From Bradyrhizobium sp. WBAH42 (GTDB taxonomy: Bacteria > Pseudomonadota > Alphaproteobacteria > Rhizobiales > Xanthobacteraceae): a stretch of DNA of 64,000 bases. A model generated the notes under the pieces. It made no database searches. It worked only from the letters and a program-made list of their open reading frames with translations, and was not told the origin of the DNA. A program made the translations under genes and the position numbers. Below, in pieces: positions 1-64,000 of this stretch; the stretch's first letter is position 1, and each line of letters begins with the position of its first letter. The DNA lies in assembly GCF_024585265.1 (NCBI RefSeq), contig NZ_CP036533.1, forward strand, positions 6,519,001 through 6,583,000. The letters run 5' to 3'.

Positions 1-1
1 G

Positions 2-565
2 CGGCCCGTCCCGCTTCGCGAGCGGTTCCAACGGCTGGTGCGAATTGTGTTCTTCGGCAATCTCTTTCCATCGCTGTCTGCGGAGGACTGGCAGCGCTGG
101 AGCGATAGCCTCGCGAGCGAACTGGACGCGACCACACAGCGGCCCGCGGCGAAAAACTTCAGCCCGCAGGAACTGCGGATCGGTTCGGCCAGCGTCCCGC
201 TGAGCAGTTTCTTTCACGGCACAGCGCCCCAAAAGCCCCTGTGCGTGCAGGTTCTCGGCTTCGATGATGCGCTCGAGATCGTCGCCATCTCGGCAGAACC
301 GTCAGTCGAATGGGAAAGCGAGATCGGGCAAGCCGTGCCCAAGCCGCTGGGATGCATCCGACTTCACGCCGGATATCTAGGATCGCTTTGCGGATACCTG
401 CCCACGAAAGCACAGGTTCCCGAAGGCGGATATGAGGTCGAGGGCTTTCAATCCCTGTTTGGATTTGCCGGCCAGTTCGATGCCGGCCAGATCGGCCCCG
501 CGGTATTGTCCTGCGTGCAGCGCGCATTCGAAGCAGCTCGTGCAAGCCTTCAGCGCTCCAACTGA
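2..565 (+). CDS. Neutral/alkaline ceramidase-like protein, C-terminal part (5' end outside window)
   Basis: The reading frame is open from the first bases of the window, so the start lies upstream. The visible 187 residues contain a conserved run near the middle, GYLPTKAQVPEGGYEVEG, which resembles the tyrosine/glycine-rich segment of neutral/alkaline non-lysosomal ceramidases and related secreted hydrolases. Those enzymes cleave the amide bond of ceramides. The catalytic zinc site of the family is N-terminal and cannot be seen here. The gene points towards the convergent VOC gene at 577-1026, 11 bases away. The family call rests on one motif; the substrate is unknown. Confidence 0.6.
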   Translation, partial: RPVPLRERFQRLVRIVFFGNLFPSLSAEDWQRWSDSLASELDATTQRPAAKNFSPQELRIGSASVPLSSFFHGTAPQKPLCVQVLGFDDALEIVAISAEPSVEWESEIGQAVPKPLGCIRLHAGYLGSLCGYLPTKAQVPEGGYEVEGFQSLFGFAGQFDAGQIGPAVLSCVQRAFEAARASLQRSN

Positions 566-576
566 CGGATGCGCCC

Positions 577-1026
577 TTAGACCGGCACAAATTCGCGCGA
601 GGCGCCTTCGCTCTCGATCAGCTCGATGACGACGAATTCCCTGGTGAGAAAGAACTGCACCGGCGCGCCATCGAAGGCGACCGCCGACTTCGCCGCTCCC
701 GTCGGAGTGGCGCCGCGCGCGCGGAAATATTTCGCGGCCTCTGCCAAATTCTCGACCCGATAGGCGACCTGATTAATCACGCCCTTCCCGGACACCGCGA
801 TCTTTGCAACCGGAGAATTGTCCCCGAGCGGCGCGATGAGTTCAAACATCACGCCGCCCGCATCGCGCAGAAACTGGACCGAGACGCCAAGCACCTGATC
901 GTCATAGACCCGTGTGGCCGAAACGATCGGCAGCAGAGAGCAGACATTGGTGAGGCCGGACTTCAGGTCCCGCACGACTAGGCCGACATGGTCGAAGATC
1001 AACTCGGGGCGCGCGGGGGTCGACAT
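577..1026 (-). CDS. VOC-family (glyoxalase/epimerase-like) protein
   Basis: A 149-residue protein with two beta-alpha-beta-beta-beta modules. The first begins FDHVGLVVRDL with the usual early metal-ligand histidine, and the second begins NQVAYRVENL. This is the vicinal-oxygen-chelate fold of methylmalonyl-CoA epimerases, glyoxalases and extradiol dioxygenases. The C-terminal VVIELIE supplies a likely metal-ligand glutamate. Its ATG overlaps the stop of the upstream methyltransferase gene by one base (TGATG), so the two are probably translationally coupled. It is the last gene of the minus-strand operon starting at 5127. In that ACP/FkbH setting an epimerase or isomerase acting on an acyl unit is plausible, but the substrate is unknown. 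Confidence 0.75.
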   Translation of the reverse strand: MSTPARPELIFDHVGLVVRDLKSGLTNVCSLLPIVSATRVYDDQVLGVSVQFLRDAGGVMFELIAPLGDNSPVAKIAVSGKGVINQVAYRVENLAEAAKYFRARGATPTGAAKSAVAFDGAPVQFFLTREFVVIELIESEGASREFVPV

Positions 1027-1967
1027 CAGTTCAGTCTTGCGACGATGCAGGCGGAAATCGTGAGCTTGTGCTTCCGCGCCTGCTCCATCGTGTGGTTGGT
1101 CATGGGGAAGAACTCCGCCCGTTCGATCTCGAAGCCGGCCGCACGGACCGCCTCAACCGCCTCTTCCGGCGAGCGCAATAGATAGAGATGATCCGGCGCA
1201 GGGCTGTTGATCGGGACGTTCACGAACAGCCGGCCAGTCGGCTTGAGCAGCGAGCGCAACTTGACGAGGGCCCCCTTCGGATCTTCCAGATGCTCGAGGA
1301 CCTCCGAGAAAGTGAGGCAATCGAACTTCGCGCTGTCATCCGGGACAGCGTACAGATCCTGCAGGACGAGCTCGGGCTTCTTGCCCGACATGCCCATGAC
1401 CGTTAATGCGTCCCATGTTTGGCCGATGCTCGCCTTGCTGACGTCCCAGCCCTTCACGCTGCCCGATCTCTCGTCCTTGAGAGCCTGATAGATCAGCAGT
1501 CCGTGTCCCGGACCGATTTCCAGATAGTCATAACCAGCCGGCGCCTGCTTCAGGAACACGTTGCGGTAGAACTGATAGCAGGCCGTGTGGTTCGACCAGT
1601 AGATCTGGGTCAGAAGCAGGCCATCCATGTAGTGGCCCATATATTCGGGATTGCTGTAGACGAGACGATTGGCCTCCTCGAAAGTCTGGAGCCTGTATCG
1701 CCCTTTCCGTCGGAAGAAGATCTCTTCCTCGCGCACGATCTTGCAGATGAAATCGTAGCCGTCGCAAATTTCGTCGAGGCGTGGACCGGCGATCTGGCGA
1801 ATCTGGCTGGCCAGCTCCTCGAGCGTTGCGAAATCTTCGGCGGATGCGTGAGAGAACCGGGTCTCGAGATAGCCACGATGTGCCGGCGTCCGTTCATACT
1901 GGGTGCGCATCAGCGCAGCGAGCTGCGGAAAACGCTGTTCATCGATCAGGCTTGATGCCGTGCTCAA
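1026..1967 (-). CDS. Class I SAM-dependent methyltransferase
   Basis: A 313-residue protein. Motif I for S-adenosylmethionine binding is YLEIGPGHGLL (about residues 148-158), followed by FDCLTFSEVLEHLEDP (motif II/III) and FVNVPINSPAPDHLYLL. This is a typical Rossmann methyltransferase with an extended helical N-terminal region of about 145 residues that may bind the acceptor. It lies 12 bases downstream of the FkbH-like gene and overlaps the VOC gene. In polyketide-type FkbH loci a methyltransferase often O-methylates the ACP-bound three-carbon unit. That role is inferred from context only; a sugar methyltransferase is equally possible. Confidence 0.8.
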   Translation of the reverse strand: MSTASSLIDEQRFPQLAALMRTQYERTPAHRGYLETRFSHASAEDFATLEELASQIRQIAGPRLDEICDGYDFICKIVREEEIFFRRKGRYRLQTFEEANRLVYSNPEYMGHYMDGLLLTQIYWSNHTACYQFYRNVFLKQAPAGYDYLEIGPGHGLLIYQALKDERSGSVKGWDVSKASIGQTWDALTVMGMSGKKPELVLQDLYAVPDDSAKFDCLTFSEVLEHLEDPKGALVKLRSLLKPTGRLFVNVPINSPAPDHLYLLRSPEEAVEAVRAAGFEIERAEFFPMTNHTMEQARKHKLTISACIVARLN

Positions 1968-1979
1968 AGTCTGTCTCCC

Positions 1980-3869
1980 TCAATGCGCGCCAACGGCATC
2001 GCGAATGCGGATGGGCGGCTTCTTGTCCTGATAGCCGTGCACGGAGAGCTCCCAGGCGGTCTCGCCGCCGGGACGCTTGCCGGTCAATTCGAACCCGAGA
2101 TTACGATAGTGATCTGCGACCATCATGTTCTTCTTGGTCGGGATGTAGACGCCGCGCACGAACCCCTTGCCCAGCTCCCGCGCGCGAGCAACGAGCAAAT
2201 CCAGTGTCGCCTCGGGAACGCCGCGTCCAAGGACGCGGCACGACATCAGCCACGTGTCGATCTCGAGTGCATCCGTGCCGATGTCAGCAATGACGACGCC
2301 AATCATGCCGTTGTCGCCAAAGGTGTCGGTGAGGCGCATCTGCATGGTGATGCGGCGCGGATCGGCCTCGGCCGACGCCACATCAGCTTCGGAATAGCGT
2401 CTGGTCGTCAAATTGAACTGGTTGGATTTCGAGATCAATTGCGCGATCCGCTTGCGCCCGACCGCATCGAACGGATTAACCTGCAATTCCATATCGAGCG
2501 ACTGGAGATAGTCCTCCTGCCGCGCGAACGACTTCAGCTGGGCCGTCCGCCGGGCATCGGCCCGATAGTAGGACGCCCGGTCGCGATCCTCTGCCGTGAA
2601 TCCGGTGGCCTCGAAGTAGCAGGCGGATTGGAAGACCGGGATCCACTCCGTCACATCCTTGGGAAGCTCGGGCACGGCAACCTGGGGCAGCGCAAAGCGG
2701 ATCTGCGCGCGTTCCGCAGGGTTGTCGTCCAGAAAGACGAAGCTATCGAGACCAAGGCTGAGAATCTCAGACAGCGCCTGCAGGTTGGCCGCCTTGTCGG
2801 TCCAGTTGATCTGGAAGGCGGCGATGTCCTCCTCGACCAGAACCATCTCGGGGTGCGTGCGAAACGCGTCCAGGGCAACGCTCTCCTCATTCTTGGAGGA
2901 GACGCAGAGCACGATGCCGCGGTCGCGCAATTCCTTCGCCATGGCCTGGAGCGCGCAGTGAGCCTCCCCAACCGGACTTCCGGGGCCGAGCAGCAGATTC
3001 TCCTTGCCGTCGTCGCCGACGATCCCACCCCACATGGTGTTGTCGAGGTCGAGCACCAGAACCCGGCGCGACTTGCCGAACTTCAGCGCGACCAGTCTGA
3101 CGAGGTGCTCCGCATAGAGCGGCGCATTCTCCGGCGCGAACGGATACTTGGCCAAGGCCCAGTGCCGCGCGGAGTACCAGACCTCCTGGCCGATCCTTTC
3201 GGACAGCATCGCCACGTCCAGCACCAGGTCGCCGCTGGACTTCACAAATTCGGACAGTCCCGCGTTGAACCGGCCGACGAGGTCGGCGTGCGAGCCCGGT
3301 ATCAACCGGTCGACGTGCAAGCGGACGTGCGCGGGATCCGGCGTCAAGGTCTGGAAAACGACGGGCTTCTTGAGCGATGAAGCGATGCTCTCGCGGATGA
3401 CACGCAGGCGATCGATCGCCCGCTCCGCGATTGCCGCCGCAACCTCGGGATTCCCGGGGGCCGGCCGCAAGCCGAAGGCATGCACGTCCATCGCGAGAAC
3501 GACAATATCGGGACCGAAAGCGGCAATGCCATCGCGATCGCGCTCCAGCAAGACCTCGGGATCTTCGTATTCCGAGATCATGACGTCGACCCGCAGGCCA
3601 TGCCGGAGCCCGGTACCGATCAGCGTCTCCTTCAGATGTCGCGCCGTCGAGTTCGAGAGCAGCAGCACGCGAACCGCCTGCAGGCCGGCCTGTCCCGTCG
3701 AGTCTTGAATCTCGACGAGGCCCGCCGCGAGGCGGCGCAGGCCGCCTGCATCCCATTCATACTGCGCCAGGCGAACCAGGTCCGCGACATTGCTTCCGCC
3801 GAGGCTGCGGGTTCGCTCGACGTCACTTGCCGTCGGCTGTGGCAACCACCTCATCATCGGCTTGATCAC
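1980..3869 (-). CDS. FkbH-like HAD-IIIC family protein
   Basis: A 629-residue protein with three parts. An N-terminal SGNH-like region (about 65-250) contains LLLSNSTARHLKETL and DIVVLAMDVHAFG. A HAD phosphatase core follows, with motif I DLDNTMWGG (Asp274/Asp276), later SSKNEE and FLDDNPAER. The C-terminus is GNAT-like, with SCRVLGRGVPEATLD and NMMVADHYRNLGF. Proteins of this family dephosphorylate 1,3-bisphosphoglycerate and load a D-glyceryl group on an acyl carrier protein for methoxymalonyl or glyceryl extender units. The ACP gene 36 bases upstream is the obvious partner. The location in a sugar cluster suggests that the acyl unit decorates a glycan. Confidence 0.85.
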   Translation of the reverse strand: MIKPMMRWLPQPTASDVERTRSLGGSNVADLVRLAQYEWDAGGLRRLAAGLVEIQDSTGQAGLQAVRVLLLSNSTARHLKETLIGTGLRHGLRVDVMISEYEDPEVLLERDRDGIAAFGPDIVVLAMDVHAFGLRPAPGNPEVAAAIAERAIDRLRVIRESIASSLKKPVVFQTLTPDPAHVRLHVDRLIPGSHADLVGRFNAGLSEFVKSSGDLVLDVAMLSERIGQEVWYSARHWALAKYPFAPENAPLYAEHLVRLVALKFGKSRRVLVLDLDNTMWGGIVGDDGKENLLLGPGSPVGEAHCALQAMAKELRDRGIVLCVSSKNEESVALDAFRTHPEMVLVEEDIAAFQINWTDKAANLQALSEILSLGLDSFVFLDDNPAERAQIRFALPQVAVPELPKDVTEWIPVFQSACYFEATGFTAEDRDRASYYRADARRTAQLKSFARQEDYLQSLDMELQVNPFDAVGRKRIAQLISKSNQFNLTTRRYSEADVASAEADPRRITMQMRLTDTFGDNGMIGVVIADIGTDALEIDTWLMSCRVLGRGVPEATLDLLVARARELGKGFVRGVYIPTKKNMMVADHYRNLGFELTGKRPGGETAWELSVHGYQDKKPPIRIRDAVGAH

Positions 3870-3905
3870 AACAGGCTCGCTCGTACCGAGAAGAACTGGC
3901 CAACG

Positions 3906-4142
3906 TCACGCGGCGATCATCGAGATCAAATCGCTCACTGAGCGAATGCTCTCGATCTGCGCAGCTTCGAACTCGCGATCGAACTCTCTTTCGACCGCAG
4001 CGACGATGCGGATCGTCGCGAGGCTATCCCATCCATCCACATCGTCAGGGGTTGACTGCGGCGAAATCTGCAAATTCGGGAGATCGAGTTCCTCCCGGAA
4101 AATTGCCTGCAATCGGCCAATGACGTCTGCCTGCTTATCCAC
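3906..4142 (-). CDS. Acyl carrier protein
   Basis: A 78-residue protein carrying the phosphopantetheine site WDSLATIR, with Ser40 as the attachment residue. It matches the usual ACP length of about 80 residues. I chose the GTG at 4142 because GAAGGG lies 8 bases upstream. Upstream in-frame starts (ATG 4193, start at 4304) would add an N-terminal tail unlike ACPs and overlap the acyltransferase gene. It sits between the AAC(3)-like acyltransferase and the FkbH-like protein, so it probably receives a glyceryl-type unit from FkbH and hands it on. Needs a phosphopantetheinyl transferase encoded elsewhere. Confidence 0.85.
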   Translation of the reverse strand: MDKQADVIGRLQAIFREELDLPNLQISPQSTPDDVDGWDSLATIRIVAAVEREFDREFEAAQIESIRSVSDLISMIAA

Positions 4143-4236
4143 TGATCGAGCCCTTCGTGGTTGAGAAACGCCTTCATATACTCCGGCCTGCATCGCTTCA
4201 ACCGGAGTTTTCCCTTTTGATTTCAAGGCAATAGCA

Positions 4237-5127
4237 TCAGGCCAGAAAGCGCCTGTGCCACGGCATCCGATACATGCTGATACCACGCCGACCGAGGGAA
4301 ACACCCGTCATGATCGCGTCGCGCGCCGGAATTGACCACATCCACAGGTTCGACAGGCGAAACTCGACGTATTGGTCGCGGGGATAATGCCGGCCGAGCC
4401 AGGCCGCGTCGAAAGCGCCGTTTCGGTTGAGGTAGGTGTGCGTCCCCTCATCCCCATCGCGGGTCCGCCAGCGATATGTGGTCGAGCCGTGAAAAATGGC
4501 TGCAAAATCTGGATTCTCGTGCCGAAGGATGCTTTCCACGGCGTGCAGTGGCGTCAGGGTTGCCAGAAACCTCCCGACCCCCAGGCCGACGCAGAGAGCA
4601 TCGAGCTCCATCAGCCTTTGATAAGGAGAATCGGGATCCCAGGGCGTTTCCGTGGTCTGGTGGTCCTTGACGAGAAACTCGGCCTGCGGCCCCAACGCGA
4701 TCACCGAGGACGAATTGTGAATGCTGCGTTTGACGCCTCGATAGCGCCTGAATGTCTCGGCGATCAGGCCTGTAGACACCGGCTCCCGATGGATTTCCAG
4801 AATCTTCCGATCGTCGACCACGAGGGGAATCGCGGACATGACCAGCGTGCCCTCGGAACCGATCAGGTCGAGAAGCAAATCGATCACCGATGACGGCTTG
4901 CCCGGGAAATTGTAGAATTCATTCCAGGACGACTGGACCCATACGGTCCTGCCGGTCTTGATGCCCAGCCTCTCGAATGCCAAGCGCAACTCGGGAACCG
5001 AAATCGGATCCTTGAAGAAGCGCTTATCGAGCGCAAGCCGGCGCAGCCGGAGATAAGACCGCAGATCCTCGCGGCCCAGGGCGTGCCGCAGCGTGGAGAT
5101 TACGAATTGGCGAACTGAGGCTGACAT
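4237..5127 (-). CDS. AAC(3)-family N-acyltransferase
   Basis: A 296-residue protein of the antibiotic/aminoglycoside 3-N-acetyltransferase (YokD-like) fold. Visible family features are VWVQSSWNEF near residue 62, SEGTLVMSAIPL, the RRYRGVKRSIHNSSSVIALGPQA region (arginine-ser/his-x-asn-ser), and TPLHAVESILRHENP with the conserved histidine. Members in polysaccharide clusters probably acylate amino sugars rather than detoxify antibiotics. It is the first gene of the minus-strand operon and directly precedes the acyl carrier protein gene, so an acyl-ACP donor is an attractive inference. Nothing in the sequence shows the acceptor. Confidence 0.75.
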   Translation of the reverse strand: MSASVRQFVISTLRHALGREDLRSYLRLRRLALDKRFFKDPISVPELRLAFERLGIKTGRTVWVQSSWNEFYNFPGKPSSVIDLLLDLIGSEGTLVMSAIPLVVDDRKILEIHREPVSTGLIAETFRRYRGVKRSIHNSSSVIALGPQAEFLVKDHQTTETPWDPDSPYQRLMELDALCVGLGVGRFLATLTPLHAVESILRHENPDFAAIFHGSTTYRWRTRDGDEGTHTYLNRNGAFDAAWLGRHYPRDQYVEFRLSNLWMWSIPARDAIMTGVSLGRRGISMYRMPWHRRFLA

Positions 5128-5389
5128 TTCTGGCGGTAGCAGCTTGGGGGCCTTGGTGCAGATCGTGAGCTATCAGGCAGCCCCTGCGATGTCGACAAAA
5201 TCCTGACAATTCGGATTGTTCGATGGCTTCCGGACATCCCTTCAACGTGGCGGCAGTCCTCTGCCCGTTTGCTTCGGACTTCGCATTGCGGTAGCAAAAC
5301 TGGCACGCGTCATACACATCCGCTAGAAGCTCCCCGTCTGCCGTCCGGCAGGCCTGGCCATCGCCCGCCATTCGTCGAGGAAGACGATT

Positions 5390-6349
5390 GTGAAAACAAT
5401 CAGCGTTATCACGCCCTGCTACAACGAAGAGCTGAACGTGCGGGATTGCTACGAGGCAATCCGGCGGATCTTCGACAACGACCTCAAAGGCTATCAGCGC
5501 GAACACATCTTCTGCGACAACGCCTCCGATGATCGCACCGTCGAAATCCTGCGCGAGATCGCCGCGCAGGACCCGGCGGTCAAGGTCATCGTCAACGCGC
5601 GCAACTTCGGACCGCTGCGCAATACCTATAATGGGGTGATGGCGAGCACGGGCGATGCCGTGCTGCTGTTCATGCCGGCGGATCTCCAGGACCCGCCCGA
5701 GCTGCTCCCGCAATTCGTCAAGCTGTGGGAAGCCGGCAACGAGATCGTCTACGGCATCCGCGCCGTCCGGGAGGAAGGCCGCCTGATGCGCTCCCTCCGT
5801 GACGCCTATTACCGCGTGCTGACCCGATTCTCCGAGCTCAAGGTGCCACCGGGGGTCGGTGACTTCCAGCTCGTCGACAGGCGCGTCGTCGAGGCGATGC
5901 GGCACGTCCGCGACGCCTATCCGTTCATGCGCATGATGACGTTCGAGTGCGGCGGTCGCATGGTCGGCGTGCCCTACACCTGGCGCGAGCGCAAGAAGGG
6001 CTTTTCGAAGAACCGCGCCAGCGCGCTGATCGATCAGGGGCTCAACGGGCTGGTGTCCTTCACCACGGCACCGGTGCGCTTCGGCTTGTTCGCAGGCTTC
6101 CTGATCTCGGCCATGAGCATCGCTTACGCGATCGTCAACTTCATCATCGGCCTCGTGCTCTATCAGAAGCTCGCCGAGCCGGGCATCCTCACGCTGATCG
6201 TCGCCATGTTCTTCTTCGGCGGCGTGCAGCTGTTCTTCATGGGCATGATTGGCGAATACGTGCTCGCGATCTACGGTCAGGTGCGCGAAAAGCCCGTGGT
6301 GTTCGAGCGCGAGCGCGTCAATTTCGGCCCGCCGCCGTCAGGAACGTGA
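5390..6349 (+). CDS. Family 2 glycosyltransferase with C-terminal membrane anchor
   Basis: A 319-residue protein beginning at a GTG preceded by GAGGAAGA. It opens with the GT2 nucleotide-binding start ISVITPCYNEELNV and carries the acidic motif PADLQDPPELL (about residues 102-112), as in dolichol- and undecaprenyl-phosphate sugar transferases. Two hydrophobic helices (about 232-255 and 265-290) anchor the C-terminus, and the tail runs to FERERVNF. Such enzymes transfer a sugar from a nucleotide donor to a polyprenyl phosphate or glycan at the cytoplasmic face of the inner membrane. It is convergent with the transketolase genes, with a gap of only 4 bases. Confidence 0.85.
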   Translation: MKTISVITPCYNEELNVRDCYEAIRRIFDNDLKGYQREHIFCDNASDDRTVEILREIAAQDPAVKVIVNARNFGPLRNTYNGVMASTGDAVLLFMPADLQDPPELLPQFVKLWEAGNEIVYGIRAVREEGRLMRSLRDAYYRVLTRFSELKVPPGVGDFQLVDRRVVEAMRHVRDAYPFMRMMTFECGGRMVGVPYTWRERKKGFSKNRASALIDQGLNGLVSFTTAPVRFGLFAGFLISAMSIAYAIVNFIIGLVLYQKLAEPGILTLIVAMFFFGGVQLFFMGMIGEYVLAIYGQVREKPVVFERERVNFGPPPSGT

Positions 6350-6353
6350 CGCC

Positions 6354-7277
6354 TCAGCGCGTCGGCAGCGATTGCTCGATCCGCGCGACGATCGCCTGAA
6401 CCGATAGGCCGGCGCCATCGAGCAGTGCCTCGCGCGAACCTGCACTGGAGGTCTTGCCGCCCTGCTCGGGAATGCCGATGCCGGTGACCTGTGGCCGCTT
6501 GGCATCACCGGCAAACGCGCAGGCCACCAGGCTGAACAGGCCGCCGCGCAGGATATGCTCTTCGAGCGTCACGACGAGCGATGCGCCGTGCACCGCATCA
6601 CGGATCGCGGCCTCGTCAAGCGGCTTCAGGCAGGACACGCTGACCACGCCGACATCCCGGCCACGCCCGGCAAGCTCGCCGGCGGCCTCTACCGCACGCG
6701 AAGCGATCGGTCCCGACGCAAGGATGACGACATCCCGTCCCTCACGCAGGATCCGCGGCTTGCGCAGGTCAGTCACGGCTGCGCCGAGATTCGGCTCCCC
6801 TTGCCGGCTGAGCCGCAAGTAAGACGGCTTGCCGCTGCCCGCGATCAGGCGCGTCGCAGCACGGACCTCCATGGGATCGCAGGGCACGAACATCTCGATG
6901 CCAGGCAGCATCGACATAATGCCCGCGTCTTCCAACGCATGGTGCGTGTAGCCCTGGCTGCCATAGGCATAGCCGGCGCCCACTGCCACGACCTTGACGT
7001 CCGCGCCGTGATAGCAGACGTCGTTGCGGAGCTGCTCGAGACAGCGCAAGGTCGGGAAGTTGCCGATCGAATAGATGAAGACGGTCTTGCCCGACAGCGC
7101 GATGCCGGCGGCGATGCCCGCCATGTTCTGCTCGGCGACGCCGACGTTGAGATAGCGCTCGGGGAATTTCGCCGCGAACGGCTCCAGCACGGAATAGCCG
7201 AGATCGCCGCAGAGCAGCCAGATATTAGGGTTTTCGCTCGCCGCCTGCGAGAGGCTTTCGATGAACGTCATCCTCAT
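6354..7277 (-). CDS. Transketolase-like protein, C-terminal (pyrimidine-binding) subunit
   Basis: A 307-residue protein equal to the Pyr and C-terminal domains of transketolase/DXP synthase. It contains the catalytic-glutamate segment ERYLNVGVAEQNMAGIAAGIA (conserved VAEQN) and a C-terminal domain with VVILASGPIASRAVEAAGEL. The gene overlaps the N-terminal subunit gene by 4 bases, so the two chains should assemble into one thiamine-diphosphate enzyme that moves a two-carbon ketol group. In a nucleotide-sugar cluster it may build or extend a higher-carbon or branched sugar rather than serve the pentose phosphate pathway. That role is inference. Confidence 0.85.
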   Translation of the reverse strand: MRMTFIESLSQAASENPNIWLLCGDLGYSVLEPFAAKFPERYLNVGVAEQNMAGIAAGIALSGKTVFIYSIGNFPTLRCLEQLRNDVCYHGADVKVVAVGAGYAYGSQGYTHHALEDAGIMSMLPGIEMFVPCDPMEVRAATRLIAGSGKPSYLRLSRQGEPNLGAAVTDLRKPRILREGRDVVILASGPIASRAVEAAGELAGRGRDVGVVSVSCLKPLDEAAIRDAVHGASLVVTLEEHILRGGLFSLVACAFAGDAKRPQVTGIGIPEQGGKTSSAGSREALLDGAGLSVQAIVARIEQSLPTR

Positions 7278-8092
7278 GCGCCGACCTCCGCGAGCGCCTG
7301 CGCCAGCAGTTCATCCGAGGGCGAACGGTAGTGCCATTCGAGCTTGTTCTCCATGAAGCTCACGCCTTTGCCCTTCACGGTGTGGGCGATCACGACGGTC
7401 GGCCGGCCCGATGGCGACGGCACGCCGCCGAGCACCCGCTCGAGCGCGATGACATCATGACCGTCGATCTCCTCGACATGCCAGCCGAACGCCTTCCACT
7501 TCTCGGCGAATGGATTGAGGTTCAGCACCTCATCGACCGAGCCAAAGCTCTGGATCTTGTTGAAGTCGACGATGACGCAGAGATTGTCGAGCTTGTGATG
7601 GGGTGCAAACAGGATGCCTTCCCAATTGGAACCCTCGTCGCATTCGCCATCGCTGAGCAAACAGAACACGCGGCTGCCGTGGCTGGCTGAACGCGCGGCG
7701 AGCGCCATGCCGATCGCGATCGGCAAGCCGTGGCCGAGCGAACCGGTCGAGACCTCGACGCCGGGCACGGCATGGCTGACATGACCGGTGAAGATCGATC
7801 CGTCGCGGCAATAGGTGTCGAGCTCGGCCAGCGGGAAGAAGCCAGATTCGGCGAGCGTGGCGTACATGATCGCCGTGGCGTGGCCCTTGCTGAGCACGAA
7901 GCGATCGCGGTTTGCGAATTGCGGCTCGGCAGGATCAATGCGCAGGATCCGCGTGTAGAGCACGGCCAGGATATCCGCCATCGAGAGGCATCCGCCGATA
8001 TGCGAGGCCTTGGCGGCATGCACCATCCGCAGCGCATGCGCGCGAATGCGCCGGGCAAACTCTGTCGGCTCAGGAAGATTTGGTCGCGTCAT
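7274..8092 (-). CDS. Transketolase-like protein, N-terminal (ThDP-binding) subunit
   Basis: A 272-residue protein with the transketolase thiamine-diphosphate domain: KASHIGGCLSMADILAVLY near the start, KGHATAIMYATL, GSLGHGLPIAIGMALA, and the ThDP/Mg motif SDGECDEGSNWE ending in VDFNK. A full transketolase is about 650 residues; here the enzyme is split, and the partner gene follows with a 4-base overlap. I prefer the ATG at 8092 because it reduces overlap with the upstream epimerase gene to 23 bases and starts with the conserved N-terminal helix. An ATG at 8122 adds ten residues and cannot be excluded. Neither has a strong ribosome binding site. Confidence 0.83.
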   Translation of the reverse strand: MTRPNLPEPTEFARRIRAHALRMVHAAKASHIGGCLSMADILAVLYTRILRIDPAEPQFANRDRFVLSKGHATAIMYATLAESGFFPLAELDTYCRDGSIFTGHVSHAVPGVEVSTGSLGHGLPIAIGMALAARSASHGSRVFCLLSDGECDEGSNWEGILFAPHHKLDNLCVIVDFNKIQSFGSVDEVLNLNPFAEKWKAFGWHVEEIDGHDVIALERVLGGVPSPSGRPTVVIAHTVKGKGVSFMENKLEWHYRSPSDELLAQALAEVGA

Positions 8093-8987
8093 GCCAGTCA
8101 ACCGTTTCGCGTAATCCCTCATCCAACGGCACTTCGGGCTTCCAGCCCAATGCGAGCATGCGCGAAACGTCCGCCGCCAGGACCATAACCTGATCGGGCC
8201 GGTAGGCCAACTCGCCGAAGCCGAGGCTTGCGCGGGGATCGACGAGATCGCGCAGCTTCGTCACCGTCTCGCGCAGTGGCGGCGCATCCGGACTACCAAC
8301 GTTGAAGATTCCCCGCGCAGCGTCGTGCGTGGCCGCAATCCGGAAGGCCGCGGCCGCGTCGCGTGCGTGCAAAAAGCCCCAGCGCTGCTCGCAAACCGTC
8401 AGCGCCATGTGCTGTCCGGAGCGCAGGTTCCGGATCATGCTGGGGATCAACCAATAATCGGCATCCTTCGGACCGTAGGTCGAGAAGATCCGCAGCCACG
8501 CCGCGCGCAGCTCACGCTCCTCGCAAAGGCGTAGCACCATTGATCCCGCCCCGAGCTTGGCCATGCCGTACAGCGTCGTCGGCCGGGCGATATCGTCCTC
8601 GCGAATCGCGCGATCATAGGGGCCGTACTCGGCCTGCGATCCGGCCCCCACGAAGATTTTGGCGCCGAGGCTGGCAGCGAGCTCGGCCAACCGGACCGTA
8701 TCAGCGACATTGACGGCCTGGTCAGGGCCGTTGCGGTCGCTGCCGGCGACGCCGCGCCAGGCCATATGAACTACCGCCTCGGGCGCGAACGCCTCAAGAG
8801 GCCGGCGCAGCCCGTCCAGATGCTCTAGGGCGCCCGGAATCACATTCAGGCGGCCAATGGCCTCTTGAAGGCGCCAGGGAGCCCTGTCGGGGCGCAGCAG
8901 GACCGCCACCTCGTGCCCCCGCTCCAGCAGGTCCGCAACGAGATAGGAGCCCAGGAACCCGCTCGCGCCGGTCACGAAAATACGCAT
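8070..8987 (-). CDS. NAD-dependent epimerase/dehydratase (extended SDR)
   Basis: A 305-residue protein. The N-terminal Rossmann motif is FVTGASGFLGSYL, and the catalytic tyrosine/lysine pair lies in LYGMAKLGAGSM. GSQAEYGPYDRAI supplies the usual serine-containing region. Extended SDR enzymes of this size act as nucleotide-sugar 4-epimerases, 4,6-dehydratases or 4-reductases in the cytoplasm. It is the first gene of a minus-strand operon with the two transketolase subunits (overlap 23 bases), so its product and the transketolase may act on one sugar intermediate. The exact reaction is not evident. Confidence 0.82.
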   Translation of the reverse strand: MRIFVTGASGFLGSYLVADLLERGHEVAVLLRPDRAPWRLQEAIGRLNVIPGALEHLDGLRRPLEAFAPEAVVHMAWRGVAGSDRNGPDQAVNVADTVRLAELAASLGAKIFVGAGSQAEYGPYDRAIREDDIARPTTLYGMAKLGAGSMVLRLCEERELRAAWLRIFSTYGPKDADYWLIPSMIRNLRSGQHMALTVCEQRWGFLHARDAAAAFRIAATHDAARGIFNVGSPDAPPLRETVTKLRDLVDPRASLGFGELAYRPDQVMVLAADVSRMLALGWKPEVPLDEGLRETVDWHDATKSS

Positions 8988-9157
8988 GGCGCCCCGGGTA
9001 GATCAGCCGCAGAGGCCCGTCAATGTCCGTATCGGAAGTGCCGGGGGTGCCGGGTTGGGGCTGGGGACGGGCTTCCAGGGCACCATCTGAGCTTGATTAT
9101 CCGGCCCATGCAGCTAAACGGGGGCCAGAATTGACTTCGACGATACAGGGTAGGTGA

Positions 9158-10111
9158 ATGAGCGACTTCAGGCTGGCCATGGTCTCCGCGGGCTTCGAGC
9201 ACGGCGGCAACGTCACCCACCGTCACTTCGACGGCCACCCCGACCTGCTCGTCTACCCCTTCGAGTCGCAGCTCGGGAACCGCAACTTCAACGACTTCCT
9301 CGCCTCGGTCGAGCGCGTTCAGTACCGCTATCCCGAATTCCCAGAAGGCCTGACCGCGATCGAGCTCTATGAGCAGATGATCGACGAGGAGCTGAAGACG
9401 TTCCTGCGCAAGCGCAACGGCTCCAAGTTCCGCGACGCCGACTGCGTGCTGGACGAGAAGAACCGCGTCGCCGAATTCGTCCGGCTGTGCGGCGAGGCCC
9501 CGATCCCCCGCCGCAAGGTCATCGAGGCCTTCTTCCGTTCGACCTTCACGGCCTGGGAGAACTATTACACCAAGCCGCGCGAGGGCATGGTCCATGTCGG
9601 CTACTCGCCGGCCATCGGCATTGACGCCGACCGCATGGTGCGCGACTTCCCGAACATCCGTATCCTACACATTGTGCGCAATCCGTTCTCGGCCTATCGC
9701 GACACCAAGCGCCGCCCGTTCCCGCAGCCGCTGACCAAGTACCTGATCACCTGGAACATCTATCACTCGACGGTCGAGATGTTCGCCAAGATGTATCCGC
9801 GGAACGTGCGGATCTTCCGCTACGAGGACCTCGTCGAGGACAAGCGCAAGTTCATGACCGAGGCGGCCGGCTTCATCGGCGTGCCCTTTGCCGACAGCAT
9901 GCTCTATCCGAGCTGGAACGGCGTCGAGATCAAGGATTCGATCGCGCCCTGGGGCACCGTGCTCAAGAGCACCAAGGACTACAACAAGGCCGTCATCGAC
10001 GAGCTCTCGGATGACGAGCGCAAGCAGATCGCACAGGGCAGCGCGGCGCTGGCCCGTCATTTCGGCTACGACCAGATCGACTATCTGAGCCCGCTCTATC
10101 GTGCTGGGTAA
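9158..10111 (+). CDS. Sulfotransferase-like protein
   Basis: A 317-residue protein resembling PAPS-dependent sulfotransferases. The clearest feature is IRILHIVRNPFSAYRDTKRR (about residues 168-187), the 3'-phosphate-binding serine/arginine region, followed by RIFRYEDLVEDKRKFM. The usual N-terminal P-loop-like motif is modified: the protein starts LAMVSAGFEHGGNVTHRHF instead of the common G-x-x-R-S-G-T. It overlaps the downstream kinase gene by 11 bases. In this cluster it may sulfate a polysaccharide or lipid headgroup; because of the altered 5'-phosphosulfate loop, activity should be treated as unproven. Confidence 0.7.
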   Translation: MSDFRLAMVSAGFEHGGNVTHRHFDGHPDLLVYPFESQLGNRNFNDFLASVERVQYRYPEFPEGLTAIELYEQMIDEELKTFLRKRNGSKFRDADCVLDEKNRVAEFVRLCGEAPIPRRKVIEAFFRSTFTAWENYYTKPREGMVHVGYSPAIGIDADRMVRDFPNIRILHIVRNPFSAYRDTKRRPFPQPLTKYLITWNIYHSTVEMFAKMYPRNVRIFRYEDLVEDKRKFMTEAAGFIGVPFADSMLYPSWNGVEIKDSIAPWGTVLKSTKDYNKAVIDELSDDERKQIAQGSAALARHFGYDQIDYLSPLYRAG

Positions 10112-10988
10112 GATCGCGTACTTCGAAAGCGACGACCGCCCCGACATCATCGCCGATCGGGCGCGCATCCTGCCCGCGCTGCAGCGGCATCTGCAATCAT
10201 CCAGCCGCGACATCAGCGTGACGCCGGCGCTCGGCGGCACGCTCGGCCTCTGCTTCGATGCGGAGATTTCCGGCGAGAAGCGATTTCTGAAGACCCATCT
10301 TCCGGGCACAGAAGCTCGCGCCAGCCTTGCCAGGGAAGCCGACATCCTCGCCCGGCTCTACGACGGACGGATCTTGCTTGATCGCTTCGAGGCCTTGCCG
10401 GCGGATGGAACCACGCGTCTGTGCGTCCTGATGCCCGCGCTCGTCCCGCCCGCCGGCCCGATGCAGCCCGCGCAGGCGGCTGCGATGGCTGATGCGTGCA
10501 GCCGACACCTCGGCGATTGGCGACCGGACAATCTCCCTTCGTTTGCGCAATATCTGGCGTCGGCCGCTCGCGCGCTGGACATGCTTACGGATCGTGACCT
10601 GCTCGCGCCGGCGACCGCGGCCGAGACGCGCCGGCTCGTCGCGCTGCTGGCAGATCGTCTCGGCGTCCTGCCCGAGGCGCTCTGTCACGGCGATTTCGGG
10701 CCGAAAAACATCATGCTCGATGGCACTGAGCCGCGCCTCATCGACTGGGAAGACGCCTTCCTCGGCATCGCCGGCTACGACTATCTCTACTGGCTGACCT
10801 TCATGGAGAACCGGCCGTTCCTGCAAACGGCCGCGTTCGGTCGGACCGGGCTTTCGCGCGAGATCGAGCGCGCGATCCTCGCGCTCGTCGTTCTGCTCAA
10901 ATCATATCTTGCGGTCTGCTCGGGGGCATATCTGAAGCACGCGGTCGCGCCGCACGCGCGCATCGCCGAGATTTTGGAGCTACGCTGA
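10101..10988 (+). CDS. APH/choline-kinase-type phosphotransferase
   Basis: A 295-residue protein with the protein-kinase-like aminoglycoside phosphotransferase fold. The catalytic loop is CHGDFGPKNIML and the metal-binding segment is LIDWEDAFLG, followed by YDYLYWL. The N-terminal lobe retains KRFLKTHLPG as a possible ATP-lysine region. It starts at GTG 10101 inside the end of the sulfotransferase gene, so the two genes are likely co-translated. Members in surface-polysaccharide loci phosphorylate sugars, choline or similar headgroups rather than antibiotics. The substrate cannot be read from sequence. Confidence 0.75.
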   Translation: MLGKIAYFESDDRPDIIADRARILPALQRHLQSSSRDISVTPALGGTLGLCFDAEISGEKRFLKTHLPGTEARASLAREADILARLYDGRILLDRFEALPADGTTRLCVLMPALVPPAGPMQPAQAAAMADACSRHLGDWRPDNLPSFAQYLASAARALDMLTDRDLLAPATAAETRRLVALLADRLGVLPEALCHGDFGPKNIMLDGTEPRLIDWEDAFLGIAGYDYLYWLTFMENRPFLQTAAFGRTGLSREIERAILALVVLLKSYLAVCSGAYLKHAVAPHARIAEILELR

Positions 10989-12068
10989 TCAGACCGGTTG
11001 CGCGGCGCCGACGACCTGTTCGAGCTGGTCGAGCGAGAATGTGCGCAGGTCCCTGCCCTCGCGCAGCGCCTTGTACCAGTCGACGGTCAGCCGCAGGCCC
11101 TGTGCCAAATCCAGCCGCGGGGTCCAGCCGAGCTCGCTGCGCGCCTTGGTGCAATCCAGCTTGAGATAGGCCGCTTCGTGCGGATGCGGACCGGCATCGG
11201 CCGTCCAGCGCGCGCCCTCACCCCATAGCGCGATCAGACGCTCGACCACCGTTCCGACCGGCACCTCGCTCGCCGCCTCGGGCCCGAAATTCCAGCCGCC
11301 GATGAAGCGTGCGTCACCGGCGAGCCGCTCGACCAGCGTGAGATAGCCGAGCACGGGATCGAGCGCATGCTGCCAGGGCCGCACCGAATTGGGATTGCGG
11401 AGGCGCAGCGCCTGCCCGTCGAGGAACGCCTGCATCGCGTCGGGCACTAGGCGGTCGCGCGCCCAGTCGCCACCGCCGAACACGTTGCCGGCGCGTGCGG
11501 TCGCGACGCGCGCCGCTCCCTCGGCATTGTAGAAGCTGTGGCGATAGGACTGCGTCACGAGCTCGGCGCAGGCCTTGCTGTTGCTGTAGGGATCATCGCC
11601 GCCGAGACGATCGCCCTCGCGGAAGGCCGTGCCGGCGCCGTTGTTCTCGTAACACTTGTCGCTAGTGACATTCAGGATCACCCGCACTGTGCGGAGTTGC
11701 CGTGCCGCCTCCAGCACGTGAACCGTGCCCATCACGTTGGTCGCAAAGGTCTCGACCGGCTCTTCATAAGAGGGCCGCACCAGGGCCTGCGCGGCCATGT
11801 GGATGACGATGTCGGGCGCAGCCTCCGCCATCGCGGCGCGCAAGGTGGCGAGATCGCGGATGTCGGCGATGCGGTGCCTGATGTCGTCAGCGACGCGGGC
11901 GGTGACGAACAGCGAGGATGCGTGCGTCGGCGCCAGCGCATAGCCGTAGACCTCGGCGCCGAGGCGGCGCAGCAGCAGCGAGGCCCATGCACCCTTGAAT
12001 CCGGTGTGGCCGGTCAGAAAGACCTTCTTGCCGCGCCAGAACGCCGGATCCGTCACCAGACCCTCCAT
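10989..12068 (-). CDS. rfbG: CDP-glucose 4,6-dehydratase
   Basis: A 359-residue extended SDR. The NAD-binding motif VFLTGHTGFKGAWAS lies close to the N-terminus, the catalytic pair is DPYSNSKACAELV, and TSDKCYEN precedes it, all characteristic of RfbG/DdhB. The enzyme converts CDP-glucose to CDP-4-keto-6-deoxyglucose, the entry to CDP-linked 3,6-dideoxy and branched sugars. I took the ATG at 12068, giving MEGLVTDPAFW; a GTG at 12089 would add seven residues. The start lies inside the end of rfbF, consistent with coupling of the two enzymes. Confidence 0.9.
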   Translation of the reverse strand: MEGLVTDPAFWRGKKVFLTGHTGFKGAWASLLLRRLGAEVYGYALAPTHASSLFVTARVADDIRHRIADIRDLATLRAAMAEAAPDIVIHMAAQALVRPSYEEPVETFATNVMGTVHVLEAARQLRTVRVILNVTSDKCYENNGAGTAFREGDRLGGDDPYSNSKACAELVTQSYRHSFYNAEGAARVATARAGNVFGGGDWARDRLVPDAMQAFLDGQALRLRNPNSVRPWQHALDPVLGYLTLVERLAGDARFIGGWNFGPEAASEVPVGTVVERLIALWGEGARWTADAGPHPHEAAYLKLDCTKARSELGWTPRLDLAQGLRLTVDWYKALREGRDLRTFSLDQLEQVVGAAQPV

Positions 12069-12823
12069 TTGGCGCGCTTGCTCGCCCACTCGTTCTCGAG
12101 GAAGTTGCGATCGCGCAGCGAATCCATCGGATGCCAGAAGCCCGGATGCACAAAGGCGCGCAGATCGTCGCCGCGGGCGAGCTGCTCCATCGGCTCGCGC
12201 TCCCAGATCGTCTTATCGCCTGCGATGAGATCGCCGACCGACGGTGACAACAGGAAAAAGCCGCCGTTGATCCAGCCGCCGTCGTCGTTCGGCTTCTCCT
12301 CGAAATTGACCACTCGGTCGCCCTCGATTGCGACCGCGCCGAAGCGCTTGGCCGGCCGCACCACCGAGACGGTTGCCCGGCGCCCATGCGCCTTGTGGAA
12401 CGCGATCTCGGCAGCGAGATCGATGTCGGCGACGCCGTCGCCATAGGTCAGCGCAAAGAACGGTTCGTCGGCGACATAAGGCAGCACCCGCTTCAATCGA
12501 CCGCCGGTCTGCGTCTCCTCACCGGTGTCGACCAGCGTGACCCGCCAGGGCTCGGCGGTCTCGCGATGCACTTCCATCCGGTTCTCGGCGAGATGGAAGG
12601 TCACGTCGGACATGTGCAGGAAGTAGTTCGCGAAGTACTCCTTTATCATGTAGCCCTTGTAGCCAAGGCAGATCACGAAGTCGTTGAAGCCGTAATGGCT
12701 GTAGGTCTTCATGATGTGCCAGAGGATGGGCCGTCCGCCGATCTCGACCATCGGCTTCGGCCGCGTGCTGGTCTCCTCGGCGATGCGAGTGCCGAGGCCT
12801 CCCGCGAGAATGACGACTTTCAT
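12053..12823 (-). CDS. rfbF: Glucose-1-phosphate cytidylyltransferase
   Basis: A 256-residue nucleotidyltransferase. It begins MKVVILAGGLGTRIAEET with the pyrophosphorylase signature, then RPKPMVEIGGRPILWHIM, and ends FLENEWASKRAKWRVW as in the RfbF/DdhA family. The enzyme makes CDP-glucose from CTP and glucose-1-phosphate. It overlaps rfbG by 16 bases, giving a two-gene operon for CDP-4-keto-6-deoxyglucose. No CDP-sugar 3-dehydrase (RfbH) is present in the window, so the 3-deoxygenation step is either absent or encoded elsewhere; the nearby split transketolase is a candidate next enzyme. Confidence 0.92.
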   Translation of the reverse strand: MKVVILAGGLGTRIAEETSTRPKPMVEIGGRPILWHIMKTYSHYGFNDFVICLGYKGYMIKEYFANYFLHMSDVTFHLAENRMEVHRETAEPWRVTLVDTGEETQTGGRLKRVLPYVADEPFFALTYGDGVADIDLAAEIAFHKAHGRRATVSVVRPAKRFGAVAIEGDRVVNFEEKPNDDGGWINGGFFLLSPSVGDLIAGDKTIWEREPMEQLARGDDLRAFVHPGFWHPMDSLRDRNFLENEWASKRAKWRVW

Positions 12824-13036
12824 GGAAACCCTGCCGAGATCGGGAAATTACGTCCAATTGAGCACTGGTTACTTCAGGCATTTTAGGCCGTCAATTGGGG
12901 CGCGAGCGAGCGCCAGGCCCCACCGGCTGCCTCCCAGCGAACGCACGTCCGTGGCGGCGATGTCGACATCTGGCGGCCAACACCGCTATGGTCCGACTCG
13001 ACGACCAACCTTGATCGCCAGCTACAGACCCAGTTC

Positions 13037-14602
13037 ATGCAAAAGCAGCCCACTCGCGCGCTCACCATCCTTTTTGCGACCGTCCTTGCCGGTCTGTTCA
13101 TCTTGCAATTCGGAACCTTCATCGACCGCGCCAGCCCAGCGCTGATCGACGATCACGATATCCTCCGTCCGCTGGGTGAGAACCCGACCGCCACGCTGCA
13201 CGAGGTCTGGACCGACCTGAAAAACACCGACGAATACCAGGAACTGGCGAACACCGGAAAGGCGACGAGATTTCGCCCTGCCTTCTACCCTCTGAAGTCG
13301 ATCCAGACCTATCTGTGGGGAAGCAACATTCGGCTGTGGTACATTGCCAATTTTCTGCTGTACCTCGGCACCACGACACTGCTCTTTTCTCTCGTTCTTC
13401 GGACTTTCGGCATTCCAAGCGCACTGGTCTTCGCCGTACTCTATCTGGGCCACAAATCGTGGGCCGATATCTTTCCCCGGCTTGGTCCGGTGGAAATTGA
13501 ATGCATCCTGGTCGGAACGGTTCTGATCTGGCTGCTCTGGTGGTGGATCGAAACCGGAAGGGCCTCCGCGCTTTGGCTCGCGATACCGACGGCCCTGCTG
13601 TTCGGGGCAACGAAAGAAGCCGATTCACCCTTGTTGATTGCGGTCGGTGGCTTGCTGCTGGTTTGCGGCTACCTGAGCGGCACCAGGCGAATGATATCCG
13701 CCGGCGTCGTCCTGATCGTCACAGGCGCGATCGTGTTCGCGATTATGTTGCGTATCACTGCGACGGCAGGGACCGGACTGGTGGCGCCGTGGGGTCCATT
13801 GTGGTCCTACCGGCATCATCACAGCAGGGATGAGCTCGCCTGGCTCGCCCTTCTCCCGATCCCCATTCTGGCGGCCGCTGCGATCGCTCGTCGCTATGGC
13901 TGGCTCAAGATGAGCTGGGGCGAACTTGCCGCGCTCATGCTCGCGGCGGCTTCGGTCGAAATCCTCAGATTGACGCTCTACTACATCAGCTTCTCGATGA
14001 CATATGGCGGGGTGAACGACGCCATCGGCATGCGATACGGGTATCCACTGGCTTTGATGCAAGCCATGGTCGCAGCGTTGGTGTTCGGCCGGCTTGCGAA
14101 GGACGACGATCGCATCGTCGCCTCACTCTCGGGAGCCGCAGCGATCGCCTGTTTTTTTGCGGTGCTTGTTCTCAACCGAGGCTTCTTCTCGCCTTACACG
14201 TTCAAGACGCGGGACTGGTGGCTCCAGTTTAACACGGATGCGAACACGACCGTGAGCGAAGCGGCGAGGCTGATTTATGAAGCGCGCAAGGAGAACAAGG
14301 ATCCGGTGCTGATTGCGACGGGTCCTGCCATTGAATGGGAGCCGAAGCTTTCTCTCATCCTGTTCTTGAAGCGAAAAATGCCGGACATGGTCGTGTACTT
14401 CGACCCGAACGAGCCATCCTCGAATGCGCCATATTACAGCAAGACGTCGATCAAGCTCGGCGGGACCCCGCTGCCGCCCGAGATGCGGACAGCGCTGGCC
14501 GCACGAGGGTGCATCCTCGTTCACGTCGACGAGCGCGAATCTACAAACCGGGATTGCAAGGTGCTGAACATCACGACCATCAACGGGCGCCCTGCGCCCT
14601 GA
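13037..14602 (+). CDS. Polytopic inner-membrane protein of unknown function
   Basis: A 521-residue protein with about ten hydrophobic segments. The first is ALTILFATVLAGLFILQFG, followed by a non-membrane loop (about residues 30-95) rich in charged residues, then a block of helices from about 100 to 370. A hydrophilic C-terminal domain of about 140 residues ends in a cysteine-containing ESTNRDCKVL. The layout (first helix, large acidic first loop DDHDILRP, many helices, C-terminal soluble domain) resembles GT-C-type membrane glycosyltransferases, but I see no decisive motif. It lies in the polysaccharide cluster directly upstream of an O-acyltransferase gene. Confidence 0.6.
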   Translation: MQKQPTRALTILFATVLAGLFILQFGTFIDRASPALIDDHDILRPLGENPTATLHEVWTDLKNTDEYQELANTGKATRFRPAFYPLKSIQTYLWGSNIRLWYIANFLLYLGTTTLLFSLVLRTFGIPSALVFAVLYLGHKSWADIFPRLGPVEIECILVGTVLIWLLWWWIETGRASALWLAIPTALLFGATKEADSPLLIAVGGLLLVCGYLSGTRRMISAGVVLIVTGAIVFAIMLRITATAGTGLVAPWGPLWSYRHHHSRDELAWLALLPIPILAAAAIARRYGWLKMSWGELAALMLAAASVEILRLTLYYISFSMTYGGVNDAIGMRYGYPLALMQAMVAALVFGRLAKDDDRIVASLSGAAAIACFFAVLVLNRGFFSPYTFKTRDWWLQFNTDANTTVSEAARLIYEARKENKDPVLIATGPAIEWEPKLSLILFLKRKMPDMVVYFDPNEPSSNAPYYSKTSIKLGGTPLPPEMRTALAARGCILVHVDERESTNRDCKVLNITTINGRPAP

Positions 14603-14658
14603 ACCAGCCGTTCGTGACGGCAGTTGTCGGGGCCCTGCTCCTGGGAATATATGTCGTG

Positions 14659-15783
14659 ATGGAAAAAATCCGGGAACTCGACGGGCTGAGGGCCATTGCT
14701 GCTCTGCTTGTTATCGCGTGGCACTACATAGGAGCCGCCGATGGGCCAAACTTTTGGCTCTGGAACGTCCTCTATATAGGTCATTTCGGCGTCGACCTTT
14801 TCTTTGTGCTCTCCGGATTTCTCATCACGACGATCTTGCTTGAAAACCGCGATGCGCCGTCTTTCTTTTCATCGTTCTACGGGAGACGCGCCTTTCGCAT
14901 TTGGCCGATTTACTATCTGATGGTCGCTATCTGCTTCTTCGGATGGCTCAGTGGTACAAATCCTGTGCTCTTCAACGGTGATGTCCCGGGATGGACATAC
15001 CTCTTCGGCATCCAGAATTTCTGGATGGCCAAACTTCAGACCACCGGCGTCTATTGGCTCGGGGGCACCTGGTCGCTCGCAATCGAAGAGCAATTCTATC
15101 TGGTATTTCCTCTCGTGGTGCGGTTGGTCCCGCCCGACATCCTTCCCCGGGTGCTCATCGCCGTCATCCTCGTCTGCCCGATCGGTCGACTGATCGACAG
15201 CTTTACACCCGACACCTATGGCTATTACGTATTGCCGCAATTCAGGGCAGACGTCATCGCGATCGGGGCACTCATCGCCTGCTATCGGCTGAGCCGAGCA
15301 CGAAGCGTCGCTGTGACACGGCAGGTCAAGCGCGTTCTGCTGGGAGCGTCCTGTTTCGTCCCCGTGATCATGATCTCGGGGAGCGCGACGTTCCATGCGG
15401 CGGCCTGGCAGCATACGCTGGCCGCGATCTTCTTCGGCGCGGTCGTCTTCATGGTCCTCGAAAATCAGGGGGCATCCTACCTGGCCCCACTTCGTAGCGA
15501 GACCGGCGCGCGCTTTGCACGCTGGTCCTACACGTCGTACATGATTCATCACTGGGTCGCGTATCTGGTTTTCTCACAACTTGGCGTGACGAGAACCGTG
15601 ACGACTCTGTCAGGAATCGCAGCGACCGGACTGGCGTTCGTGACAACCTTCACGCTCTGCGCAATCAGCTACAGCTTCTTGGAAAAGCCGCTGAACCAGT
15701 ATGCACATCGAAAATTCACGTTCGGACGCGAGCAAAAATTCGCAGTCCAACCCGCGAGAGAAGCCTCGACGCTCAACTTATGA
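14659..15783 (+). CDS. Acyltransferase family 3 (OafA/YrhL-like) membrane protein
   Basis: A 374-residue polytopic protein that starts MEKIRELDGLRAIAALLVIAWHY, which carries the diagnostic R-x10-H signature of acyltransferase-3 proteins. It then has FGVDLFFVLSGFLI, the SFYGRRAFRIWPIYY arginine pair, and GGTWSLAIEEQFYLVFPLVV. These inner-membrane enzymes transfer acetyl or other acyl groups to exported polysaccharides. I chose ATG 14659 because the protein then begins with the family's normal N-terminus; the frame stays open further upstream. The 3' end overlaps the convergent protease gene by 11 bases. Confidence 0.85.
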   Translation: MEKIRELDGLRAIAALLVIAWHYIGAADGPNFWLWNVLYIGHFGVDLFFVLSGFLITTILLENRDAPSFFSSFYGRRAFRIWPIYYLMVAICFFGWLSGTNPVLFNGDVPGWTYLFGIQNFWMAKLQTTGVYWLGGTWSLAIEEQFYLVFPLVVRLVPPDILPRVLIAVILVCPIGRLIDSFTPDTYGYYVLPQFRADVIAIGALIACYRLSRARSVAVTRQVKRVLLGASCFVPVIMISGSATFHAAAWQHTLAAIFFGAVVFMVLENQGASYLAPLRSETGARFARWSYTSYMIHHWVAYLVFSQLGVTRTVTTLSGIAATGLAFVTTFTLCAISYSFLEKPLNQYAHRKFTFGREQKFAVQPAREASTLNL

Positions 15784-18484
15784 TGAAATGGTCCAGCGTG
15801 GACGCAGCATGAACGCCTATCGTCCCGTCGCCATTCAGATCCTGATGAAAGACAGTCTCAGCCTGCTGCAACGTTGCACTGGTGCCGGCAATCGCTCCCG
15901 TGTTGCTGGCAAAGTTGCCGTTGTTGTCGGTGGTCCAGATAGTGAATTGGTCGGTGCCCGGAATCCGCCAGGCCACCTCATAGCCGGATGATACCTGCTC
16001 GGCGGCGATCGGAGCCCAGGCGCCGAACTGCCCTGCCACCGCCGGCGATCCAGCGTATTTCAACTCGGGCCCCGTTCCACCCGCAACCGGGTTCAGGTAA
16101 AAGTTGGAGCTGTTGCTCTCGACCAGGCTGGTCGAACCGACCGCCTCAATCGTTAACGACGGAATGCCCGTCGTCCCGTCGCCATTGAGATCCTGATGAA
16201 GAATGATCTCGGCCTGCTCAAGCGTCGTGCTCGAACCAGCGATGGCTCCGGTATTGCTCGTAAAGTTTCCGTTGCTATCGGTGGTCCAGACGGTGAATTG
16301 GTTCGTGCCGGGGATTTGCCAGGCAACCTCGAAGCCGGATGAAGTCTGCTCCGCGGCGATCGGCGTCCAGGCCCCGAACTGTCCCGCCACCACTGGCGAT
16401 CCGGCGTATTTCAGCTCCACACCAGAGCCGCCGCCAATGGGGTTCATGTAAAAGTTGTTGCTGTTCTGAACCAGGCTGGTCGAACCGGCGACCTCAATCG
16501 TCTGGACCGGGATGCCTATCCTTTCGTCGCCGTTCAGATCCTGTTGAAGAACGGTCTCGGCTTGCTGCAGTGTCGTGCTGGAGCCGGCGACGGCTCCGGT
16601 ATTACTTGTAAAGTTGCCGTTGCTGTCGGTCGTCCAGACGGTGAATTGGTCCGTGCCGGGGATCTGCCAGGCAACCTCGTAGCCGGACGCGATATGTTCG
16701 GCGCCGATAGGCGTCCAGGCTCCGAACTGCCCCACCACCACGGGCGATCCGGCGTATTTCAGCTCCACACCAGAGCCGCCGCCAACGGGGTTCATGAAAA
16801 AATTGCCACCCGTCTGGATCAGGCTCGTGCTGCTAGCCGACTCGATCGTCGTCGGCGCGACCGGGACGCCGATCGTTCCATCTCCGTTCAGATCCTGATG
16901 GAAGGTGCTCTCCGCTTGCTTGAGCGCGGTGCTGCCGCCCGAAAGCACATCGGTGCAGCTCAGATAATTACCATTGCTGTCGGTGTGCCAGATGATGAAC
17001 TGACTGGTACCGGGCACTTGCCACGCAATGTCATATCCGCTTGCGCTCTGCTCCGCGCCAATCGGCGTCCAGACATTGAACTGACCGGCTGTCACCAGTG
17101 AACCGCTGAATTTCAGGTCTACGTGCGCACCGCCGCCAACCGGGGCCATGTAGAAGTTGCTGCCACTCTGAAAAAGCCTTGTGGCGCCGATCGCCTCGAT
17201 CGAGACGGGTGGGTTGGCGAGAGAGCTGCTCGAGACGGCACCATCGGCAAACTGGAAATACTCGACGTTCGTGACGGTGTCGGTGGCGTCAGGTGAACCG
17301 GATCGCAGATCGGCGATGGTGAAGGTTTGCGTCGCCGAATTGTACGTAACGGCATAGTTGGCCCGGTTACCCGAATACACCGCGGTATCGGTGCCCGCCC
17401 CCCCGATGATGGTGTCGTTGTCCGCACCGCCGATGATCTTGTCGTTGCCGCCGGCGCCGTTCAACGTGTTGGCGATGGCGTTGCCGACGATTGTGTCGTT
17501 GCCGGATCCGCCGGTGGCGTTGTCGATGTAGGAGCGCGCGTCGTTGTTGTAGAGGTAGGCGTTGTAGACGTTGCCCGAGGCGTAGTGGCCGTTGCCGAGA
17601 TAGGCCAGCTGCACGGAGGAGAACACCGAGGAGGCGCCGGGATTGAGATTGATGCTCAGGTTCGTCGTGTAGTTCGACAGGTCGTAGGTATCGATGCCGC
17701 CGCCGTCCCAAACCGTCTCGTAGATGCGGTTGGCCGAGCCGCCGGCGCCGCCGCCGGGTGCGAGCTGGCCGACGCCGTTGATGAACTCCTGCCCCGTGGT
17801 CGGATTCCAGGTGTAGACGGTGTTGCTGCTCTGGGTCGTGTAGTCCGCACCGTACATGGTCTGGAGCGCGAGGATATCGTTGGCCATGTAGGTCTGCGAA
17901 TATCCGTACGCTTCGTTGGTGTAGCCGCCTGTCGTCGAGGCGCCGACATAGCTGCGATAGCTCATGACGGTGTATTCGCTGTCGTCGTGCGCGCTCGGCA
18001 CCGCGACGTTGGCGGGGCCGCCGGCCTCCTGGCTGTGCTTGAGGCCGAAGGCGTGGCCGAGCTCGTGCAGCGCGGTGGTGAAGTAGTAATTACCGAGCTT
18101 GGCCAGCGAGAAATTGTATTGCGTGCCGAACCAGACGTCGCCGCCGGACGAATAATTGCCCGGGTAGTAGGCGTAGGCGGTCGGATTGGCGGCCGGCGAC
18201 TGCGCAACCATGATGTCGGCGCCGTTCGTGCCCGCATATTGGATGTCGGCGTTGGTATAGCCGAGGATCAATCCGATCGCGTAGTTGATCGCGGTCTGGA
18301 TCTGCGTGGGTGCCGAGGCAAAACCCGACGTAGTCGGCTCGCTGCCGCCGCCGTAATAGGGATTGGAATAGTCGCTCGGCGCGTCAGGAAAGCTGTAGGT
18401 GATCGTGCCCGACCATTTGACGCCCGACAACAGGCCGTCAATCTCGGCGTTGTTGGTGGCACTAACATTTACAGCGGTAGCCAA
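15773..18484 (-). CDS. Serralysin-type (M10) metalloprotease with four C-terminal repeats
   Basis: A 903-residue protein. An N-terminal metzincin domain carries HELGHAFGLKH (residues 140-150) and the Met-turn YTVMSY. RTX-like glycine/aspartate nonapeptides follow (GGSGNDTIVGN, GGADNDTIIGG). Four copies of a 115-residue, tryptophan-containing unit end the protein, each closing with a calcium-loop sequence such as DLNGDGTIG. There is no N-terminal signal peptide, consistent with type I secretion of RTX proteins. I place the start at TTG 18484, where GGAG lies 6 bases upstream; a GTG at 18527-18529 would add 15 arginine-rich residues. Expected to be secreted and calcium-activated. Confidence 0.85.
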   Translation of the reverse strand: MATAVNVSATNNAEIDGLLSGVKWSGTITYSFPDAPSDYSNPYYGGGSEPTTSGFASAPTQIQTAINYAIGLILGYTNADIQYAGTNGADIMVAQSPAANPTAYAYYPGNYSSGGDVWFGTQYNFSLAKLGNYYFTTALHELGHAFGLKHSQEAGGPANVAVPSAHDDSEYTVMSYRSYVGASTTGGYTNEAYGYSQTYMANDILALQTMYGADYTTQSSNTVYTWNPTTGQEFINGVGQLAPGGGAGGSANRIYETVWDGGGIDTYDLSNYTTNLSINLNPGASSVFSSVQLAYLGNGHYASGNVYNAYLYNNDARSYIDNATGGSGNDTIVGNAIANTLNGAGGNDKIIGGADNDTIIGGAGTDTAVYSGNRANYAVTYNSATQTFTIADLRSGSPDATDTVTNVEYFQFADGAVSSSSLANPPVSIEAIGATRLFQSGSNFYMAPVGGGAHVDLKFSGSLVTAGQFNVWTPIGAEQSASGYDIAWQVPGTSQFIIWHTDSNGNYLSCTDVLSGGSTALKQAESTFHQDLNGDGTIGVPVAPTTIESASSTSLIQTGGNFFMNPVGGGSGVELKYAGSPVVVGQFGAWTPIGAEHIASGYEVAWQIPGTDQFTVWTTDSNGNFTSNTGAVAGSSTTLQQAETVLQQDLNGDERIGIPVQTIEVAGSTSLVQNSNNFYMNPIGGGSGVELKYAGSPVVAGQFGAWTPIAAEQTSSGFEVAWQIPGTNQFTVWTTDSNGNFTSNTGAIAGSSTTLEQAEIILHQDLNGDGTTGIPSLTIEAVGSTSLVESNSSNFYLNPVAGGTGPELKYAGSPAVAGQFGAWAPIAAEQVSSGYEVAWRIPGTDQFTIWTTDNNGNFASNTGAIAGTSATLQQAETVFHQDLNGDGTIGVHAASTLDHFIIS
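15820..17200 (-). repeat. Four tandem ~350-bp in-gene repeats
   Basis: Inside the metalloprotease gene, equivalent points (the codons for the DLNGDG loop) fall near 15831, 16182, 16530 and 16884, giving periods of 351, 348 and 354 bases. The two middle repeats are nearly identical in protein, whereas the one nearest the protease domain is the most diverged. Such similar direct repeats can recombine, so copy number may vary between strains. Confidence 0.85.
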
Positions 18485-18681
18485 TTGAATCTCCAAAGCA
18501 ACGCGTCGTGTGATTCGCCGCGGGGGCACATGATTCTAGCTAGAGAGTTAAACGTTTGGTTTAAATGGGGCAGCGGCGTTTGCGCTGCTCCCATAAGGCT
18601 GTGTTAGCCATTAAATACCGTAGAGATACGGAACGCGAGCATAGAGTTTGTTCCCGGAACGCCCGTAATTTGCAGGGTTTC

Positions 18682-18984
18682 ATGAAACGACGCACACTCC
18701 CGGCCGGCCTGTTTGGCGCCTTGATTGCGCTAGCCGGACTGTCCCATCAACGTCTCGGAGGACTGCCTGTGATGGTGGAGAAGGCCAAAGCAGAGGACAG
18801 CAGCAAGGCAAGGCGCGCGCCCTCCATGCCGATGGCGCGCGATCCTGCCGCTGCGGTGGCAGAGGAATATGAAGCTGCCCGCCGGAAGGGAACGCGGGAG
18901 GCCCTTGAGCTCTTCATTGCGCGCCACGGCGATGATCCCCTCGCCGCGCAGGCGCGCGCCGAATTGAAGCGCCTGTCGCGCTGA
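18682..18984 (+). CDS. Small exported protein of unknown function
   Basis: A 100-residue protein starting at ATG 18682 with GCAGGG upstream. The N-terminus MKRRTLPAGLFGALIALAGLSHQRLG looks like a signal peptide or signal anchor. The rest is a short, charged, mostly helical region ending in REALELFIARHGDDPLAAQARAELKRL, which reads like one or two TPR-type helices as found in longer caspase/TPR envelope proteins. It stands alone between the protease gene (divergent) and the CoA-transferase gene. No function can be assigned. Confidence 0.55.
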   Translation: MKRRTLPAGLFGALIALAGLSHQRLGGLPVMVEKAKAEDSSKARRAPSMPMARDPAAAVAEEYEAARRKGTREALELFIARHGDDPLAAQARAELKRLSR

Positions 18985-19096
18985 TCTCGCAGCCCTCAGG
19001 CAAGGCATTTCGGCAGGCGGCATCGGCGCCGGCCCGGCTTGTCGCGTGATCTCTGGGCACTATGGTAGGCCCGCAACTGTCCTGGAGCCTTTCACG

Positions 19097-20290
19097 ATGC
19101 CCTTCCCGCATGCCTCGGAAGCCTTGTCGCGCTTCACCGTGCTCGATCTGACCCGCGTCCGCTCCGGGCCGACCTGCGTACGCCAGCTCGCCGATTGGGG
19201 CGCCAACGTCGTCAAGATCGATGCACTGACCGAGGATGCCGGCGGCGAGCAGCCGGGCGGGCCGCGACGCGGTTCCGACTTCCAGAATTTGCACCGCAAC
19301 AAGCGGGCGATGACGCTAAACCTGAAGGACGAGCGCGGGCTCGCCTTGTTCAAGCGCCTCGCCGCCAGGGCCGACGTCGTGGTCGAGAACTTCCGGCCCG
19401 ACGTGAAGAAGAAGCTCGGCATCGACTACGACAGCCTCGCCGCGATCAACCCGCGCATCGTCTATGGCAGCATCTCCGGCTTCGGCCAGGACGGCCCCTA
19501 CCACAAGCGGCCGGGTTTCGATCAGATCGCGCAAGGCATGGGCGGGCTGATGTCGATCACCGGCGCGCCGGGCGAGGGGCCGATGCGGGTCGGCATTCCC
19601 GTCGCCGACCTGACGGCCGGCCTGTTCTGCGCCATGGGCATCCTCACCGCGCTGCTCGAGCGCGAGGTTTCGGGCAAAGGACAGTGGGTGCAGACCTCGC
19701 TGCTGCAGGCTCAGATCTTCATGCTCGACTTCCAGGCCGCGCGCTGGCTGATGGAGAAGGAGGTCGCCAAGCAGGCCGGCAACAACCATCCGACCAGCAT
19801 TCCGACCGGCGTGTTCAAGACCTCCGACGGCTACATCAACATCGCCACCACGGGCGGGCGGATCTGGGAGCGCTGCGCGCAGGCGATCGGTGCACCGGAG
19901 CTCTATGCCCATCCCGACTATGCGACCGCCCCTGCCCGCTCCAAGAACCGCGACGCGCTCAACGCCGAGATCGAGAAGCGCACGGTGACGAAGTCGACCG
20001 AGACCTGGGTCCGCGAGCTCAACGAGGCCGGCGTGCCCTGCGGGCCGATCTACGCCATCGACCAGATGTTCGAGGACGCGCAGGTCAAGCATCTCGGCAT
20101 TGCGCAGGACGTGCCGAACGACGAAGGCCGGCCTATCCGTCTGGTCGGCCAGCCCGTGACGCTGTCGCGCACGCCGAGCAGTATGGTGGCACGGCCGCCG
20201 GAATTCGGCGAGCAGACCGACGAGGTCTTGAAAGAATTCGGTTTCGGCTCTGAGGAGATTGCGAGGCTCAGGGACGCCAAGGTGGTGTGA
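19097..20290 (+). CDS. CaiB/BaiF family (class III) CoA-transferase
   Basis: A 397-residue protein with family III features: VLDLTRVRSGPTCVRQLADWGANVVKID at the N-terminus, ENFRPDVKKKLGIDYDSL with the catalytic aspartate region, then GSISGFGQDGPYHKRPGFDQIAQGMGG. These enzymes swap CoA between a carboxylic acid and an acyl-CoA. The chosen ATG gives the family's normal N-terminus MPFPHASEALSRF. It lies near a tricarboxylate-type transporter, so it may activate an imported organic acid. The last 120 bases are duplicated at 21069-21190. Confidence 0.87.
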   Translation: MPFPHASEALSRFTVLDLTRVRSGPTCVRQLADWGANVVKIDALTEDAGGEQPGGPRRGSDFQNLHRNKRAMTLNLKDERGLALFKRLAARADVVVENFRPDVKKKLGIDYDSLAAINPRIVYGSISGFGQDGPYHKRPGFDQIAQGMGGLMSITGAPGEGPMRVGIPVADLTAGLFCAMGILTALLEREVSGKGQWVQTSLLQAQIFMLDFQAARWLMEKEVAKQAGNNHPTSIPTGVFKTSDGYINIATTGGRIWERCAQAIGAPELYAHPDYATAPARSKNRDALNAEIEKRTVTKSTETWVRELNEAGVPCGPIYAIDQMFEDAQVKHLGIAQDVPNDEGRPIRLVGQPVTLSRTPSSMVARPPEFGEQTDEVLKEFGFGSEEIARLRDAKVV

Positions 20291-20308
20291 CCCCGGTTGG
20301 AAACGACA

Positions 20309-20331
20309 ATGCCCGGCGGGACCCCGGGCAT
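20309..20331 (+). terminator. Possible terminator hairpin after CoA-transferase gene
   Basis: An 8-bp stem (ATGCCCGG/CCGGGCAT) with a 7-base loop starts 18 bases after the stop codon. There is no T-run after it, so it is a weak or Rho-assisted terminator at best. A related and better hairpin follows the duplicated 3' end at 21216. Confidence 0.45.
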
Positions 20332-20344
20332 CGAAGGCGGCTCG

Positions 20345-20670
20345 CGTTGGACAGCAGCACGATGGCCACTGTTGTGATCGAGCCGGCCAGGCCGCTCGAC
20401 CAGAACCCTTCAAAGTGCCTCCGGAGCCGATCTCGCAGGCGGAAGGCATCCGAGGCACGGTTGCCGAGCACGGGCGGCATCGGCAGAAGAGGCATGCGCC
20501 GCCGTCTCCGGCACGAACACGCCTCGATACGGCCCTTGCCGAAGCTCTCGCAGCCCGGCGAGCCGTAGATCGTGCGCAGATTGCCCGAACGGTGTCCATG
20601 CCAATGCCGGCGAGCAGCGCCCCAGCGATGACCGTCTTACGGGTGGCCTAGACACCGACGAACGTGAACA
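20345..20670 (-). pseudogene. Decayed, internally deleted tctA fragment (copy 1)
   Basis: The minus strand resembles three separated stretches of the intact tctA gene at 23649-25136, in the same order. Bases 20345-20480 match about 23690-23815 (WSSGLAGSITTVAI versus WSNGLVGSITTLAI). Bases 20500-20560 match about 24205-24265 (the GVFAPETAAHAS region). Bases 20580-20660 match about 24560-24660 (the GIGMDTVSG region). The intervening parts are missing and the frame is broken, so this is a relic with two large deletions. Extent is by eye. Confidence 0.75.
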
Positions 20671-21068
20671 GATTGGCCGTAAAAATCGCGACGTTAAGCT
20701 AGAAATCAGGCTTACGTGCTGGCGGCCGGCCGGGCGGCGGTTCGTTCAAATCTCGCGCCCAAGGAGCACCTGTTACGGCTCTTGACCTTGAAGACGTTTC
20801 GTCAGAGCTGACACAGGAAGAAATCAGAAAACTTGCGCTCACTGCAGCAGCGGCCCCCACCATCTTCATACTGGAGGTCAACACCGAACGGCTCGATCGA
20901 GTTGGAGCTTCCTGCATCACAAGCACCCGGCTGAATCGGTAAAGCTAAACTAGCAGAATGGTGCAGGATCAGCGAGTCAGGGGCTGTCCGGCAACCACTT
21001 GGAGCAACAGGACAATCGAACCTGCTCGAACGAAGAGTTCCCCGATAGCCCTCTAGCTGTGCCTTCCT
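20671..21068. other. Intergenic stretch without a convincing gene
   Basis: Between the tctA relic and the duplicated CoA-transferase end. Short open frames exist on both strands around 20700-20940, but none has a convincing start with a ribosome binding site. I see no RNA gene or repeat here. Confidence 0.5.
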
Positions 21069-21190
21069 GCACGCCGAGCAGGATGGTGGCGCGGGCGCCG
21101 GAATTGGGTGAGCAGACCGACGAGGTGCTGAAGGAATTCGGCTTCGGGGCCGACGAGATCGCAAGGCTCCGCGACGCCAAGGTGGTGTGA
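21069..21190 (+). pseudogene. Duplicated 3' end of the CoA-transferase gene
   Basis: This stretch encodes TPSRMVARAPELGEQTDEVL and then KEFGFGADEIARLRDAKVV plus a stop, almost the same as the end of the CoA-transferase at 20171-20290 (SSMVARPPEFGEQTDEV and so on). Only the last 40 or so codons are present and there is no start. It is either the remnant of a second CoA-transferase gene or a local duplication. Confidence 0.85.
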
Positions 21191-21215
21191 CCTCACGCGC
21201 CCCGTCTGCAACGAC

Positions 21216-21240
21216 AAAGCCCGGCGCGAGGCCGGGCTTT
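21216..21240. terminator. Bidirectional-looking intrinsic terminator
   Basis: A perfect 10-bp inverted repeat AAAGCCCGGC / GCCGGGCTTT with a 5-base loop, flanked by A and T runs that are part of the stem. It can terminate transcription from the CoA-transferase fragment on the plus strand and from the outer-membrane gene ending at 21279 on the minus strand. Confidence 0.8.
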
Positions 21241-21278
21241 GCTTGTTGTTGACGCCTTGGTTGATCTCAGTACTTCGC

Positions 21279-22160
21279 TTAGTACTTGGCGACGACCGGG
21301 CCGTCGAACTGGTAGTTGATGCCGGCGCGCAGGATGTGGTCGGTGAAGCGCGACGAGACATTGGCGCTGATCGGCAAGGCGGGCGACAGCGTGAACGGGC
21401 CGGACGAGAAGCGCCCGAGATCCATGTAGAGATATTCGAGCTTGGCACTCCAGTTCCGGGTGATCTTGCCCTCGACGCCCACGCCGGCAGTCCAGCCCAC
21501 GCGCGTGGTCGAGTTGGAGCCGACCGACGTAATCGGAGCGCCAAAGGGCGCAATGCCGCTGAAGCTGGTCATCGTGCCTGTGGTCTTGATTTCGCCGAAG
21601 GCCAGACCGCCGGTGCCGTAGAACAGCACCTTCGGAGTCGCCAGGATGCCAACGCGGCCCCGAACCGTGCCGAACCACTGGAGCTTCTGGTCGACCGTCA
21701 GGGTCGTGCCAGCCAGACCGCCGGGCGGCAAGAACGTCAGACCGGGAAGACAGGGTCCGGCGACCGGCGCGACGGCAGTACCGACGCAGCTGAAGCCGGC
21801 GCTGCCCTTCTCGCCCGACCACTGGAGGTCGCCCTCGATGCCATAGACCCAGTTTGCATTTTGCCAATTGTAGCCGGCTTGGCCGCCCGCGATACCGCCG
21901 TTCATGTCGAACGCCCCACTGGTGATGGAGCCGGCCGGAGGCGCGATCGGTATGCCAGTCGGCGTGTTAAAATAGGTGACGTCGGTGCGAGAACGTCCCC
22001 AGCTGTAGCCGCCGTTGACGCCGACATAGAAGCCCGTCCAGCTCCAGACCGGATCGACGATCGGCGCCTTGACATAGGGCTTTGCCGCGAGATCGGCGGC
22101 CAGCGCGCCGGTCGCAAACAGCGACATCGCGGCCGCCATTCCAATCACTATCCGCTTCAT
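21279..22160 (-). CDS. Outer-membrane beta-barrel protein (Omp25-like)
   Basis: A 293-residue protein with a clear signal peptide, MKRIVIGMAAAMSLFATGALA, cleaved before ADLAAKPYVKAP. The mature start ADLAAKPY followed by WSWTGFYVGVNGGYSWG is the hallmark of the rhizobial Omp25/Omp31-like 8-strand barrel family. The chain ends in FDGPVVAKY with a terminal aromatic residue as needed for barrel insertion. ATG 22160 was chosen because the signal peptide starts there and GGGGGAA lies upstream; the frame continues upstream to 22238 without a signal. Function is probably structural. A paralogue lies at 37144-37920. Confidence 0.88.
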   Translation of the reverse strand: MKRIVIGMAAAMSLFATGALAADLAAKPYVKAPIVDPVWSWTGFYVGVNGGYSWGRSRTDVTYFNTPTGIPIAPPAGSITSGAFDMNGGIAGGQAGYNWQNANWVYGIEGDLQWSGEKGSAGFSCVGTAVAPVAGPCLPGLTFLPPGGLAGTTLTVDQKLQWFGTVRGRVGILATPKVLFYGTGGLAFGEIKTTGTMTSFSGIAPFGAPITSVGSNSTTRVGWTAGVGVEGKITRNWSAKLEYLYMDLGRFSSGPFTLSPALPISANVSSRFTDHILRAGINYQFDGPVVAKY

Positions 22161-22363
22161 GGAGAATTCCCCCTTGCACGATCTTGTGATCGAACATACC
22201 CGCATGCTCGCCCAAGGGCTGTGTCGCAGCGGCAACATTCGGAAACAATCGAAATCGCGGTCGTATGCTGCTTTCGTCTAAGCTATTGATTTTAAGCGAA
22301 TAGCTGCCGCGTCCTAGGGGCGATGTCGTCCTGGTCCCATGCGTCAACCCGACACGGGCGAAG

Positions 22364-22552
22364 AGATTGTCGATCACCGGCCAGAACAGCAGCAGAATCC
22401 CCAAGGTTGTGATCGAGCCGACCAGGCCGTTCGACCAGAACAACCTTCAAAGTGCCCCCGGAACCGATCCATCGAGAAGGCGGAAGGCATCCTCGGCTTG
22501 GTTGCCGAGCACGACCGGAAGGGTGAACCGCGCCAGCGGAATGCAGCAGCTT
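22364..22552 (-). pseudogene. Decayed tctA C-terminal fragment (copy 2)
   Basis: The minus strand encodes FWSNGLVGSITTLGILLLFW followed by PVID, nearly the same as the end of the intact TctA at 23649-25136, and upstream of it a frame-shifted match to the LGNRAEDAFRLSMIGSGG region. Similarity spans the bases equivalent to about 23671-23840 and then stops. There is no start and the frame is interrupted. This is the second tctA relic within 4 kb of the functional copy. Confidence 0.8.
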
Positions 22553-22670
22553 GATCTCGCGAGCGCGCGGCATCGGGAGCGGCGGCAGATGCAACGAACG
22601 CCATTCGCAGCGCCCGTCCGACTTGACGGTTCAAGCTGTCGCTGCTCTTAGAGACTCAGCGTCGAAGGAC

Positions 22671-22835
22671 ATGGTGAAGAAGATGATGCAAAATTGGCTT
22701 CTTGCCCTGTTTACTGGCTTGATGGTTGTCGCCTGCTTATTGGCTGCTGTCCTTGTTGATAGTATCTGCTGCAGACTAAGGGAGCGAGGATCCCGCTTCG
22801 CTGCTTCCGGTCGCGCACCTTCGGGACTCAAATAG
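22671..22835 (+). CDS. Possible small membrane protein
   Basis: An open frame of 54 codons giving MVKKMMQNWLLALFTGLMVV and then ACLLAAVLVDSICC: one strong hydrophobic helix after a lysine-rich start, then a basic tail. GAAGGAC sits directly before the ATG, which is too close to be an ideal ribosome binding site. The gene has no recognised relatives and lies in a region full of relics, so it may not be real. Confidence 0.3.
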   Translation: MVKKMMQNWLLALFTGLMVVACLLAAVLVDSICCRLRERGSRFAASGRAPSGLK

Positions 22836-23024
22836 CTGCCCGTGAAAACGAGGCCAGTTCTGATCCGACGGCCGATCGCCCGCCAATCCCGACATTCTCC
22901 TTTCCCAACGGTGAGCCCGAGATAATTCCCATTGCTCAGCAATCCCGGAGGACAACGATATGACTAAGGTAGTCAATGCTATGGTTCGCGATGCCAACCA
23001 TCCGTGCAGTAAATAGGAAATCAG

Positions 23025-23510
23025 ATGATTTTGAGTACGCATGCGATCGTCGGTGGCGCGATCGCCAGCCTGTTTCAATTGCACCCGGCAGCCGCGGCCA
23101 TCGCGGGATTCGCAAGTCATTTTGCAATTGATGCAATTCCGCATTGGGACTATCCGCTTCGCTCAATAAGTCTGGGCAAAGGCGCCAACAATCGCCGCCT
23201 GTCCTTCAGCCGTGCGACACTGAGGGATTTTGCAATCATCGGAATTGATGCTTGCGCCGGACTTGGCCTTGCGCTCTGGATGTTTGCAGCGGAAGGATCA
23301 ATTTGGATAATTGCGATCGGCGCCTCAACCGCGATGTTGCCAGACGCGTTGCAATTCGTTCACACCCTTTACCCGCGGGGCTTGCTTCACATCCTCCAAC
23401 GCTTTCATTGGTGGATACACTCTAAGCGCGCGCTGACAGGACTATTTGGCGTGGGCTCGCAACTCGCATTCGCCGGAACCGTTGCCGTACTCGCAAGAAG
23501 CATCCATTGA
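23025..23510 (+). CDS. Small polytopic membrane protein, possible YdjM/DUF457-type
   Basis: A 161-residue protein. It begins MILSTHAIVGGAIASLF and has SHFAIDAIPHWDYPLRS (about residues 32-48), a histidine/aspartate pattern like that of the membrane-bound metal-dependent hydrolase-like family (DUF457/YdjM). Three hydrophobic stretches follow. LPDALQFVHTLYPRG and FHWWIHSKRA hold further conserved-looking histidines. The role is unknown in that family. It stands alone with short intergenic regions on both sides. Confidence 0.55.
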   Translation: MILSTHAIVGGAIASLFQLHPAAAAIAGFASHFAIDAIPHWDYPLRSISLGKGANNRRLSFSRATLRDFAIIGIDACAGLGLALWMFAAEGSIWIIAIGASTAMLPDALQFVHTLYPRGLLHILQRFHWWIHSKRALTGLFGVGSQLAFAGTVAVLARSIH

Positions 23511-23648
23511 ATCCGGCAGCATAACCCGGACATGCATCGAAGGCCGACGATATCTCGCGCTCAACCTTTCGCAAACCAACTTCGACGCCAGCCCGAGACA
23601 ATCGCGAATGTTATTGCCTAAGACTTGGTGGCCTTAGCGCCGTTTCCT

Positions 23649-25136
23649 TCATCTTGAGCGCTTGAGAAGCCCGTCGATCACCGGCCAGAACAGCAGCAGA
23701 ATCGCCAGCGTCGTGATGGAGCCAACGAGGCCGTTCGACCAAAAGACCCCAAGGTTTCCACCCGAGCCGATCATCGACAGGCGGAAGGCATCCTCGGCAC
23801 GGTTGCCGAGCACGAGCGCCAGGGTGAACGGCGCCAGCGGAATGCCGATCTTCTTGAAGACGTAGCCGACCACGCCGAAGCCGAGCATCAGCCAGATGTC
23901 GAACATCGCGTTCTGGATGGCATAGGCGCCGATCGCGCAGGACACCACGATCATCGGCGCCACCGCCGCGAACGGCACGCGCAGGATCGAGGCGAAGATC
24001 GGAACCGTCGTCAGCACCAGCACGAGGCCGACGACGTTGCCGAGATACATCGAGGCGATCAGCCCCCAGACGAAGTCCTTGTGCTCGACGAACAGCAGCG
24101 GCCCCGGATTGAGCCCCCACACCATCAATCCGCCGAGCAGAATCGCGGCGGTGCCCGAGCCGGGAATGCCGAGCGCCAGCATCGGCAGCAGCGCCGAGGT
24201 GCCGGAGGCATGCGCCGCCGTCTCCGGCGCGAACACGCCCTCGATGCGTCCCTTGCCAAAACCCTCGGGCTCCTTGGCGAAGCGTTTTGCCAGATTGTAG
24301 CCCATGAAGGAGGCCGCGATCGCACCGCCCGGGGTGATGCCGAGCCAGCAGCCGATGAAGGAGGAGCGCAGCAGCGTCACCCAGTATTGCGGCAGGTCCT
24401 TCCAGACGCCGAGCACCACGCGCAGCGAGATGCTAGCTGCATGTCCGCGCAGCGCAAGGCGCTCCTCCATCGTCAGCAGGATCTCGCTGATGCCAAACAG
24501 GCCGATGACGGCGACCAGGAAGTTGATGCCGCGCAAGAGTTCCGGCGAGCCGAAGGTCATGCGCAGACTGCCGGAGACCGTATCCATGCCGATGCCGGCG
24601 AGCAGCAGCCCCAGCGACATCGAGATGACGGTCTTGTGCTTGGCCTCGCGCCCGAGGCCGACGAAGGAGCAGAAGGTCAGGAGATAGACCGCGAAGAACT
24701 CGGGCGGGCCGAATTTCAGCGCAAAGGACGAGATCATCGGCGCGAGGAAGGTGATCAGCAGCACCGCGACCAGCGAGCCGACGAAGGAGGAGGTGAACGC
24801 CGCTGTCAGCGCCTCCGCCGCCCTGCCCTGCTGCGCCATCGGATAGCCGTCGAAAGTGGTCGCGACCGACCAGGCTTCGCCCGGGATGTTGAACAGGATC
24901 GAGGTGATCGCGCCGCCGAACAAGGCGCCCCAATAGATGCAGGACAGCATCACGATGGCCGAGGTCGGGTCCATCGTGAAGGTGAGCGGCAACAGGATCG
25001 CAACGCCGTTGGGGCCGCCGAGCCCGGGCAGCACGCCGACGAAGATGCCGAGCACCAGCCCGACCATCATCAGCACGAGCGTCTTCCACGTCAGCAGGAC
25101 TGCAAAGCCGTGGAGCAGGAGACCGAGAGCTTCCAT
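23649..25136 (-). CDS. tctA: Tripartite tricarboxylate transporter large permease TctA
   Basis: A 495-residue polytopic inner-membrane protein with the TctA pattern: GVLPGLGGPNGVAILLPLTF near residue 40, IPGEAWSVATTFDGYPMAQQG, a second glycine-rich GITPGGAIAASFMGYN, and EGVFAPETAAHASGTSALLP. The end FWSNGLVGSITTLAILLLFW is typical. It forms the carboxylate channel with TctB and receives substrate from the periplasmic TctC. It lies 12 bases downstream of tctB. Two decayed copies of this gene lie at 20345-20670 and 22364-22552. Confidence 0.93.
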   Translation of the reverse strand: MEALGLLLHGFAVLLTWKTLVLMMVGLVLGIFVGVLPGLGGPNGVAILLPLTFTMDPTSAIVMLSCIYWGALFGGAITSILFNIPGEAWSVATTFDGYPMAQQGRAAEALTAAFTSSFVGSLVAVLLITFLAPMISSFALKFGPPEFFAVYLLTFCSFVGLGREAKHKTVISMSLGLLLAGIGMDTVSGSLRMTFGSPELLRGINFLVAVIGLFGISEILLTMEERLALRGHAASISLRVVLGVWKDLPQYWVTLLRSSFIGCWLGITPGGAIAASFMGYNLAKRFAKEPEGFGKGRIEGVFAPETAAHASGTSALLPMLALGIPGSGTAAILLGGLMVWGLNPGPLLFVEHKDFVWGLIASMYLGNVVGLVLVLTTVPIFASILRVPFAAVAPMIVVSCAIGAYAIQNAMFDIWLMLGFGVVGYVFKKIGIPLAPFTLALVLGNRAEDAFRLSMIGSGGNLGVFWSNGLVGSITTLAILLLFWPVIDGLLKRSR

Positions 25137-25148
25137 CGCGCGGCGCCC

Positions 25149-25691
25149 CTAGCGGCCGAGGGCCGCTTCGAGCGGCCCCTTCGGCATGATGACGTCGAAG
25201 GCGACGTCGAAGGTGACGAACATGAGCGCCGTGAACGCGAACGCGGTGAGCAGCGCCTTCCACAGCGCGATCTTTCCGACGAGCCGCATGAAGCCTGCGA
25301 TCAGGAGAAAGCTCGCGACATAGAGGCCGAGGAACTGGGTCGCCAGGCAGAACAGCAGCGTCGGCACGAACACCGCCAGCACGCGGCGGCCTTGCGCGCG
25401 CGTGACGAAAGTCCCCGACGAGGCGCGCCGCGCCAGCAGCGCCGCGATCAGCCCGTAGAGGCTGCCGCCGGCGAGAATGACGGACAGATAGAACGGGAAA
25501 TAGCCGGGCTCGGGCCCGGTCGCATCCCAGGATGCGCCGGTGCACCAATTGTCGTAGCCGAGCGTGACCGCGAGCGCGAGCAGCAAGAGGCAGACGACAA
25601 TCTCGATCGTGCCGGACGAGACGACGGAAGGGGAATCGTCTTCGGGCGCGGTGGGATCCTCGACGACGATTTCGATATCGGTTTGGGACAT
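25149..25691 (-). CDS. tctB: Tripartite tricarboxylate transporter small permease TctB
   Basis: A 180-residue protein with a short acidic N-terminal tail (MSQTDIEIVVEDPTAPEDDS) and four hydrophobic segments, including IEIVVCLLLLALAVTLGYDNW and VFVPTLLFCLATQFLGLYVA. GPEPGYFPFYLSVILAGG is the conserved TctB segment. ATG 25691 was chosen over upstream starts because the sequence before it belongs to an intergenic repeat. It is the second gene of tctC-tctB-tctA and is 202 bases from tctC. Confidence 0.88.
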   Translation of the reverse strand: MSQTDIEIVVEDPTAPEDDSPSVVSSGTIEIVVCLLLLALAVTLGYDNWCTGASWDATGPEPGYFPFYLSVILAGGSLYGLIAALLARRASSGTFVTRAQGRRVLAVFVPTLLFCLATQFLGLYVASFLLIAGFMRLVGKIALWKALLTAFAFTALMFVTFDVAFDVIMPKGPLEAALGR

Positions 25692-25717
25692 GCTGAAACA
25701 ACAACGCTGTGGCCAAT

Positions 25718-25886
25718 CCCCTCTCCCGCTTGCGGGGCTGCGACGAGCTTCGCTCGCGCTGAGAGGGTTGGGGTGAGGGGGAGTCTCCGCGCAGACGGTG
25801 AAAGTCGGACTCGAGGAGAGTCCCCTCACCCGGATCGCATCTTCGATACGATCCGACCTTTCCCCGCAAGCGGGGCGAGGTGAAGG
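25718..25886. repeat. Inverted pair of intergenic palindromic elements
   Basis: Two copies of one short element lie head to head between tctC and tctB. The plus-oriented copy (about 25718-25782) contains CCGCTTGCGGGG and ends GGTGAGGGG. The opposite-oriented copy (about 25825-25886) starts CCCCTCACC and contains CCCCGCAAGCGGGG. The core of each is a small palindrome. They resemble the mosaic intergenic repeats common in Rhizobiales genomes. In RNA the pair could fold into a long hairpin within the tct transcript. Confidence 0.7.
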
Positions 25887-25893
25887 AAACCGG

Positions 25894-26880
25894 CTACTTC
25901 GCGACGAAACCGGCTTCCGTCATCAGCGACTTGTTCAGCGCATCGTCCTCCTCGAGGAACTGCACCATGTCCTTGCCGGTGAGGAAGATCGGCTTCAAGG
26001 CCTGCTTCTCCATGTACTCCTTGTACTCCGCGGTCTGCGTCACCTTGTGGAACAGATCGACGTAGAACGCCTGCTGCTCCGGCGTGACCTTGCCGGGCAG
26101 GAACATCGCGCGCAGCATCAGATATTGGACGTCGACGCCCTCCTCCTTGCAGGTCGGGATGTCGGCCCAGGACTGCGTGTCGGTCACCTTGGTGGTGTAG
26201 GAAATACGCTCCCTGTCGAACACGCAGAGCGGCCGCACCTGGCCGGCGCGCCAGACTTCGAGATTTTCGGACGGGTTGTTGACGTTGGCCTCGGTGTGGT
26301 TGCCGACCAGCTGGGTCGCGGCCTCGCCGCCGGACTTGTAGGGCAGATAGGAGAATTTCGCGCCGGTCTTCTGCTCCAGGAACACGGTGAGCACGTGGTC
26401 CTCGCGCTTGGAGCCGGTGCCGCCCATCTTGAACGGCGCGCTCGCCGCCTTCGCCGCCGCGACGAAGTCCTTCACCGTCTTGGGGCCCGCGCTGTTGTCC
26501 CACAGTACGAACTGGTCAAGCGCGACCACGGAGACCGGCGTCAGATCGCGCCAGTTGAACGGGATCTTCGCCGACAGCGGCAGCATGTAGATCAGCGAAT
26601 AGGCGATCAGCACCTTGTTCGGATCGCCCTCGCTGGACTTCATGTACATCAGCGCTTCCGCACCCGAGGCGCCGCCCTTGAGCGAGACCACGATCGGCTG
26701 CTTCATCAGATTGTTCTTCTGGATCGCGGCCTGCATCATCCGCGCCATCTGGTCGGAGGCGCCACCCGCGCCCGCCGCCACCACGATCTCCACCGGTTTC
26801 GTCGGCTCCCAGCCCGCAACAGCCGGCGTGCCACAAAGCGCCATTGCGAGCGCAATTGCGGCCTTCATTCCATGTCCCAC
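25894..26880 (-). CDS. tctC: Tripartite tricarboxylate transporter substrate-binding protein (Bug/TctC)
   Basis: A 328-residue periplasmic protein with signal peptide GMKAAIALAMALCGTPAVAG. It continues EPTKPVEIVVAAGAGGASDQMARMM, a Bug-family ligand-binding start, and later KMGGTGSKREDHVLT and YLPYKSGGEAATQLVGNHTEA. It captures a carboxylate for the TctAB permease. I kept the GTG at 26880 because GGGAAGA lies 5 bases upstream; ATG 26868 is also possible. It is the first gene of the tct operon. The substrate is unknown; the CoA-transferase nearby suggests an acid that is activated after import. Confidence 0.88.
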   Translation of the reverse strand: MGHGMKAAIALAMALCGTPAVAGWEPTKPVEIVVAAGAGGASDQMARMMQAAIQKNNLMKQPIVVSLKGGASGAEALMYMKSSEGDPNKVLIAYSLIYMLPLSAKIPFNWRDLTPVSVVALDQFVLWDNSAGPKTVKDFVAAAKAASAPFKMGGTGSKREDHVLTVFLEQKTGAKFSYLPYKSGGEAATQLVGNHTEANVNNPSENLEVWRAGQVRPLCVFDRERISYTTKVTDTQSWADIPTCKEEGVDVQYLMLRAMFLPGKVTPEQQAFYVDLFHKVTQTAEYKEYMEKQALKPIFLTGKDMVQFLEEDDALNKSLMTEAGFVAK

Positions 26881-27146
26881 GTGCGTCTTCCCTATCTTCT
26901 TGTTTGCATTGGAAATTCGGCGATGAATTCAGGCCCATTGTGCTGGCGAATCCAGCCGAGTTCAAGCTATCCAAAGTCATCCCCCTTATGACTTTGGAAT
27001 GAGACAAGTCTCGCGGGATAGGAGCTACAAAGAGCCCGTTGGTCCTTTGGACGAGCGAAAAAGATCAGTGGCCCGGCCTCAGGCTTGACTTATCAAGCCT
27101 CCGACGTTTTCTGAGTTAGCGAAATGTATTTTGAAGTGCTGACGTG

Positions 27147-27500
27147 ATGCCGCGCCTGCTCTACATCAACGAGAAATTTGGCCACGACGCAACGATCATC
27201 CTCGACAGCGGGGACGCCTGTTGGGTCTCCGTTGGCAGCCGGGGCGTCTTGGTACGCTCCCACAAGCACAGCTTCTGGGGTGGATTGTTGGGAAGCCTGC
27301 TTGGTCTGAAGCTCTATCGGGAGCGGGATGTCTACCGCGCACTCAGTGTGGCTCAAGCCCTCGCCGCGACGTTTCGGCCGGTTCCACAAATTCAGTGCCG
27401 AGACGTGATCCTCAAGGCATTCTGCACAGCGGTCTGGCACAGCTCTTCACCCGCACGCGTTAAGGACGTTCTGAATGACCCGGCTTTGCTCGAAGGGTAA
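27147..27500 (+). CDS. Hypothetical protein
   Basis: A 117-residue protein, MPRLLYINEKFGHDATIILD..., with a mixed alpha/beta appearance, a short glycine-rich hydrophobic segment (FWGGLLGSLLGLKLY) and a histidine pair HKHS. I do not recognise a family. It starts at ATG 27147, overlapping a possible GTG at 27144. It is followed 90 bases later by the P63C-family gene and may belong to the same small accessory patch; its lower GC than the flanking transporter genes fits that. Confidence 0.5.
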   Translation: MPRLLYINEKFGHDATIILDSGDACWVSVGSRGVLVRSHKHSFWGGLLGSLLGLKLYRERDVYRALSVAQALAATFRPVPQIQCRDVILKAFCTAVWHSSSPARVKDVLNDPALLEG

Positions 27501-27589
27501 CATTGCTAGCTGCAAGCACGGCTCCTGACAGGGCCATATTTGCTTCGTCTGTGCTTGCAATTTTGTTTTCCAACCCTATTCCTGAAAAT

Positions 27590-28231
27590 ATGAGTACCAG
27601 TAGAAAACTGAGTTTGAACCCCGGCCACGCGCGGAAGAGAACGCGGTGGAAAGTGAAGTGGGGAGTTCCCGCCCGAGCCGCTGGCGGCACAGCTAGAGCT
27701 GCCGCGCTATCCGGTGACGAGCGACGCGAAATTGCGCGGAAGGCCGCCAAGGCCCGTTGGGCGAGACACTTGCCGCGGGCGACGCATGAAGGCGTCATCC
27801 GGTTTGGCGGCATCGAGATTGAGGTTGCCGTTCTCGATGACGGACGGCGCCTGGTGACCCAGAGTGGCTTCATGGTGGGCCTAGGTCGCATTCGCCCCCC
27901 CAAGGGACGTCAGTATTACAGGAGCGGCGCCAATCTCCCTGCTTTTTTGACAGTCCAGAACCTAAAGCCGTTTATCGGCGAAGAGTTGATTCGGGTCGCT
28001 AACCAGATCGAATTCCGTACCAAACAGGGCCTCAAGGCGTTCGGGTACGCGGCCGACTTCCTGTCGGAGGTCTGCGATGTCTTTGCGCGCGCCCAACGAG
28101 CCGGAGTCTTAAAGACAACCCAACGCAATATTGCTCACCGCGCCGGAATTATCGCCGAGCACCTCGAAGGCTCAGGTGCGATGCGTATCATCGACGAAGC
28201 TACGGGCTATCACGAAACACGCGAAGCGTAG
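27590..28231 (+). CDS. P63C-family protein lacking its C-terminal domain
   Basis: A 213-residue protein. It has the family's N-terminal part: SGDERREIARKAAKARWARH, then THEGVIRFGGIEIEVAVLDDG, LVTQSGFMVGLGR, LPAFLTVQNLKPFIGEEL, and ADFLSEVCDVFARAQRAGVL. Full-length relatives are found in phages and bacterial accessory regions and continue, after the equivalent of IDEATGYHETR, into a conserved C-terminal P63C domain. Here a stop follows two residues later and I see no continuation in another frame. It is therefore truncated. ATG 27590 is the first start giving a plausible N-terminus. Function of the family is unknown. Confidence 0.65.
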   Translation: MSTSRKLSLNPGHARKRTRWKVKWGVPARAAGGTARAAALSGDERREIARKAAKARWARHLPRATHEGVIRFGGIEIEVAVLDDGRRLVTQSGFMVGLGRIRPPKGRQYYRSGANLPAFLTVQNLKPFIGEELIRVANQIEFRTKQGLKAFGYAADFLSEVCDVFARAQRAGVLKTTQRNIAHRAGIIAEHLEGSGAMRIIDEATGYHETREA

Positions 28232-28397
28232 ACGCGCGAGGAGCATGTGTAACGCCGGCCATTTGAGAACCTTAGGGGCAGAGACTAGCGAAGTGCGCTT
28301 GATCACTGACCAGGTCAGCGCGTGTACCATGAGCAAGTCTCCAACGGAGTCGCATTGACCGCTTGTGATAGGTCAAGCCAAGATCGGAACATCAGAC

Positions 28398-28796
28398 ATG
28401 CCAAAGCGATCGCAGCAGCGCGGCTCTGAGCAGAGAGCGAATGTAAGGGTGACTACATTCGATGCTGCGGACTATCTGAAGACGCCGACAGCGATTGCCG
28501 CTTATCTGACTGAAGCCTTCGAGACGAATGACCACGCTTACATTTGTAACGCACTCGACACCGCAGCGCGCGCCAAGGGGATGGGTGACATCTCGATAGC
28601 GGCCGGCCTCTCTCGTGAGAGTCTCTACAAGACGTTCAAAGCGACCGCAAAACCTGAATTCGAGACGGTCCGAAAGCTCATGAACTCGATCGGCGTCAAA
28701 TTGGTTGCCAAGCCAATCGATGATCAGCAGGTGAGCTCGACCGGGCCGTCTTTTTCCCCGCATGCCGCTGGCCGGAGACGCCCAGGATCACGCTGA
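28398..28796 (+). CDS. Addiction-module antidote protein (HigA-like), apparently orphan
   Basis: A 132-residue protein. The core FDAADYLKTPTAIAAYLTEAF followed by NDHAYICNALDTAARAKGMGD and the helix-turn-helix ISIAAGLSRESLYKTF are typical of chromosomal RelE/HigB-partner antidotes. It ends with an extra basic tail GRRRPGSR. In such modules the toxin gene usually lies just upstream. Here the 134 bases upstream contain no open frame for a RelE-type toxin, so the antidote seems to be an orphan. ATG 28398 was preferred; GTG 28365 is possible. Confidence 0.7.
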   Translation: MPKRSQQRGSEQRANVRVTTFDAADYLKTPTAIAAYLTEAFETNDHAYICNALDTAARAKGMGDISIAAGLSRESLYKTFKATAKPEFETVRKLMNSIGVKLVAKPIDDQQVSSTGPSFSPHAAGRRRPGSR

Positions 28797-28913
28797 CGCG
28801 GTCGCGTGCGCGCATCTCCAACCTGAATTGAATTCGCGCAGGCTGAAGTTTGATTTCGCGTTAGCTCGTCGCAACTATGCCTTTGACAGGGCGCAGGTCG
28901 GACTGAGGCGGGG

Positions 28914-29711
28914 CTACTTGCCCTTCCAGACCGGCGCCCGCTTCTTGAGAAAGGCGTCCATGCCCTCGCGGAAATCTTCGCTCATATAGGCTTTCAGGAT
29001 CAGGTCCTCGCCTTCCTCGCGCGACAGCGTGCGGCGGATGCGGCGCACGGCTTCCTTGGTCGCCTCCAGCGTCAGCGGCGCGTGGCTGGCGACGAGCTTT
29101 GCAGTCTCGTCGGCACGGCGCTGCAGCGTCTCCACGTCAGGCACGACCTCATTGAGCAGGCCGAGCGCCAGAGCCTCCGGCGCCTCGACCAGGCGCGCCT
29201 TGAAGATCAGGTCCTTGGTGCGGGCAGGACCGACCAGCGCGACCACGCGGCTGACGTTCGACATCGACAGGCAATTGCCGAGCGTGCGCGCGATCGGAAA
29301 ACCGATCCGCGTCGTCTCGGTGCCGATGCGAAGATCGCAGCAGGCCGCAATGCCCGCGCCGCCGCCGGTGCAGGCGCCGGCGATCGCCGCGATCACCGGC
29401 ACGCGGCACTGCTCCAGCGTGCCGAGCACGCGGTCGATGCGCGCCTCGTAGTCGAGCGCATCCTGCGCGGTCTTGAAGGCGCGGAATTGCGAAATGTCGG
29501 TGCCGGAGGCGAACGCCTTGTCGCCCGCGCCGGTCAGGATCAGCGCCTTGATCGAACGGTCGGCGTTGATCTCCTCGCAGATCTCCGCCATGCGGTCATA
29601 CATGGCGAAGGTCATGGCGTTGCGCGCCTGCGGGCGGTTGAAGGTGATCCGCGCGATGCCGTCCGTGACGGAGTAGAGCAGGTCTTCGTTGGTCGTCGTC
29701 GGTGCGTTCAT
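28914..29711 (-). CDS. Enoyl-CoA hydratase/isomerase family protein
   Basis: A 265-residue crotonase-fold protein. It has ITFNRPQARNAMTFAMYDRM near the start, the oxyanion-hole segment AGDKAFASGTDISQF, and the second oxyanion segment AAIAGACTGGGAGIAACCDLRI. C-terminal KRAPVWKGK is usual in this family. It would hydrate or isomerise an acyl-CoA in the cytoplasm. It is the last gene of the minus-strand group downstream of two aminotransferase genes, 39 bases after the first of them. A paralogue with a similar ending lies at 39119-39901. Confidence 0.88.
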   Translation of the reverse strand: MNAPTTTNEDLLYSVTDGIARITFNRPQARNAMTFAMYDRMAEICEEINADRSIKALILTGAGDKAFASGTDISQFRAFKTAQDALDYEARIDRVLGTLEQCRVPVIAAIAGACTGGGAGIAACCDLRIGTETTRIGFPIARTLGNCLSMSNVSRVVALVGPARTKDLIFKARLVEAPEALALGLLNEVVPDVETLQRRADETAKLVASHAPLTLEATKEAVRRIRRTLSREEGEDLILKAYMSEDFREGMDAFLKKRAPVWKGK

Positions 29712-29750
29712 CGCGCGCTCACTTTCTTCCCTAGTTCAGTCAGGCTGCCT

Positions 29751-30950
29751 TTAGGCAACCTGAGCCTTGGTCATCGGCACCACGTCGCGTCGCTTCAGGA
29801 CGTCCATGGCCGCAAGCACGCCGCCGCTTCGGTGCGGGATCTTTGCAAGGTCGAGGCCCATCTCGACGCCTGCGAGCGTGCCCATCAGCATCAGATCGTT
29901 GAAATGGCCGATATGGCCGATGCGGAACACCTTGCCCTTCACCTTGTTCAGGCCGGTGCCGAGCGACATGTCGAAGTTTTCCAGCACAACCTTGCGGAAG
30001 GCGTCGGCATCAAAGCCCTCAGGCACGCGAACGCCGGTCAGCGCCGGAGAATGCGCGGCGGGATCGGCACATTGCGTCTCCAGGCCCCAAACCTTGACCG
30101 CAGCGCGCGTCGCGGCGCTGTGGCGCTTGTGGCGAGACCAGACATTCTCCAGCCCCTCCTCCTCCAGCATCTTCACCGCCTCGCGCAGGCCGTAGAGCAG
30201 GTTCGTCGCGGGCGTGTAGGGGAAGGTGCCGAGCTTGTTGAAGCTGATGACCTCCTGCCAGTCCCAGTAGGAGCGCATGCCCGGATTGGCCCTGGCGACC
30301 GCGAGCGCCTTCTCCGAGACGGCGTTGAAGCCGAGGCCCGGCGGCAGCATCAGGCCCTTCTGCGAGCCCGCGACCGAAACGTCGATGCCCCAGGCATCGT
30401 GCTCATATTCCATCGAGCCGAGGCCGGAGATGGTGTCGACCATCAACAGCGCCGGATGTTTGACACGGTCGAGGATCTTGCGCACCTCCAAGGGAGGAGT
30501 CACGCAGCCGGTCGAGGTCTCGTTGTGCACGACGCAGACCGCCTTGATCGCGTGCTGCTTGTCGGCGGCAAGGCGCTTCTCGATCTCGGCGAGGTCGGCG
30601 CCATGGCGCCAGTCGCTCGGGATGAAGTCGACGTCGAGCTTGAACTTGTCGGCGATGCCGCGCCAGAGCACGGCGAACTGGCCGGTCTCGCACATCAGGA
30701 CCTTGTCGCCGGGCGCAAACACGTTGACCATCGCCGCTTCCCAGGCGCCGGTACCGGACGAGGGGAAGATGATCACGGGCTGCTTGGTGCGGAACACGCG
30801 CTGCATCGCGGCAAGCACGGCAAAGCCGAGCTCGGCGAACTCCGGACCGCGATGGTCCAAAGTCGGCATGTCCATCGCCCGCAGCACCCGATCGGGCACG
30901 TTGGTCGGTCCTGGAATCTGTAAGAAATGCCTTCCAGTATGCACAGTCAT
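29751..30950 (-). CDS. Class V aminotransferase, serine/alanine-glyoxylate type (copy 1)
   Basis: A 399-residue PLP enzyme. It starts HTGRHFLQIPGPTNVPDRVL, has the substrate/cofactor segment IIFPSSGTGAWEAA, VVHNETSTG, DTISGLGS, and the PLP-lysine motif GSQKGLMLPPG with Lys198. This is the pattern of serine-glyoxylate and alanine-glyoxylate aminotransferases. The reaction would convert glyoxylate plus an amino donor to glycine. It is the tandem paralogue of the gene at 31056-32258. The gap between them is 105 bases. Confidence 0.88.
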   Translation of the reverse strand: MTVHTGRHFLQIPGPTNVPDRVLRAMDMPTLDHRGPEFAELGFAVLAAMQRVFRTKQPVIIFPSSGTGAWEAAMVNVFAPGDKVLMCETGQFAVLWRGIADKFKLDVDFIPSDWRHGADLAEIEKRLAADKQHAIKAVCVVHNETSTGCVTPPLEVRKILDRVKHPALLMVDTISGLGSMEYEHDAWGIDVSVAGSQKGLMLPPGLGFNAVSEKALAVARANPGMRSYWDWQEVISFNKLGTFPYTPATNLLYGLREAVKMLEEEGLENVWSRHKRHSAATRAAVKVWGLETQCADPAAHSPALTGVRVPEGFDADAFRKVVLENFDMSLGTGLNKVKGKVFRIGHIGHFNDLMLMGTLAGVEMGLDLAKIPHRSGGVLAAMDVLKRRDVVPMTKAQVA

Positions 30951-31055
30951 CGGCGTCCTTCCCGGTCTTGCCCTAGATTTGATGGGCGCCGAATAGCACC
31001 ATTTGACCGGCTTGTCCCCTCCTCCAAAGGGCCGTTCGGGGATGGCGGACCACCT

Positions 31056-32258
31056 TTAGGTGCCGACGATCTTCAGGTGCGGGCCGGCATTGCCCTGCGG
31101 GCGCTGCTCCAGCAGCTTCATGGCGACATCGACGCCGCCGGAGCGGTGCGGCACGCCGGCCACCGACAGGCCCATCTCGACACCGGTGAGCGCGCCGAGC
31201 AGCGTCAGCGCATTGCATTCGCCGAGATGGCCGATGCGGAAGACTTTTCCGGCAACTTTCGACAGGCCCGAGCCGAGCGACATGTTGTAATTGTCGAGCA
31301 CGACTTTCCGGAACTGATCGGCGTCATGGCCCGGCGGCATCAGCACGGCCGTGAGCACCGGCGAGAACTCCGATGGCTCCTGGCAGAGCACTTCGAGGCC
31401 CCAATGATTGACGGCGGCGCGCGTCGCGGCGGCGAGGCGCTGATGCCGCGCAAAGACGTTGTCGAGCCCCTCCTCGAGCAGCATCGCGATCGCCTCGCGC
31501 AGGCCGTAGAGCAGATTGGTCGCGGGTGTATAGGGGAAGAAGCCCTTGGCGTTGGGCTTGAGCATCTCCTCCCAGTCGAAATAGGAGCGCGGCATCTTGT
31601 TGGTCTTGGATGCAGCCAGCGCCTTCTCCGAGATCGCGTTGAAGCCGAGGCCGGGCGGCAGCATGAAACCCTTTTGCGAGCAGCTGACGCTGACATCGAC
31701 CTTCCACTCGTCATGACGATAGTCGACCGAGCCGAGCGAGGAGATGGTGTCGACCATCAAGAGCGCCGGATGCGACGCGCGGTCGATAGCGGCGCGGATC
31801 TCGGCGATGCGGCTGGTCGCGCCGGTCGAGGTCTCGTTGTGCACGACCATGACGGCCTTGATGGTGCGCGCGGTGTCCTCGGAGAGCTTGGCCTCGATCA
31901 CCGCCGGATCGGCGCCGCGGCGCCAGTCGCCCGGGACGAAATCGACCTCGATGCCGAAGCGGCCGGCCATCTGCCGCCACATCGTGGCGAAGTGGCCGGT
32001 CTCGACCATCAGCACCTTGTCGCCTGGCGACAGCGTGTTGACGATCGCAGCCTCCCAGGCGCCGGTCCCTGACGAAGGGAAGATCACCACCGGCCCCTTG
32101 GTCTGAAAGATCTTCTGGCTGCCTTCGAGCACGGTCCGGCCGAGCTCGCCGAATTCGGCGCTGCGGTGGTCGATGACGGGCATGTCCATCGCGCGCAGGA
32201 CGCGCTCGGGGACCGGGCTCGGGCCCGGAATCTGCAGGAAATGGCGTCCCTGAGGCAT
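31056..32258 (-). CDS. Class V aminotransferase, serine/alanine-glyoxylate type (copy 2)
   Basis: A 400-residue PLP enzyme with the same motifs as its tandem neighbour: GRHFLQIPGPSPVPERVL, VIFPSSGTGAWEAA, VVHNETSTGA, DTISSLGS and CSQKGFMLPPG with Lys196. The two proteins align along their full lengths without large gaps. The start is 136 bases from the divergent GntR-type regulator gene, and the region between holds a 24-bp palindrome and a 12-bp motif repeated upstream of the FAD-linked dehydrogenase. Likely glyoxylate or 2-oxo-acid transamination; the substrates of the two copies may differ. Confidence 0.88.
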   Translation of the reverse strand: MPQGRHFLQIPGPSPVPERVLRAMDMPVIDHRSAEFGELGRTVLEGSQKIFQTKGPVVIFPSSGTGAWEAAIVNTLSPGDKVLMVETGHFATMWRQMAGRFGIEVDFVPGDWRRGADPAVIEAKLSEDTARTIKAVMVVHNETSTGATSRIAEIRAAIDRASHPALLMVDTISSLGSVDYRHDEWKVDVSVSCSQKGFMLPPGLGFNAISEKALAASKTNKMPRSYFDWEEMLKPNAKGFFPYTPATNLLYGLREAIAMLLEEGLDNVFARHQRLAAATRAAVNHWGLEVLCQEPSEFSPVLTAVLMPPGHDADQFRKVVLDNYNMSLGSGLSKVAGKVFRIGHLGECNALTLLGALTGVEMGLSVAGVPHRSGGVDVAMKLLEQRPQGNAGPHLKIVGT

Positions 32259-32302
32259 GAAAAAGCTCCCTTTCGGCGGGTTATGGCCGGCTCTGTCAAA
32301 CT

Positions 32303-32314
32303 ATTTTGCATTCA
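32303..32314. promoter_or_regulatory. Repeated 12-bp motif, copy 1
   Basis: The sequence ATTTTGCATTCA occurs here, between the aminotransferase and GntR genes, and again at 33159-33170 upstream of the FAD/Fe-S dehydrogenase. Both positions flank the GntR-family regulator gene, so this is a candidate half or whole operator for it. Confidence 0.5.
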
Positions 32315-32327
32315 TTTTTTGTCCATT

Positions 32328-32351
32328 CAATCGAAATCTGGTATTCGATTG
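32328..32351. promoter_or_regulatory. 24-bp palindrome in divergent promoter region
   Basis: Perfect 8-bp arms CAATCGAA and TTCGATTG are separated by 8 bases. It lies 77 bases upstream of the aminotransferase start and 44 bases upstream of the regulator start, the right place for an autoregulatory operator. It does not recur in the downstream promoter region. Confidence 0.55.
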
Positions 32352-32394
32352 CGGAGCGTCGACGCGACCCATCGGGCAAACTACTGTGCTGCAG

Positions 32395-33141
32395 ATGAAA
32401 TCCACGATTCCCGACACCGGGGTTCCGATCACCCCGACCTCCGGCAATGGCGGGCGCCAGGAAAACCGTCACGAGGCCTCGCTGCATGGCGAGATCCTGC
32501 TGCGGCTGCGCGACTACGTGGTCGAAGGCAATATTCCCGAAGGCGCGCGCGTTCCCGAGCGGCAGCTCTGCCAGATGCTCGGCATCTCCCGCACGCCGTT
32601 GCGCGAGGCGCTCAAGGTGCTCGCCGCCGAGGGCCTGATCGAGCTACTACCCAACCGCGGCGCACGGGTGCGCCAGCTCAGCCAGCGCGACCTGGAAGAA
32701 CTGTTCGACGTCATGGCGGGACTGGAAAGCCTGGCTGGGCGCCTCGCCTGCGAAGCCATCACGGATGCGGAAATCACGGCGATCGAGCAGCTGCACTACG
32801 AGATGTATGGCCATTATCTGCATCGCGACATGCACGGCTATTTCCAGGCCAACCAGCGCATCCACGAGAGCATTGTCGCGGCCGCGCGCAACGAGACGCT
32901 GAAGATTGCCTACGCCAATTTCGCCGGCCGGATCCGACGCGTCCGCTACTCCGCCAATTTCGCCCGCAAGCGGCAGCGCTGGGCGGAAGCCATGCGCGAG
33001 CACGAGGCCATCCTCGATGCACTGCGCCGGCGCGCCGGTAGCGAGCTCAGCGACATCCTGTTCCAGCATCTGCGCAACAAGCGGACGGCCGCGATCGAGC
33101 ACTTGACCGAGCCTCAAGAGGGCGCGCCGGCACTGCCTTGA
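32395..33141 (+). CDS. GntR-family (FadR/FCD) transcriptional regulator
   Basis: A 248-residue regulator. The N-terminal winged helix spans LLRLRDYVVEGNIPEGARVP followed by ERQLCQMLGISRTPLREALK and LAAEGLIELLPNRGARV, the GntR signature. A helical FCD domain follows, with HYEMYGHYLHRDMHGYFQANQRIHESIV and REHEAILDALRRR supplying the histidine/aspartate metal-binding pattern. It reads divergently from the aminotransferase genes and in line with the FAD-linked dehydrogenase. Glycolate (GlcC) and lactate (LldR) regulators belong to this subfamily, which fits the neighbours. ATG 32395 gives the normal family length. Confidence 0.87.
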   Translation: MKSTIPDTGVPITPTSGNGGRQENRHEASLHGEILLRLRDYVVEGNIPEGARVPERQLCQMLGISRTPLREALKVLAAEGLIELLPNRGARVRQLSQRDLEELFDVMAGLESLAGRLACEAITDAEITAIEQLHYEMYGHYLHRDMHGYFQANQRIHESIVAAARNETLKIAYANFAGRIRRVRYSANFARKRQRWAEAMREHEAILDALRRRAGSELSDILFQHLRNKRTAAIEHLTEPQEGAPALP

Positions 33142-33158
33142 GGGCGCCCGGCTTGCTC

Positions 33159-33170
33159 ATTTTGCATTCA
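33159..33170. promoter_or_regulatory. Repeated 12-bp motif, copy 2
   Basis: Identical in all 12 bases to 32303-32314. It sits 75 bases upstream of the dehydrogenase start codon, in a short AT-rich stretch (CACAATATAATC) that could hold the promoter. Probable operator of the neighbouring GntR regulator. Confidence 0.5.
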
Positions 33171-33244
33171 CAATATAATCGGTCAGGAACCATAATGAAT
33201 ATCCCAGCAAGGCTGAGCCTCGCCGGGTCAGTCCGGGATCAGGG

Positions 33245-36220
33245 ATGACGAACGCCTCCTCGCTCGAACGGCGCCTGCGGTCGGAATTGACCGGCGACGT
33301 CCTGTTCGACGGCTTCAGCCGAGGCCGCTACGCCACCGACGCCTCGTTCTACCAGATCATGCCATCAGGCGTGGTGGTGCCCAAGACCATGGACGAGGCC
33401 TTGCGAGCGCTGGCGATCGCGCGCGACGAGGGACTGAAGGTCACCCCGCGCGGCGGCGGCACCTCGCAATGCGGCCAGACCGTCAATGACGGCCTGGTGG
33501 TCGATCTCTCCAAGCACCTCAACCAGATCCTGTCGCTCGATGTCGAAGGCCGCACCTGCGTGGTCGAGCCCGGCATCGTGCTCGACGACCTCAACCGGCA
33601 GCTTAGGAAGCACGGTCTGTGGTTTCCGGTCGACGTCTCCACGGCCTCCCGCGCCACCATCGGCGGCATGGCCGGCAACAATTCCTGCGGCGGACGCTCG
33701 CTGCGCTACGGCACCATGCGCGACAACACGCTGTCGATGGAGGCATCGCTCGCCGACGGCACGCTGGGCCGTTTTGGCGAGGTCTCGGGCGATCTCTCGG
33801 ACGTCGCGGCCGACGACAGCATCCGCGCGCTGTTCCGCAATATGCTCGACCTCGGCACCCGCGAGGCCGACGAGATCGCGGCGCGCTTCCCGAAGGTGCA
33901 GCGCCGCGTCGGCGGCTACAATCTCGATGCGCTGGTGCCGCGCAATGCGCCGAACAACATGGCGCATCTTCTGGTCGGCTCGGAAGGCACCCTCGCCTTC
34001 ACCACCAAGGTCGAGCTGAAGCTCTGGCCCGTGATCCGCAACAAGGCGCTCGGCGTCTGCCATTTCGGCAGCTTCTACGAGGCGATGGACGCGGCCCAGC
34101 ATCTGGTCAAGCTGAAGCCGATCGCGGTCGAGCTGGTCGACCGCACCATGATCGCGCTCGGCCGCGACATCGCGATGTTCGCACCCGTCATCTCCGCGGC
34201 AATCAAGGGCGATCCGGATGCCGTGCTGGTGGTCGAATTCGCCGAAGAGGACCAAGCCGACAATCTGGTGCGCCTCAAGCAGCTTACGGAGCTGATGGGC
34301 GATCTCGGCTTCGGCTGGAACAACGACACGCGCAAATGGGGCGGCGTGGTGGAGATTACCGAGCCCGCGCTGCAGAGCGGCATTGCCGACTTCCGTGCCG
34401 CCGGCCTCAACGTCATGATGTCGATGAAGCAGGAGGGCAAGCCGGTCTCCTTCGTCGAGGACTGTGCCGTGCCGCTGCCGCACCTCGCCGACTACACCGC
34501 GCGGCTGAACGAAGTCTTCGCCAGGCACGGCACCAGCGGCACGATGTACGCGCACGCTTCGGAGGGCTGCCTGCATGTGCGCCCCGTTCTGAACCTGAAG
34601 CTGGAGAAAGACGTCAAGGCGATGCGCGCCATCGCCGAGGAGGCTTTCGCGCTGGTGCGCGAGTACAAGGGCTCGCATTCCGGCGAGCATGGCGACGGCC
34701 TGGTGCGCTCCGAGTTCCACGCAACGATGTTCGGCGAGCGTCTCGTCGCCGACTTCAGGGAGGTGAAGCATCGCTTCGATCCCGCCGGCGTGCTCAATCC
34801 CGGCAAGATCGTCGATGCGCCCAAAATGGACGACCGCTCGCTGTTCCGCTTCAAGCCTGATTATCGCGTCGCGGAGCTCAAGACAAAACTCGACTGGTCG
34901 GCTTATCCCGGCGCCGGCGGCGGATTCCATGGCGCGGTCGAGATGTGCAACAACAACGGCGCTTGCCGCAAGCTCGAGGGCGGCGTGATGTGTCCGTCCT
35001 ACCGCGCAACGCGCAACGAGAAGGATGTCACGCGGGGCCGCGCCAACACGCTGCGCCTTGCGATCTCAGGCCAGCTCGGGCCCGATGCTTTGTCGTCGGA
35101 CGAGATGATGGAGACGATGAAACTCTGCGTCTCCTGCAAGGCGTGCCGCCATGAATGCCCGACCGGTGTCGACATGGCCAAGATGAAGATCGAGGTGCTC
35201 GCGGCGCGCGCCGCCAGCCGCGGCTTGACGCTGCGCGACCGGCTGGTCGGATATCTACCGCGCTATGCCGGCCTTGCTTCGCGCTTCGCGCCGCTGGCGA
35301 ATTTGCGCAACAGCAGCCCGCTGCTGCGAAGACTGTTCGAGCGCTTTGCCGGCATCAGCGCACGCCGGGCGCTCCCCGCCTTCCGCAGCGATGTGTTCGT
35401 GCCGCCGGCCGAAAGCGTTGGACCGGAGACCGGCCGCGAGGTCGTGCTGTTCGCCGATACATTCAATCGCATCTATGAGCGCGAGAACCTGGACGCCGCG
35501 CTGCGCGTGCTCGCGGCCGGCGGCTATCGCGTGCATCTGCCCAAACCTGCAAGCGGCAGCCATCCACTGTGCTGCGGCCGCACGTTCCTCTCGGCCGGTC
35601 TCGTCGACGAAGCCAAAGCCGAGCTCGACCGGCTGGTCTCGACTTTCGCGCCATACGCGGCGCGTGGCGTCCCGATCATCGGCCTCGAGCCGAGCTGCCT
35701 GTTGACGCTGCGCGACGAGCTCGCTTCGCTGCGCAAGGACAACGATGCCAAGGCGGTCGGCGCTCATGCGCTGACCTTCGAGGAGTTTCTGGTGCGCGAG
35801 GCCGAGGCCGGAAGGCTGCAATTGCCGCTCGGCATTGTCGCGGACAAGGCCGTGGTGCACGGCCATTGCCATCAAAAATCCTTCGGCGCCTTCAAGCCGG
35901 TCGAGCAGGTGCTGCGCCTCGTCCCGGGTCTCAAGATTGAGACCATCGAGTCGAGCTGCTGCGGCATGGCCGGCGCGTTCGGCTATGGTGCGGATACCTA
36001 CGATGCCTCGATCGAGATGGCCGAGCTGTCGCTGCTGCCCGCTGTGCGGAAGGCTGACCGGAATACGCTCGTCGTCGCCGATGGCACCTCGTGCCGGCAC
36101 CAGATCCACGACGGCACGAAGCGCGAAGCGCTCCACGTCGCGCGCGTGCTGGCCATGAGCCTCGATCGCGCCAAGTCCAACACCCCTTCTCCAGCTGCAA
36201 AGGAAACCAGCCATGGCTGA
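33245..36220 (+). CDS. Fused FAD-linked oxidase/Fe-S protein (GlcD-GlcF/Ydij-like)
   Basis: A 991-residue protein. The N-terminal half is a PCMH-type FAD domain: VTPRGGGTSQCGQTVNDGLVV, GGMAGNNSCGGRSLRYGTM, then a C-terminal FAD-oxidase region with SEGCLHVRP, SGEHGDGLVRS and FDPAGVLNPGKIVD. A ferredoxin region follows, with one clear cluster LCVSCKACRHECPTGVDMAK (about residue 630) and an earlier cysteine set around CNNNGACRKLEGGVMCPSYR. The final third has two CCG-type segments, HPLCCGRTFLS and SSCCGMAGAFGY. Such fusions oxidise D-2-hydroxy acids (glycolate, D-lactate, D-2-hydroxyglutarate) and pass electrons to the quinone pool. Its end overlaps the GlcG-like gene by 8 bases. Confidence 0.88.
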   Translation: MTNASSLERRLRSELTGDVLFDGFSRGRYATDASFYQIMPSGVVVPKTMDEALRALAIARDEGLKVTPRGGGTSQCGQTVNDGLVVDLSKHLNQILSLDVEGRTCVVEPGIVLDDLNRQLRKHGLWFPVDVSTASRATIGGMAGNNSCGGRSLRYGTMRDNTLSMEASLADGTLGRFGEVSGDLSDVAADDSIRALFRNMLDLGTREADEIAARFPKVQRRVGGYNLDALVPRNAPNNMAHLLVGSEGTLAFTTKVELKLWPVIRNKALGVCHFGSFYEAMDAAQHLVKLKPIAVELVDRTMIALGRDIAMFAPVISAAIKGDPDAVLVVEFAEEDQADNLVRLKQLTELMGDLGFGWNNDTRKWGGVVEITEPALQSGIADFRAAGLNVMMSMKQEGKPVSFVEDCAVPLPHLADYTARLNEVFARHGTSGTMYAHASEGCLHVRPVLNLKLEKDVKAMRAIAEEAFALVREYKGSHSGEHGDGLVRSEFHATMFGERLVADFREVKHRFDPAGVLNPGKIVDAPKMDDRSLFRFKPDYRVAELKTKLDWSAYPGAGGGFHGAVEMCNNNGACRKLEGGVMCPSYRATRNEKDVTRGRANTLRLAISGQLGPDALSSDEMMETMKLCVSCKACRHECPTGVDMAKMKIEVLAARAASRGLTLRDRLVGYLPRYAGLASRFAPLANLRNSSPLLRRLFERFAGISARRALPAFRSDVFVPPAESVGPETGREVVLFADTFNRIYERENLDAALRVLAAGGYRVHLPKPASGSHPLCCGRTFLSAGLVDEAKAELDRLVSTFAPYAARGVPIIGLEPSCLLTLRDELASLRKDNDAKAVGAHALTFEEFLVREAEAGRLQLPLGIVADKAVVHGHCHQKSFGAFKPVEQVLRLVPGLKIETIESSCCGMAGAFGYGADTYDASIEMAELSLLPAVRKADRNTLVVADGTSCRHQIHDGTKREALHVARVLAMSLDRAKSNTPSPAAKETSHG

Positions 36221-36641
36221 TCTCACCCTCGACACCGCCCGAACAATCCTTGACGCCGCCTTCGCGAAGGCCGGCGAGCTGAAGCTGAAGCCGCTGGTCG
36301 TCACCATCCTGGACGCGCGCGGCGTGCTCAAGCTCGGGGCCGCGCAGGACGGGACCAGCCTGATGCGCGCCGAGATCGCGCATGGCAAGGCCTATGGCGC
36401 GCTCGCCATGGGCATGGGCTCGCGCGCTTTGTTCCAGCGCGCGCAGGAGCAGGCCTATTTCATCGATGCCGTGAACACGATTGCCAAGGGCGCATTGGTG
36501 CCGGTCCCCGGCGGCGTGCTGATCATGGACGGCGCGACCTTGCTCGGCGCGGTCGGCGTCTCCGGCGACACGTCCGACAATGACGAGGCTTGCGCGGTGG
36601 CGGGCATCCAGGCGGCGGGCCTAAAGAGCCTCACAGGATAA
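36213..36641 (+). CDS. GlcG/HbpS-family heme-binding-like protein
   Basis: A 142-residue protein. It starts MADLTLDTARTILDAAFAKA and contains LVVTILDARGVLKLGAAQDG, EIAHGKAYGALAMGMGSR, VPVPGGVLIMDGATLLGAVGVSG and ends CAVAGIQAAGL, the conserved parts of the GlcG/HbpS (DUF336) fold. The family's role is poorly known; some members bind heme, and glcG lies in glycolate oxidase operons. The 8-base overlap with the dehydrogenase gene and the Glc-like neighbours support a role in 2-hydroxy-acid oxidation. Confidence 0.85.
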   Translation: MADLTLDTARTILDAAFAKAGELKLKPLVVTILDARGVLKLGAAQDGTSLMRAEIAHGKAYGALAMGMGSRALFQRAQEQAYFIDAVNTIAKGALVPVPGGVLIMDGATLLGAVGVSGDTSDNDEACAVAGIQAAGLKSLTG

Positions 36642-36816
36642 ATCCCGCCCAGGCTAGAAGCATGCGGAGGAATTGTGCCGTTGACGGACGGCCGGAAAAT
36701 GCGCTTGAGCAACTGGGGCCTACCGACTGCGGCGTCTCGTTCTTGATCACGTTCAAACCTGGCAGCTTGGGCATAGAGTAGGCCAAGCCCCGTGTGCGGG
36801 GGTGGAGCGCGCTCGT
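36642..36816. other. Intergenic stretch
   Basis: Between glcG-like gene and the broken antidote gene. It contains a small hairpin (CCCCGTGTGCGGGG, about 36787-36800) but no T-run and no convincing gene. Confidence 0.4.
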
Positions 36817-37078
36817 TTACTGACTAGGCGGGTTTTGGCTGCTTAGGCGGCTAGTCTCGGCGCCAGCGCGTGGAGCAACCCTGAGCTCTAGGTCGATTGC
36901 GGTCAGCACGGCCAAGACGGTCGAAAACTTCGGAATCCGTTTCAATTTCTGAAACGTTGAAATCTTTGAGCGCTTGTCCGATCGCGCTGCAAATCTGGTG
37001 AGGCTCGGCTGAAGCGAATGCCTGGTTCAGCTCGTCGGCGAGCTGCGAGCGCATGACTGGCGGGTAAGTCTTCGTCAT
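36817..37078 (-). pseudogene. Broken addiction-module antidote gene (frameshift plus deletion)
   Basis: Frame 1 from ATG 37078 encodes SQLADELNQAFASAEPHQI and then CSAIGQALKDFNVSEIE, an N-terminal half like HigA-type antidotes, then runs into an unrelated tail ending at 36851. In another frame of the same strand, bases down to the TAA at 36817-36819 encode STVLAVLTAIDLELRVAPRA, which is the normal C-terminal half of the same family. The helix-turn-helix that should lie between is missing. So a deletion of about 20 codons that also shifted the frame has killed the gene. A shortened 75-residue product may still be made. Confidence 0.75.
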
Positions 37079-37099
37079 TAGAGCCTCCCAAAAAAAGAA

Positions 37100-37121
37100 G
37101 GCCGGCTCAAACGAGCCGGCC
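37100..37121 (-). terminator. Intrinsic terminator of the outer-membrane barrel gene
   Basis: A 9-bp stem (GGCCGGCTC/GAGCCGGCC) with a 4-base loop. On the minus strand it is followed by TTCTTTTTTT. It begins 23 bases after the stop codon at 37144, exactly as expected for termination of that gene. Confidence 0.88.
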
Positions 37122-37143
37122 CTTGTTCTCGTAGTGAAGCTGC

Positions 37144-37920
37144 TCAGTACCGGGCGGCGACCGGAGCGCCAAAACCACCAAAACGGTAGTTTACCCGAAC
37201 CAGGGCCAAGTCGACATCTTGTCCAATACGAGCAGTCCCGAAAGTAGCGCCAGCCGGTGTCGTGAAAACAGTGTCATGGTGGTCCAGGAAGATATGGTCA
37301 TACTCGAAGCCAACCGACCAATTCGGAGCAAAGCCGAATTCAACGCCGGCGCCGACCGTACCGCCCCAGCGAGTTTCCCGTGCTGAAGCCAGGAGCGTAC
37401 CGGCACCAAGGAAGCCCGGGGGAACGTAGCTGTCGAAGCGATTACCAACCACCCCGGCACCGCCCTTGACGTAGAGGAGGACATTGTTCCAGGCGTAGCC
37501 CACCTGGCCGGTGATCAGACCAAACGAGTCGATGCGGGTGCGATTATCGGCACCGGTGAAAAGGCCAATGTTGCTGCCGTGAAAATCGGCCCAGTTGCCC
37601 TGACCCTCAACGCCGAAGACCCAGTTTGCCGATTGCCAGCGGTATCCGATCTGGCCACCAACCGTGCCGCCGGTTGCGTCGTGGCAACCCTCAGCCACAG
37701 CCGGCACGACCGGTACAACCCCCACCGCCACGATGTCGGCGCAAGTATGGGAGGAGCCCCAGCCACCGTTGATGCCGATGTAGAAGCCGCTCCAGTCATA
37801 GATCGCAGCCACCATCGGCGGAGCCTTGGTGTACGGCCGAGCCGCCAGGTCCGCCGCACTGGCAGGAGCCGCTAGACCGAGTGCCAGAGCACCGGCCGCA
37901 GCCGCGAAAAGTTTTCTCAT
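37144..37920 (-). CDS. Outer-membrane beta-barrel protein (Omp25-like, second copy)
   Basis: A 258-residue protein with signal peptide MRKLFAAAAGALALGLAAPA and mature start ADLAARPYTKAPPMVAAIYDWSGFYIGINGGWG, the same layout as the gene at 21279-22160. Alternating hydrophobic strands and a terminal GAPVAARY support a small barrel. Two cysteines in the first loop region (HTCADIV and EGCHDAT) could form a disulfide, unusual for this family. A good terminator follows. Its promoter region has not been defined. Confidence 0.87.
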   Translation of the reverse strand: MRKLFAAAAGALALGLAAPASAADLAARPYTKAPPMVAAIYDWSGFYIGINGGWGSSHTCADIVAVGVVPVVPAVAEGCHDATGGTVGGQIGYRWQSANWVFGVEGQGNWADFHGSNIGLFTGADNRTRIDSFGLITGQVGYAWNNVLLYVKGGAGVVGNRFDSYVPPGFLGAGTLLASARETRWGGTVGAGVEFGFAPNWSVGFEYDHIFLDHHDTVFTTPAGATFGTARIGQDVDLALVRVNYRFGGFGAPVAARY

Positions 37921-38435
37921 TCGAGTGTCTCCCCAACAATAACGAGTTCAATGAATCAGTGTCGTTCGCCCACCTGCCAAGTTATCTTAGCCCTCTCGCC
38001 TGTATGTCGCTGTAACGAGCTTGCAACAGTCGTTGCAAAGATGAGCTCGCACAACCGGAACCTTGTGCTCGTTAGCGTGCATAGGCCGGTCTCTGAGAGC
38101 CACGGGAACCGCATGTTCGGCCCCCGAGGGGTCTTTTCATTTCGCGGTTGCGATATCTCGGGCAAGAAGCTCACAGTCCGGAGCACATCAAGCGCCAGCT
38201 ACTTAGCGTTGCCGCGAGTGCATGCGGTCGCGGTCGGGAGTGTCTTCCAAGTGCTTCGTGTCTTCCTAAGGATTGCTGTTCGGAGTGGATCGACATTTGT
38301 CGATGCGCTGATGGAGCGGCTATGCTTTGAGACCGTTCCGATTATCTTGCAGTCTCCAGATTCCACCTGTCCGCCATGCCCGAGATAGAGGGAATGGCGT
38401 ACGTTCAGTTTAGGAAGCGGCACTGCTCGGCGACC
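37921..38435. other. Gene-poor stretch
   Basis: Upstream of the barrel gene. One plus-strand frame (37951-38388) is open for 145 codons but its product is low in charged, family-like motifs, and it has no ribosome binding site, so I do not call it. The stretch probably holds the promoter of the barrel gene near 37921-38000. Confidence 0.4.
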
Positions 38436-38612
38436 TCACTCCCCCGATTTGAGACCGGTTACCGAATTATTGTCGCCGGGGCTAAGCAGCCCAAGTCGAC
38501 GTTCTAATTCCTCTTTCTTGATCATGAGTCTTACGCTGAGAATGTCATTGATTAGCCTGTGCAGTTGCCACAGCTCCTCCACTGACATGCTTTGAAACCG
38601 CTGCAGCTCCAT
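38436..38612 (-). CDS. H-NS-like N-terminal fragment / small nucleoid protein
   Basis: A 58-codon frame encoding MELQRFQSMSVEELWQLHRL, INDILSVRLMIKKEELERRL and then a short tail ending GLKSGE. The start is like the oligomerisation helix region of the rhizobial H-NS (MucR-unrelated, H-NS histone) family, MSVEELWQLHE followed by AEKxELExRLAQL. The C-terminal DNA-binding domain (the tryptophan/glycine-arginine loop seen in H-NS) is absent. It could be a relic or a dominant-negative partner for longer H-NS proteins. It lies in a lower-GC gap. Confidence 0.6.
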   Translation of the reverse strand: MELQRFQSMSVEELWQLHRLINDILSVRLMIKKEELERRLGLLSPGDNNSVTGLKSGE

Positions 38613-39118
38613 GAATCCCCCGGCTCACGAACTAACTTAGCTTTCGGGCCATTATACGGGGCCGCTACCTGATTGTCATTTGAGCGCAGAGTTATCTGAC
38701 GTTCGACTTCGACCTGGTCTTTGGGAGGTTGGCTGACATGAGCTTCACGCAGCGCGCCGCACCTGGCTGCGTCAATAGATGCCGTAGGACGCTCAATTCA
38801 ACAATCCGCAGGGCTGTACCGTCTCACGGTCCTTACGATGCTCTCGGTTCACCATGGCTCGGTCTGGGTCTCAATCCTTGAGCACGAGCCGAAGCCGTCT
38901 TCCGGATTGCGTGCGTTAGGTCATTTGCGAGCGCCGCCTGCTGGTTCGCCACTTCCGTCGTGATCTGCGCGCGCTCATCGCGAAGGAGCAGCCGACAGCC
39001 CGCATGGTCACCCAAGAACTCATGAGCCGCAAACACAGCTCACATGCTTCAGCCGGCCACGTCGCGGGGCATGACAGTCGTGGCGAGGGTGCGTGCGCCG
39101 TTCCTAGGCAGCTTCCCC
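38613..39118. other. Gene-poor stretch
   Basis: No convincing gene. A 47-codon plus-strand frame at 38738-38881 has GGGAGG upstream but a composition unlike a protein. Nothing else was recognised; low GC relative to neighbours suggests accessory DNA. Confidence 0.4.
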
Positions 39119-39901
39119 CTACTTCCCCGTCCAGACCGGCTTCCGCTTCTCGCTGAACGCTTTCAACCCTTCCTTGGCGTCCTCGGTCATCGCGAGCAGC
39201 GCGATCTGGCTTTCGGTGTAGGCGATGCTCTCGTCGAACGACATCGAGGCGATCGCGCGCATGGCGTACTTGCCACGGCGGATCGCGGTCGGGGATTTGT
39301 CGACGATGCGGCCGATCAGCCAGTCGACCTTGGCATCGAGCTCGGCGGCAGGCACGACATAGTTGAGCAGCCCCGCCGCCTGCGCGGCCTTGGCGTCGAA
39401 CGGCTCGCCCGTGAGCGCCCATTCGTTGACGAGACGGGGCGGCGCGATGCGCTGGAGCAGGCTCAGCACCTGCATCGGGAACACGCCGACCTTCACCTCC
39501 GGCAGGCCGAAGACGACGTGATCGGCCGCAACCGCCATGTCGGTCATGCACAACAGACCCATGCCGCCGGCCATGCAGACGCCGGCGACCCGCGCGATGG
39601 CGGGCTTGGTGGCGTTCTGTGACAAACGTAACAGATCGGCATAGTCGACATTTGGTTTAGAATGATCCATCGCGAAAGCCGCGCCGGAATTCTGCAAGTC
39701 GGCGCCCGCGCAGAACGCCTTGTCGCCCGCGCCCGTCAGCACGATGACGCGGACGTCCTTGTCGTCATGCGCATCGCGATAGGCTCTTGTGATGCCGGCG
39801 ATGACCTCGCCGTTCAGCGCGTTGCGTTTCTCCGGCCGGTTGATGGTGATCCAGAACGCCTGCCCGCGCTTCTCGGTAATGACAGCTGTGGGGTCGGTCA
39901 T
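39119..39901 (-). CDS. Enoyl-CoA hydratase/isomerase family protein
   Basis: A 260-residue crotonase-fold protein. ITINRPEKRNALNGEVIAGI, the first oxyanion segment AGDKAFCAGADLQNSG, and the second AGVCMAGGMGLLCMTDMAVA are all visible, and the end is FSEKRKPVWTGK. ATG 39901 gives the normal start MTDPTAVITEKRGQAFW; the open frame extends much further upstream, without family similarity. It would act on a medium or branched acyl-CoA in the cytoplasm. It stands alone, divergent from the caspase-like gene. Confidence 0.88.
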   Translation of the reverse strand: MTDPTAVITEKRGQAFWITINRPEKRNALNGEVIAGITRAYRDAHDDKDVRVIVLTGAGDKAFCAGADLQNSGAAFAMDHSKPNVDYADLLRLSQNATKPAIARVAGVCMAGGMGLLCMTDMAVAADHVVFGLPEVKVGVFPMQVLSLLQRIAPPRLVNEWALTGEPFDAKAAQAAGLLNYVVPAAELDAKVDWLIGRIVDKSPTAIRRGKYAMRAIASMSFDESIAYTESQIALLAMTEDAKEGLKAFSEKRKPVWTGK

Positions 39902-40067
39902 GGCATGCTCGCTTGCTTGGTCCCGTTTTGCAGCCATTTGCGGCAGGTCGGGCCGCGCGCGCAAGGGCAATCTGCAAGGTCGCGTCACCATAGCGTGTGG
40001 GCGCAACTTCGCTTCGCGATTGAATTGGGGCTTGCGCGCGCTATCCTGACCGGAGATTTGATCACCG

Positions 40068-41453
40068 ATGAGCCATTTCATGCGTGCCGCATTCATGTTG
40101 TTGCTGGCAGGACTGGTCGTGCTGAGCGGCGGTGCCGCATGCCCTGCGGCCGACGCCGCGAAGATCGCGCTGGTGATCGGCAACGCGAAATATCCCGACA
40201 ATGAGTTCGTCCTCAGCGACGTCGCCAACGATGCCCAGGACGTCGCCGAGGAGTTGAAGCGCAGCGGCTTTGTCGTCGACAGGCAGAGCAATATCACCGG
40301 CGATGCCATGCGGCAGGTGCTGGGCCGCTTCTATGACCGCATCGAGCGCGGCGCGGTGGCGCTGATCTTTTTCGACGGCTTTGCCATCCAGTCCAATCGT
40401 CAGACCTATCTGCTGCCGGTCGACGCCCAGATCTGGACCGAGCCGGACGTCTCGCGCGACGGCTTCAGCCTCGACACCATCCTCGCCGAGATGAACACGC
40501 GTGGTGCCGCGATCAAGATCGCGCTGATCGACGCCTCCCGCCGCAACCCGTTCGAGCGGCGCTTCCGCCGCTATTCGGCCGGCCTGGCACCGGCGATCGC
40601 ACCGAGCAATTCGCTGGTGCTCTACTCCGCCGCGCTCGGCGCCGTCACGGCGAGCGGCAAGACCGATCGCAGCCTGTTCATCGCCGAGCTGCTGCGCGAA
40701 ATGCGCGCGCCGAACATCAGCGCCGAGCAGGCCCTGACCAACACCAAGAACGGCGTCGTTGCCGCCACCAACCGCGAGCAAGTGCCCTGGCTGGCCTCCT
40801 CGCTGACGACGGACTTCTCGTTCGCAAGCGCGGCGACGCGGCCGCGGGACGACACGGCCCCGACCAAGCCGGAGGCGCAGACAATCGAGCCGCAGAAGCC
40901 GGTCTGCGAGGTGACCCAGGCGGAGCCCGCTCCGAATGCGGACGAGCTGGCACGAGATCCCGTCATCGCCGATCTCAGTCGCAAGATCACCGCCAACGCC
41001 AACGATGCCATCGCGCGCTACAAGCGCGGCCAGGTCTACGCGATCAAGCGCGCCTATGCGCTTGCGATGCCGGATTTCGACGCGGTGCTCCGCCGCGCGC
41101 CCAAGGACGCGGAAGCCTTGAACAATCGCTGCTGGACCCGGGCTGCGACCGGTGACCTGCAAGGCGCGCTCGCCGACTGCAATCTGGCGCTCCAGATCAA
41201 CCCGGGCTTGAGCGATGCACTCGACAGCCGCGGGCTCGTCAACCTCAAGCTCGGACGCAATGCCGAGGCGATCAAGGATTATACCGACGCGATCCAGCGC
41301 AACCCGCGCTCCTCATCATCGCTGTACGGCCGCGGCATCGCCGCGCGCAGAAGCGGCGGCGACGGTGCCACCGACATCGCGCAGGCGAAGTCGATGAACC
41401 CGAACATCGCGAAGGAATTCGCAGGCTACGGCGTGACGGAATGCGCGCCCTGA
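40068..41453 (+). CDS. Caspase-fold (C14) protein with TPR region, catalytic residues replaced
   Basis: A 461-residue protein with signal peptide (MRAAFMLLLAGLVVLSGGAA), then a caspase-like domain: KIALVIGNAKYPDNEF, a strand ALIFFDGFAIQSNRQTYLLP where active members have the YYxGHG histidine, and IALIDASRRNPFERRF where active members have DACR. Thus His is replaced by Phe105 and Cys by Ser157. The C-terminal 170 residues hold about four TPR units (LNNRCWTRAATGDLQGALAD and similar). It is probably an exported, non-proteolytic scaffold. Its end overlaps the convergent molybdopterin gene by 28 bases. Confidence 0.82.
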   Translation: MSHFMRAAFMLLLAGLVVLSGGAACPAADAAKIALVIGNAKYPDNEFVLSDVANDAQDVAEELKRSGFVVDRQSNITGDAMRQVLGRFYDRIERGAVALIFFDGFAIQSNRQTYLLPVDAQIWTEPDVSRDGFSLDTILAEMNTRGAAIKIALIDASRRNPFERRFRRYSAGLAPAIAPSNSLVLYSAALGAVTASGKTDRSLFIAELLREMRAPNISAEQALTNTKNGVVAATNREQVPWLASSLTTDFSFASAATRPRDDTAPTKPEAQTIEPQKPVCEVTQAEPAPNADELARDPVIADLSRKITANANDAIARYKRGQVYAIKRAYALAMPDFDAVLRRAPKDAEALNNRCWTRAATGDLQGALADCNLALQINPGLSDALDSRGLVNLKLGRNAEAIKDYTDAIQRNPRSSSSLYGRGIAARRSGGDGATDIAQAKSMNPNIAKEFAGYGVTECAP

Positions 41454-43552
41454 GCTGAGGCCGCCTTCCTGATCCAGACCTTGTTGTCGTGGAACGCCGC
41501 GCCGCCGATCGGCGCGATGGTGTCCGCGCCCGTCAGCATGTTGATGCCGCGCCCGCCGATGTGATTACTGTTGGGATGAACGGATTCGGCGATCAGGACG
41601 CCGCGCCGCACGCCCTCGAACAGCGTCGCCATCAGCGTGGTCTCGCCGCGGCCGTTGCCGAGCGTCACCGCATCACCATCGGCGATGCCGAGCGCGGCCG
41701 CGTCGAGCGGGTGGATCATCACGCTGGCCCTGCCCTCGCGTGCCTGCGAGGACGGCGTCTCGTTGAAGGTGGTGTTGAGGAAGCTGCGCGACGGGCTGGT
41801 CGCGAGCCGGAACGGATGGGCCTGGTCGGTGTGCTCGATCACCGCCCAATGATCCGGCAGATCGGGCATCTTGTCGACATCGCCCATGAGCTGGCCGAAC
41901 GGCGGATGCGCCCAGTCGGCTTTGAAATGGAATTTGCCGTCGGCGTGAGCGAAGCCGTCGAGATAATGCGAGGTGCGGAAATCCGGCTGCAGATCGCGCC
42001 AGAGGTCGGCTTCGAGGCCGGCGATGTCGCCGTGATTGCTCAGCTGCAGCGTGGCGTCGATCAGCTCGCGCGGGCTCATCTCGAAGCCGGGATGCCTGGC
42101 GCCGAGCCGCGGCGCCAGCGCCTGCAGCACCTCGTGGTTGGAGCGGCATTCGCCGGGTGGGTCGATCAGCTTCGGCCCGACCGAGATGTGCTGGTGGCCG
42201 CCGCCGTAATAGAGGTCGTCATGCTCCATGAACATGGTCGCCGGCAGCACGATGTCGGCCATCTGCGCCGTCTCGGTCATGAACTGCTCGTGCACCGCGA
42301 CGAACAGATCCTCGCGCGCAAAGCCCTGCCGGACCAGCGCCTGCTCCGGCGCCACCGTCATCGGGTTGGTGTTCTGGATCAGCATCGCCTTGACCGGACC
42401 CTTGCCCTGCAGAGCTTCGGCATCGCCGGTAAGGATGCGTCCGATCTGCGACTGGTCGAGCGCGCGCGTCGACTTGTCGATGGCGTCGTGGCCCTCGATG
42501 ATGGATTCGTTGAAGTGCCACAGCGCGTAATTGTTGAAGAAGGCGCCGCCGCCTTCATATTGCCAGGCGCCGGTCACCGCGGGAATGCAGAGCGCCGCAT
42601 GCATCTGCGTGGCGCCGTTGCGCGAGCGGGTGAAGCCGTAGCCGAGGCGCAGGAAGGTCCGCTTGGTCTCGCCGACGGCCTTGGCAAACGCCTCGATCTC
42701 CGACACCGGGACGCCGCAAATGGCCGAGGCCCATTCCGGCGTGCGCGTCTTGAGATGCGCCTCGAGCTCGGCCGGGCAATCGGTGTACTTGTCCATGTAG
42801 GCGCGGTCGGCATAGCCGTCGCGGAACAGGACATGCATGACGCCGCAGGCGAAGGCGCCGTCGGTGCCGGGCCGCAGGATGATCTTGATGTCAGCCTGCT
42901 TCATGGTCTCGTTGTCGTAGATGTCGACCGCCGCGATCTTCGCGCCGCGCTCCTTGCGGGCGCGCGAGGCGTGCGTCATCACGTTGACCTGGGTGTTGAC
43001 GGGATTGGTGCCCCAGATCACGACGAGATCGGACAGCGCCATCTCGCGCGGATCGACGCCGGCGATCTTTCCGGTGCCGATCGCAAAGCCGATGCGCGCG
43101 ACATTGGCGCAGATGGTCTGATAGAAGCGCGAATATTTCTTCACGTGCGTGAGACGGTTGAGCCCGTCGCGCATCACGAGGCCCATCGTGCCGGCGTAGT
43201 AATAGGGCCAGATCGATTCCGCGCCGAACTCGCGCTCGGCCTGGTTGAAGCGGTCCCCGATCTCGTCCAGCGCCTCGTCCCAGGAGATGCGTGCGAACTG
43301 ACCTGAGCCTTTGGGGCCGGTGCGGCGCAGCGGATAGATCAGCCGCTCGGGGTGATGGATGCGCTCGGCATAACGGGCGACCTTGGCGCAGACGACGCCG
43401 GCGGTATAGGTCTGCTTTTTCGAACCGCGGACGCGGCCGATGCTGCGGCCGTCGACCACCTCGACATCGAGGGCGCAGGCCGAGGGGCAATCATGCGGGC
43501 AGGTCGAATGGCGGATCTCGATCTTGGTGTCGATCTTGGCGTGCTGGTTCAT
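41426..43552 (-). CDS. Molybdopterin oxidoreductase (DMSO reductase superfamily)
   Basis: A 708-residue protein. The N-terminal [4Fe-4S] motif is CPHDCPSACALDV, with a fourth cysteine in AGVVCAKVARYAE. Then come ISWDEALDEIG, WGTNPVNTQVNVM (cofactor-binding), and QNTNPMTVAPEQ. The C-terminal domain has the molydopterin-dinucleotide segment SPSRSFLNTTFNETPSSQ and VHPNSNHIGGRGINML. No Tat motif is present, so it is probably cytoplasmic. I took ATG 43552 since the protein begins with the Fe-S motif shortly afterwards. Its electron partner and substrate cannot be told from sequence. Confidence 0.85.
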   Translation of the reverse strand: MNQHAKIDTKIEIRHSTCPHDCPSACALDVEVVDGRSIGRVRGSKKQTYTAGVVCAKVARYAERIHHPERLIYPLRRTGPKGSGQFARISWDEALDEIGDRFNQAEREFGAESIWPYYYAGTMGLVMRDGLNRLTHVKKYSRFYQTICANVARIGFAIGTGKIAGVDPREMALSDLVVIWGTNPVNTQVNVMTHASRARKERGAKIAAVDIYDNETMKQADIKIILRPGTDGAFACGVMHVLFRDGYADRAYMDKYTDCPAELEAHLKTRTPEWASAICGVPVSEIEAFAKAVGETKRTFLRLGYGFTRSRNGATQMHAALCIPAVTGAWQYEGGGAFFNNYALWHFNESIIEGHDAIDKSTRALDQSQIGRILTGDAEALQGKGPVKAMLIQNTNPMTVAPEQALVRQGFAREDLFVAVHEQFMTETAQMADIVLPATMFMEHDDLYYGGGHQHISVGPKLIDPPGECRSNHEVLQALAPRLGARHPGFEMSPRELIDATLQLSNHGDIAGLEADLWRDLQPDFRTSHYLDGFAHADGKFHFKADWAHPPFGQLMGDVDKMPDLPDHWAVIEHTDQAHPFRLATSPSRSFLNTTFNETPSSQAREGRASVMIHPLDAAALGIADGDAVTLGNGRGETTLMATLFEGVRRGVLIAESVHPNSNHIGGRGINMLTGADTIAPIGGAAFHDNKVWIRKAASAQGAHSVTP

Positions 43553-43709
43553 GTCCCAGTTCGTAACACCAAAATACCGGCCAGCCGAGCGCATTTATCC
43601 GGCAAGCCCCATGCGATTTGATCAAGGCGCGCGCCGGAGCTTCCTGCTGCGGTTGCGAAGGAAGCCCAGCCAGTTGGCCGCGCTACGTACAACCCGAGCT
43701 GCGGCTGAC

Positions 43710-44522
43710 CTACTTGTGCAACTGGGTGAGACCGGTCGGCGGACCGTCGACAGCGGTCCAGCCGCCGTCGACGAACAGCGTGCTGCCGCTGACATAGCTC
43801 GCGGCGTCCGAGGCGAGATAGGCGACGGCGGTCGCGACCTCGTCGGCGCTGCTCCAGCGGTTGAACACGGTGTGGCCGGCGTAGAGATTGTAGATGTCCG
43901 GGCGCTGCTTGAACGGGCCGGTCAGCGCGGTCTCGGCGATGCTCGGGGCGATCGCGTTGACGCGCACGCCGGCGTGCCCGACCTCGGAGGCAAAGCCCTT
44001 CACCAGGAGGCCGATCGCCGCCTTGGTGGAGCCGTAGACGCCGAGGCCCGGCTCGATGGTCACCGCGCGGACCGAGGAGCAGGCGATGATGCTGCCACCC
44101 TTCTGCGCGACCATGATGCGGCCGAAGGCCTGGAAGAAAAAGACCGTGCCCTTGACGTTGAGGTTGAGAACGCGGTCGAGATCCTCCTCGGTGTAGTCGA
44201 GGATGGTCTTGCGGATGTTGAGCCCCGGCGTCGTCACGGCGATGTCGAGCCGCGGAAATTTCTGCATCGCGGTTTTCGCGAGTGCGTCGACGTCCGCGGC
44301 GCTCGCGGCGTTGCAAGCCGCCGCCGCCGCCCAGCCGCCCTTGTCGCGAATGCCGGCGGCGGTCGCCTCCGCTGCGTCGAGCGCGCGATCGGCGCAGACG
44401 ACGCGGGCACCGAGATCCGCAAGCGCTTCGGCCGACGACTTGCCGATGCCGGATGCGGCGCCGAGAACGAGCGCGGTCTTGCCGGTGAGATCGAAGAGCT
44501 TGCGATAGTCCGTCACTGACAA
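43710..44522 (-). CDS. SDR-family oxidoreductase
   Basis: A 270-residue classical short-chain dehydrogenase. The NAD(P) motif is ALVLGAASGIGKSSAEALADLGA, with CADRALDA after strand 2 suggesting NAD preference. The catalytic set is CSSVRAV (Ser) and YGSTKAAIG (Tyr/Lys), and NVKGTVFF lies before. The C-terminus is ASYVSGSTLFVDGGW. It follows the TRAP transporter genes by 16 bases and probably oxidises the imported compound. Confidence 0.88.
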   Translation of the reverse strand: MSVTDYRKLFDLTGKTALVLGAASGIGKSSAEALADLGARVVCADRALDAAEATAAGIRDKGGWAAAAACNAASAADVDALAKTAMQKFPRLDIAVTTPGLNIRKTILDYTEEDLDRVLNLNVKGTVFFFQAFGRIMVAQKGGSIIACSSVRAVTIEPGLGVYGSTKAAIGLLVKGFASEVGHAGVRVNAIAPSIAETALTGPFKQRPDIYNLYAGHTVFNRWSSADEVATAVAYLASDAASYVSGSTLFVDGGWTAVDGPPTGLTQLHK

Positions 44523-44538
44523 TGTCTCCCTGGTGCGG

Positions 44539-45831
44539 CTAGCCCTTGTAGCCCATCAAGAGGCGCGGCAGCCACAGCGAGAATGCAGGGACGTAGGTCA
44601 CGAACATCAGTGCTGCGATGAGCGCGGCATAGAACGGCAGGATGGTGCGCATCACCGCGCCGACCGAGATGCCGCCGATGGCGCAGCCGACGAATTGCGT
44701 GGTGCCGACCGGCGGCGTGTTGAGCCCGAGCGCGCAATTGATCAGCATCAGCATGCCGAACTGCACCGGGTCCATGCCCGCCTTCATAGCGATCGGCAGG
44801 AAGATCGGGGTGCAGATCAGGATGGTCGCCGCCATGTCCATGAACGTGCCGAGCACGAACAGGATGACGTTGATGAGCAGGAAGATCACCCAGGGCTGCG
44901 TCGACACCTTGCTCATCATCGCGCCGGCGAGATCCGCCACCTCGTAAAGTCCCATCAGGTACTGGAACATGGTGGAGACGCCGATCAGCAGCAGCACCAC
45001 TCCCGTCGTCTTCACCGCCTTGGCGGCGGCGCGCAGGAAGTTGCCCCAGGTCATGGTGCGGTAGATGAAGAAGGTCAGCAGGATCGTGTAGGTGACGGCG
45101 ATGGCCGCCGATTCGGTTGCCGTGAAGACGCCGGACAGGATCCCGGCCAGGATGATGCCGACGATCAAGAGCCCCGGCAGCGCAGCCGCCAGCGAGCGGA
45201 CGACCTCGGCCCAGCCCGGGAACTTGCCGGCCGGATAGCCGCGCCTCACCGCGACCGCGTAGGCGGCGACCAGCATGCAGACCATCAGCACCAGCGCCGG
45301 CAGGAGACCGGCGGCGATCAGCGCGCCGATCGAGACTTTGCCGCCAGCCGCCAGGGCATAGATGATCATGTTGTGGCTGGTCGGCATCAAGGCGCCCACG
45401 AGCGAGGCGTGGGTGGTGACGTTGACGGCGTAGTCGGTGTCGAAGCCTTCCTTCTTCATCATCGGGATCATCACCGCGCCCATCGCCGACACGTCGGCCA
45501 CGGGGGAGCCCGAGACGCCGCCGAACAGCGTGCAGGCGACCACGTTCGACATGCCGAGACCGCCGCGGATGTGCCCGACGAGGTTCTTGGCGAGCTGCAC
45601 GATCTTGTCGGCAACGCCGCCGTGCAGCATCAGCTCACCGCTGAAGACGAAGAACGGAATGGCGAGGAAGGAGAAGATGTTCATCCCCGACATCATCTGC
45701 TGGAAGATGACGGCGACCGGCAGCCCCTCGTAGAGGATGGTGCAGATGGCCGACAGGCCGATCGCGAAGGCGACCGGCACGCCGAGGATGAGGAAGCCGA
45801 AGAAGGTGGCGCCGAGGATGATCAGTTCCAT
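44539..45831 (-). CDS. dctM: TRAP transporter large permease DctM
   Basis: A 430-residue polytopic protein with about twelve hydrophobic segments. It contains the DctM pattern: GVPVAFAIGLSAIC, FFVFSGELMLHGGVADKIVQ, GGVSGSPVADVSAMGAVMIP and NVTTHASLVGALMPTSHNMIIYALAAGG. It forms the ion-coupled transport channel with the small permease. The start overlaps dctQ by 10 bases, so the two are coupled. The SDR gene follows. Confidence 0.93.
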   Translation of the reverse strand: MELIILGATFFGFLILGVPVAFAIGLSAICTILYEGLPVAVIFQQMMSGMNIFSFLAIPFFVFSGELMLHGGVADKIVQLAKNLVGHIRGGLGMSNVVACTLFGGVSGSPVADVSAMGAVMIPMMKKEGFDTDYAVNVTTHASLVGALMPTSHNMIIYALAAGGKVSIGALIAAGLLPALVLMVCMLVAAYAVAVRRGYPAGKFPGWAEVVRSLAAALPGLLIVGIILAGILSGVFTATESAAIAVTYTILLTFFIYRTMTWGNFLRAAAKAVKTTGVVLLLIGVSTMFQYLMGLYEVADLAGAMMSKVSTQPWVIFLLINVILFVLGTFMDMAATILICTPIFLPIAMKAGMDPVQFGMLMLINCALGLNTPPVGTTQFVGCAIGGISVGAVMRTILPFYAALIAALMFVTYVPAFSLWLPRLLMGYKG

Positions 45832-46373
45832 GACGGGACGACCTCTTCGCCGCGCAGGAGCGCAATGATGTGCTCGATGGAAAATGAGACGATCAGGATG
45901 CCGGAGGCGATCAGCGGCACATAGCGGATCACCTCGGGCAGACCGAGATTGGGGATCTTCACGGTGCCGACCGACGCACCGAGGATCCAGCCGTTATAGG
46001 CCATGGCAAGGCCGAACACGGCGACCAGAACGTGGATCACGATCTCGATCTTCTCCCGTACGTGATCCGAGAGCATGACCAGCAGGCTGTCCATGCCGAT
46101 ATGCCCGGCATCGCGTACGCCGACGGCGGCGCCGATCAGCGTGACGTAGAGGATCAGGACCAGTGCCAAATTCTCGGTCCAGGTCGGGCTGGAGTTGAGC
46201 ACGTAACGTCCGAACACCTGGTAGAAGACGATGGCGACGATGACGAGCAGGCCGGTCACCGACAGGTACATGCCAAGGCGCGCGATGGGGGCATTGATCC
46301 GCGACAGCAAGCCGGTGGACGGGCGTGCCGCTACGGCCCCCTGCTCGTGACTTGCGACGTGTGGGTCTGTCAT
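45822..46373 (-). CDS. dctQ: TRAP transporter small permease DctQ
   Basis: A 183-residue protein with four hydrophobic segments: LVIVAIVFYQVFGRYVL, LALVLILYVTLIGAAVGV, IVIHVLVAVFGLAMAYNGW and YVPLIASGILIVSFSIEHI. TWTENLALVLILYVTLIGAA is the conserved DctQ segment. It stabilises the DctM channel and docks DctP. It lies 67 bases after dctP and overlaps dctM. Confidence 0.9.
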   Translation of the reverse strand: MTDPHVASHEQGAVAARPSTGLLSRINAPIARLGMYLSVTGLLVIVAIVFYQVFGRYVLNSSPTWTENLALVLILYVTLIGAAVGVRDAGHIGMDSLLVMLSDHVREKIEIVIHVLVAVFGLAMAYNGWILGASVGTVKIPNLGLPEVIRYVPLIASGILIVSFSIEHIIALLRGEEVVPSWN

Positions 46374-46440
46374 CCCGCGCCTCCTTCCGGGGGTCCGGTG
46401 CCGCCTCGCGGCGACGCCGGACCCGATCCCCTGACTTGTC

Positions 46441-47412
46441 TTACTTCGTGTCCTGGATGCGCTTGACGAGGCTCTGCAGCTTCTCGTCGCCGGCGAACTT
46501 CTGGTAGACCGGCTTCATCGCATCGACGAACTCCGCCTTGTTGCCGATCGTGATCACCTGGACGCCGGCGGCCTCGACGGTCTTGCGGGCGGCCTGCTCG
46601 CGCGCGTCCCAGAGCTTGCGCATCACGGGCACCGATTCCTTGGCGGCCTTGCGGACCATCGCCTGGTCCTCCTTGCTCAGCGTGTCCCAGACCTTTTTCG
46701 AGATCACGAGAACTTCGGGCGCGAGGGAGTGCTCGGTGATGTTGTAGAACTTGGCGGCTTCGAAGTGACGGGAGGATTCGTAGGACGGCCAGTTGTTCTC
46801 GGCGGCGTCCACGAGGCCGGTCTTGAGCGCGGTATAGACCTCGCCATAGGGCATCGGCGTCGGGTTGGCCCCGAGGCTCTGGATCATGCCGACCCACAGG
46901 TCGGATTGCTGGACACGGATCTTCAGGCCCTTCAGGTCGGCCAGCGATTTGACCGGCCCCTTGACGGTGTAGATCGAGCGCGCGCCGCTGTCGTAATAGG
47001 CAAGGCCGACCAGACCCGCGGGCTCCATGGCTGCCAGGATCTCATCGCCGATCGGACCGTCGAGCACGGTGCGCATGTGCTGCGTATCCCGGAAGACGAA
47101 GGGCAGGCACAAGGCGATGGTCTCGGGCACGAAATTGTTCAGCGGCGATGCGTTGATCCGCATCATGTCGAGCGCGCCGATCTTGAGTTGCTCGATCGTG
47201 TCCTTCTCCGAGCCCAGGGCGCCGTTCGGAAACACCTTCACGCCGAGCTTGCCGCCGCTCGCCGCCGCGAGCTGCTGGCCCATGAACTTGACCGCCTCGA
47301 CGGTCGGATAATCGGCGGGGTGAACGTCGGCGGAGCGGAAATCGCGCGCGGTGGCCAGGGGTGCTGAGACCGCCAGTGCAACGGCTGTGATGATACCGGT
47401 GAGCGTCTTCAT
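46441..47412 (-). CDS. dctP: TRAP transporter substrate-binding protein DctP
   Basis: A 323-residue periplasmic protein with signal peptide MKTLTGIITAVALAVSAPLATA. It contains FRSADVHPADYPTVEAVKFM, GKLGVKVFPNGALGSEKDTIEQ, and ALKTGLVDAAENNWPSYESSRHFEAAKFYN. The conserved arginine/asparagine region for the ligand carboxylate, LKGLKIRVQQSDLW, is visible. AGGAGGAAAG lies 7 bases upstream of the ATG. The ligand is probably an organic acid; a 31-bp palindrome in the promoter region may serve its regulator. Confidence 0.92.
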   Translation of the reverse strand: MKTLTGIITAVALAVSAPLATARDFRSADVHPADYPTVEAVKFMGQQLAAASGGKLGVKVFPNGALGSEKDTIEQLKIGALDMMRINASPLNNFVPETIALCLPFVFRDTQHMRTVLDGPIGDEILAAMEPAGLVGLAYYDSGARSIYTVKGPVKSLADLKGLKIRVQQSDLWVGMIQSLGANPTPMPYGEVYTALKTGLVDAAENNWPSYESSRHFEAAKFYNITEHSLAPEVLVISKKVWDTLSKEDQAMVRKAAKESVPVMRKLWDAREQAARKTVEAAGVQVITIGNKAEFVDAMKPVYQKFAGDEKLQSLVKRIQDTK

Positions 47413-47559
47413 TTGGGCTTTCCTCCTGGGTTGATGAATTAATTATATCGTTGTCGGCCCGGCTGCAGGCCGCCTTGGGTCGCTCCGCTTCAGGTGTGAA
47501 GTCAAGCGCCAATGTCGTCCCTAGGGCGGGCGGCATTCTCTGTCCAAGCCAAATCCGGC

Positions 47560-47590
47560 ATCGATCGATGCAAGACTTGCATCGATCGAT
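47560..47590. promoter_or_regulatory. 31-bp palindrome upstream of the TRAP operon
   Basis: Perfect 15-bp arms ATCGATCGATGCAAG and CTTGCATCGATCGAT around one central base. It lies 148 bases upstream of dctP and 115 bases downstream of the stop of the convergent-side Crp gene. The internal repeats (TCGATCGA) could allow several register-shifted dimers. Probable operator for a regulator not encoded next to it. A role as terminator for the Crp gene is less likely, as no T-run follows. Confidence 0.65.
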
Positions 47591-47704
47591 TTCTGGCGCA
47601 ATTCGCACTATGGTGGGTACGGCGGGCTGGCTCGACGTCGCTGGCCCGGGCCTCCGAGGGCTGGACCTGCCCGGTCGCCATCATCGACATTTAGGCCCGA
47701 GGGA

Positions 47705-48460
47705 TCACTCGCCGTCGAGGCCGCTCTCGGCGAGCTCGCGCAGCGCGTCGGTATCCAGCACGACGATGGCGCCATGCTCGAGGCGGACCCAGTTGCGGCC
47801 GGCCCAGGCGCGCAATTGCTTGTTGATGCTCTCGCGCGTCATCCCGACCATCTCGCTGATCTCCTGCTGCGTGATGGCGAGCGTGCCGCTGCCGGAATCG
47901 AGCTTGCGCTCTTCGGTGAGACCTAGCAGCGCACTGGCAAGCCGGCCCGGCAAATTCTGCAGGATCACCTGCTCGACCTGCTGACTGGTCCAGCGCAGAC
48001 GCGCGCACAGCAGCTCGATGAATTTCATCGCCAGCGCCGGCTGGCTCTTCACGAACGGCAGGAAGTCCCGGCGATCGATGACGTAGAGCTCGCAATTGGT
48101 ATTGGCGGTCGCATCCGCCGACCTGGGCGCGCCGTCGAGCACGGCGATCTCGCCAAAGATCTCTCCCGGACCGATCAGATTGAGGATCGCGTTCCGTCCG
48201 TCAGGCGAGGAGGAGGAAATCTTCACCGTGCCAGAAATCACCGCGAACAGATTGTTGCCGGGATCGCCCTTGGCGGCGATCGTCGCGCCTCGCTTGACGT
48301 TGGTGTGCTTGGCGTAGCGGCAAAGCTGATCGAGCGCCTCCGGCTCCAGATCCGCGAAGATCGGGTGCTTGCGCAGGACCGATAGTTTGTTGCCCGCCTG
48401 TTGTCGGGGGTCGCCGGTCTTGTCCTGAGGCACGCCGGAGCTCCTAAGACTACGAGGCAT
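47705..48460 (-). CDS. Crp/Fnr-family transcriptional regulator (no Fe-S cysteines)
   Basis: A 251-residue protein. The cyclic-nucleotide-like beta-barrel includes GDPGNNLFAVISGTVKISSS and GEIFGEIAVLDGAPRSADATA, which keeps the E-x-A-x-L-x4-R-S-A pattern of cAMP-binding CRPs. The C-terminal HTH is ITQQEISEMVGMTRESINKQLRAW. There is no cysteine cluster. This differs from the FNR-type protein at 48933, so it probably senses a nucleotide rather than oxygen. Target sites are unknown. Confidence 0.87.
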   Translation of the reverse strand: MPRSLRSSGVPQDKTGDPRQQAGNKLSVLRKHPIFADLEPEALDQLCRYAKHTNVKRGATIAAKGDPGNNLFAVISGTVKISSSSPDGRNAILNLIGPGEIFGEIAVLDGAPRSADATANTNCELYVIDRRDFLPFVKSQPALAMKFIELLCARLRWTSQQVEQVILQNLPGRLASALLGLTEERKLDSGSGTLAITQQEISEMVGMTRESINKQLRAWAGRNWVRLEHGAIVVLDTDALRELAESGLDGE

Positions 48461-48711
48461 CGAGTTCCTGCGTAGTCAACGTTACCAGGCATTTCAACCG
48501 GAAAGCACGCGCTCGATTTGAGCCAAATGCCACGAAAAGGCCAAGTAACGTCGGAAGTCAGCAGCCGAAAGCTGCGGCGATGCGTCTTCTTCGACGCAGA
48601 GTTGCGGATTACGCAAACCGCGATTGCGTCGAGACGCTGCCGAGGGCCAGCGGCCGCCTGGGCAAGTATCGGCCCTGGCGCGCTGGACTCGGACCTAGAC
48701 CTGAAGAAGCT

Positions 48712-48840
48712 TCAGAGCCTGGAATCCGGATCGAGCCGGCCCGCGCCGGTTTGCCGGTCGGCCCAAGCCAAAGCTACGGCGAACGCGACGAAGATCGCGA
48801 CGACGATAACGGTCACCAGCAACGCGTCAGCAGGCATCAT
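48712..48840 (-). CDS. Small single-helix membrane protein under an FNR box
   Basis: A 42-residue protein starting at tandem ATGs (48840 and 48837) with a strong ribosome binding site GGGAGGGG directly upstream. MMPADALLVTVIVVAIFVAF is followed by AVALAWADRQTGAGRLDPDS: one transmembrane helix and a short charged tail. An FNR/FixK-type box lies with its centre 58.5 bases upstream of the start. It sits between the two Crp/Fnr genes. Size and setting recall small CcoQ/CydX-type accessory subunits of oxidases, but nothing proves it. Confidence 0.75.
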   Translation of the reverse strand: MMPADALLVTVIVVAIFVAFAVALAWADRQTGAGRLDPDSRL

Positions 48841-48891
48841 CCCCTCCCGGATTTGTCTCCGGCATTATTTTGCGGGGCATGGCCGCCGTCA

Positions 48892-48905
48892 TTGATCGGG
48901 ATCAA
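48892..48905 (-). promoter_or_regulatory. FNR/FixK box (TTGAT-N4-ATCAA)
   Basis: A perfect match to the FNR/FixK consensus, TTGATCGGGATCAA. On the minus strand it lies upstream of the 42-residue protein; an A/T-rich -10-like hexamer (AAATAA) lies about 31 bases downstream of the box centre, the class II activation geometry. Confidence 0.85.
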
Positions 48906-48932
48906 ATTGCCGCGAGCGTCGCGGACAGGAGG

Positions 48933-49646
48933 TCAGGCTGCGGCGATGGCCTCGACGCGAGCGGGATCGAGCAGGCTGATGCCGCCGTGAATGATCTCGA
49001 TCAAGCCGAGACGCTCCAGCTTGGTAAAGGTGCGGCTGACGGTCTCGATGGTCAGGCCGAGATAATCGGCAATGTCCTGGCGGCTCATCGGAAGCGCGAC
49101 GATGTCGGACGGACCCTTGAGCGCGACCAGCCGCTCACGCCAGCCGAGCAAAAAAGTCGCGACCTTCTCGTCGGCCGAGCGGCGGCCGAGCAGAACCATA
49201 TGGTCGCGCGCCTGACTCAACTCGCGAATGGCCAGCTCGTTGATGCGCCTGAGCAATTGCGGCCGCTCTTCGGTGAAGCGGCCGAATGGCCCTTTTGGGA
49301 ATTGGCACACGTTCACCCCGCCGATCGCATCGGCCGAAAAATTGTGCCGGCCGGACAGATTCATCCCCAGGAAATCACCGGGCAAGGCAAAGCCGACGAT
49401 TTGCCGCCGGCCGTCGGGCAGCAGCTTGTAAAGCCGCATGACGCCTTCGAGGACGTTGTAGAACGAGGTCGTGATGTCCTCCTCGGAAAACACGGTCTCG
49501 CCCGAATCAAAATGGACGCGGCGGCCGAGATGCTCGAACTCCCGGAGTTCGGCTGCATCGAGCGACGAGCAGACCGCCGCTCCGCGCACGGCACAATCGT
49601 CGCAAAAATGCCCGTTCGGCTCACTCGTGACCACGGAAGGCTTCAT
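48933..49646 (-). CDS. FNR-type oxygen-responsive regulator (FixK1/FnrN-like)
   Basis: A 237-residue protein. Cysteines 15, 18 and 26 (HFCDDCAVRGAAVC) plus Cys114 in GGVNVCQFPKG form the FNR [4Fe-4S] ligand set. The HTH SRQDIADYLGLTIETVSRTF holds the E-x2-S-R pattern that reads TTGAT. Such proteins activate genes at low oxygen. I set the start at ATG 49646, where GGGGGAG lies 6 bases upstream; the open frame goes on to 49817 but would place the FNR box inside the gene. It is divergent from a cytochrome c gene and shares a box with it. Confidence 0.88.
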   Translation of the reverse strand: MKPSVVTSEPNGHFCDDCAVRGAAVCSSLDAAELREFEHLGRRVHFDSGETVFSEEDITTSFYNVLEGVMRLYKLLPDGRRQIVGFALPGDFLGMNLSGRHNFSADAIGGVNVCQFPKGPFGRFTEERPQLLRRINELAIRELSQARDHMVLLGRRSADEKVATFLLGWRERLVALKGPSDIVALPMSRQDIADYLGLTIETVSRTFTKLERLGLIEIIHGGISLLDPARVEAIAAA

Positions 49647-49730
49647 CCACCGCTCCCCCGCATCGGCCGCTCCCGACGTCAGGCCGAGTCCACCGCGCGG
49701 CTGCATTTTACTGCACCGAGCCGCAGCCGA

Positions 49731-49744
49731 TTGACCCAGATCAA
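49731..49744. promoter_or_regulatory. FNR/FixK box between the regulator and cytochrome c genes
   Basis: TTGACCCAGATCAA, one base from consensus. Its centre lies 64.5 bases before the cytochrome c start; CATATT lies 29 bases downstream of the centre on the plus strand. It also lies 91.5 bases upstream of the FNR-type gene start, so it may serve autoregulation. Confidence 0.8.
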
Positions 49745-49801
49745 ATTTGAGCGGCATCGCCGTCATATTCTGCTTCCACGGTTCGACGGGATCATGTTTC
49801 C

Positions 49802-50119
49802 ATGCTGCAAAGCGCACTGCGCCACGGCCTGATTGGGCTGCTTCTGATCACGCCTGCGCTAGCGGCCCCGACCGCCGAACAACGCGGCAAGGCTTTTGCC
49901 CGAGCCAATTGCGCACGCTGTCACGCGATCGACCGTGCCTCCAAGAGCCCACTCGAGATCGCACCTCCGCTACGCAACCTGCATCGGCGCTATCCGATCA
50001 ACAGCCTTGGCGAAGCGCTGGCCGAGGGGATCTCCACCGGACATTCCGACATGCCGACCTTCGAGCTCAGCCCGGACCAGATCCACGACCTGCTGTCCTA
50101 CCTGAAGACGCTGGAATAG
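49802..50119 (+). CDS. Small periplasmic cytochrome c
   Basis: A 105-residue class I cytochrome c with a signal peptide (MLQSALRHGLIGLLLITPALA). The heme site is NCARCHAID (C-x2-CH) and the distal methionine is in SDMPTFELSPD. The mature protein is about 84 residues. It would carry electrons in the periplasm, perhaps to a high-affinity oxidase. An FNR/FixK box upstream suggests induction when oxygen is low. Confidence 0.9.
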   Translation: MLQSALRHGLIGLLLITPALAAPTAEQRGKAFARANCARCHAIDRASKSPLEIAPPLRNLHRRYPINSLGEALAEGISTGHSDMPTFELSPDQIHDLLSYLKTLE

Positions 50120-50125
50120 TCGGCC

Positions 50126-51229
50126 TCACACCGCCTTCACGGTCCACCCGATCAGTTCCTTCGCGATGCGTGCGAAGGCCGCATCGAATGCGGCGACTGA
50201 AGCGGCCGGATCGACCTTGTCGAGCTTTTCGCTGGTCTCGATGAGCCGCGATGCGATCACCTTGCCGTTCTTGTCGACGATCCGCGCCGACAATCCGATC
50301 TCGGCCCGAGCCTCCCCATCCGTCGCGATCCGAAAGCGCCGGATGTCGATCAGGAGCTGGTAATCCGCCGGCCCGAGATCCGTCGTGCGCAGCGGGGCGT
50401 GGGCGATGTCGTAGTTCTCGAAACTGTCGATCAGGCGTGCCTGCACCAGCTTCGGAATGCTGTCAGCCCAGAGGAAGTCCGCAAAGCCCGGCCTGTCCCC
50501 GCTGGGCGCGAACAGCATGCGCTGGGTCTGCAGCATCGCCACCGCCGTCGGCTCGGGAATTGCCAGTGAGGCGGACAGCGTCTTGCCGGCTGGCCCGAGA
50601 TTCTGCGGCGTGCGCAGGTCGTAGGTGACCTTCTGCGCGGGCGTGCCGCCTCCGGTCATCTTGTCGAGGCCCGCCAGGATGCCGTCGATCTTGCCGGTGT
50701 TGCGCGCGAGGCCGTCGGAGAAGGTCTTGAAATTGGCGATGGTGTCCTTCAGCGGGCCGGAATTGTCCTGAAGCACCGTGTCGACCCGCCGCAGCGCATC
50801 CCGCGCCGCTTGCGTCATGCTCTGGCCGGCTCCGGCCTCCGCGATCAAGGTCGGCAGCTCGCCGGACCTGGCGACGATCACGCCGCCCTCCAACGTCACC
50901 ACGGGAACGCCGGTCAGGCCCTGGAATTCGAGCCCGACCTTGGTGTCGGCACGCACCGGCGTCGCCGTTGCAACCGAGATCGTGGCATTGACGAAGCGCG
51001 GGTTATCGGGCGCGAGCCCGAGCTGGGTGACCTCCCCGACCCGAATGCCGTTGAACAGCACGCCGGCGCCGACCAGGAGGCCGGGCACCGGCCCCTGGAA
51101 TTGCACGTGATAGTTCGTGCGCGGACCGATGCCGCCAGTGTTGTTCAGCCAATAGACGAAGCCGAACACCGCGACGATCGAGGCCAGCACGAAACTGCCG
51201 ATCAGCACATAGGGAGCGCGGGTTTCCAT
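50126..51229 (-). CDS. MlaD-domain protein fused to a PqiC-like domain
   Basis: A 367-residue protein. After an N-terminal membrane helix (YVLIGSFVLASIVAVFGFVYWL) comes an MCE/MlaD domain with VQFQGPVPGLLVGAGVLFNG and IRVGEVTQLGL. From about residue 210 the sequence matches the ABC-type transport auxiliary lipoprotein family (PqiC/YmbA): YDLRTPQNLGP, TAVAMLQTQRML, WADSIPKLVQARLIDSFEN, YQLLIDIRRFRI. In most bacteria this is a separate lipoprotein; here it has no lipobox and is fused. It belongs to the lipid-transport operon with the ATPase and permease genes upstream. Confidence 0.83.
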   Translation of the reverse strand: METRAPYVLIGSFVLASIVAVFGFVYWLNNTGGIGPRTNYHVQFQGPVPGLLVGAGVLFNGIRVGEVTQLGLAPDNPRFVNATISVATATPVRADTKVGLEFQGLTGVPVVTLEGGVIVARSGELPTLIAEAGAGQSMTQAARDALRRVDTVLQDNSGPLKDTIANFKTFSDGLARNTGKIDGILAGLDKMTGGGTPAQKVTYDLRTPQNLGPAGKTLSASLAIPEPTAVAMLQTQRMLFAPSGDRPGFADFLWADSIPKLVQARLIDSFENYDIAHAPLRTTDLGPADYQLLIDIRRFRIATDGEARAEIGLSARIVDKNGKVIASRLIETSEKLDKVDPAASVAAFDAAFARIAKELIGWTVKAV

Positions 51230-51232
51230 CTC

Positions 51233-52000
51233 TCATCTCATCTCGTGTTGCAGCATCTGCGAGCGCTTGCCGTGGAAATAGGCGCGCACCCAGGGATGCT
51301 CGGATTGCAGCAATTCGCGCATCGGGCCGATCGCCACGATCTTGCCGTCGGCGAGCGCGGCGACGCGGTCGCAGACCGTGGTCAGGCTCGCGAGGTCATG
51401 GGTCACCATGAACACGGTGAGCTCCAGGGTCTTTTGCAGCGTCTTGATCAGCGCGTCGAACTCGCCGGCGGCGATCGGGTCGAGGCCCGAGGTCGGCTCG
51501 TCCAGGAACAGGATCGGCGGATCGAGTGCGAGCGCGCGCGCCAGCGCCACGCGCTTGGTCATGCCGCCGGACAGCTCCGCCGGATATTTGTCGGCGTCCT
51601 CGGCACGCAGACCGACCATTTCGAGCTTGGCGATCGCGATCTCGTCCATCAGCTCCTGCGACAGGACGAGATTTTCGCGCAAGGGAAACTGGACGTTCTG
51701 ACGCACCGTCAGCGAGGAGAACAGCGCGCCCTGCTGGAACAGGATGCCCCAGGCCATCGCCGCGCCTCGGCCGTGGCCGCCGGTGGGTTGTCCCATGACC
51801 TCGATGGTCCCGCTCCGGCGCGGGATGAGGCCGATGATGGTCCGCATCAAGACCGACTTGCCGCCGCCGGATGCGCCCACCAGCCCGAGAATCTCGCCGC
51901 GGCGGACGTCGAGCGACAGATGGTCGAGCACGGTCTGACGACCGAAGCCGACCACGAGATCGCGGACGCGGATCGCGAACTGATCTTGCGATTCTTCCAT
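51233..52000 (-). CDS. Mla-type lipid ABC transporter ATPase (MlaF-like)
   Basis: A 255-residue ABC ATPase with Walker A GASGGGKSVLMRTI, signature ELSGGMTKRVALARALA, Walker B PILFLDEPTSGLDP and the switch histidine in FMVTHDLASL. ATG 52000 was chosen, 2 bases after the permease stop codon. It couples ATP hydrolysis to phospholipid transfer between membranes. It is followed 3 bases later by the MlaD-type gene. Confidence 0.92.
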   Translation of the reverse strand: MEESQDQFAIRVRDLVVGFGRQTVLDHLSLDVRRGEILGLVGASGGGKSVLMRTIIGLIPRRSGTIEVMGQPTGGHGRGAAMAWGILFQQGALFSSLTVRQNVQFPLRENLVLSQELMDEIAIAKLEMVGLRAEDADKYPAELSGGMTKRVALARALALDPPILFLDEPTSGLDPIAAGEFDALIKTLQKTLELTVFMVTHDLASLTTVCDRVAALADGKIVAIGPMRELLQSEHPWVRAYFHGKRSQMLQHEMR

Positions 52001-52002
52001 CG

Positions 52003-53172
52003 TCACATTCCGATCGAGGCAAAGAAGATAGCGAACAGGCCGTCGAGCACGATCACCAGGAAGATCGATTTCACCACCGACGTCGTGGTCTGCCGCCCCA
52101 GCGACTCCGCGCTGCCCTTGACGCGCAATCCCTCGCTGCAGGCCACGATCCCGATCACCAGCGCCATGAACGGCGCCTTCAGGATGCCCACCTCGAAATG
52201 CGCGACGGAAACGGCCTCGTGCAGCCGCGCGATGTAGATCGCCGGCCCCATGTCGCCGTAGAATTGCGCGACCAGCCCGCCGCCATAGAGCGCAGCAATC
52301 GATCCGATGAAGGTCAGGATGGGCAGCGCAATGACCAGGGCCGCGACGCGCGGCAGGATCAGGACGTCGATGGGATCGAGCCCCATGGTCGAGAGTGCGT
52401 CGATCTCCTCGCGCATCTTCATCGAGCCGAGCTCTGCTGTGTAGGCGCTGCCTGACCTGCCGGCGACCATGATGGCGACGATCAGCACGCCGAGCTCGCG
52501 CAGCACCAGGATGCCGACCATGTCGACCGTATACGACTCCGCGCCGAATCTGCGGAAGTGGAAGAAGCCCTGCTGCGCGATAATGGCGCCGATCAGGAAG
52601 GTGATCAGCGTGACGATGGGGATCGCCTGCCAGCCGATGCGATAGAGCTGATACACCAGCGAGGTCAGCCGCAGCGAACGCGGCCGGCGCAGCACGCCGA
52701 CGACGGCCATGAACAAGGCGCCGAGCATCTGAAGGAAGATCGTGATGTCTTCCCGCGCCCCGACCGTGGACTTGCCGAGTTCGCCCAGCCTCGCCAGAAC
52801 CGGATTGGGCGCAGCGCTTGGAGCCGGCGTGCGACGGTTGACCTGGCGCACCTCGTCCATCAGCCCGCTGAAATGATCGGCGACGCCGACGAACTCGGCC
52901 AACCTGCCTGACGATGCGGCCCTGCGCGACAGCTTCTCCAGGACCCAGGCGCCGAGCGTATCGAGCGCGCTGATCCCCGACATGTCCAGCGTTACGACGC
53001 GCGAGCGATCGACGTCGGCCCCGACCGACCGCGACAGCGTCTCGAGCGTCACCACGTTCGCGGCGGTCCATGGCCCCTCGGGGCGCAATTTCAGCACGTC
53101 GCCGGACGGCGTCGCGTGCAGCAGCGGTTCGTGGTTCACGCTTTCCACCTCGTCGGGACAATTGGTCCCCAT
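52003..53172 (-). CDS. MlaE-type permease with N-terminal STAS domain
   Basis: A 389-residue protein. Residues 1-110 form a STAS-like domain (SRVVTLDMSGISALDTLGAWVLEKL). The permease core follows: PIVTLITFLIGAIIAQQGFF, LRELGVLIVAIMVAGRSGSAYTAELGSMK, MREEIDALSTMGLDPIDVLILPR, and the final CSEGLRVKGSAESLGRQTTTSVV. The fused STAS domain replaces a separate MlaB. GTG 53139 is an alternative start. Promoter may share the box at 53246 with the divergent DUF883 gene. Confidence 0.9.
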   Translation of the reverse strand: MGTNCPDEVESVNHEPLLHATPSGDVLKLRPEGPWTAANVVTLETLSRSVGADVDRSRVVTLDMSGISALDTLGAWVLEKLSRRAASSGRLAEFVGVADHFSGLMDEVRQVNRRTPAPSAAPNPVLARLGELGKSTVGAREDITIFLQMLGALFMAVVGVLRRPRSLRLTSLVYQLYRIGWQAIPIVTLITFLIGAIIAQQGFFHFRRFGAESYTVDMVGILVLRELGVLIVAIMVAGRSGSAYTAELGSMKMREEIDALSTMGLDPIDVLILPRVAALVIALPILTFIGSIAALYGGGLVAQFYGDMGPAIYIARLHEAVSVAHFEVGILKAPFMALVIGIVACSEGLRVKGSAESLGRQTTTSVVKSIFLVIVLDGLFAIFFASIGM

Positions 53173-53245
53173 TCAGCCGGCATTTCTAGGCCGGCATGTG
53201 GCGGCCGGATTGACCTGTCTCAAGACCCCGAACGGGCTCCGCCTC

Positions 53246-53259
53246 TTGACGCAAATCAA
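53246..53259 (+). promoter_or_regulatory. FNR/FixK box upstream of the DUF883 gene
   Basis: TTGACGCAAATCAA. Its centre lies 63.5 bases from the start at 53316, with CTTAGG 30 bases downstream of the centre. It also faces the divergent lipid-transport operon, 80 bases from that start. Confidence 0.75.
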
Positions 53260-53315
53260 GCGCGATCGCGCGGGCGGGTCTTAGGCTCGCTCGGATGCAA
53301 TGAGGACACCAATCC

Positions 53316-53591
53316 ATGTTCGACAGTGACAGGATGAGCGAGGAATTACGGGCGCTGAAGGTCGACGTCACGCGCCTGTTGAGCACCGCCGGCGAGGAGA
53401 TGTTCGAGAGCTCGAAAGCTCGCACCGAAGCGCTCGCCGATCAGATCAGGGCCGCGCTCGCCGAGCTCGGCGAGACCGTCGAACAAGAGGGGGAGCAGCT
53501 CCAGGGCCTCGTTGCGGAGCGCCCGATCACCTCGCTCGCCTCCGCTTTCGCGCTGGGCGTGGTCGTCGGCTTCATGCTGAGGAGACACTAG
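53316..53591 (+). CDS. DUF883/ElaB-like membrane-anchored protein
   Basis: A 91-residue protein: a long amphipathic helical region (ELRALKVDVTRLLSTAGEEM and onwards) ending in a glycine-rich tail anchor PITSLASAFALGVVVGFMLR plus RH. This is the layout of the ElaB/YqjD/DUF883 family, ribosome-binding or stress-linked inner-membrane proteins. The stop codon directly abuts the start of the next gene. Confidence 0.83.
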   Translation: MFDSDRMSEELRALKVDVTRLLSTAGEEMFESSKARTEALADQIRAALAELGETVEQEGEQLQGLVAERPITSLASAFALGVVVGFMLRRH

Positions 53592-54080
53592 GTGAATACC
53601 GAGAATGTCATCAAACATCTGCGCGTGCTGTGGCGCACCGACAGGATCATCGCGGACATCAGGCTGCGCCATTTGCTGATCGGCCTCGGCCTGCGCGCCT
53701 TCGCGGCGCTGATCGCCGCGTTCGGGCTCCTGATGCTGGAGCTGTCCGCCTATTTCGCGCTGGTGCAGATCTGGAGCGCGATTGCCGCGGCCGCCATCCT
53801 CGGCGCCGTCAATTTCGTCATCGCGGCCGCTCTCTTCCTGATCGCTGGCCGCGCCCCGTCGGGACGCGACATCGAGCTCGCCAGCGAAATTCATGACACG
53901 TCCATCGAAGCCCTCCAGCTCGAGGCACGAGCGCTCCAGGCCCAGGTGTCAGGCGCGGTGCATCATCCGCTCAGCACCATCGTGCCGGTGCTGCTGCCGC
54001 TGATCGCGGTCATCATCAAGACTCTGCGGACGACGGCCAGGACGCCAAACGACGCAAGTTCGGCCGAAGCGCAATCGTAG
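53592..54080 (+). CDS. Phage-holin-superfamily (YqjE-like) membrane protein
   Basis: A 162-residue protein starting at GTG 53592. Two hydrophobic helices (LGLRAFAALIAAFGLLMLEL and AAAAILGAVNFVIAAALFLI) follow an N-terminal cytoplasmic part, and a third hydrophobic stretch (STIVPVLLPLIAVIIKTL) lies near the C-terminus. In E. coli and alphaproteobacteria YqjE-type genes follow YqjD/DUF883 genes, as here. A membrane-stress role is likely; phage origin is not implied. Confidence 0.75.
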   Translation: MNTENVIKHLRVLWRTDRIIADIRLRHLLIGLGLRAFAALIAAFGLLMLELSAYFALVQIWSAIAAAAILGAVNFVIAAALFLIAGRAPSGRDIELASEIHDTSIEALQLEARALQAQVSGAVHHPLSTIVPVLLPLIAVIIKTLRTTARTPNDASSAEAQS

Positions 54081-54089
54081 CTGACGCGC

Positions 54090-56783
54090 TCAGAGCTTCA
54101 GCCTGACGTCGCAGATTTCAGGCTCGGCCGGGTCCGGCTTGACCTCGAAGCCGAGCTGCCGGCACATGTCGAGCATCACGGTGTTCTCCTGCAGCACGTC
54201 GCCCGATATGGTCTTCAAGCCCTCCGACCGCGCGTAGTCGATGATCAGCTGCATCAGGGCCCAGCCGAGCCCCCTGCCCTTGAGGTCGGATCGCAGCAGG
54301 ATCGCGTATTCGCCGGTCTCGTAGATCGAGTCGGAATGGAGCCGGACCACGCCGACCATTTCGCCGGTGGCCTCGTCGAACGCGATGAAGGCCATCGCAC
54401 GCGCATAGTCGAGCTGGGTCAGGCGTGCGATGAATTCGTGGGTGAACTCCTTCATCGGGGCGAAGAAGCGCAGGCGAAGGTCGTGCGCCGTGACGTGACG
54501 CAGGAATTCGTGGATGGTCGGCTCGTCCTCGGGACGCAGGGGCCGGACCAAGATGCGCCAATCGTCCTTGAGCTTGAGGCGCCGCTCCCATTGCGACGGA
54601 TAGGCGCGAACGGCGAAATTGGCAGGGCCAGAGCCGGCGAACTTCCGCTGCGGCGGCGCGACCGCGACGCGCGCATCTACCGCGGTCACGCCGGTTTCGT
54701 CCGCCAGCAACGGATTGATGTCGAATTCGCGGATCTCGGGAATGTCGGCCGCCATCTGCGCCAGCTTGACCAGCACCATGGCGACGGCATCCTGCTTGAC
54801 CGCCGGCACGTCGCGATAGGCCTTTAGCAGCCGCGACACACGCGTGCGGTCGATCAGATCGCGAGCCAGTTGCAGGTCGAGCGGCGGCAGCGCCAGCGCC
54901 TTGTCGTTGATGATCTCCACCGCCGTGCCGCCGCGGCCGAAAACGACCACCGTGCCGAAGGTCGGATCGTCGGCGAGACCAAGGATCAGCTCACGCGCCT
55001 TTGCCTTGACGACCATCGCCTGGACGATGACGCCGCCGATGCGGGCCTCGGGCCGCAGCTTTCTGGCTCGCGCAAGAATGTCCGTGGCCGCCGCACGCAC
55101 GGCCTCCGGGGTCGTCAGATTGAGCACGACGCCGCCGACGTCGGATTTGTGGGTGATGTCCCGCGACAGGATCTTCAGGACGACGGTGCCACCTTGCGCG
55201 AAGATGTCCTTTGCATAGGTCACCGCCCGCTCGACATCGGCTGCCGCATAGGTCGGCACCATCGCGATGTCGTAGGCTTCGAGCAGGTGCTTGATCTCGA
55301 CAGGCTCGAGCCACTGGCGGCCGTCCGCGATCGCGGCCGTGACGATCTCTCTTGCCCCCCTGGCATCCGGAACGAACGTATCGGGCATCGCGGGAGGGAC
55401 CTGGCTCAGCTCCTCCACCACTTCGCGGTGCCGGACCAGATGCATGAAGCCGCGCACGGCATCGTCCTCGGTCGGATAGTTCGGCACGCCGGCGCTCGAG
55501 AGTGCCTGGACGATGTGCTGATCGGCGCCGACCCAGGCCGCCAGCACGGGCTTTGCCCATCGGCGGTGCTGCTCGCGATACTTAGCCACGAGCTCCGTCA
55601 CGGTCTTGGCGATCTCGGCGGCCGATGCGATTGCCGTCTGCACGTTGAGGACGAGAACTGCGTCGTTGTCGCGGTCGGCCAGCAGTTCCTCCAGCGCCGC
55701 CGCGTAGCGCGAGGCGTCGGCGTCGCCCACGATGTCGACGGGGTTTGCACCCGACCAGGTCGGCGGCAGCGCCGCATCGAGCTTCCTGCGCGTATCGGTC
55801 GAGATGGTTGCCGGAATACCTCCGAGCTCGACCAATCGATCGACCGCAAGGACCCCGATGCCGCCACCATTGGTCAGGATGGCGAGACGCTTCCCGGTCG
55901 GCGATTCGACGCGGCCGAGTGTCTCGGCACAATCGAACAACTCGCGCAGATCGGACACCCGCAGCACACCCGCGCGGCGGAACGCCGCATCATAGACGGC
56001 GTCGGCACCGGCGAGCGCCCCGGTATGCGTGGCGGCGGCCTTCGCACCCTGAGCCATCCGGCCGGACTTCACCACGACGACCGGCTTCACGCGTGCGGCC
56101 GCGCGCGCCGCCGACATGAATTTGCGCGCGTCCTTGATCGCCTCGATGTAGAGCAGGATCGCGCGGGTCTTGTGATCCATCGCGAAATGATCGAGCAGAT
56201 CGGCAATGTCGACGTCGATCTGATCGCCGATCGAGACGACGCCGGAGAAGCCGACGCCGCGCTGCGCGGCCCAATCCACCATGCCGGCGGCAATGGCGCC
56301 CGATTGCGAGATCAGCGCGAGGTTGCCGGCCCGCGGCATGTGCGCGGCGAAACTGGCATTCAGGCTGACGCCCGGCATCATGATGCCGAGGCAGTTCGGT
56401 CCGATCAGCCGCATTCCGTGTTTGCGCGCGGCAGCGCTGGTCGCCTCGTGCAGCGATCCCGGTCCCTGGCCGAGACCCGCCGAGACGATCAGCGCCCCCG
56501 CAGACCCGCGGCGCCCGGCCTGGTCGACGATGCCTGGTATCTCACCCGCGGGCGCGGTGATGACGACGAGCTCGGGCACGAAGTCCAGCCTGTCCAGGCT
56601 CTTCACCGCCGCGATGCCGCCGATCTCGGCATGACGTGGATTGACGAGGCCAAACCTCCCCTTGAATCCGCCCTTGCCAATGTTCTCCAGGACCGCGCGT
56701 CCCACCGACGCTGGACGCGCGCTCGCGCCGACGAGCGCGACCGAGCGCGGCGACAGCAGGTTGTTCAGACGATAAGTCGACAT
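54090..56783 (-). CDS. Acyl-CoA synthetase (NDP-forming) fused to GNAT acetyltransferase
   Basis: An 897-residue protein. From the N-terminus: a CoA-binding domain (VALVGASARPASVGRAVLEN), a succinyl-CoA-synthetase-like domain with LISQSGAIAAGMVDWAAQRG and ATHTGALAGADAVYDAAFRRAG, an ATP-grasp domain (KILSRDITHKSDVGGVVL, GVIVQAMV, GRGGTAVEI), and a C-terminal GNAT domain (LRSDLKGRGLGWALMQLIID). This is the layout of protein acetyltransferase Pat/AcuA-like proteins. They make or sense acyl-CoA and acetylate lysines of metabolic enzymes. It lies 63 bases after the USP gene and is probably co-transcribed with it. Confidence 0.9.
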   Translation of the reverse strand: MSTYRLNNLLSPRSVALVGASARPASVGRAVLENIGKGGFKGRFGLVNPRHAEIGGIAAVKSLDRLDFVPELVVITAPAGEIPGIVDQAGRRGSAGALIVSAGLGQGPGSLHEATSAAARKHGMRLIGPNCLGIMMPGVSLNASFAAHMPRAGNLALISQSGAIAAGMVDWAAQRGVGFSGVVSIGDQIDVDIADLLDHFAMDHKTRAILLYIEAIKDARKFMSAARAAARVKPVVVVKSGRMAQGAKAAATHTGALAGADAVYDAAFRRAGVLRVSDLRELFDCAETLGRVESPTGKRLAILTNGGGIGVLAVDRLVELGGIPATISTDTRRKLDAALPPTWSGANPVDIVGDADASRYAAALEELLADRDNDAVLVLNVQTAIASAAEIAKTVTELVAKYREQHRRWAKPVLAAWVGADQHIVQALSSAGVPNYPTEDDAVRGFMHLVRHREVVEELSQVPPAMPDTFVPDARGAREIVTAAIADGRQWLEPVEIKHLLEAYDIAMVPTYAAADVERAVTYAKDIFAQGGTVVLKILSRDITHKSDVGGVVLNLTTPEAVRAAATDILARARKLRPEARIGGVIVQAMVVKAKARELILGLADDPTFGTVVVFGRGGTAVEIINDKALALPPLDLQLARDLIDRTRVSRLLKAYRDVPAVKQDAVAMVLVKLAQMAADIPEIREFDINPLLADETGVTAVDARVAVAPPQRKFAGSGPANFAVRAYPSQWERRLKLKDDWRILVRPLRPEDEPTIHEFLRHVTAHDLRLRFFAPMKEFTHEFIARLTQLDYARAMAFIAFDEATGEMVGVVRLHSDSIYETGEYAILLRSDLKGRGLGWALMQLIIDYARSEGLKTISGDVLQENTVMLDMCRQLGFEVKPDPAEPEICDVRLKL

Positions 56784-56846
56784 GAAAACAAATGCACCGC
56801 CTCGGCGGCGGTTCCGATGATTGACGATCCGGCTGGAAGAAGAGGC

Positions 56847-57680
56847 CTAGTGCGAGATCATAACCCAGCACGGTGGCTGGCCAATGACGGTCTTTGTCAC
56901 ACCGCCCCACACGATCTCGTTCAGGCGCGAATGATGATAGGCGCCCATCACGATGGCATCGATACCATGGGAATTCGCCCAGCTTCCCAGTACTTTGCCG
57001 GTCGAGCTGCCACCCCCCTTCGTGGTTTCGAACGAGGCAAAGACGCCGTGTTCCCGCAAATGGTCGACGAGTGCCGCTCCGGATTGCAGGACCGCGTCAG
57101 TCTTGTCCTCCGCTACGGTCAGCACACGAACCGAGGTGGCAGCCTGAAGAATGGGCAACGCATCTCCCGCCGCACGCGCGGCCCGTGCGGAATGATCCCA
57201 GGCAATCACGACGTTCTCGAATTCGGGCCGGAGCTCGTCGGCGCGATGTTCGGGACAGAGCAGAAGCGGCCGTCCGGATTCGAACAACAACGCTTCGATG
57301 ATGGCCTCCGTTCGACTGTCGTGCGGCTTCACGGGAACCAGCGTGAGGTCGCTGAAGCGAGCGTGCTCGGCCAGGATCGCTCCGATCTGATCCGCGGGCA
57401 CCTTGCCCGACCGGCTCTGGGCGCGGATGTTGGCGCGGGAAGCCGCATTGGTGAAGGCATTCAGCAGCTGCTGCATGTCGCTGGCCTCGAGGCTGGCCTG
57501 CGCGGAAGCGCGATCGTCAGGCAACATCACTTTCGGCCGCTCGAAGACATCTTCCTCGAGCGCAAGCGCGGTGATCCTGGCGCCGAGATCGGCGGCCACA
57601 GCAACGCATTTCTCGATCGCAACCAGGGCTGGCCCGCGCGGCTGGCCGACAAGGGGCAGAAACACATCCTTGATGGGCAT
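56847..57680 (-). CDS. Tandem universal stress protein
   Basis: A 277-residue protein with two USP domains. The first begins KDVFLPLVGQPRGPALVAIE. The second begins ENVVIAWDHSARAARAAGDALP and keeps the USP C-terminal ATP-binding pattern DAIVMGAYHHSRLNEIVWGG followed by VTKTVI. Proteins with this double domain help cells survive oxygen or energy limitation. It is the first gene of the operon with the acyl-CoA synthetase/GNAT gene. An FNR box lies 54.5 bases upstream. Confidence 0.88.
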   Translation of the reverse strand: MPIKDVFLPLVGQPRGPALVAIEKCVAVAADLGARITALALEEDVFERPKVMLPDDRASAQASLEASDMQQLLNAFTNAASRANIRAQSRSGKVPADQIGAILAEHARFSDLTLVPVKPHDSRTEAIIEALLFESGRPLLLCPEHRADELRPEFENVVIAWDHSARAARAAGDALPILQAATSVRVLTVAEDKTDAVLQSGAALVDHLREHGVFASFETTKGGGSSTGKVLGSWANSHGIDAIVMGAYHHSRLNEIVWGGVTKTVIGQPPCWVMISH

Positions 57681-57727
57681 CGGAATTCTCCTGAGCCACC
57701 ATCATAGGCCGGCTGTCGTCGAGACCC

Positions 57728-57741
57728 TTGATCCGCGTCAA
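57728..57741 (-). promoter_or_regulatory. FNR/FixK box upstream of the USP operon
   Basis: On the plus strand TTGATCCGCGTCAA. The centre lies 54.5 bases from the USP start, and CCTATG lies 29 bases downstream of the centre on the minus strand. Confidence 0.8.
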
Positions 57742-57782
57742 GACCGGGGGAAACTCCGTCCGATCAACCGGGCGAACCGGCG

Positions 57783-57796
57783 TTGACCGACGTCAA
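57783..57796 (+). promoter_or_regulatory. FNR/FixK box upstream of the alcohol dehydrogenase operon
   Basis: TTGACCGACGTCAA. The centre lies 69.5 bases from the start at 57859 and CTATGG lies 30 bases downstream of the centre. Confidence 0.8.
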
Positions 57797-57858
57797 GGAC
57801 TGGCCACTCGGTCGTTCTATGGATAGTTCAATCGGAGCGGTTCGCCCCGGAGACAGAC

Positions 57859-58842
57859 ATGCGTGCGATGGTGTTGCCGGCCCCACGAGCGCGGCTCCAG
57901 ATGGAGGAGCGGGCTGACCCCCTGCCGGGCGAGGGTCAGATCCGGGTGAAGATTAGCGCCTGCGGTGTATGCCGGACCGATCTTCATCTCGTCGACGCCG
58001 AGCTGCCCGGCATCCGCTATCCGATCGTGCCTGGCCACGAGATCGTCGGCCGGGTCGACCTCATCGGTGCGAGTGTGACGACACATGCGCCTGGTGATCG
58101 GGTCGGCATTCCCTGGCTCGGCTTCACCTGCGGAACATGCCGCTTCTGCCGGGAGGGCATGGAAAACCTCTGTGACGCGCCGCTGTTCACCGGCTACACG
58201 CGTGACGGCGGCTACGCGACCCACACTATCGCCGACGCACGTTACGCTTTTCCGCTCGGCGAGGCCGGCAGCGACGTGGAGATTGCGCCTCTGCTGTGCG
58301 CGGGGCTGATCGGCTGGCGCTCGCTGGTCCTGGCCGGCCCCGCCGAGAGGCTCGGCCTCTATGGCTTCGGCGCCGCCGGCCACATCATTGCGCAAGTCGC
58401 GGTTTGGCAGGGACGCTCCGTCCATGCATTCACGCGGGCAAGCGATGCCGCTGCACAAGACCTTGCACGCCGTCTCGGCGCTGTCTGGGCGGGGTCATCG
58501 GACCAGATGCCCGACGAGCCGCTTGACGCCGCGATCATCTTCGCACCAGCCGGCGAGTTGGTCCCGGCGGCGTTGCGTGCCGTGCGCAAAGGCGGTCGCG
58601 TTGTCTGCGCTGGCATCCACATGAGCGACATTCCGAGCTTTCCGTATGATTTGCTGTGGCAGGAGCGGCAGCTTGTCTCGGTCGCCAATTTGACCCGGCA
58701 GGATGGCCTCGATTTTCTCAAGGTCGCGCCGCAAGCCGGCGTGCGCACCGAGACGACGGCGTTTCCGCTCGATCAGGCCAACGAGGTCCTGGCCATGCTG
58801 CGGAATGGCCAGATCCTCGGCGCGGCCGTGCTGACGCCCTGA
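57859..58842 (+). CDS. Zinc-dependent alcohol dehydrogenase
   Basis: A 327-residue MDR-family protein. Catalytic zinc ligands are in CGVCRTDLHLVD and PGHEIVGRV, structural zinc ligands in CGTCRFCREGMENLC. The Rossmann motif is LYGFGAAGHIIAQVA. It would interconvert an alcohol and an aldehyde with NAD(P). It starts an operon with a kinase and a CHAD protein; the next gene starts on the last base of its stop codon. The FNR box suggests a fermentative or redox-balancing role. Confidence 0.9.
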   Translation: MRAMVLPAPRARLQMEERADPLPGEGQIRVKISACGVCRTDLHLVDAELPGIRYPIVPGHEIVGRVDLIGASVTTHAPGDRVGIPWLGFTCGTCRFCREGMENLCDAPLFTGYTRDGGYATHTIADARYAFPLGEAGSDVEIAPLLCAGLIGWRSLVLAGPAERLGLYGFGAAGHIIAQVAVWQGRSVHAFTRASDAAAQDLARRLGAVWAGSSDQMPDEPLDAAIIFAPAGELVPAALRAVRKGGRVVCAGIHMSDIPSFPYDLLWQERQLVSVANLTRQDGLDFLKVAPQAGVRTETTAFPLDQANEVLAMLRNGQILGAAVLTP

Positions 58843-60404
58843 TGGTGCTTCCCATGTCCGCTTCGATGAAGGATGACACGGCGGCTCAGGAGCGCATCTT
58901 TCGGATGCTGATCGATCATCCCGGCGTGAGGCGCATCGACACGCATGCCGCCTCGGTGTTCCTGGACGCAAAACGCGCACTGAAGATCAAGCGCGCCGTC
59001 CGGTTTCCCTTCCTCGACTATTCGACGCTCGAAAAGCGCAAGGCGGCCTGCGAGGAGGAGATCCGCATCAATCGGCCCCTGGCGCCGCAGATCTATCATG
59101 GCGTCGTGGCGATCACGGAAGAGCCGGATGGATCGGTGAAGGTCGACGGCGTCGGACGGCCGATCGAGTATGCTGTCGAGATGTCGCGCTTCGACGAAAG
59201 CAGAACGCTGGATCATCTGGCCAAGGCCGGCCCGCTTGATGCGAAGCTTGCCGCGGCCGCCGCCGACGCGATCGCGGCTTCGCACGTGGCGGCGATACAG
59301 GCCGACGGGAAAGCGTGGGTCTCCTCCATCCCGGCCCTGATCGACGGCAACACGGATGGTCTGCGGGCCGGCGGACATTTCGGCGCAGAGGAGGTCGAGC
59401 AACTCTGCAAGGCCTCGCACACGGCCTATCTGCGTATTCGCGCCCTGCTCGCAGAGCGCGGCCGCCGGGGCTTCGTGCGCCGCTGCCATGGCGATCTGCA
59501 TCTGGCAAACATCGTCATGATCAATGATCGGCCCGTGCTGTTCGACGCGATCGAGTTCGACGCGCAGATGGCGACGGTCGACGTGCTCTACGATCTCGCA
59601 TTCACGCTGATGGACCTGTTGCAGCATCATCAGCCGGGCGCGGCAAACATGGTGCTGAACCGCTATCTCGCCGTGACGCCGGCCGACAATCTCGACGCGC
59701 TCTCGACCCTGCCGCTGTTCATGTCGATCCGGGCGGCGATCCGCGCGCAGGTTAGCTTGGCGCGGCTCAAGCGGACGCATTCCGACGGTCCCGGCATTCT
59801 CGACCAGGCACGACGCTATTTCGAGCTCGCAGGGATGCTGATCCGTCCTTCTGCGCCGCGCCTGATTGCGGTGGGCGGACTGTCCGGCACCGGAAAGTCC
59901 GCCTTGGCGCACGCGCTCGCGCCGGTCGTCGCACCGGAGTCGGGCGCCGTCGTGCTGCGTAGTGATCTCGTCCGCAAGCAGATGTTCGGGGTCGAGGACA
60001 CCCACCGCCTGCCGCCTTGGGCCTACACGCCGGAGGTCACGGCCCGCGTCTACGACACGCTGGTGCAGCATGCCCGGCGGGTGCTGGCGCAGGGCCATTC
60101 GGCGATCATCGACGGCGTCTTCGCTCGCGAGGACGAACGCGACGCAATCGCCGTGCTGGCGCGCGAGCGCAACGTGGCGTTGAACGGGCTGTTCCTGGTC
60201 GCGGACCTTGCGACCCGGCAGGCGCGCATCGGCAACCGTCGGGAAGACGCATCGGATGCCACGCCGGAGGTTGCCGCGCTGCAAGAGCACTATAATATCG
60301 GCCATGTCGGCTGGGCGATCATCGATGCTTCCGGGACACAAGAGCAGACGCTTCAGAACTGCCGAAGCGCCATCGCTGAGGGGCAAACAAGGCAATCAGA
60401 CTGA
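58842..60404 (+). CDS. APH-like kinase fused to P-loop ATPase (AAA_33)
   Basis: A 520-residue protein with two enzyme-like parts. The first, about residues 1-330, has an APH-type catalytic loop RRCHGDLHLANIVM and metal segment VLFDAIEFDAQM. The second, from about residue 340, is a P-loop kinase with IAVGGLSGTGKSALAHALA (Walker A), VLRSDLVRKQMFG and QGHSAIIDGVFAREDERD. Together they resemble gluconate/adenylylsulfate-kinase-like proteins that often accompany stress regulons. ATG 58842 overlaps the stop of the dehydrogenase gene (TGATG). Substrate unknown. Confidence 0.83.
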   Translation: MVLPMSASMKDDTAAQERIFRMLIDHPGVRRIDTHAASVFLDAKRALKIKRAVRFPFLDYSTLEKRKAACEEEIRINRPLAPQIYHGVVAITEEPDGSVKVDGVGRPIEYAVEMSRFDESRTLDHLAKAGPLDAKLAAAAADAIAASHVAAIQADGKAWVSSIPALIDGNTDGLRAGGHFGAEEVEQLCKASHTAYLRIRALLAERGRRGFVRRCHGDLHLANIVMINDRPVLFDAIEFDAQMATVDVLYDLAFTLMDLLQHHQPGAANMVLNRYLAVTPADNLDALSTLPLFMSIRAAIRAQVSLARLKRTHSDGPGILDQARRYFELAGMLIRPSAPRLIAVGGLSGTGKSALAHALAPVVAPESGAVVLRSDLVRKQMFGVEDTHRLPPWAYTPEVTARVYDTLVQHARRVLAQGHSAIIDGVFAREDERDAIAVLARERNVALNGLFLVADLATRQARIGNRREDASDATPEVAALQEHYNIGHVGWAIIDASGTQEQTLQNCRSAIAEGQTRQSD

Positions 60405-61387
60405 TGCGGGCAAGTAAGTCGCGACCGACCACGCGCTCGACGGCAAACGCGCATGCCAAGCCGGCCACGCGGCGTAACGCGCTGCCGGCCCGACTCAGCC
60501 CCGGCATGGCCTGCGACACGGCCTTCCGGATCATCGCCCGCCGTCACCTCGACGCTGTGATCGCTCAGCACGACGGCACCTGCCGCGGCGATCCCGATGC
60601 GCTGCACCAGATCCGGATCGCACTGACGCATCTGCGGACTGCCATCCGCTTCTTCTCGCCGATGGTCGACGATGCGCTGCGGCCGGATGTCTGGGCCGAA
60701 CTGAAATGGCTGAACGGTCAGCTCGGCATGGTGCGGGACCTCGACGTGGCCATCGAGCGGATCGTCGCGGAGAGTGGCACCGAGCTCGCCGTGGTCGCCG
60801 AGCTTCAGCGCTGGGACGAGAAGCGCGCGGAGAGTCACCGGCTGCTGGCGCGCGCGCTGCAATCGGCGCGGTATCGCCGCCTGGTCGAGCAAACCTCAAC
60901 GTGGATCGAAACCGGCCCCTGGTCGACCCGCCGCAGCAAGGACGCCATCCGGCTGCGCCGCCGCACCCTCGCCGACCACGCGACGGAGCGGCTGACCGAG
61001 TGGGAGACGACGCTGCTCAAGAAGGCCCGGAAGCTGAAAAAGCTCGATGTCGAGAAACGTCACAAGCTGCGCCTCCTCAACAAGCGGATGACCTATTCGG
61101 TCGAGTCGCTTGCGGATCTGTTCGCCGATGGCGCGGCGAAACAGAAGTCCATCCTCAAGCAATTGCGCAAGGCACAACGGTCGCTCGGACAATTGAACGA
61201 CGATGCACGCGGACAGGCGTTGGCGGCATCGTTGAATGGCGCCGGCCTCGAGGCCAGCAATCGATTCCTCGATCGCAAGCGGGAAAAGAAGCTGTTGCGG
61301 AAGGCCTCGGAGGCCTACCGCAAATTGGACAAGACCAAACCGTTCGGCTCTTCGGATCTCGCGCCGAGTTCGGAGCCGGAAGCTTAG
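60404..61387 (+). CDS. CHAD-domain protein
   Basis: A 327-residue, very basic helical protein. The CHAD signature is DPDALHQIRIALTHLRTAIRFF with its conserved histidines and arginines, later LRRRTLADHATERL and RHKLRLLNKRMTYSVESLADL. CHAD proteins bind polyphosphate and locate to polyphosphate or PHA granules in several bacteria. Its ATG overlaps the stop of the kinase gene, and its end overlaps the convergent PHA synthase-like gene by 4 bases, so the two genes are tightly packed. Confidence 0.9.
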   Translation: MRASKSRPTTRSTANAHAKPATRRNALPARLSPGMACDTAFRIIARRHLDAVIAQHDGTCRGDPDALHQIRIALTHLRTAIRFFSPMVDDALRPDVWAELKWLNGQLGMVRDLDVAIERIVAESGTELAVVAELQRWDEKRAESHRLLARALQSARYRRLVEQTSTWIETGPWSTRRSKDAIRLRRRTLADHATERLTEWETTLLKKARKLKKLDVEKRHKLRLLNKRMTYSVESLADLFADGAAKQKSILKQLRKAQRSLGQLNDDARGQALAASLNGAGLEASNRFLDRKREKKLLRKASEAYRKLDKTKPFGSSDLAPSSEPEA

Positions 61388-63210
61388 GTGTGGACGTAGT
61401 CTCCCGGCGCATCGGGCAGGCCGAGAGCACCGCCAAGCCCGATCTGCGGGGGATCGCAGGGCGCACCGGAGCGCGCTGACAGCCAAGTGGCCCATTCAGG
61501 CCACCACGAGCCTTCGACGCGCGGGGCGAGCTTCAGCCATTCGTCCGCACCGACATAGGGCGCGTCAGCAGCCTTGGTCAGCACCTGATAAAAGTGGCCC
61601 TCCTCCTGCGGAGGCGCGACGACGCCGGCATTGTGGCCGCCGCTGGTCAACAGGAACGTCACGTCGGCATCGACCTGATAATGGATCTTGTAGACGGATC
61701 GCCACGGCGCGACGTGATCGGCGAGCGTGCCGACCACGAACATGGGCGTGTGAATGTCGGACAGCGAGACGCTCCTGCATTCGACCCGATAGCGACCTTC
61801 CGCCAGATCGTCGTTCAGGAACAGCTGGCGCAGATACTCCGAGTGCATGCGATAGGGCAGCCGCGTGGCGTCGGCATTCCAGGCCATCAGGTCGCTCGGT
61901 GGCGAACCGTCGCCCATCAGATAGTCACGCGAGAGCCGCGACCAGATCAGCTCGTTGGAGCGCAGCAGCTGGAATGCGCCGGCCATCTGTGTCGTGTCGA
62001 GATAGCCGCGCTGCCACATCATGTCTTCGAGGAAGGCAACCTGGCTCTCGTTAATGAACAGCGTCAATTCTCCGGCCTCGGTGAAATCGGTTTGCGCGGC
62101 GAGAAGCGTGACGGTGCCGAGACGGCTGTCGCCGTCGCGCCCCATGGCCGCCGCGGCGATCGACAGCAACGTGCCGCCAAGACAATAGCCGAGTGCATGG
62201 ATCTTCCGGCCCGGCACGATCTGGCCGATCATGTCCAGTGCGGCCATCACGCCCAGCTTGCGGTAGTCGTCGAAGGCAACATCCCGATCGTTCGCGTCCG
62301 GATTGCGCCAGGAGATTACGAAGACGGTGAAGCCCTGAGCGGTCAGGTATTTGACCAGGGAATTCTGCGGCGACAGGTCGAGGATGTAGTACTTCATGAT
62401 CCAAGCCGGCACGATCAGAATCGGCTCCGGCCGCACCTGCGCAGTCGTCGGATGATACTGGATCAGCTCGATCAGGCTGTTGCGGTAGACGACCTTGCCG
62501 GGCGAAGCCGCCACCGTCTTGCCGACGACGAACTGATCCTCGTCGGCCAGCTTCGAGCCGGAGAGCAGGCGCATCAGGTCGCTGCACCAGTTTTGCCAGC
62601 CGAACACGAAATTCTCGCCGCCGCTCTGGAACGCTTTTTCCAGAACCTGCGGATTGGTGGCCGCGAAGTTCGAGGGTGCCAGCATGTCGAGCATCTGGCG
62701 CATCGAGAACTCGACGATGGCTTCGTTTGCGTGGGACACGCCGCGTATGCCGGTCGTGGCATCGTGCCACCAACGTTCGGTGAGCAGAAACGCCTGCGCA
62801 AGCAGATTGAACGGCGCGGCTTCCCATTGCCGGTCCTTAAAGCGGCGATCCCGCCCCTGCGGCCGAATGACGGACCACGGCTCCTGCGATGGCGCGCGCG
62901 CGGCGGCCTCCAGGAGGCGGCCGGAATCGCGGAAGATGTTGCGGGAGAGCTCCATCTGATGCTGAGGCGCCGCCGCAAGATGCGCGCCCCAATCGAGCCA
63001 GGCGAGCGACAAGGCCACGGGCGAGATCCCGCCCGTGAACCGCGCCAGCATGGCATGGAACGCGCGATCAAGCGGATAGGTATCCGTTGCTTGCGGGCAA
63101 GTGCAGTCAGCCGGCGTCCCTGCGACCCTTTCGGGAATCTCGGCAGCTGGCCTGGCCGCGGGAGCTTGCAGCGGCGCTTCGGCCCGTGGAAATATCTTCA
63201 CGACGCTCAT
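61384..63210 (-). CDS. Class I PHA synthase-like protein
   Basis: A 608-residue alpha/beta hydrolase. The PhaC lipase-like box is ALGYCLGGTLLS, with Cys343 as nucleophile. The family's conserved parts are ILIVPAWIMKYYILDLSPQN, GFTVFVISWRNPD and, near the C-terminus, TSGGHNAGVVAPP. The N-terminal 90 residues hold a cysteine-rich, proline-rich extension. Related PhaC paralogues join (R)-3-hydroxyacyl-CoA into polyester or act on short chains. An FNR-like box lies 74.5 bases upstream, so it is probably used at low oxygen. Confidence 0.87.
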   Translation of the reverse strand: MSVVKIFPRAEAPLQAPAARPAAEIPERVAGTPADCTCPQATDTYPLDRAFHAMLARFTGGISPVALSLAWLDWGAHLAAAPQHQMELSRNIFRDSGRLLEAAARAPSQEPWSVIRPQGRDRRFKDRQWEAAPFNLLAQAFLLTERWWHDATTGIRGVSHANEAIVEFSMRQMLDMLAPSNFAATNPQVLEKAFQSGGENFVFGWQNWCSDLMRLLSGSKLADEDQFVVGKTVAASPGKVVYRNSLIELIQYHPTTAQVRPEPILIVPAWIMKYYILDLSPQNSLVKYLTAQGFTVFVISWRNPDANDRDVAFDDYRKLGVMAALDMIGQIVPGRKIHALGYCLGGTLLSIAAAAMGRDGDSRLGTVTLLAAQTDFTEAGELTLFINESQVAFLEDMMWQRGYLDTTQMAGAFQLLRSNELIWSRLSRDYLMGDGSPPSDLMAWNADATRLPYRMHSEYLRQLFLNDDLAEGRYRVECRSVSLSDIHTPMFVVGTLADHVAPWRSVYKIHYQVDADVTFLLTSGGHNAGVVAPPQEEGHFYQVLTKAADAPYVGADEWLKLAPRVEGSWWPEWATWLSARSGAPCDPPQIGLGGALGLPDAPGDYVHT

Positions 63211-63277
63211 GGCTGATTGTTCCTGCGGGCTTCCGTTCTAGGCCTGCGGCAGGATATGGCGACGCTGCCGCCGCGCG

Positions 63278-63291
63278 TTGAGCTGCATCAA
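63278..63291 (-). promoter_or_regulatory. FNR/FixK-like box upstream of the PHA synthase gene
   Basis: On the plus strand TTGAGCTGCATCAA (on the minus strand TTGATGCAGCTCAA): one half-site deviates by one base. CATATC lies 29 bases downstream of the centre on the minus strand. Confidence 0.65.
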
Positions 63292-63338
63292 ATCGCTGCG
63301 CGGATCACAATCGGTCAGTCAGGGCAAGCTTCGTCCGC

Positions 63339-63352
63339 TTGACCTGGGTCAA
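63339..63352 (+). promoter_or_regulatory. FNR/FixK box upstream of the CBS gene
   Basis: TTGACCTGGGTCAA. The centre lies 70.5 bases from the chosen start, with ACTAGG 29 bases downstream of the centre. Confidence 0.75.
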
Positions 63353-63415
63353 ACCACACCCCGACGGATTCACTAGGCTTTGCGCATTGAAGTTGACATG
63401 CCAGCGGAGTTGTCC

Positions 63416-64000
63416 ATGCGCGCCCACCAGATCATGACCCGATCGGTCATCTCGGTCACCCCCGACACCAGCATCGTCGAAGCGGCCAACATCATGCTGA
63501 AGCGACATGTCAGCGGCCTCACCGTAGTCGACGATACCGGCAAGCTGATCGGCGTGGTGTCGGAGGGAGATTTCATCCGCCGCAGCGAAATCGGCACCGG
63601 GCGCAAGCGCGGGCGGTGGCTGCGGTTCATCCTGGGTCCGGGCAAATCCGCCAGCGACTTCGTCCACGAGCACGGCCGCAAGGTCTCGGAAGTGATGACC
63701 GACTCGCCCGTGACCATCACGGAGGACACCGCGCTCGCGGAGATCGTCGATCTCATGGAGCGGAACAACGTCAAGCGGCTGCCGGTCGTGCGCGGCGACA
63801 AGGTCGTCGGGATCGTGTCCCGCGCCAATCTGTTGCAGGCGGTGGCGGGGCTGGCCCGCGACGTGCCGGATCCGACCGCCGATGACGATCACATTCGCAG
63901 CCGCATCATCGAGACCATGGAGAGGAACGATTGGTGCCCGTTCGGGCTGAACGTCATCGTGCGTGACGGGATCGTTCATCTCAGCGGCGTCATCACCGAA
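63416..64000 (+). CDS. CBS-pair protein with C-terminal BON-like domain (3' end outside window)
   Basis: The 195 visible codons start MRAHQIMTRSVISVTPDTSI with a first CBS motif (HVSGLTVVDDTGKLIGVVSE), then an inserted basic loop, then a second CBS motif (VSEVMTDSPVTITEDTALAE, NNVKRLPVVRGDKVVGIVSR). After residue 160 a BON-like segment begins (IIETMERNDWCPFGLNVIVR, VHLSGVITE). ATG 63416 was chosen because GGAG lies 6 bases upstream; ATG 63398 adds six residues. CBS pairs sense adenine nucleotides. The gene has its own FNR box and probably reports energy state at low oxygen. Confidence 0.87.
   Translation, partial: MRAHQIMTRSVISVTPDTSIVEAANIMLKRHVSGLTVVDDTGKLIGVVSEGDFIRRSEIGTGRKRGRWLRFILGPGKSASDFVHEHGRKVSEVMTDSPVTITEDTALAEIVDLMERNNVKRLPVVRGDKVVGIVSRANLLQAVAGLARDVPDPTADDDHIRSRIIETMERNDWCPFGLNVIVRDGIVHLSGVITE

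Follow-up and report, generated by a model that had tools for sequence, protein, structure and literature searches.

Conserved promoter elements and gene losses suggest a revised box-to-gene map for the FixK2-type fixK1-CBS locus of Bradyrhizobium sp. WBAH42

The gene island carried by a 64,000-nt stretch of the Bradyrhizobium sp. WBAH42 genome (hereafter the window) is very probably the Bradyrhizobium fixK1-cycS-mla-usp-adh-phaC2-CBS locus, a part of the FixLJ-FixK2 low-oxygen regulon, although binding and activation in this strain are deduced from sequence. Since its gene order and the printed induction and FixK2 data match, this is a locus described before in a close relative. The contribution of the present analysis is a clearer box-to-gene map, based on the conservation of -10 elements and on natural losses of genes. 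On this map it is likely that in three two-box pairs each gene owns a FixK2 box, that the far boxes printed for blr6074 and bsr6066 are wrong, and that the far bsr6066 box makes mlaEFD a direct target.

Clustering and conservation of the boxes

Our pattern scan found nine matches to TTGA-N6-TCAA in the window, compared with 0.40 expected from 100 shuffles (sd 0.59, maximum 2). Eight of the nine are inside the island, at 48892, 49731, 53210, 53246, 57728, 57783, 63278, and 63339. Seven of these, all in gaps between assigned genes, were found just where the earlier note had placed them, but it overlooked an eighth perfect box in the same island, TTGACCTGTCTCAA at 53210-53223, and along with it the mlaEFD operon in its list of faced genes. 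It had noticed no box in the first 47 kb, yet the core pattern is matched there at 36743, though the inner T..T of this site departs from the (T/C/G)..(A/G) form which the note had used.

This outlying site (36743-36756, TTGATCACGTTCAA) is flanked by two convergent ORFs in the mechanical ORF list. Of the matches listed, drawn from 115 of the 117 genomes of the genus, only the genome's own covers it.

The whole genome (8.29 Mb, one contig) contains 132 TTGA-N6-TCAA sites, which were listed with three sub-patterns, versus 25 for the reversed pattern. The densest 14.5-kb cluster among the 132 sites is that of the eight island boxes. When 132 sites were placed uniformly, at least seven within 14.5 kb were reached 0 times in 20,000, a null which is simple because functional sites cluster anyway. 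A second dense cluster, of eight sites in 40 kb, was observed at G000:C1:4208005-4238116, with a FixK-like paralogue at 4209811.

Conservation was analysed in the best 80 of 240 stretches encoding relatives, which come from related species and are not independent samples. The footprint consisted of the aligned intergenic stretches, for which nhmmer gave usable matches in 53, 57, 54, 64, and 46 of the 80 loci. Each of the eight boxes was intact in 91-100% of the aligned rows (46-64 of 80 loci), and the identity of the box cores was 0.96-1.00 versus a mean of 0.69-0.76 over the whole intergenic stretches. It is therefore extremely improbable that the island boxes are chance palindromes in intergenic DNA. 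The site at 36743, with its convergent ORFs and uncovered by the relatives' matches listed, does resemble such a palindrome, but the eight island boxes are enriched, clustered, associated with -10 elements, and conserved in their cores above the surroundings. Chance origin of these boxes was rejected on the shuffles, the uniform placements, and the conservation.

Gene order and regulators

Domain searches showed that the gene order matches that of bll6060-blr6074 in B. diazoefficiens, from fixK1 and cycS through to phaC2 and the CBS gene. The island begins with a 42-aa ORF whose translation resembles a small membrane protein (48712-48840, minus strand), fixK1 (48933-49646, minus strand; counterpart of bll6061, which is fixK1 in B. 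diazoefficiens), and a cycS-like cytochrome c gene (49802-50119, plus strand; Pfam Cytochrom_C; CycS is at 6062 there). An mlaD-like MCE gene, an mlaF-like ATPase gene, and an mlaE permease gene follow (50126-53172, minus strand; bll6063-6065 counterparts). The mlaE ORF opens at 53172, and translation could plausibly start from the GTG at 53139. The next genes are a bsr6066-blr6067-like pair (53316-54080, plus strand; a small protein without Pfam match and a weak holin-like match under the Pfam cut-off), a bll6068-like acyl-CoA ligase with a GNAT domain (54090-56783, minus strand; assigned by domain search and gene order), and a bll6069-like universal stress protein, usp (56847-57680, minus strand; assigned by Pfam and gene order). 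For the DUF883 label used in the earlier note, no Pfam match was present at E <= 1e-4. Genes for an alcohol dehydrogenase (adh), an APH/AAA kinase-like protein, and a CHAD protein (57859-61387, plus strand), a phaC2-like PHA synthase corresponding to bll6073 (61384-63210, minus strand), and a blr6074-like CBS-domain protein (63416-64000, plus strand, extending past the window end) were all assigned by Pfam.

In the table of PMC6515984, the microoxia-induced genes of B. diazoefficiens include bll6060 (CRP/FNR protein), bll6063 (MCE protein), bll6064 (ATPase), bll6065 (MlaE), bll6068 (GNAT/CoA ligase), bll6069 (universal stress protein), bll6073 (PhaC2), and blr6074 (CBS). Of these, bll6069, bll6073, and blr6074 are marked there as direct FixK2 regulon, and bll6060, 6063, 6064, 6065, and 6068 do not carry that mark in this table. 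PMC9104804 reports that expression of bsr6066, blr6067, phaC2, and blr6074 is lost without fixK2, with a 28- to 93-fold transcript drop for bsr6066, phaC2, and blr6074; that bsr6066-blr6067 is an operon; and that phaC2 was confirmed by in vitro transcription. FixK2 dependence of blr6070, blr6071, and blr6074 is given in PMC2908626. These data, microoxic induction of the matching gene order and FixK2 dependence of several members, agree with the oxygen-responsive FNR/FixK-box island proposed in the earlier note. The predicted core FixK regulon of Bradyrhizobiaceae (PMC2908626) counts among its members a cytochrome c, a CBS protein, a kinase, and a zinc alcohol dehydrogenase, as here, but it is genome-wide, unlike the promoter layout of a single cluster described here.

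The FNR-type protein encoded at 48933-49646 is FixK1 by position. As had been noted before, it carries the four conserved cysteines of an FNR-type oxygen sensor, which are found at 15, 18, 26, and 114. Among solved structures, FixK2 4i2o comes closest to it, with 121 bits. The genome's own FixK2 was located at about 3.408 Mb, 3.16 Mb from the island, and scored 467 bits to PDB 4i2o. It lies near a FixJ-like gene, with ccoN about 5 kb off, and an alignment of 171 positions gives it 40% identity with the island protein. A FixK2 encoded in the genome and boxes of the TTGA-N6-TCAA type upstream, two of the marks of a FixK2 regulon, were thus found.

The primary activator of the island boxes is most likely FixK2, encoded elsewhere, and not FixK1, the island protein which the earlier note had brought forward and which itself lies behind a box. 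That FixK1 is the main regulator, sensing oxygen via an iron-sulfur cluster, is very unlikely. Although it is encoded inside the island with its four cysteines, and according to PMC2908626 the recognition sequences of FNR- and FixK-type proteins are nearly identical, several of these genes are FixK2-dependent in print (PMC9104804 and PMC2908626), and fixK1 itself is listed under positive FixK2 control (PMC9104804). Furthermore, two related loci (L045 and L048) kept boxes with no FixK1 match in the stretch examined, though fixK1 could sit elsewhere in those genomes. As sole activator, the island regulator was rejected on the same printed FixK2 dependence. The boxes could also be used by the FixK-like paralogue at 4209811 or by NnrR/DNR-type proteins.

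Promoter direction

The -10 elements were counted only in rows with an intact box, as TA-initial hexamers whose centre is 29-31 bases away from that of the box. The chance of a TA-initial hexamer within three adjacent positions is about 4% (66 of 1566 places). A facing-direction -10 at 30-31 was kept in 41-56 rows per promoter for seven promoters of six boxes, which thus have class II spacing, while for the single-direction boxes among them the hexamer occurred in only 0-2 rows on the side pointing away from the gene. In the window, the hexamer of box 53246 is at 32, and box 48892 does not show the class II spacing.

The distances of 54.5 to 74.5 from box centre to facing start codon given in the earlier note were reproduced on re-measurement. 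Its class II spacing is backed by the conserved -10 elements, with an actual spacing of 30-32. Of its TA hexamers at 29-31, five of seven boxes have one towards the gene they face at a centre-to-centre distance of exactly 31, but that of 53246 is at 32 and box 48892 lacks any TA-initial hexamer at 28-32, having AATAAT at 32 instead.

Box 48892 (48892-48905, minus strand) faces the 42-aa ORF and was intact in 48 of 53 rows, with a TA-initial hexamer in 1/50 and 0/50 rows in the two directions. The ORF and this box agreed in 50 of 55 loci (both in 46, neither in 4), with the box only in three and the ORF only in two; this count omits L069, whose gap was too long to examine.

The box at 49731-49744, intact in all 57 rows, is predicted to be a two-way FixK2 box. 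A -10 element for fixK1, TAAAAT (49705-49710, minus strand), is centred 30 from its centre (56/57 rows), and one for cycS, TATTCT (49766-49771, plus strand), 31 from it (50/57 rows). The cytochrome gene had been named before as the gene faced by this box, and fixK1 is faced too. A single two-way FixK2 box for fixK1/cycS was reportedly described by Mesa et al. in 2008. At the nnrR/nnrS divergent promoter, which differs in its genes, one FixK2 box was active both ways in vitro (PMC6710368), and fixK1/cycS would presumably behave in the same way. The published start sites of nosR lie 40.5 bases away from a FixK2 box.

Between mlaE and bsr6066, the box facing mlaEFD (53210-53223, minus strand; intact in 51/54 rows) has the same letters as the one which PMC9104804 places at -105 of bsr6066, and its -10 element TAGAAA (53183-53188, minus strand) lies 31 from the box centre in the mlaE direction (51/53 rows). 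The box facing the bsr6066-like gene (53246-53259, plus strand; 53/54 rows) is followed by the -10-like TAGGCT (53282-53287, plus strand) at 32, and a hexamer at 29-31 was found in 16/53 rows. In the usp/adh pair, the usp box (57728-57741, minus strand; 63/64 rows) has TATGAT (57701-57706, minus strand; 56/63 rows) and the adh box (57783-57796, plus strand; 60/64 rows) has TATGGA (57818-57823, plus strand; 51/60 rows), each 31 from the box centre. In the third pair, the spacing is likewise 31 for TATCCT (63251-63256, minus strand; 41/44 rows) from the phaC2 box (63278-63291, minus strand; 44/46 rows), which is printed for both phaC2 and blr6074, and for TAGGCT (63374-63379, plus strand; 44/46 rows) from the box facing the CBS gene (63339-63352, plus strand; 46/46 rows).

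The boxes printed for bsr6066, phaC2, and blr6074 of B. diazoefficiens (PMC9104804) are those at 53210 and 63278 of the window, letter for letter. The footprints differ from that table: for the CBS gene and bsr6066 they point to the near boxes instead of the printed far ones, and they give mlaEFD a box of its own. In two related loci, L044 and L047, there is a single box between mlaE and bsr6066. Two aligned rows have hexamers at 31 on both sides of one box, as at fixK1/cycS, and we infer from their sequences that these rows are L044 and L047.

Natural gene losses and the box-to-gene map

Gene matches were called by tblastn at E <= 1e-8, 45% identity, and half length; because of these thresholds, no match is not proof of absence. 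The fixK1/cycS box was kept in six of six loci having fixK1 without an adjacent cycS match, and was present in two of three having cycS without fixK1. Where CBS had no PhaC match beside it, only the near box was left, in eight of eight loci (L025, L028, L040, L041, L045, L053, L055, and L061, all layout-checked), 72-73 bases from the start. L045 has a PhaC match elsewhere than beside CBS. Where PhaC had an adjacent CBS, two boxes within 250 bases were found in 38 of 40 cases and none in the other two. The class of PhaC "not adjacent" is inflated by PhaC matches with an unaligned first part, and its 21 CBS copies had one box in 10, two in eight, and none in three. Other PhaC copies (n=11, a count also affected by unaligned starts) had two boxes in two cases and none in nine. 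Five loci had odd layouts: L032 and L075 had no box, L063 and L067 had one, and L066, with two copies, had two and none. The nine loci with mlaE and no DUF883-type match gave a mixed result (one box in four, two in five).

Several side observations were made among the relatives. L041, titled Frankia sp. RB7, carries the Bradyrhizobium island with 89% protein identity, and this assembly is probably mislabelled or contaminated. In L015, L030, and L034, the CoA ligase-usp-CHAD part is accompanied by one or two boxes, and these loci gave no phaC, CBS, or mla matches; L042, L071, L072, and L073 have the ligase and no box. The island core may exist as separate copies.

It is unlikely that the two boxes of a pair act as a single joint complex, each of them serving the genes on both sides. 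Both boxes of every pair are conserved, the printed lists assign the far box to blr6074 and bsr6066 (PMC9104804), and the spacing is partly phased over all rows (R 0.60, 0.31, 0.65), which shared ancestry could cause. However, phasing is weak over distinct spacings (R 0.07, 0.10, 0.19), the pair spacing varies (23-81, 39-58, and 32-76, with zero in two collapsed cases), every -10 is linked to the nearer of the two boxes, and CBS without a PhaC match beside it keeps the near box alone. The joint arrangement was dropped as main model on the -10 linkage, the variable spacing, and the gene losses.

With one box for each paired gene, the proposed mechanism would be as follows. At low oxygen, FixL (its role here being presumed) and FixJ would induce fixK2, whose product would bind the TTGA-N6-TCAA boxes as dimers and activate RNA polymerase from the class II position, with 30-32 bases between the box centre and the centre of the downstream -10. 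One box would serve fixK1 and cycS in two directions, and mlaEFD/bsr6066, usp/adh, and phaC2/CBS would each use a pair of boxes pointing outward, so that every gene has its own. FixK1, made in the island, may act on these boxes as well and bring in direct oxygen sensing as a further layer.

The map thus offers a testable correction of two printed box-to-gene assignments and one added direct-target prediction: mlaEFD, microoxia-induced and off the direct-target list printed in PMC6515984, is predicted to be a direct FixK2 target. In our literature searches, no paper linked mlaEFD to FixK2. The finding is tied to a known regulon important for low-oxygen life in soil and nodules. If the prediction is true, low oxygen would directly reset envelope lipid traffic through the mlaEFD lipid-transport operon.
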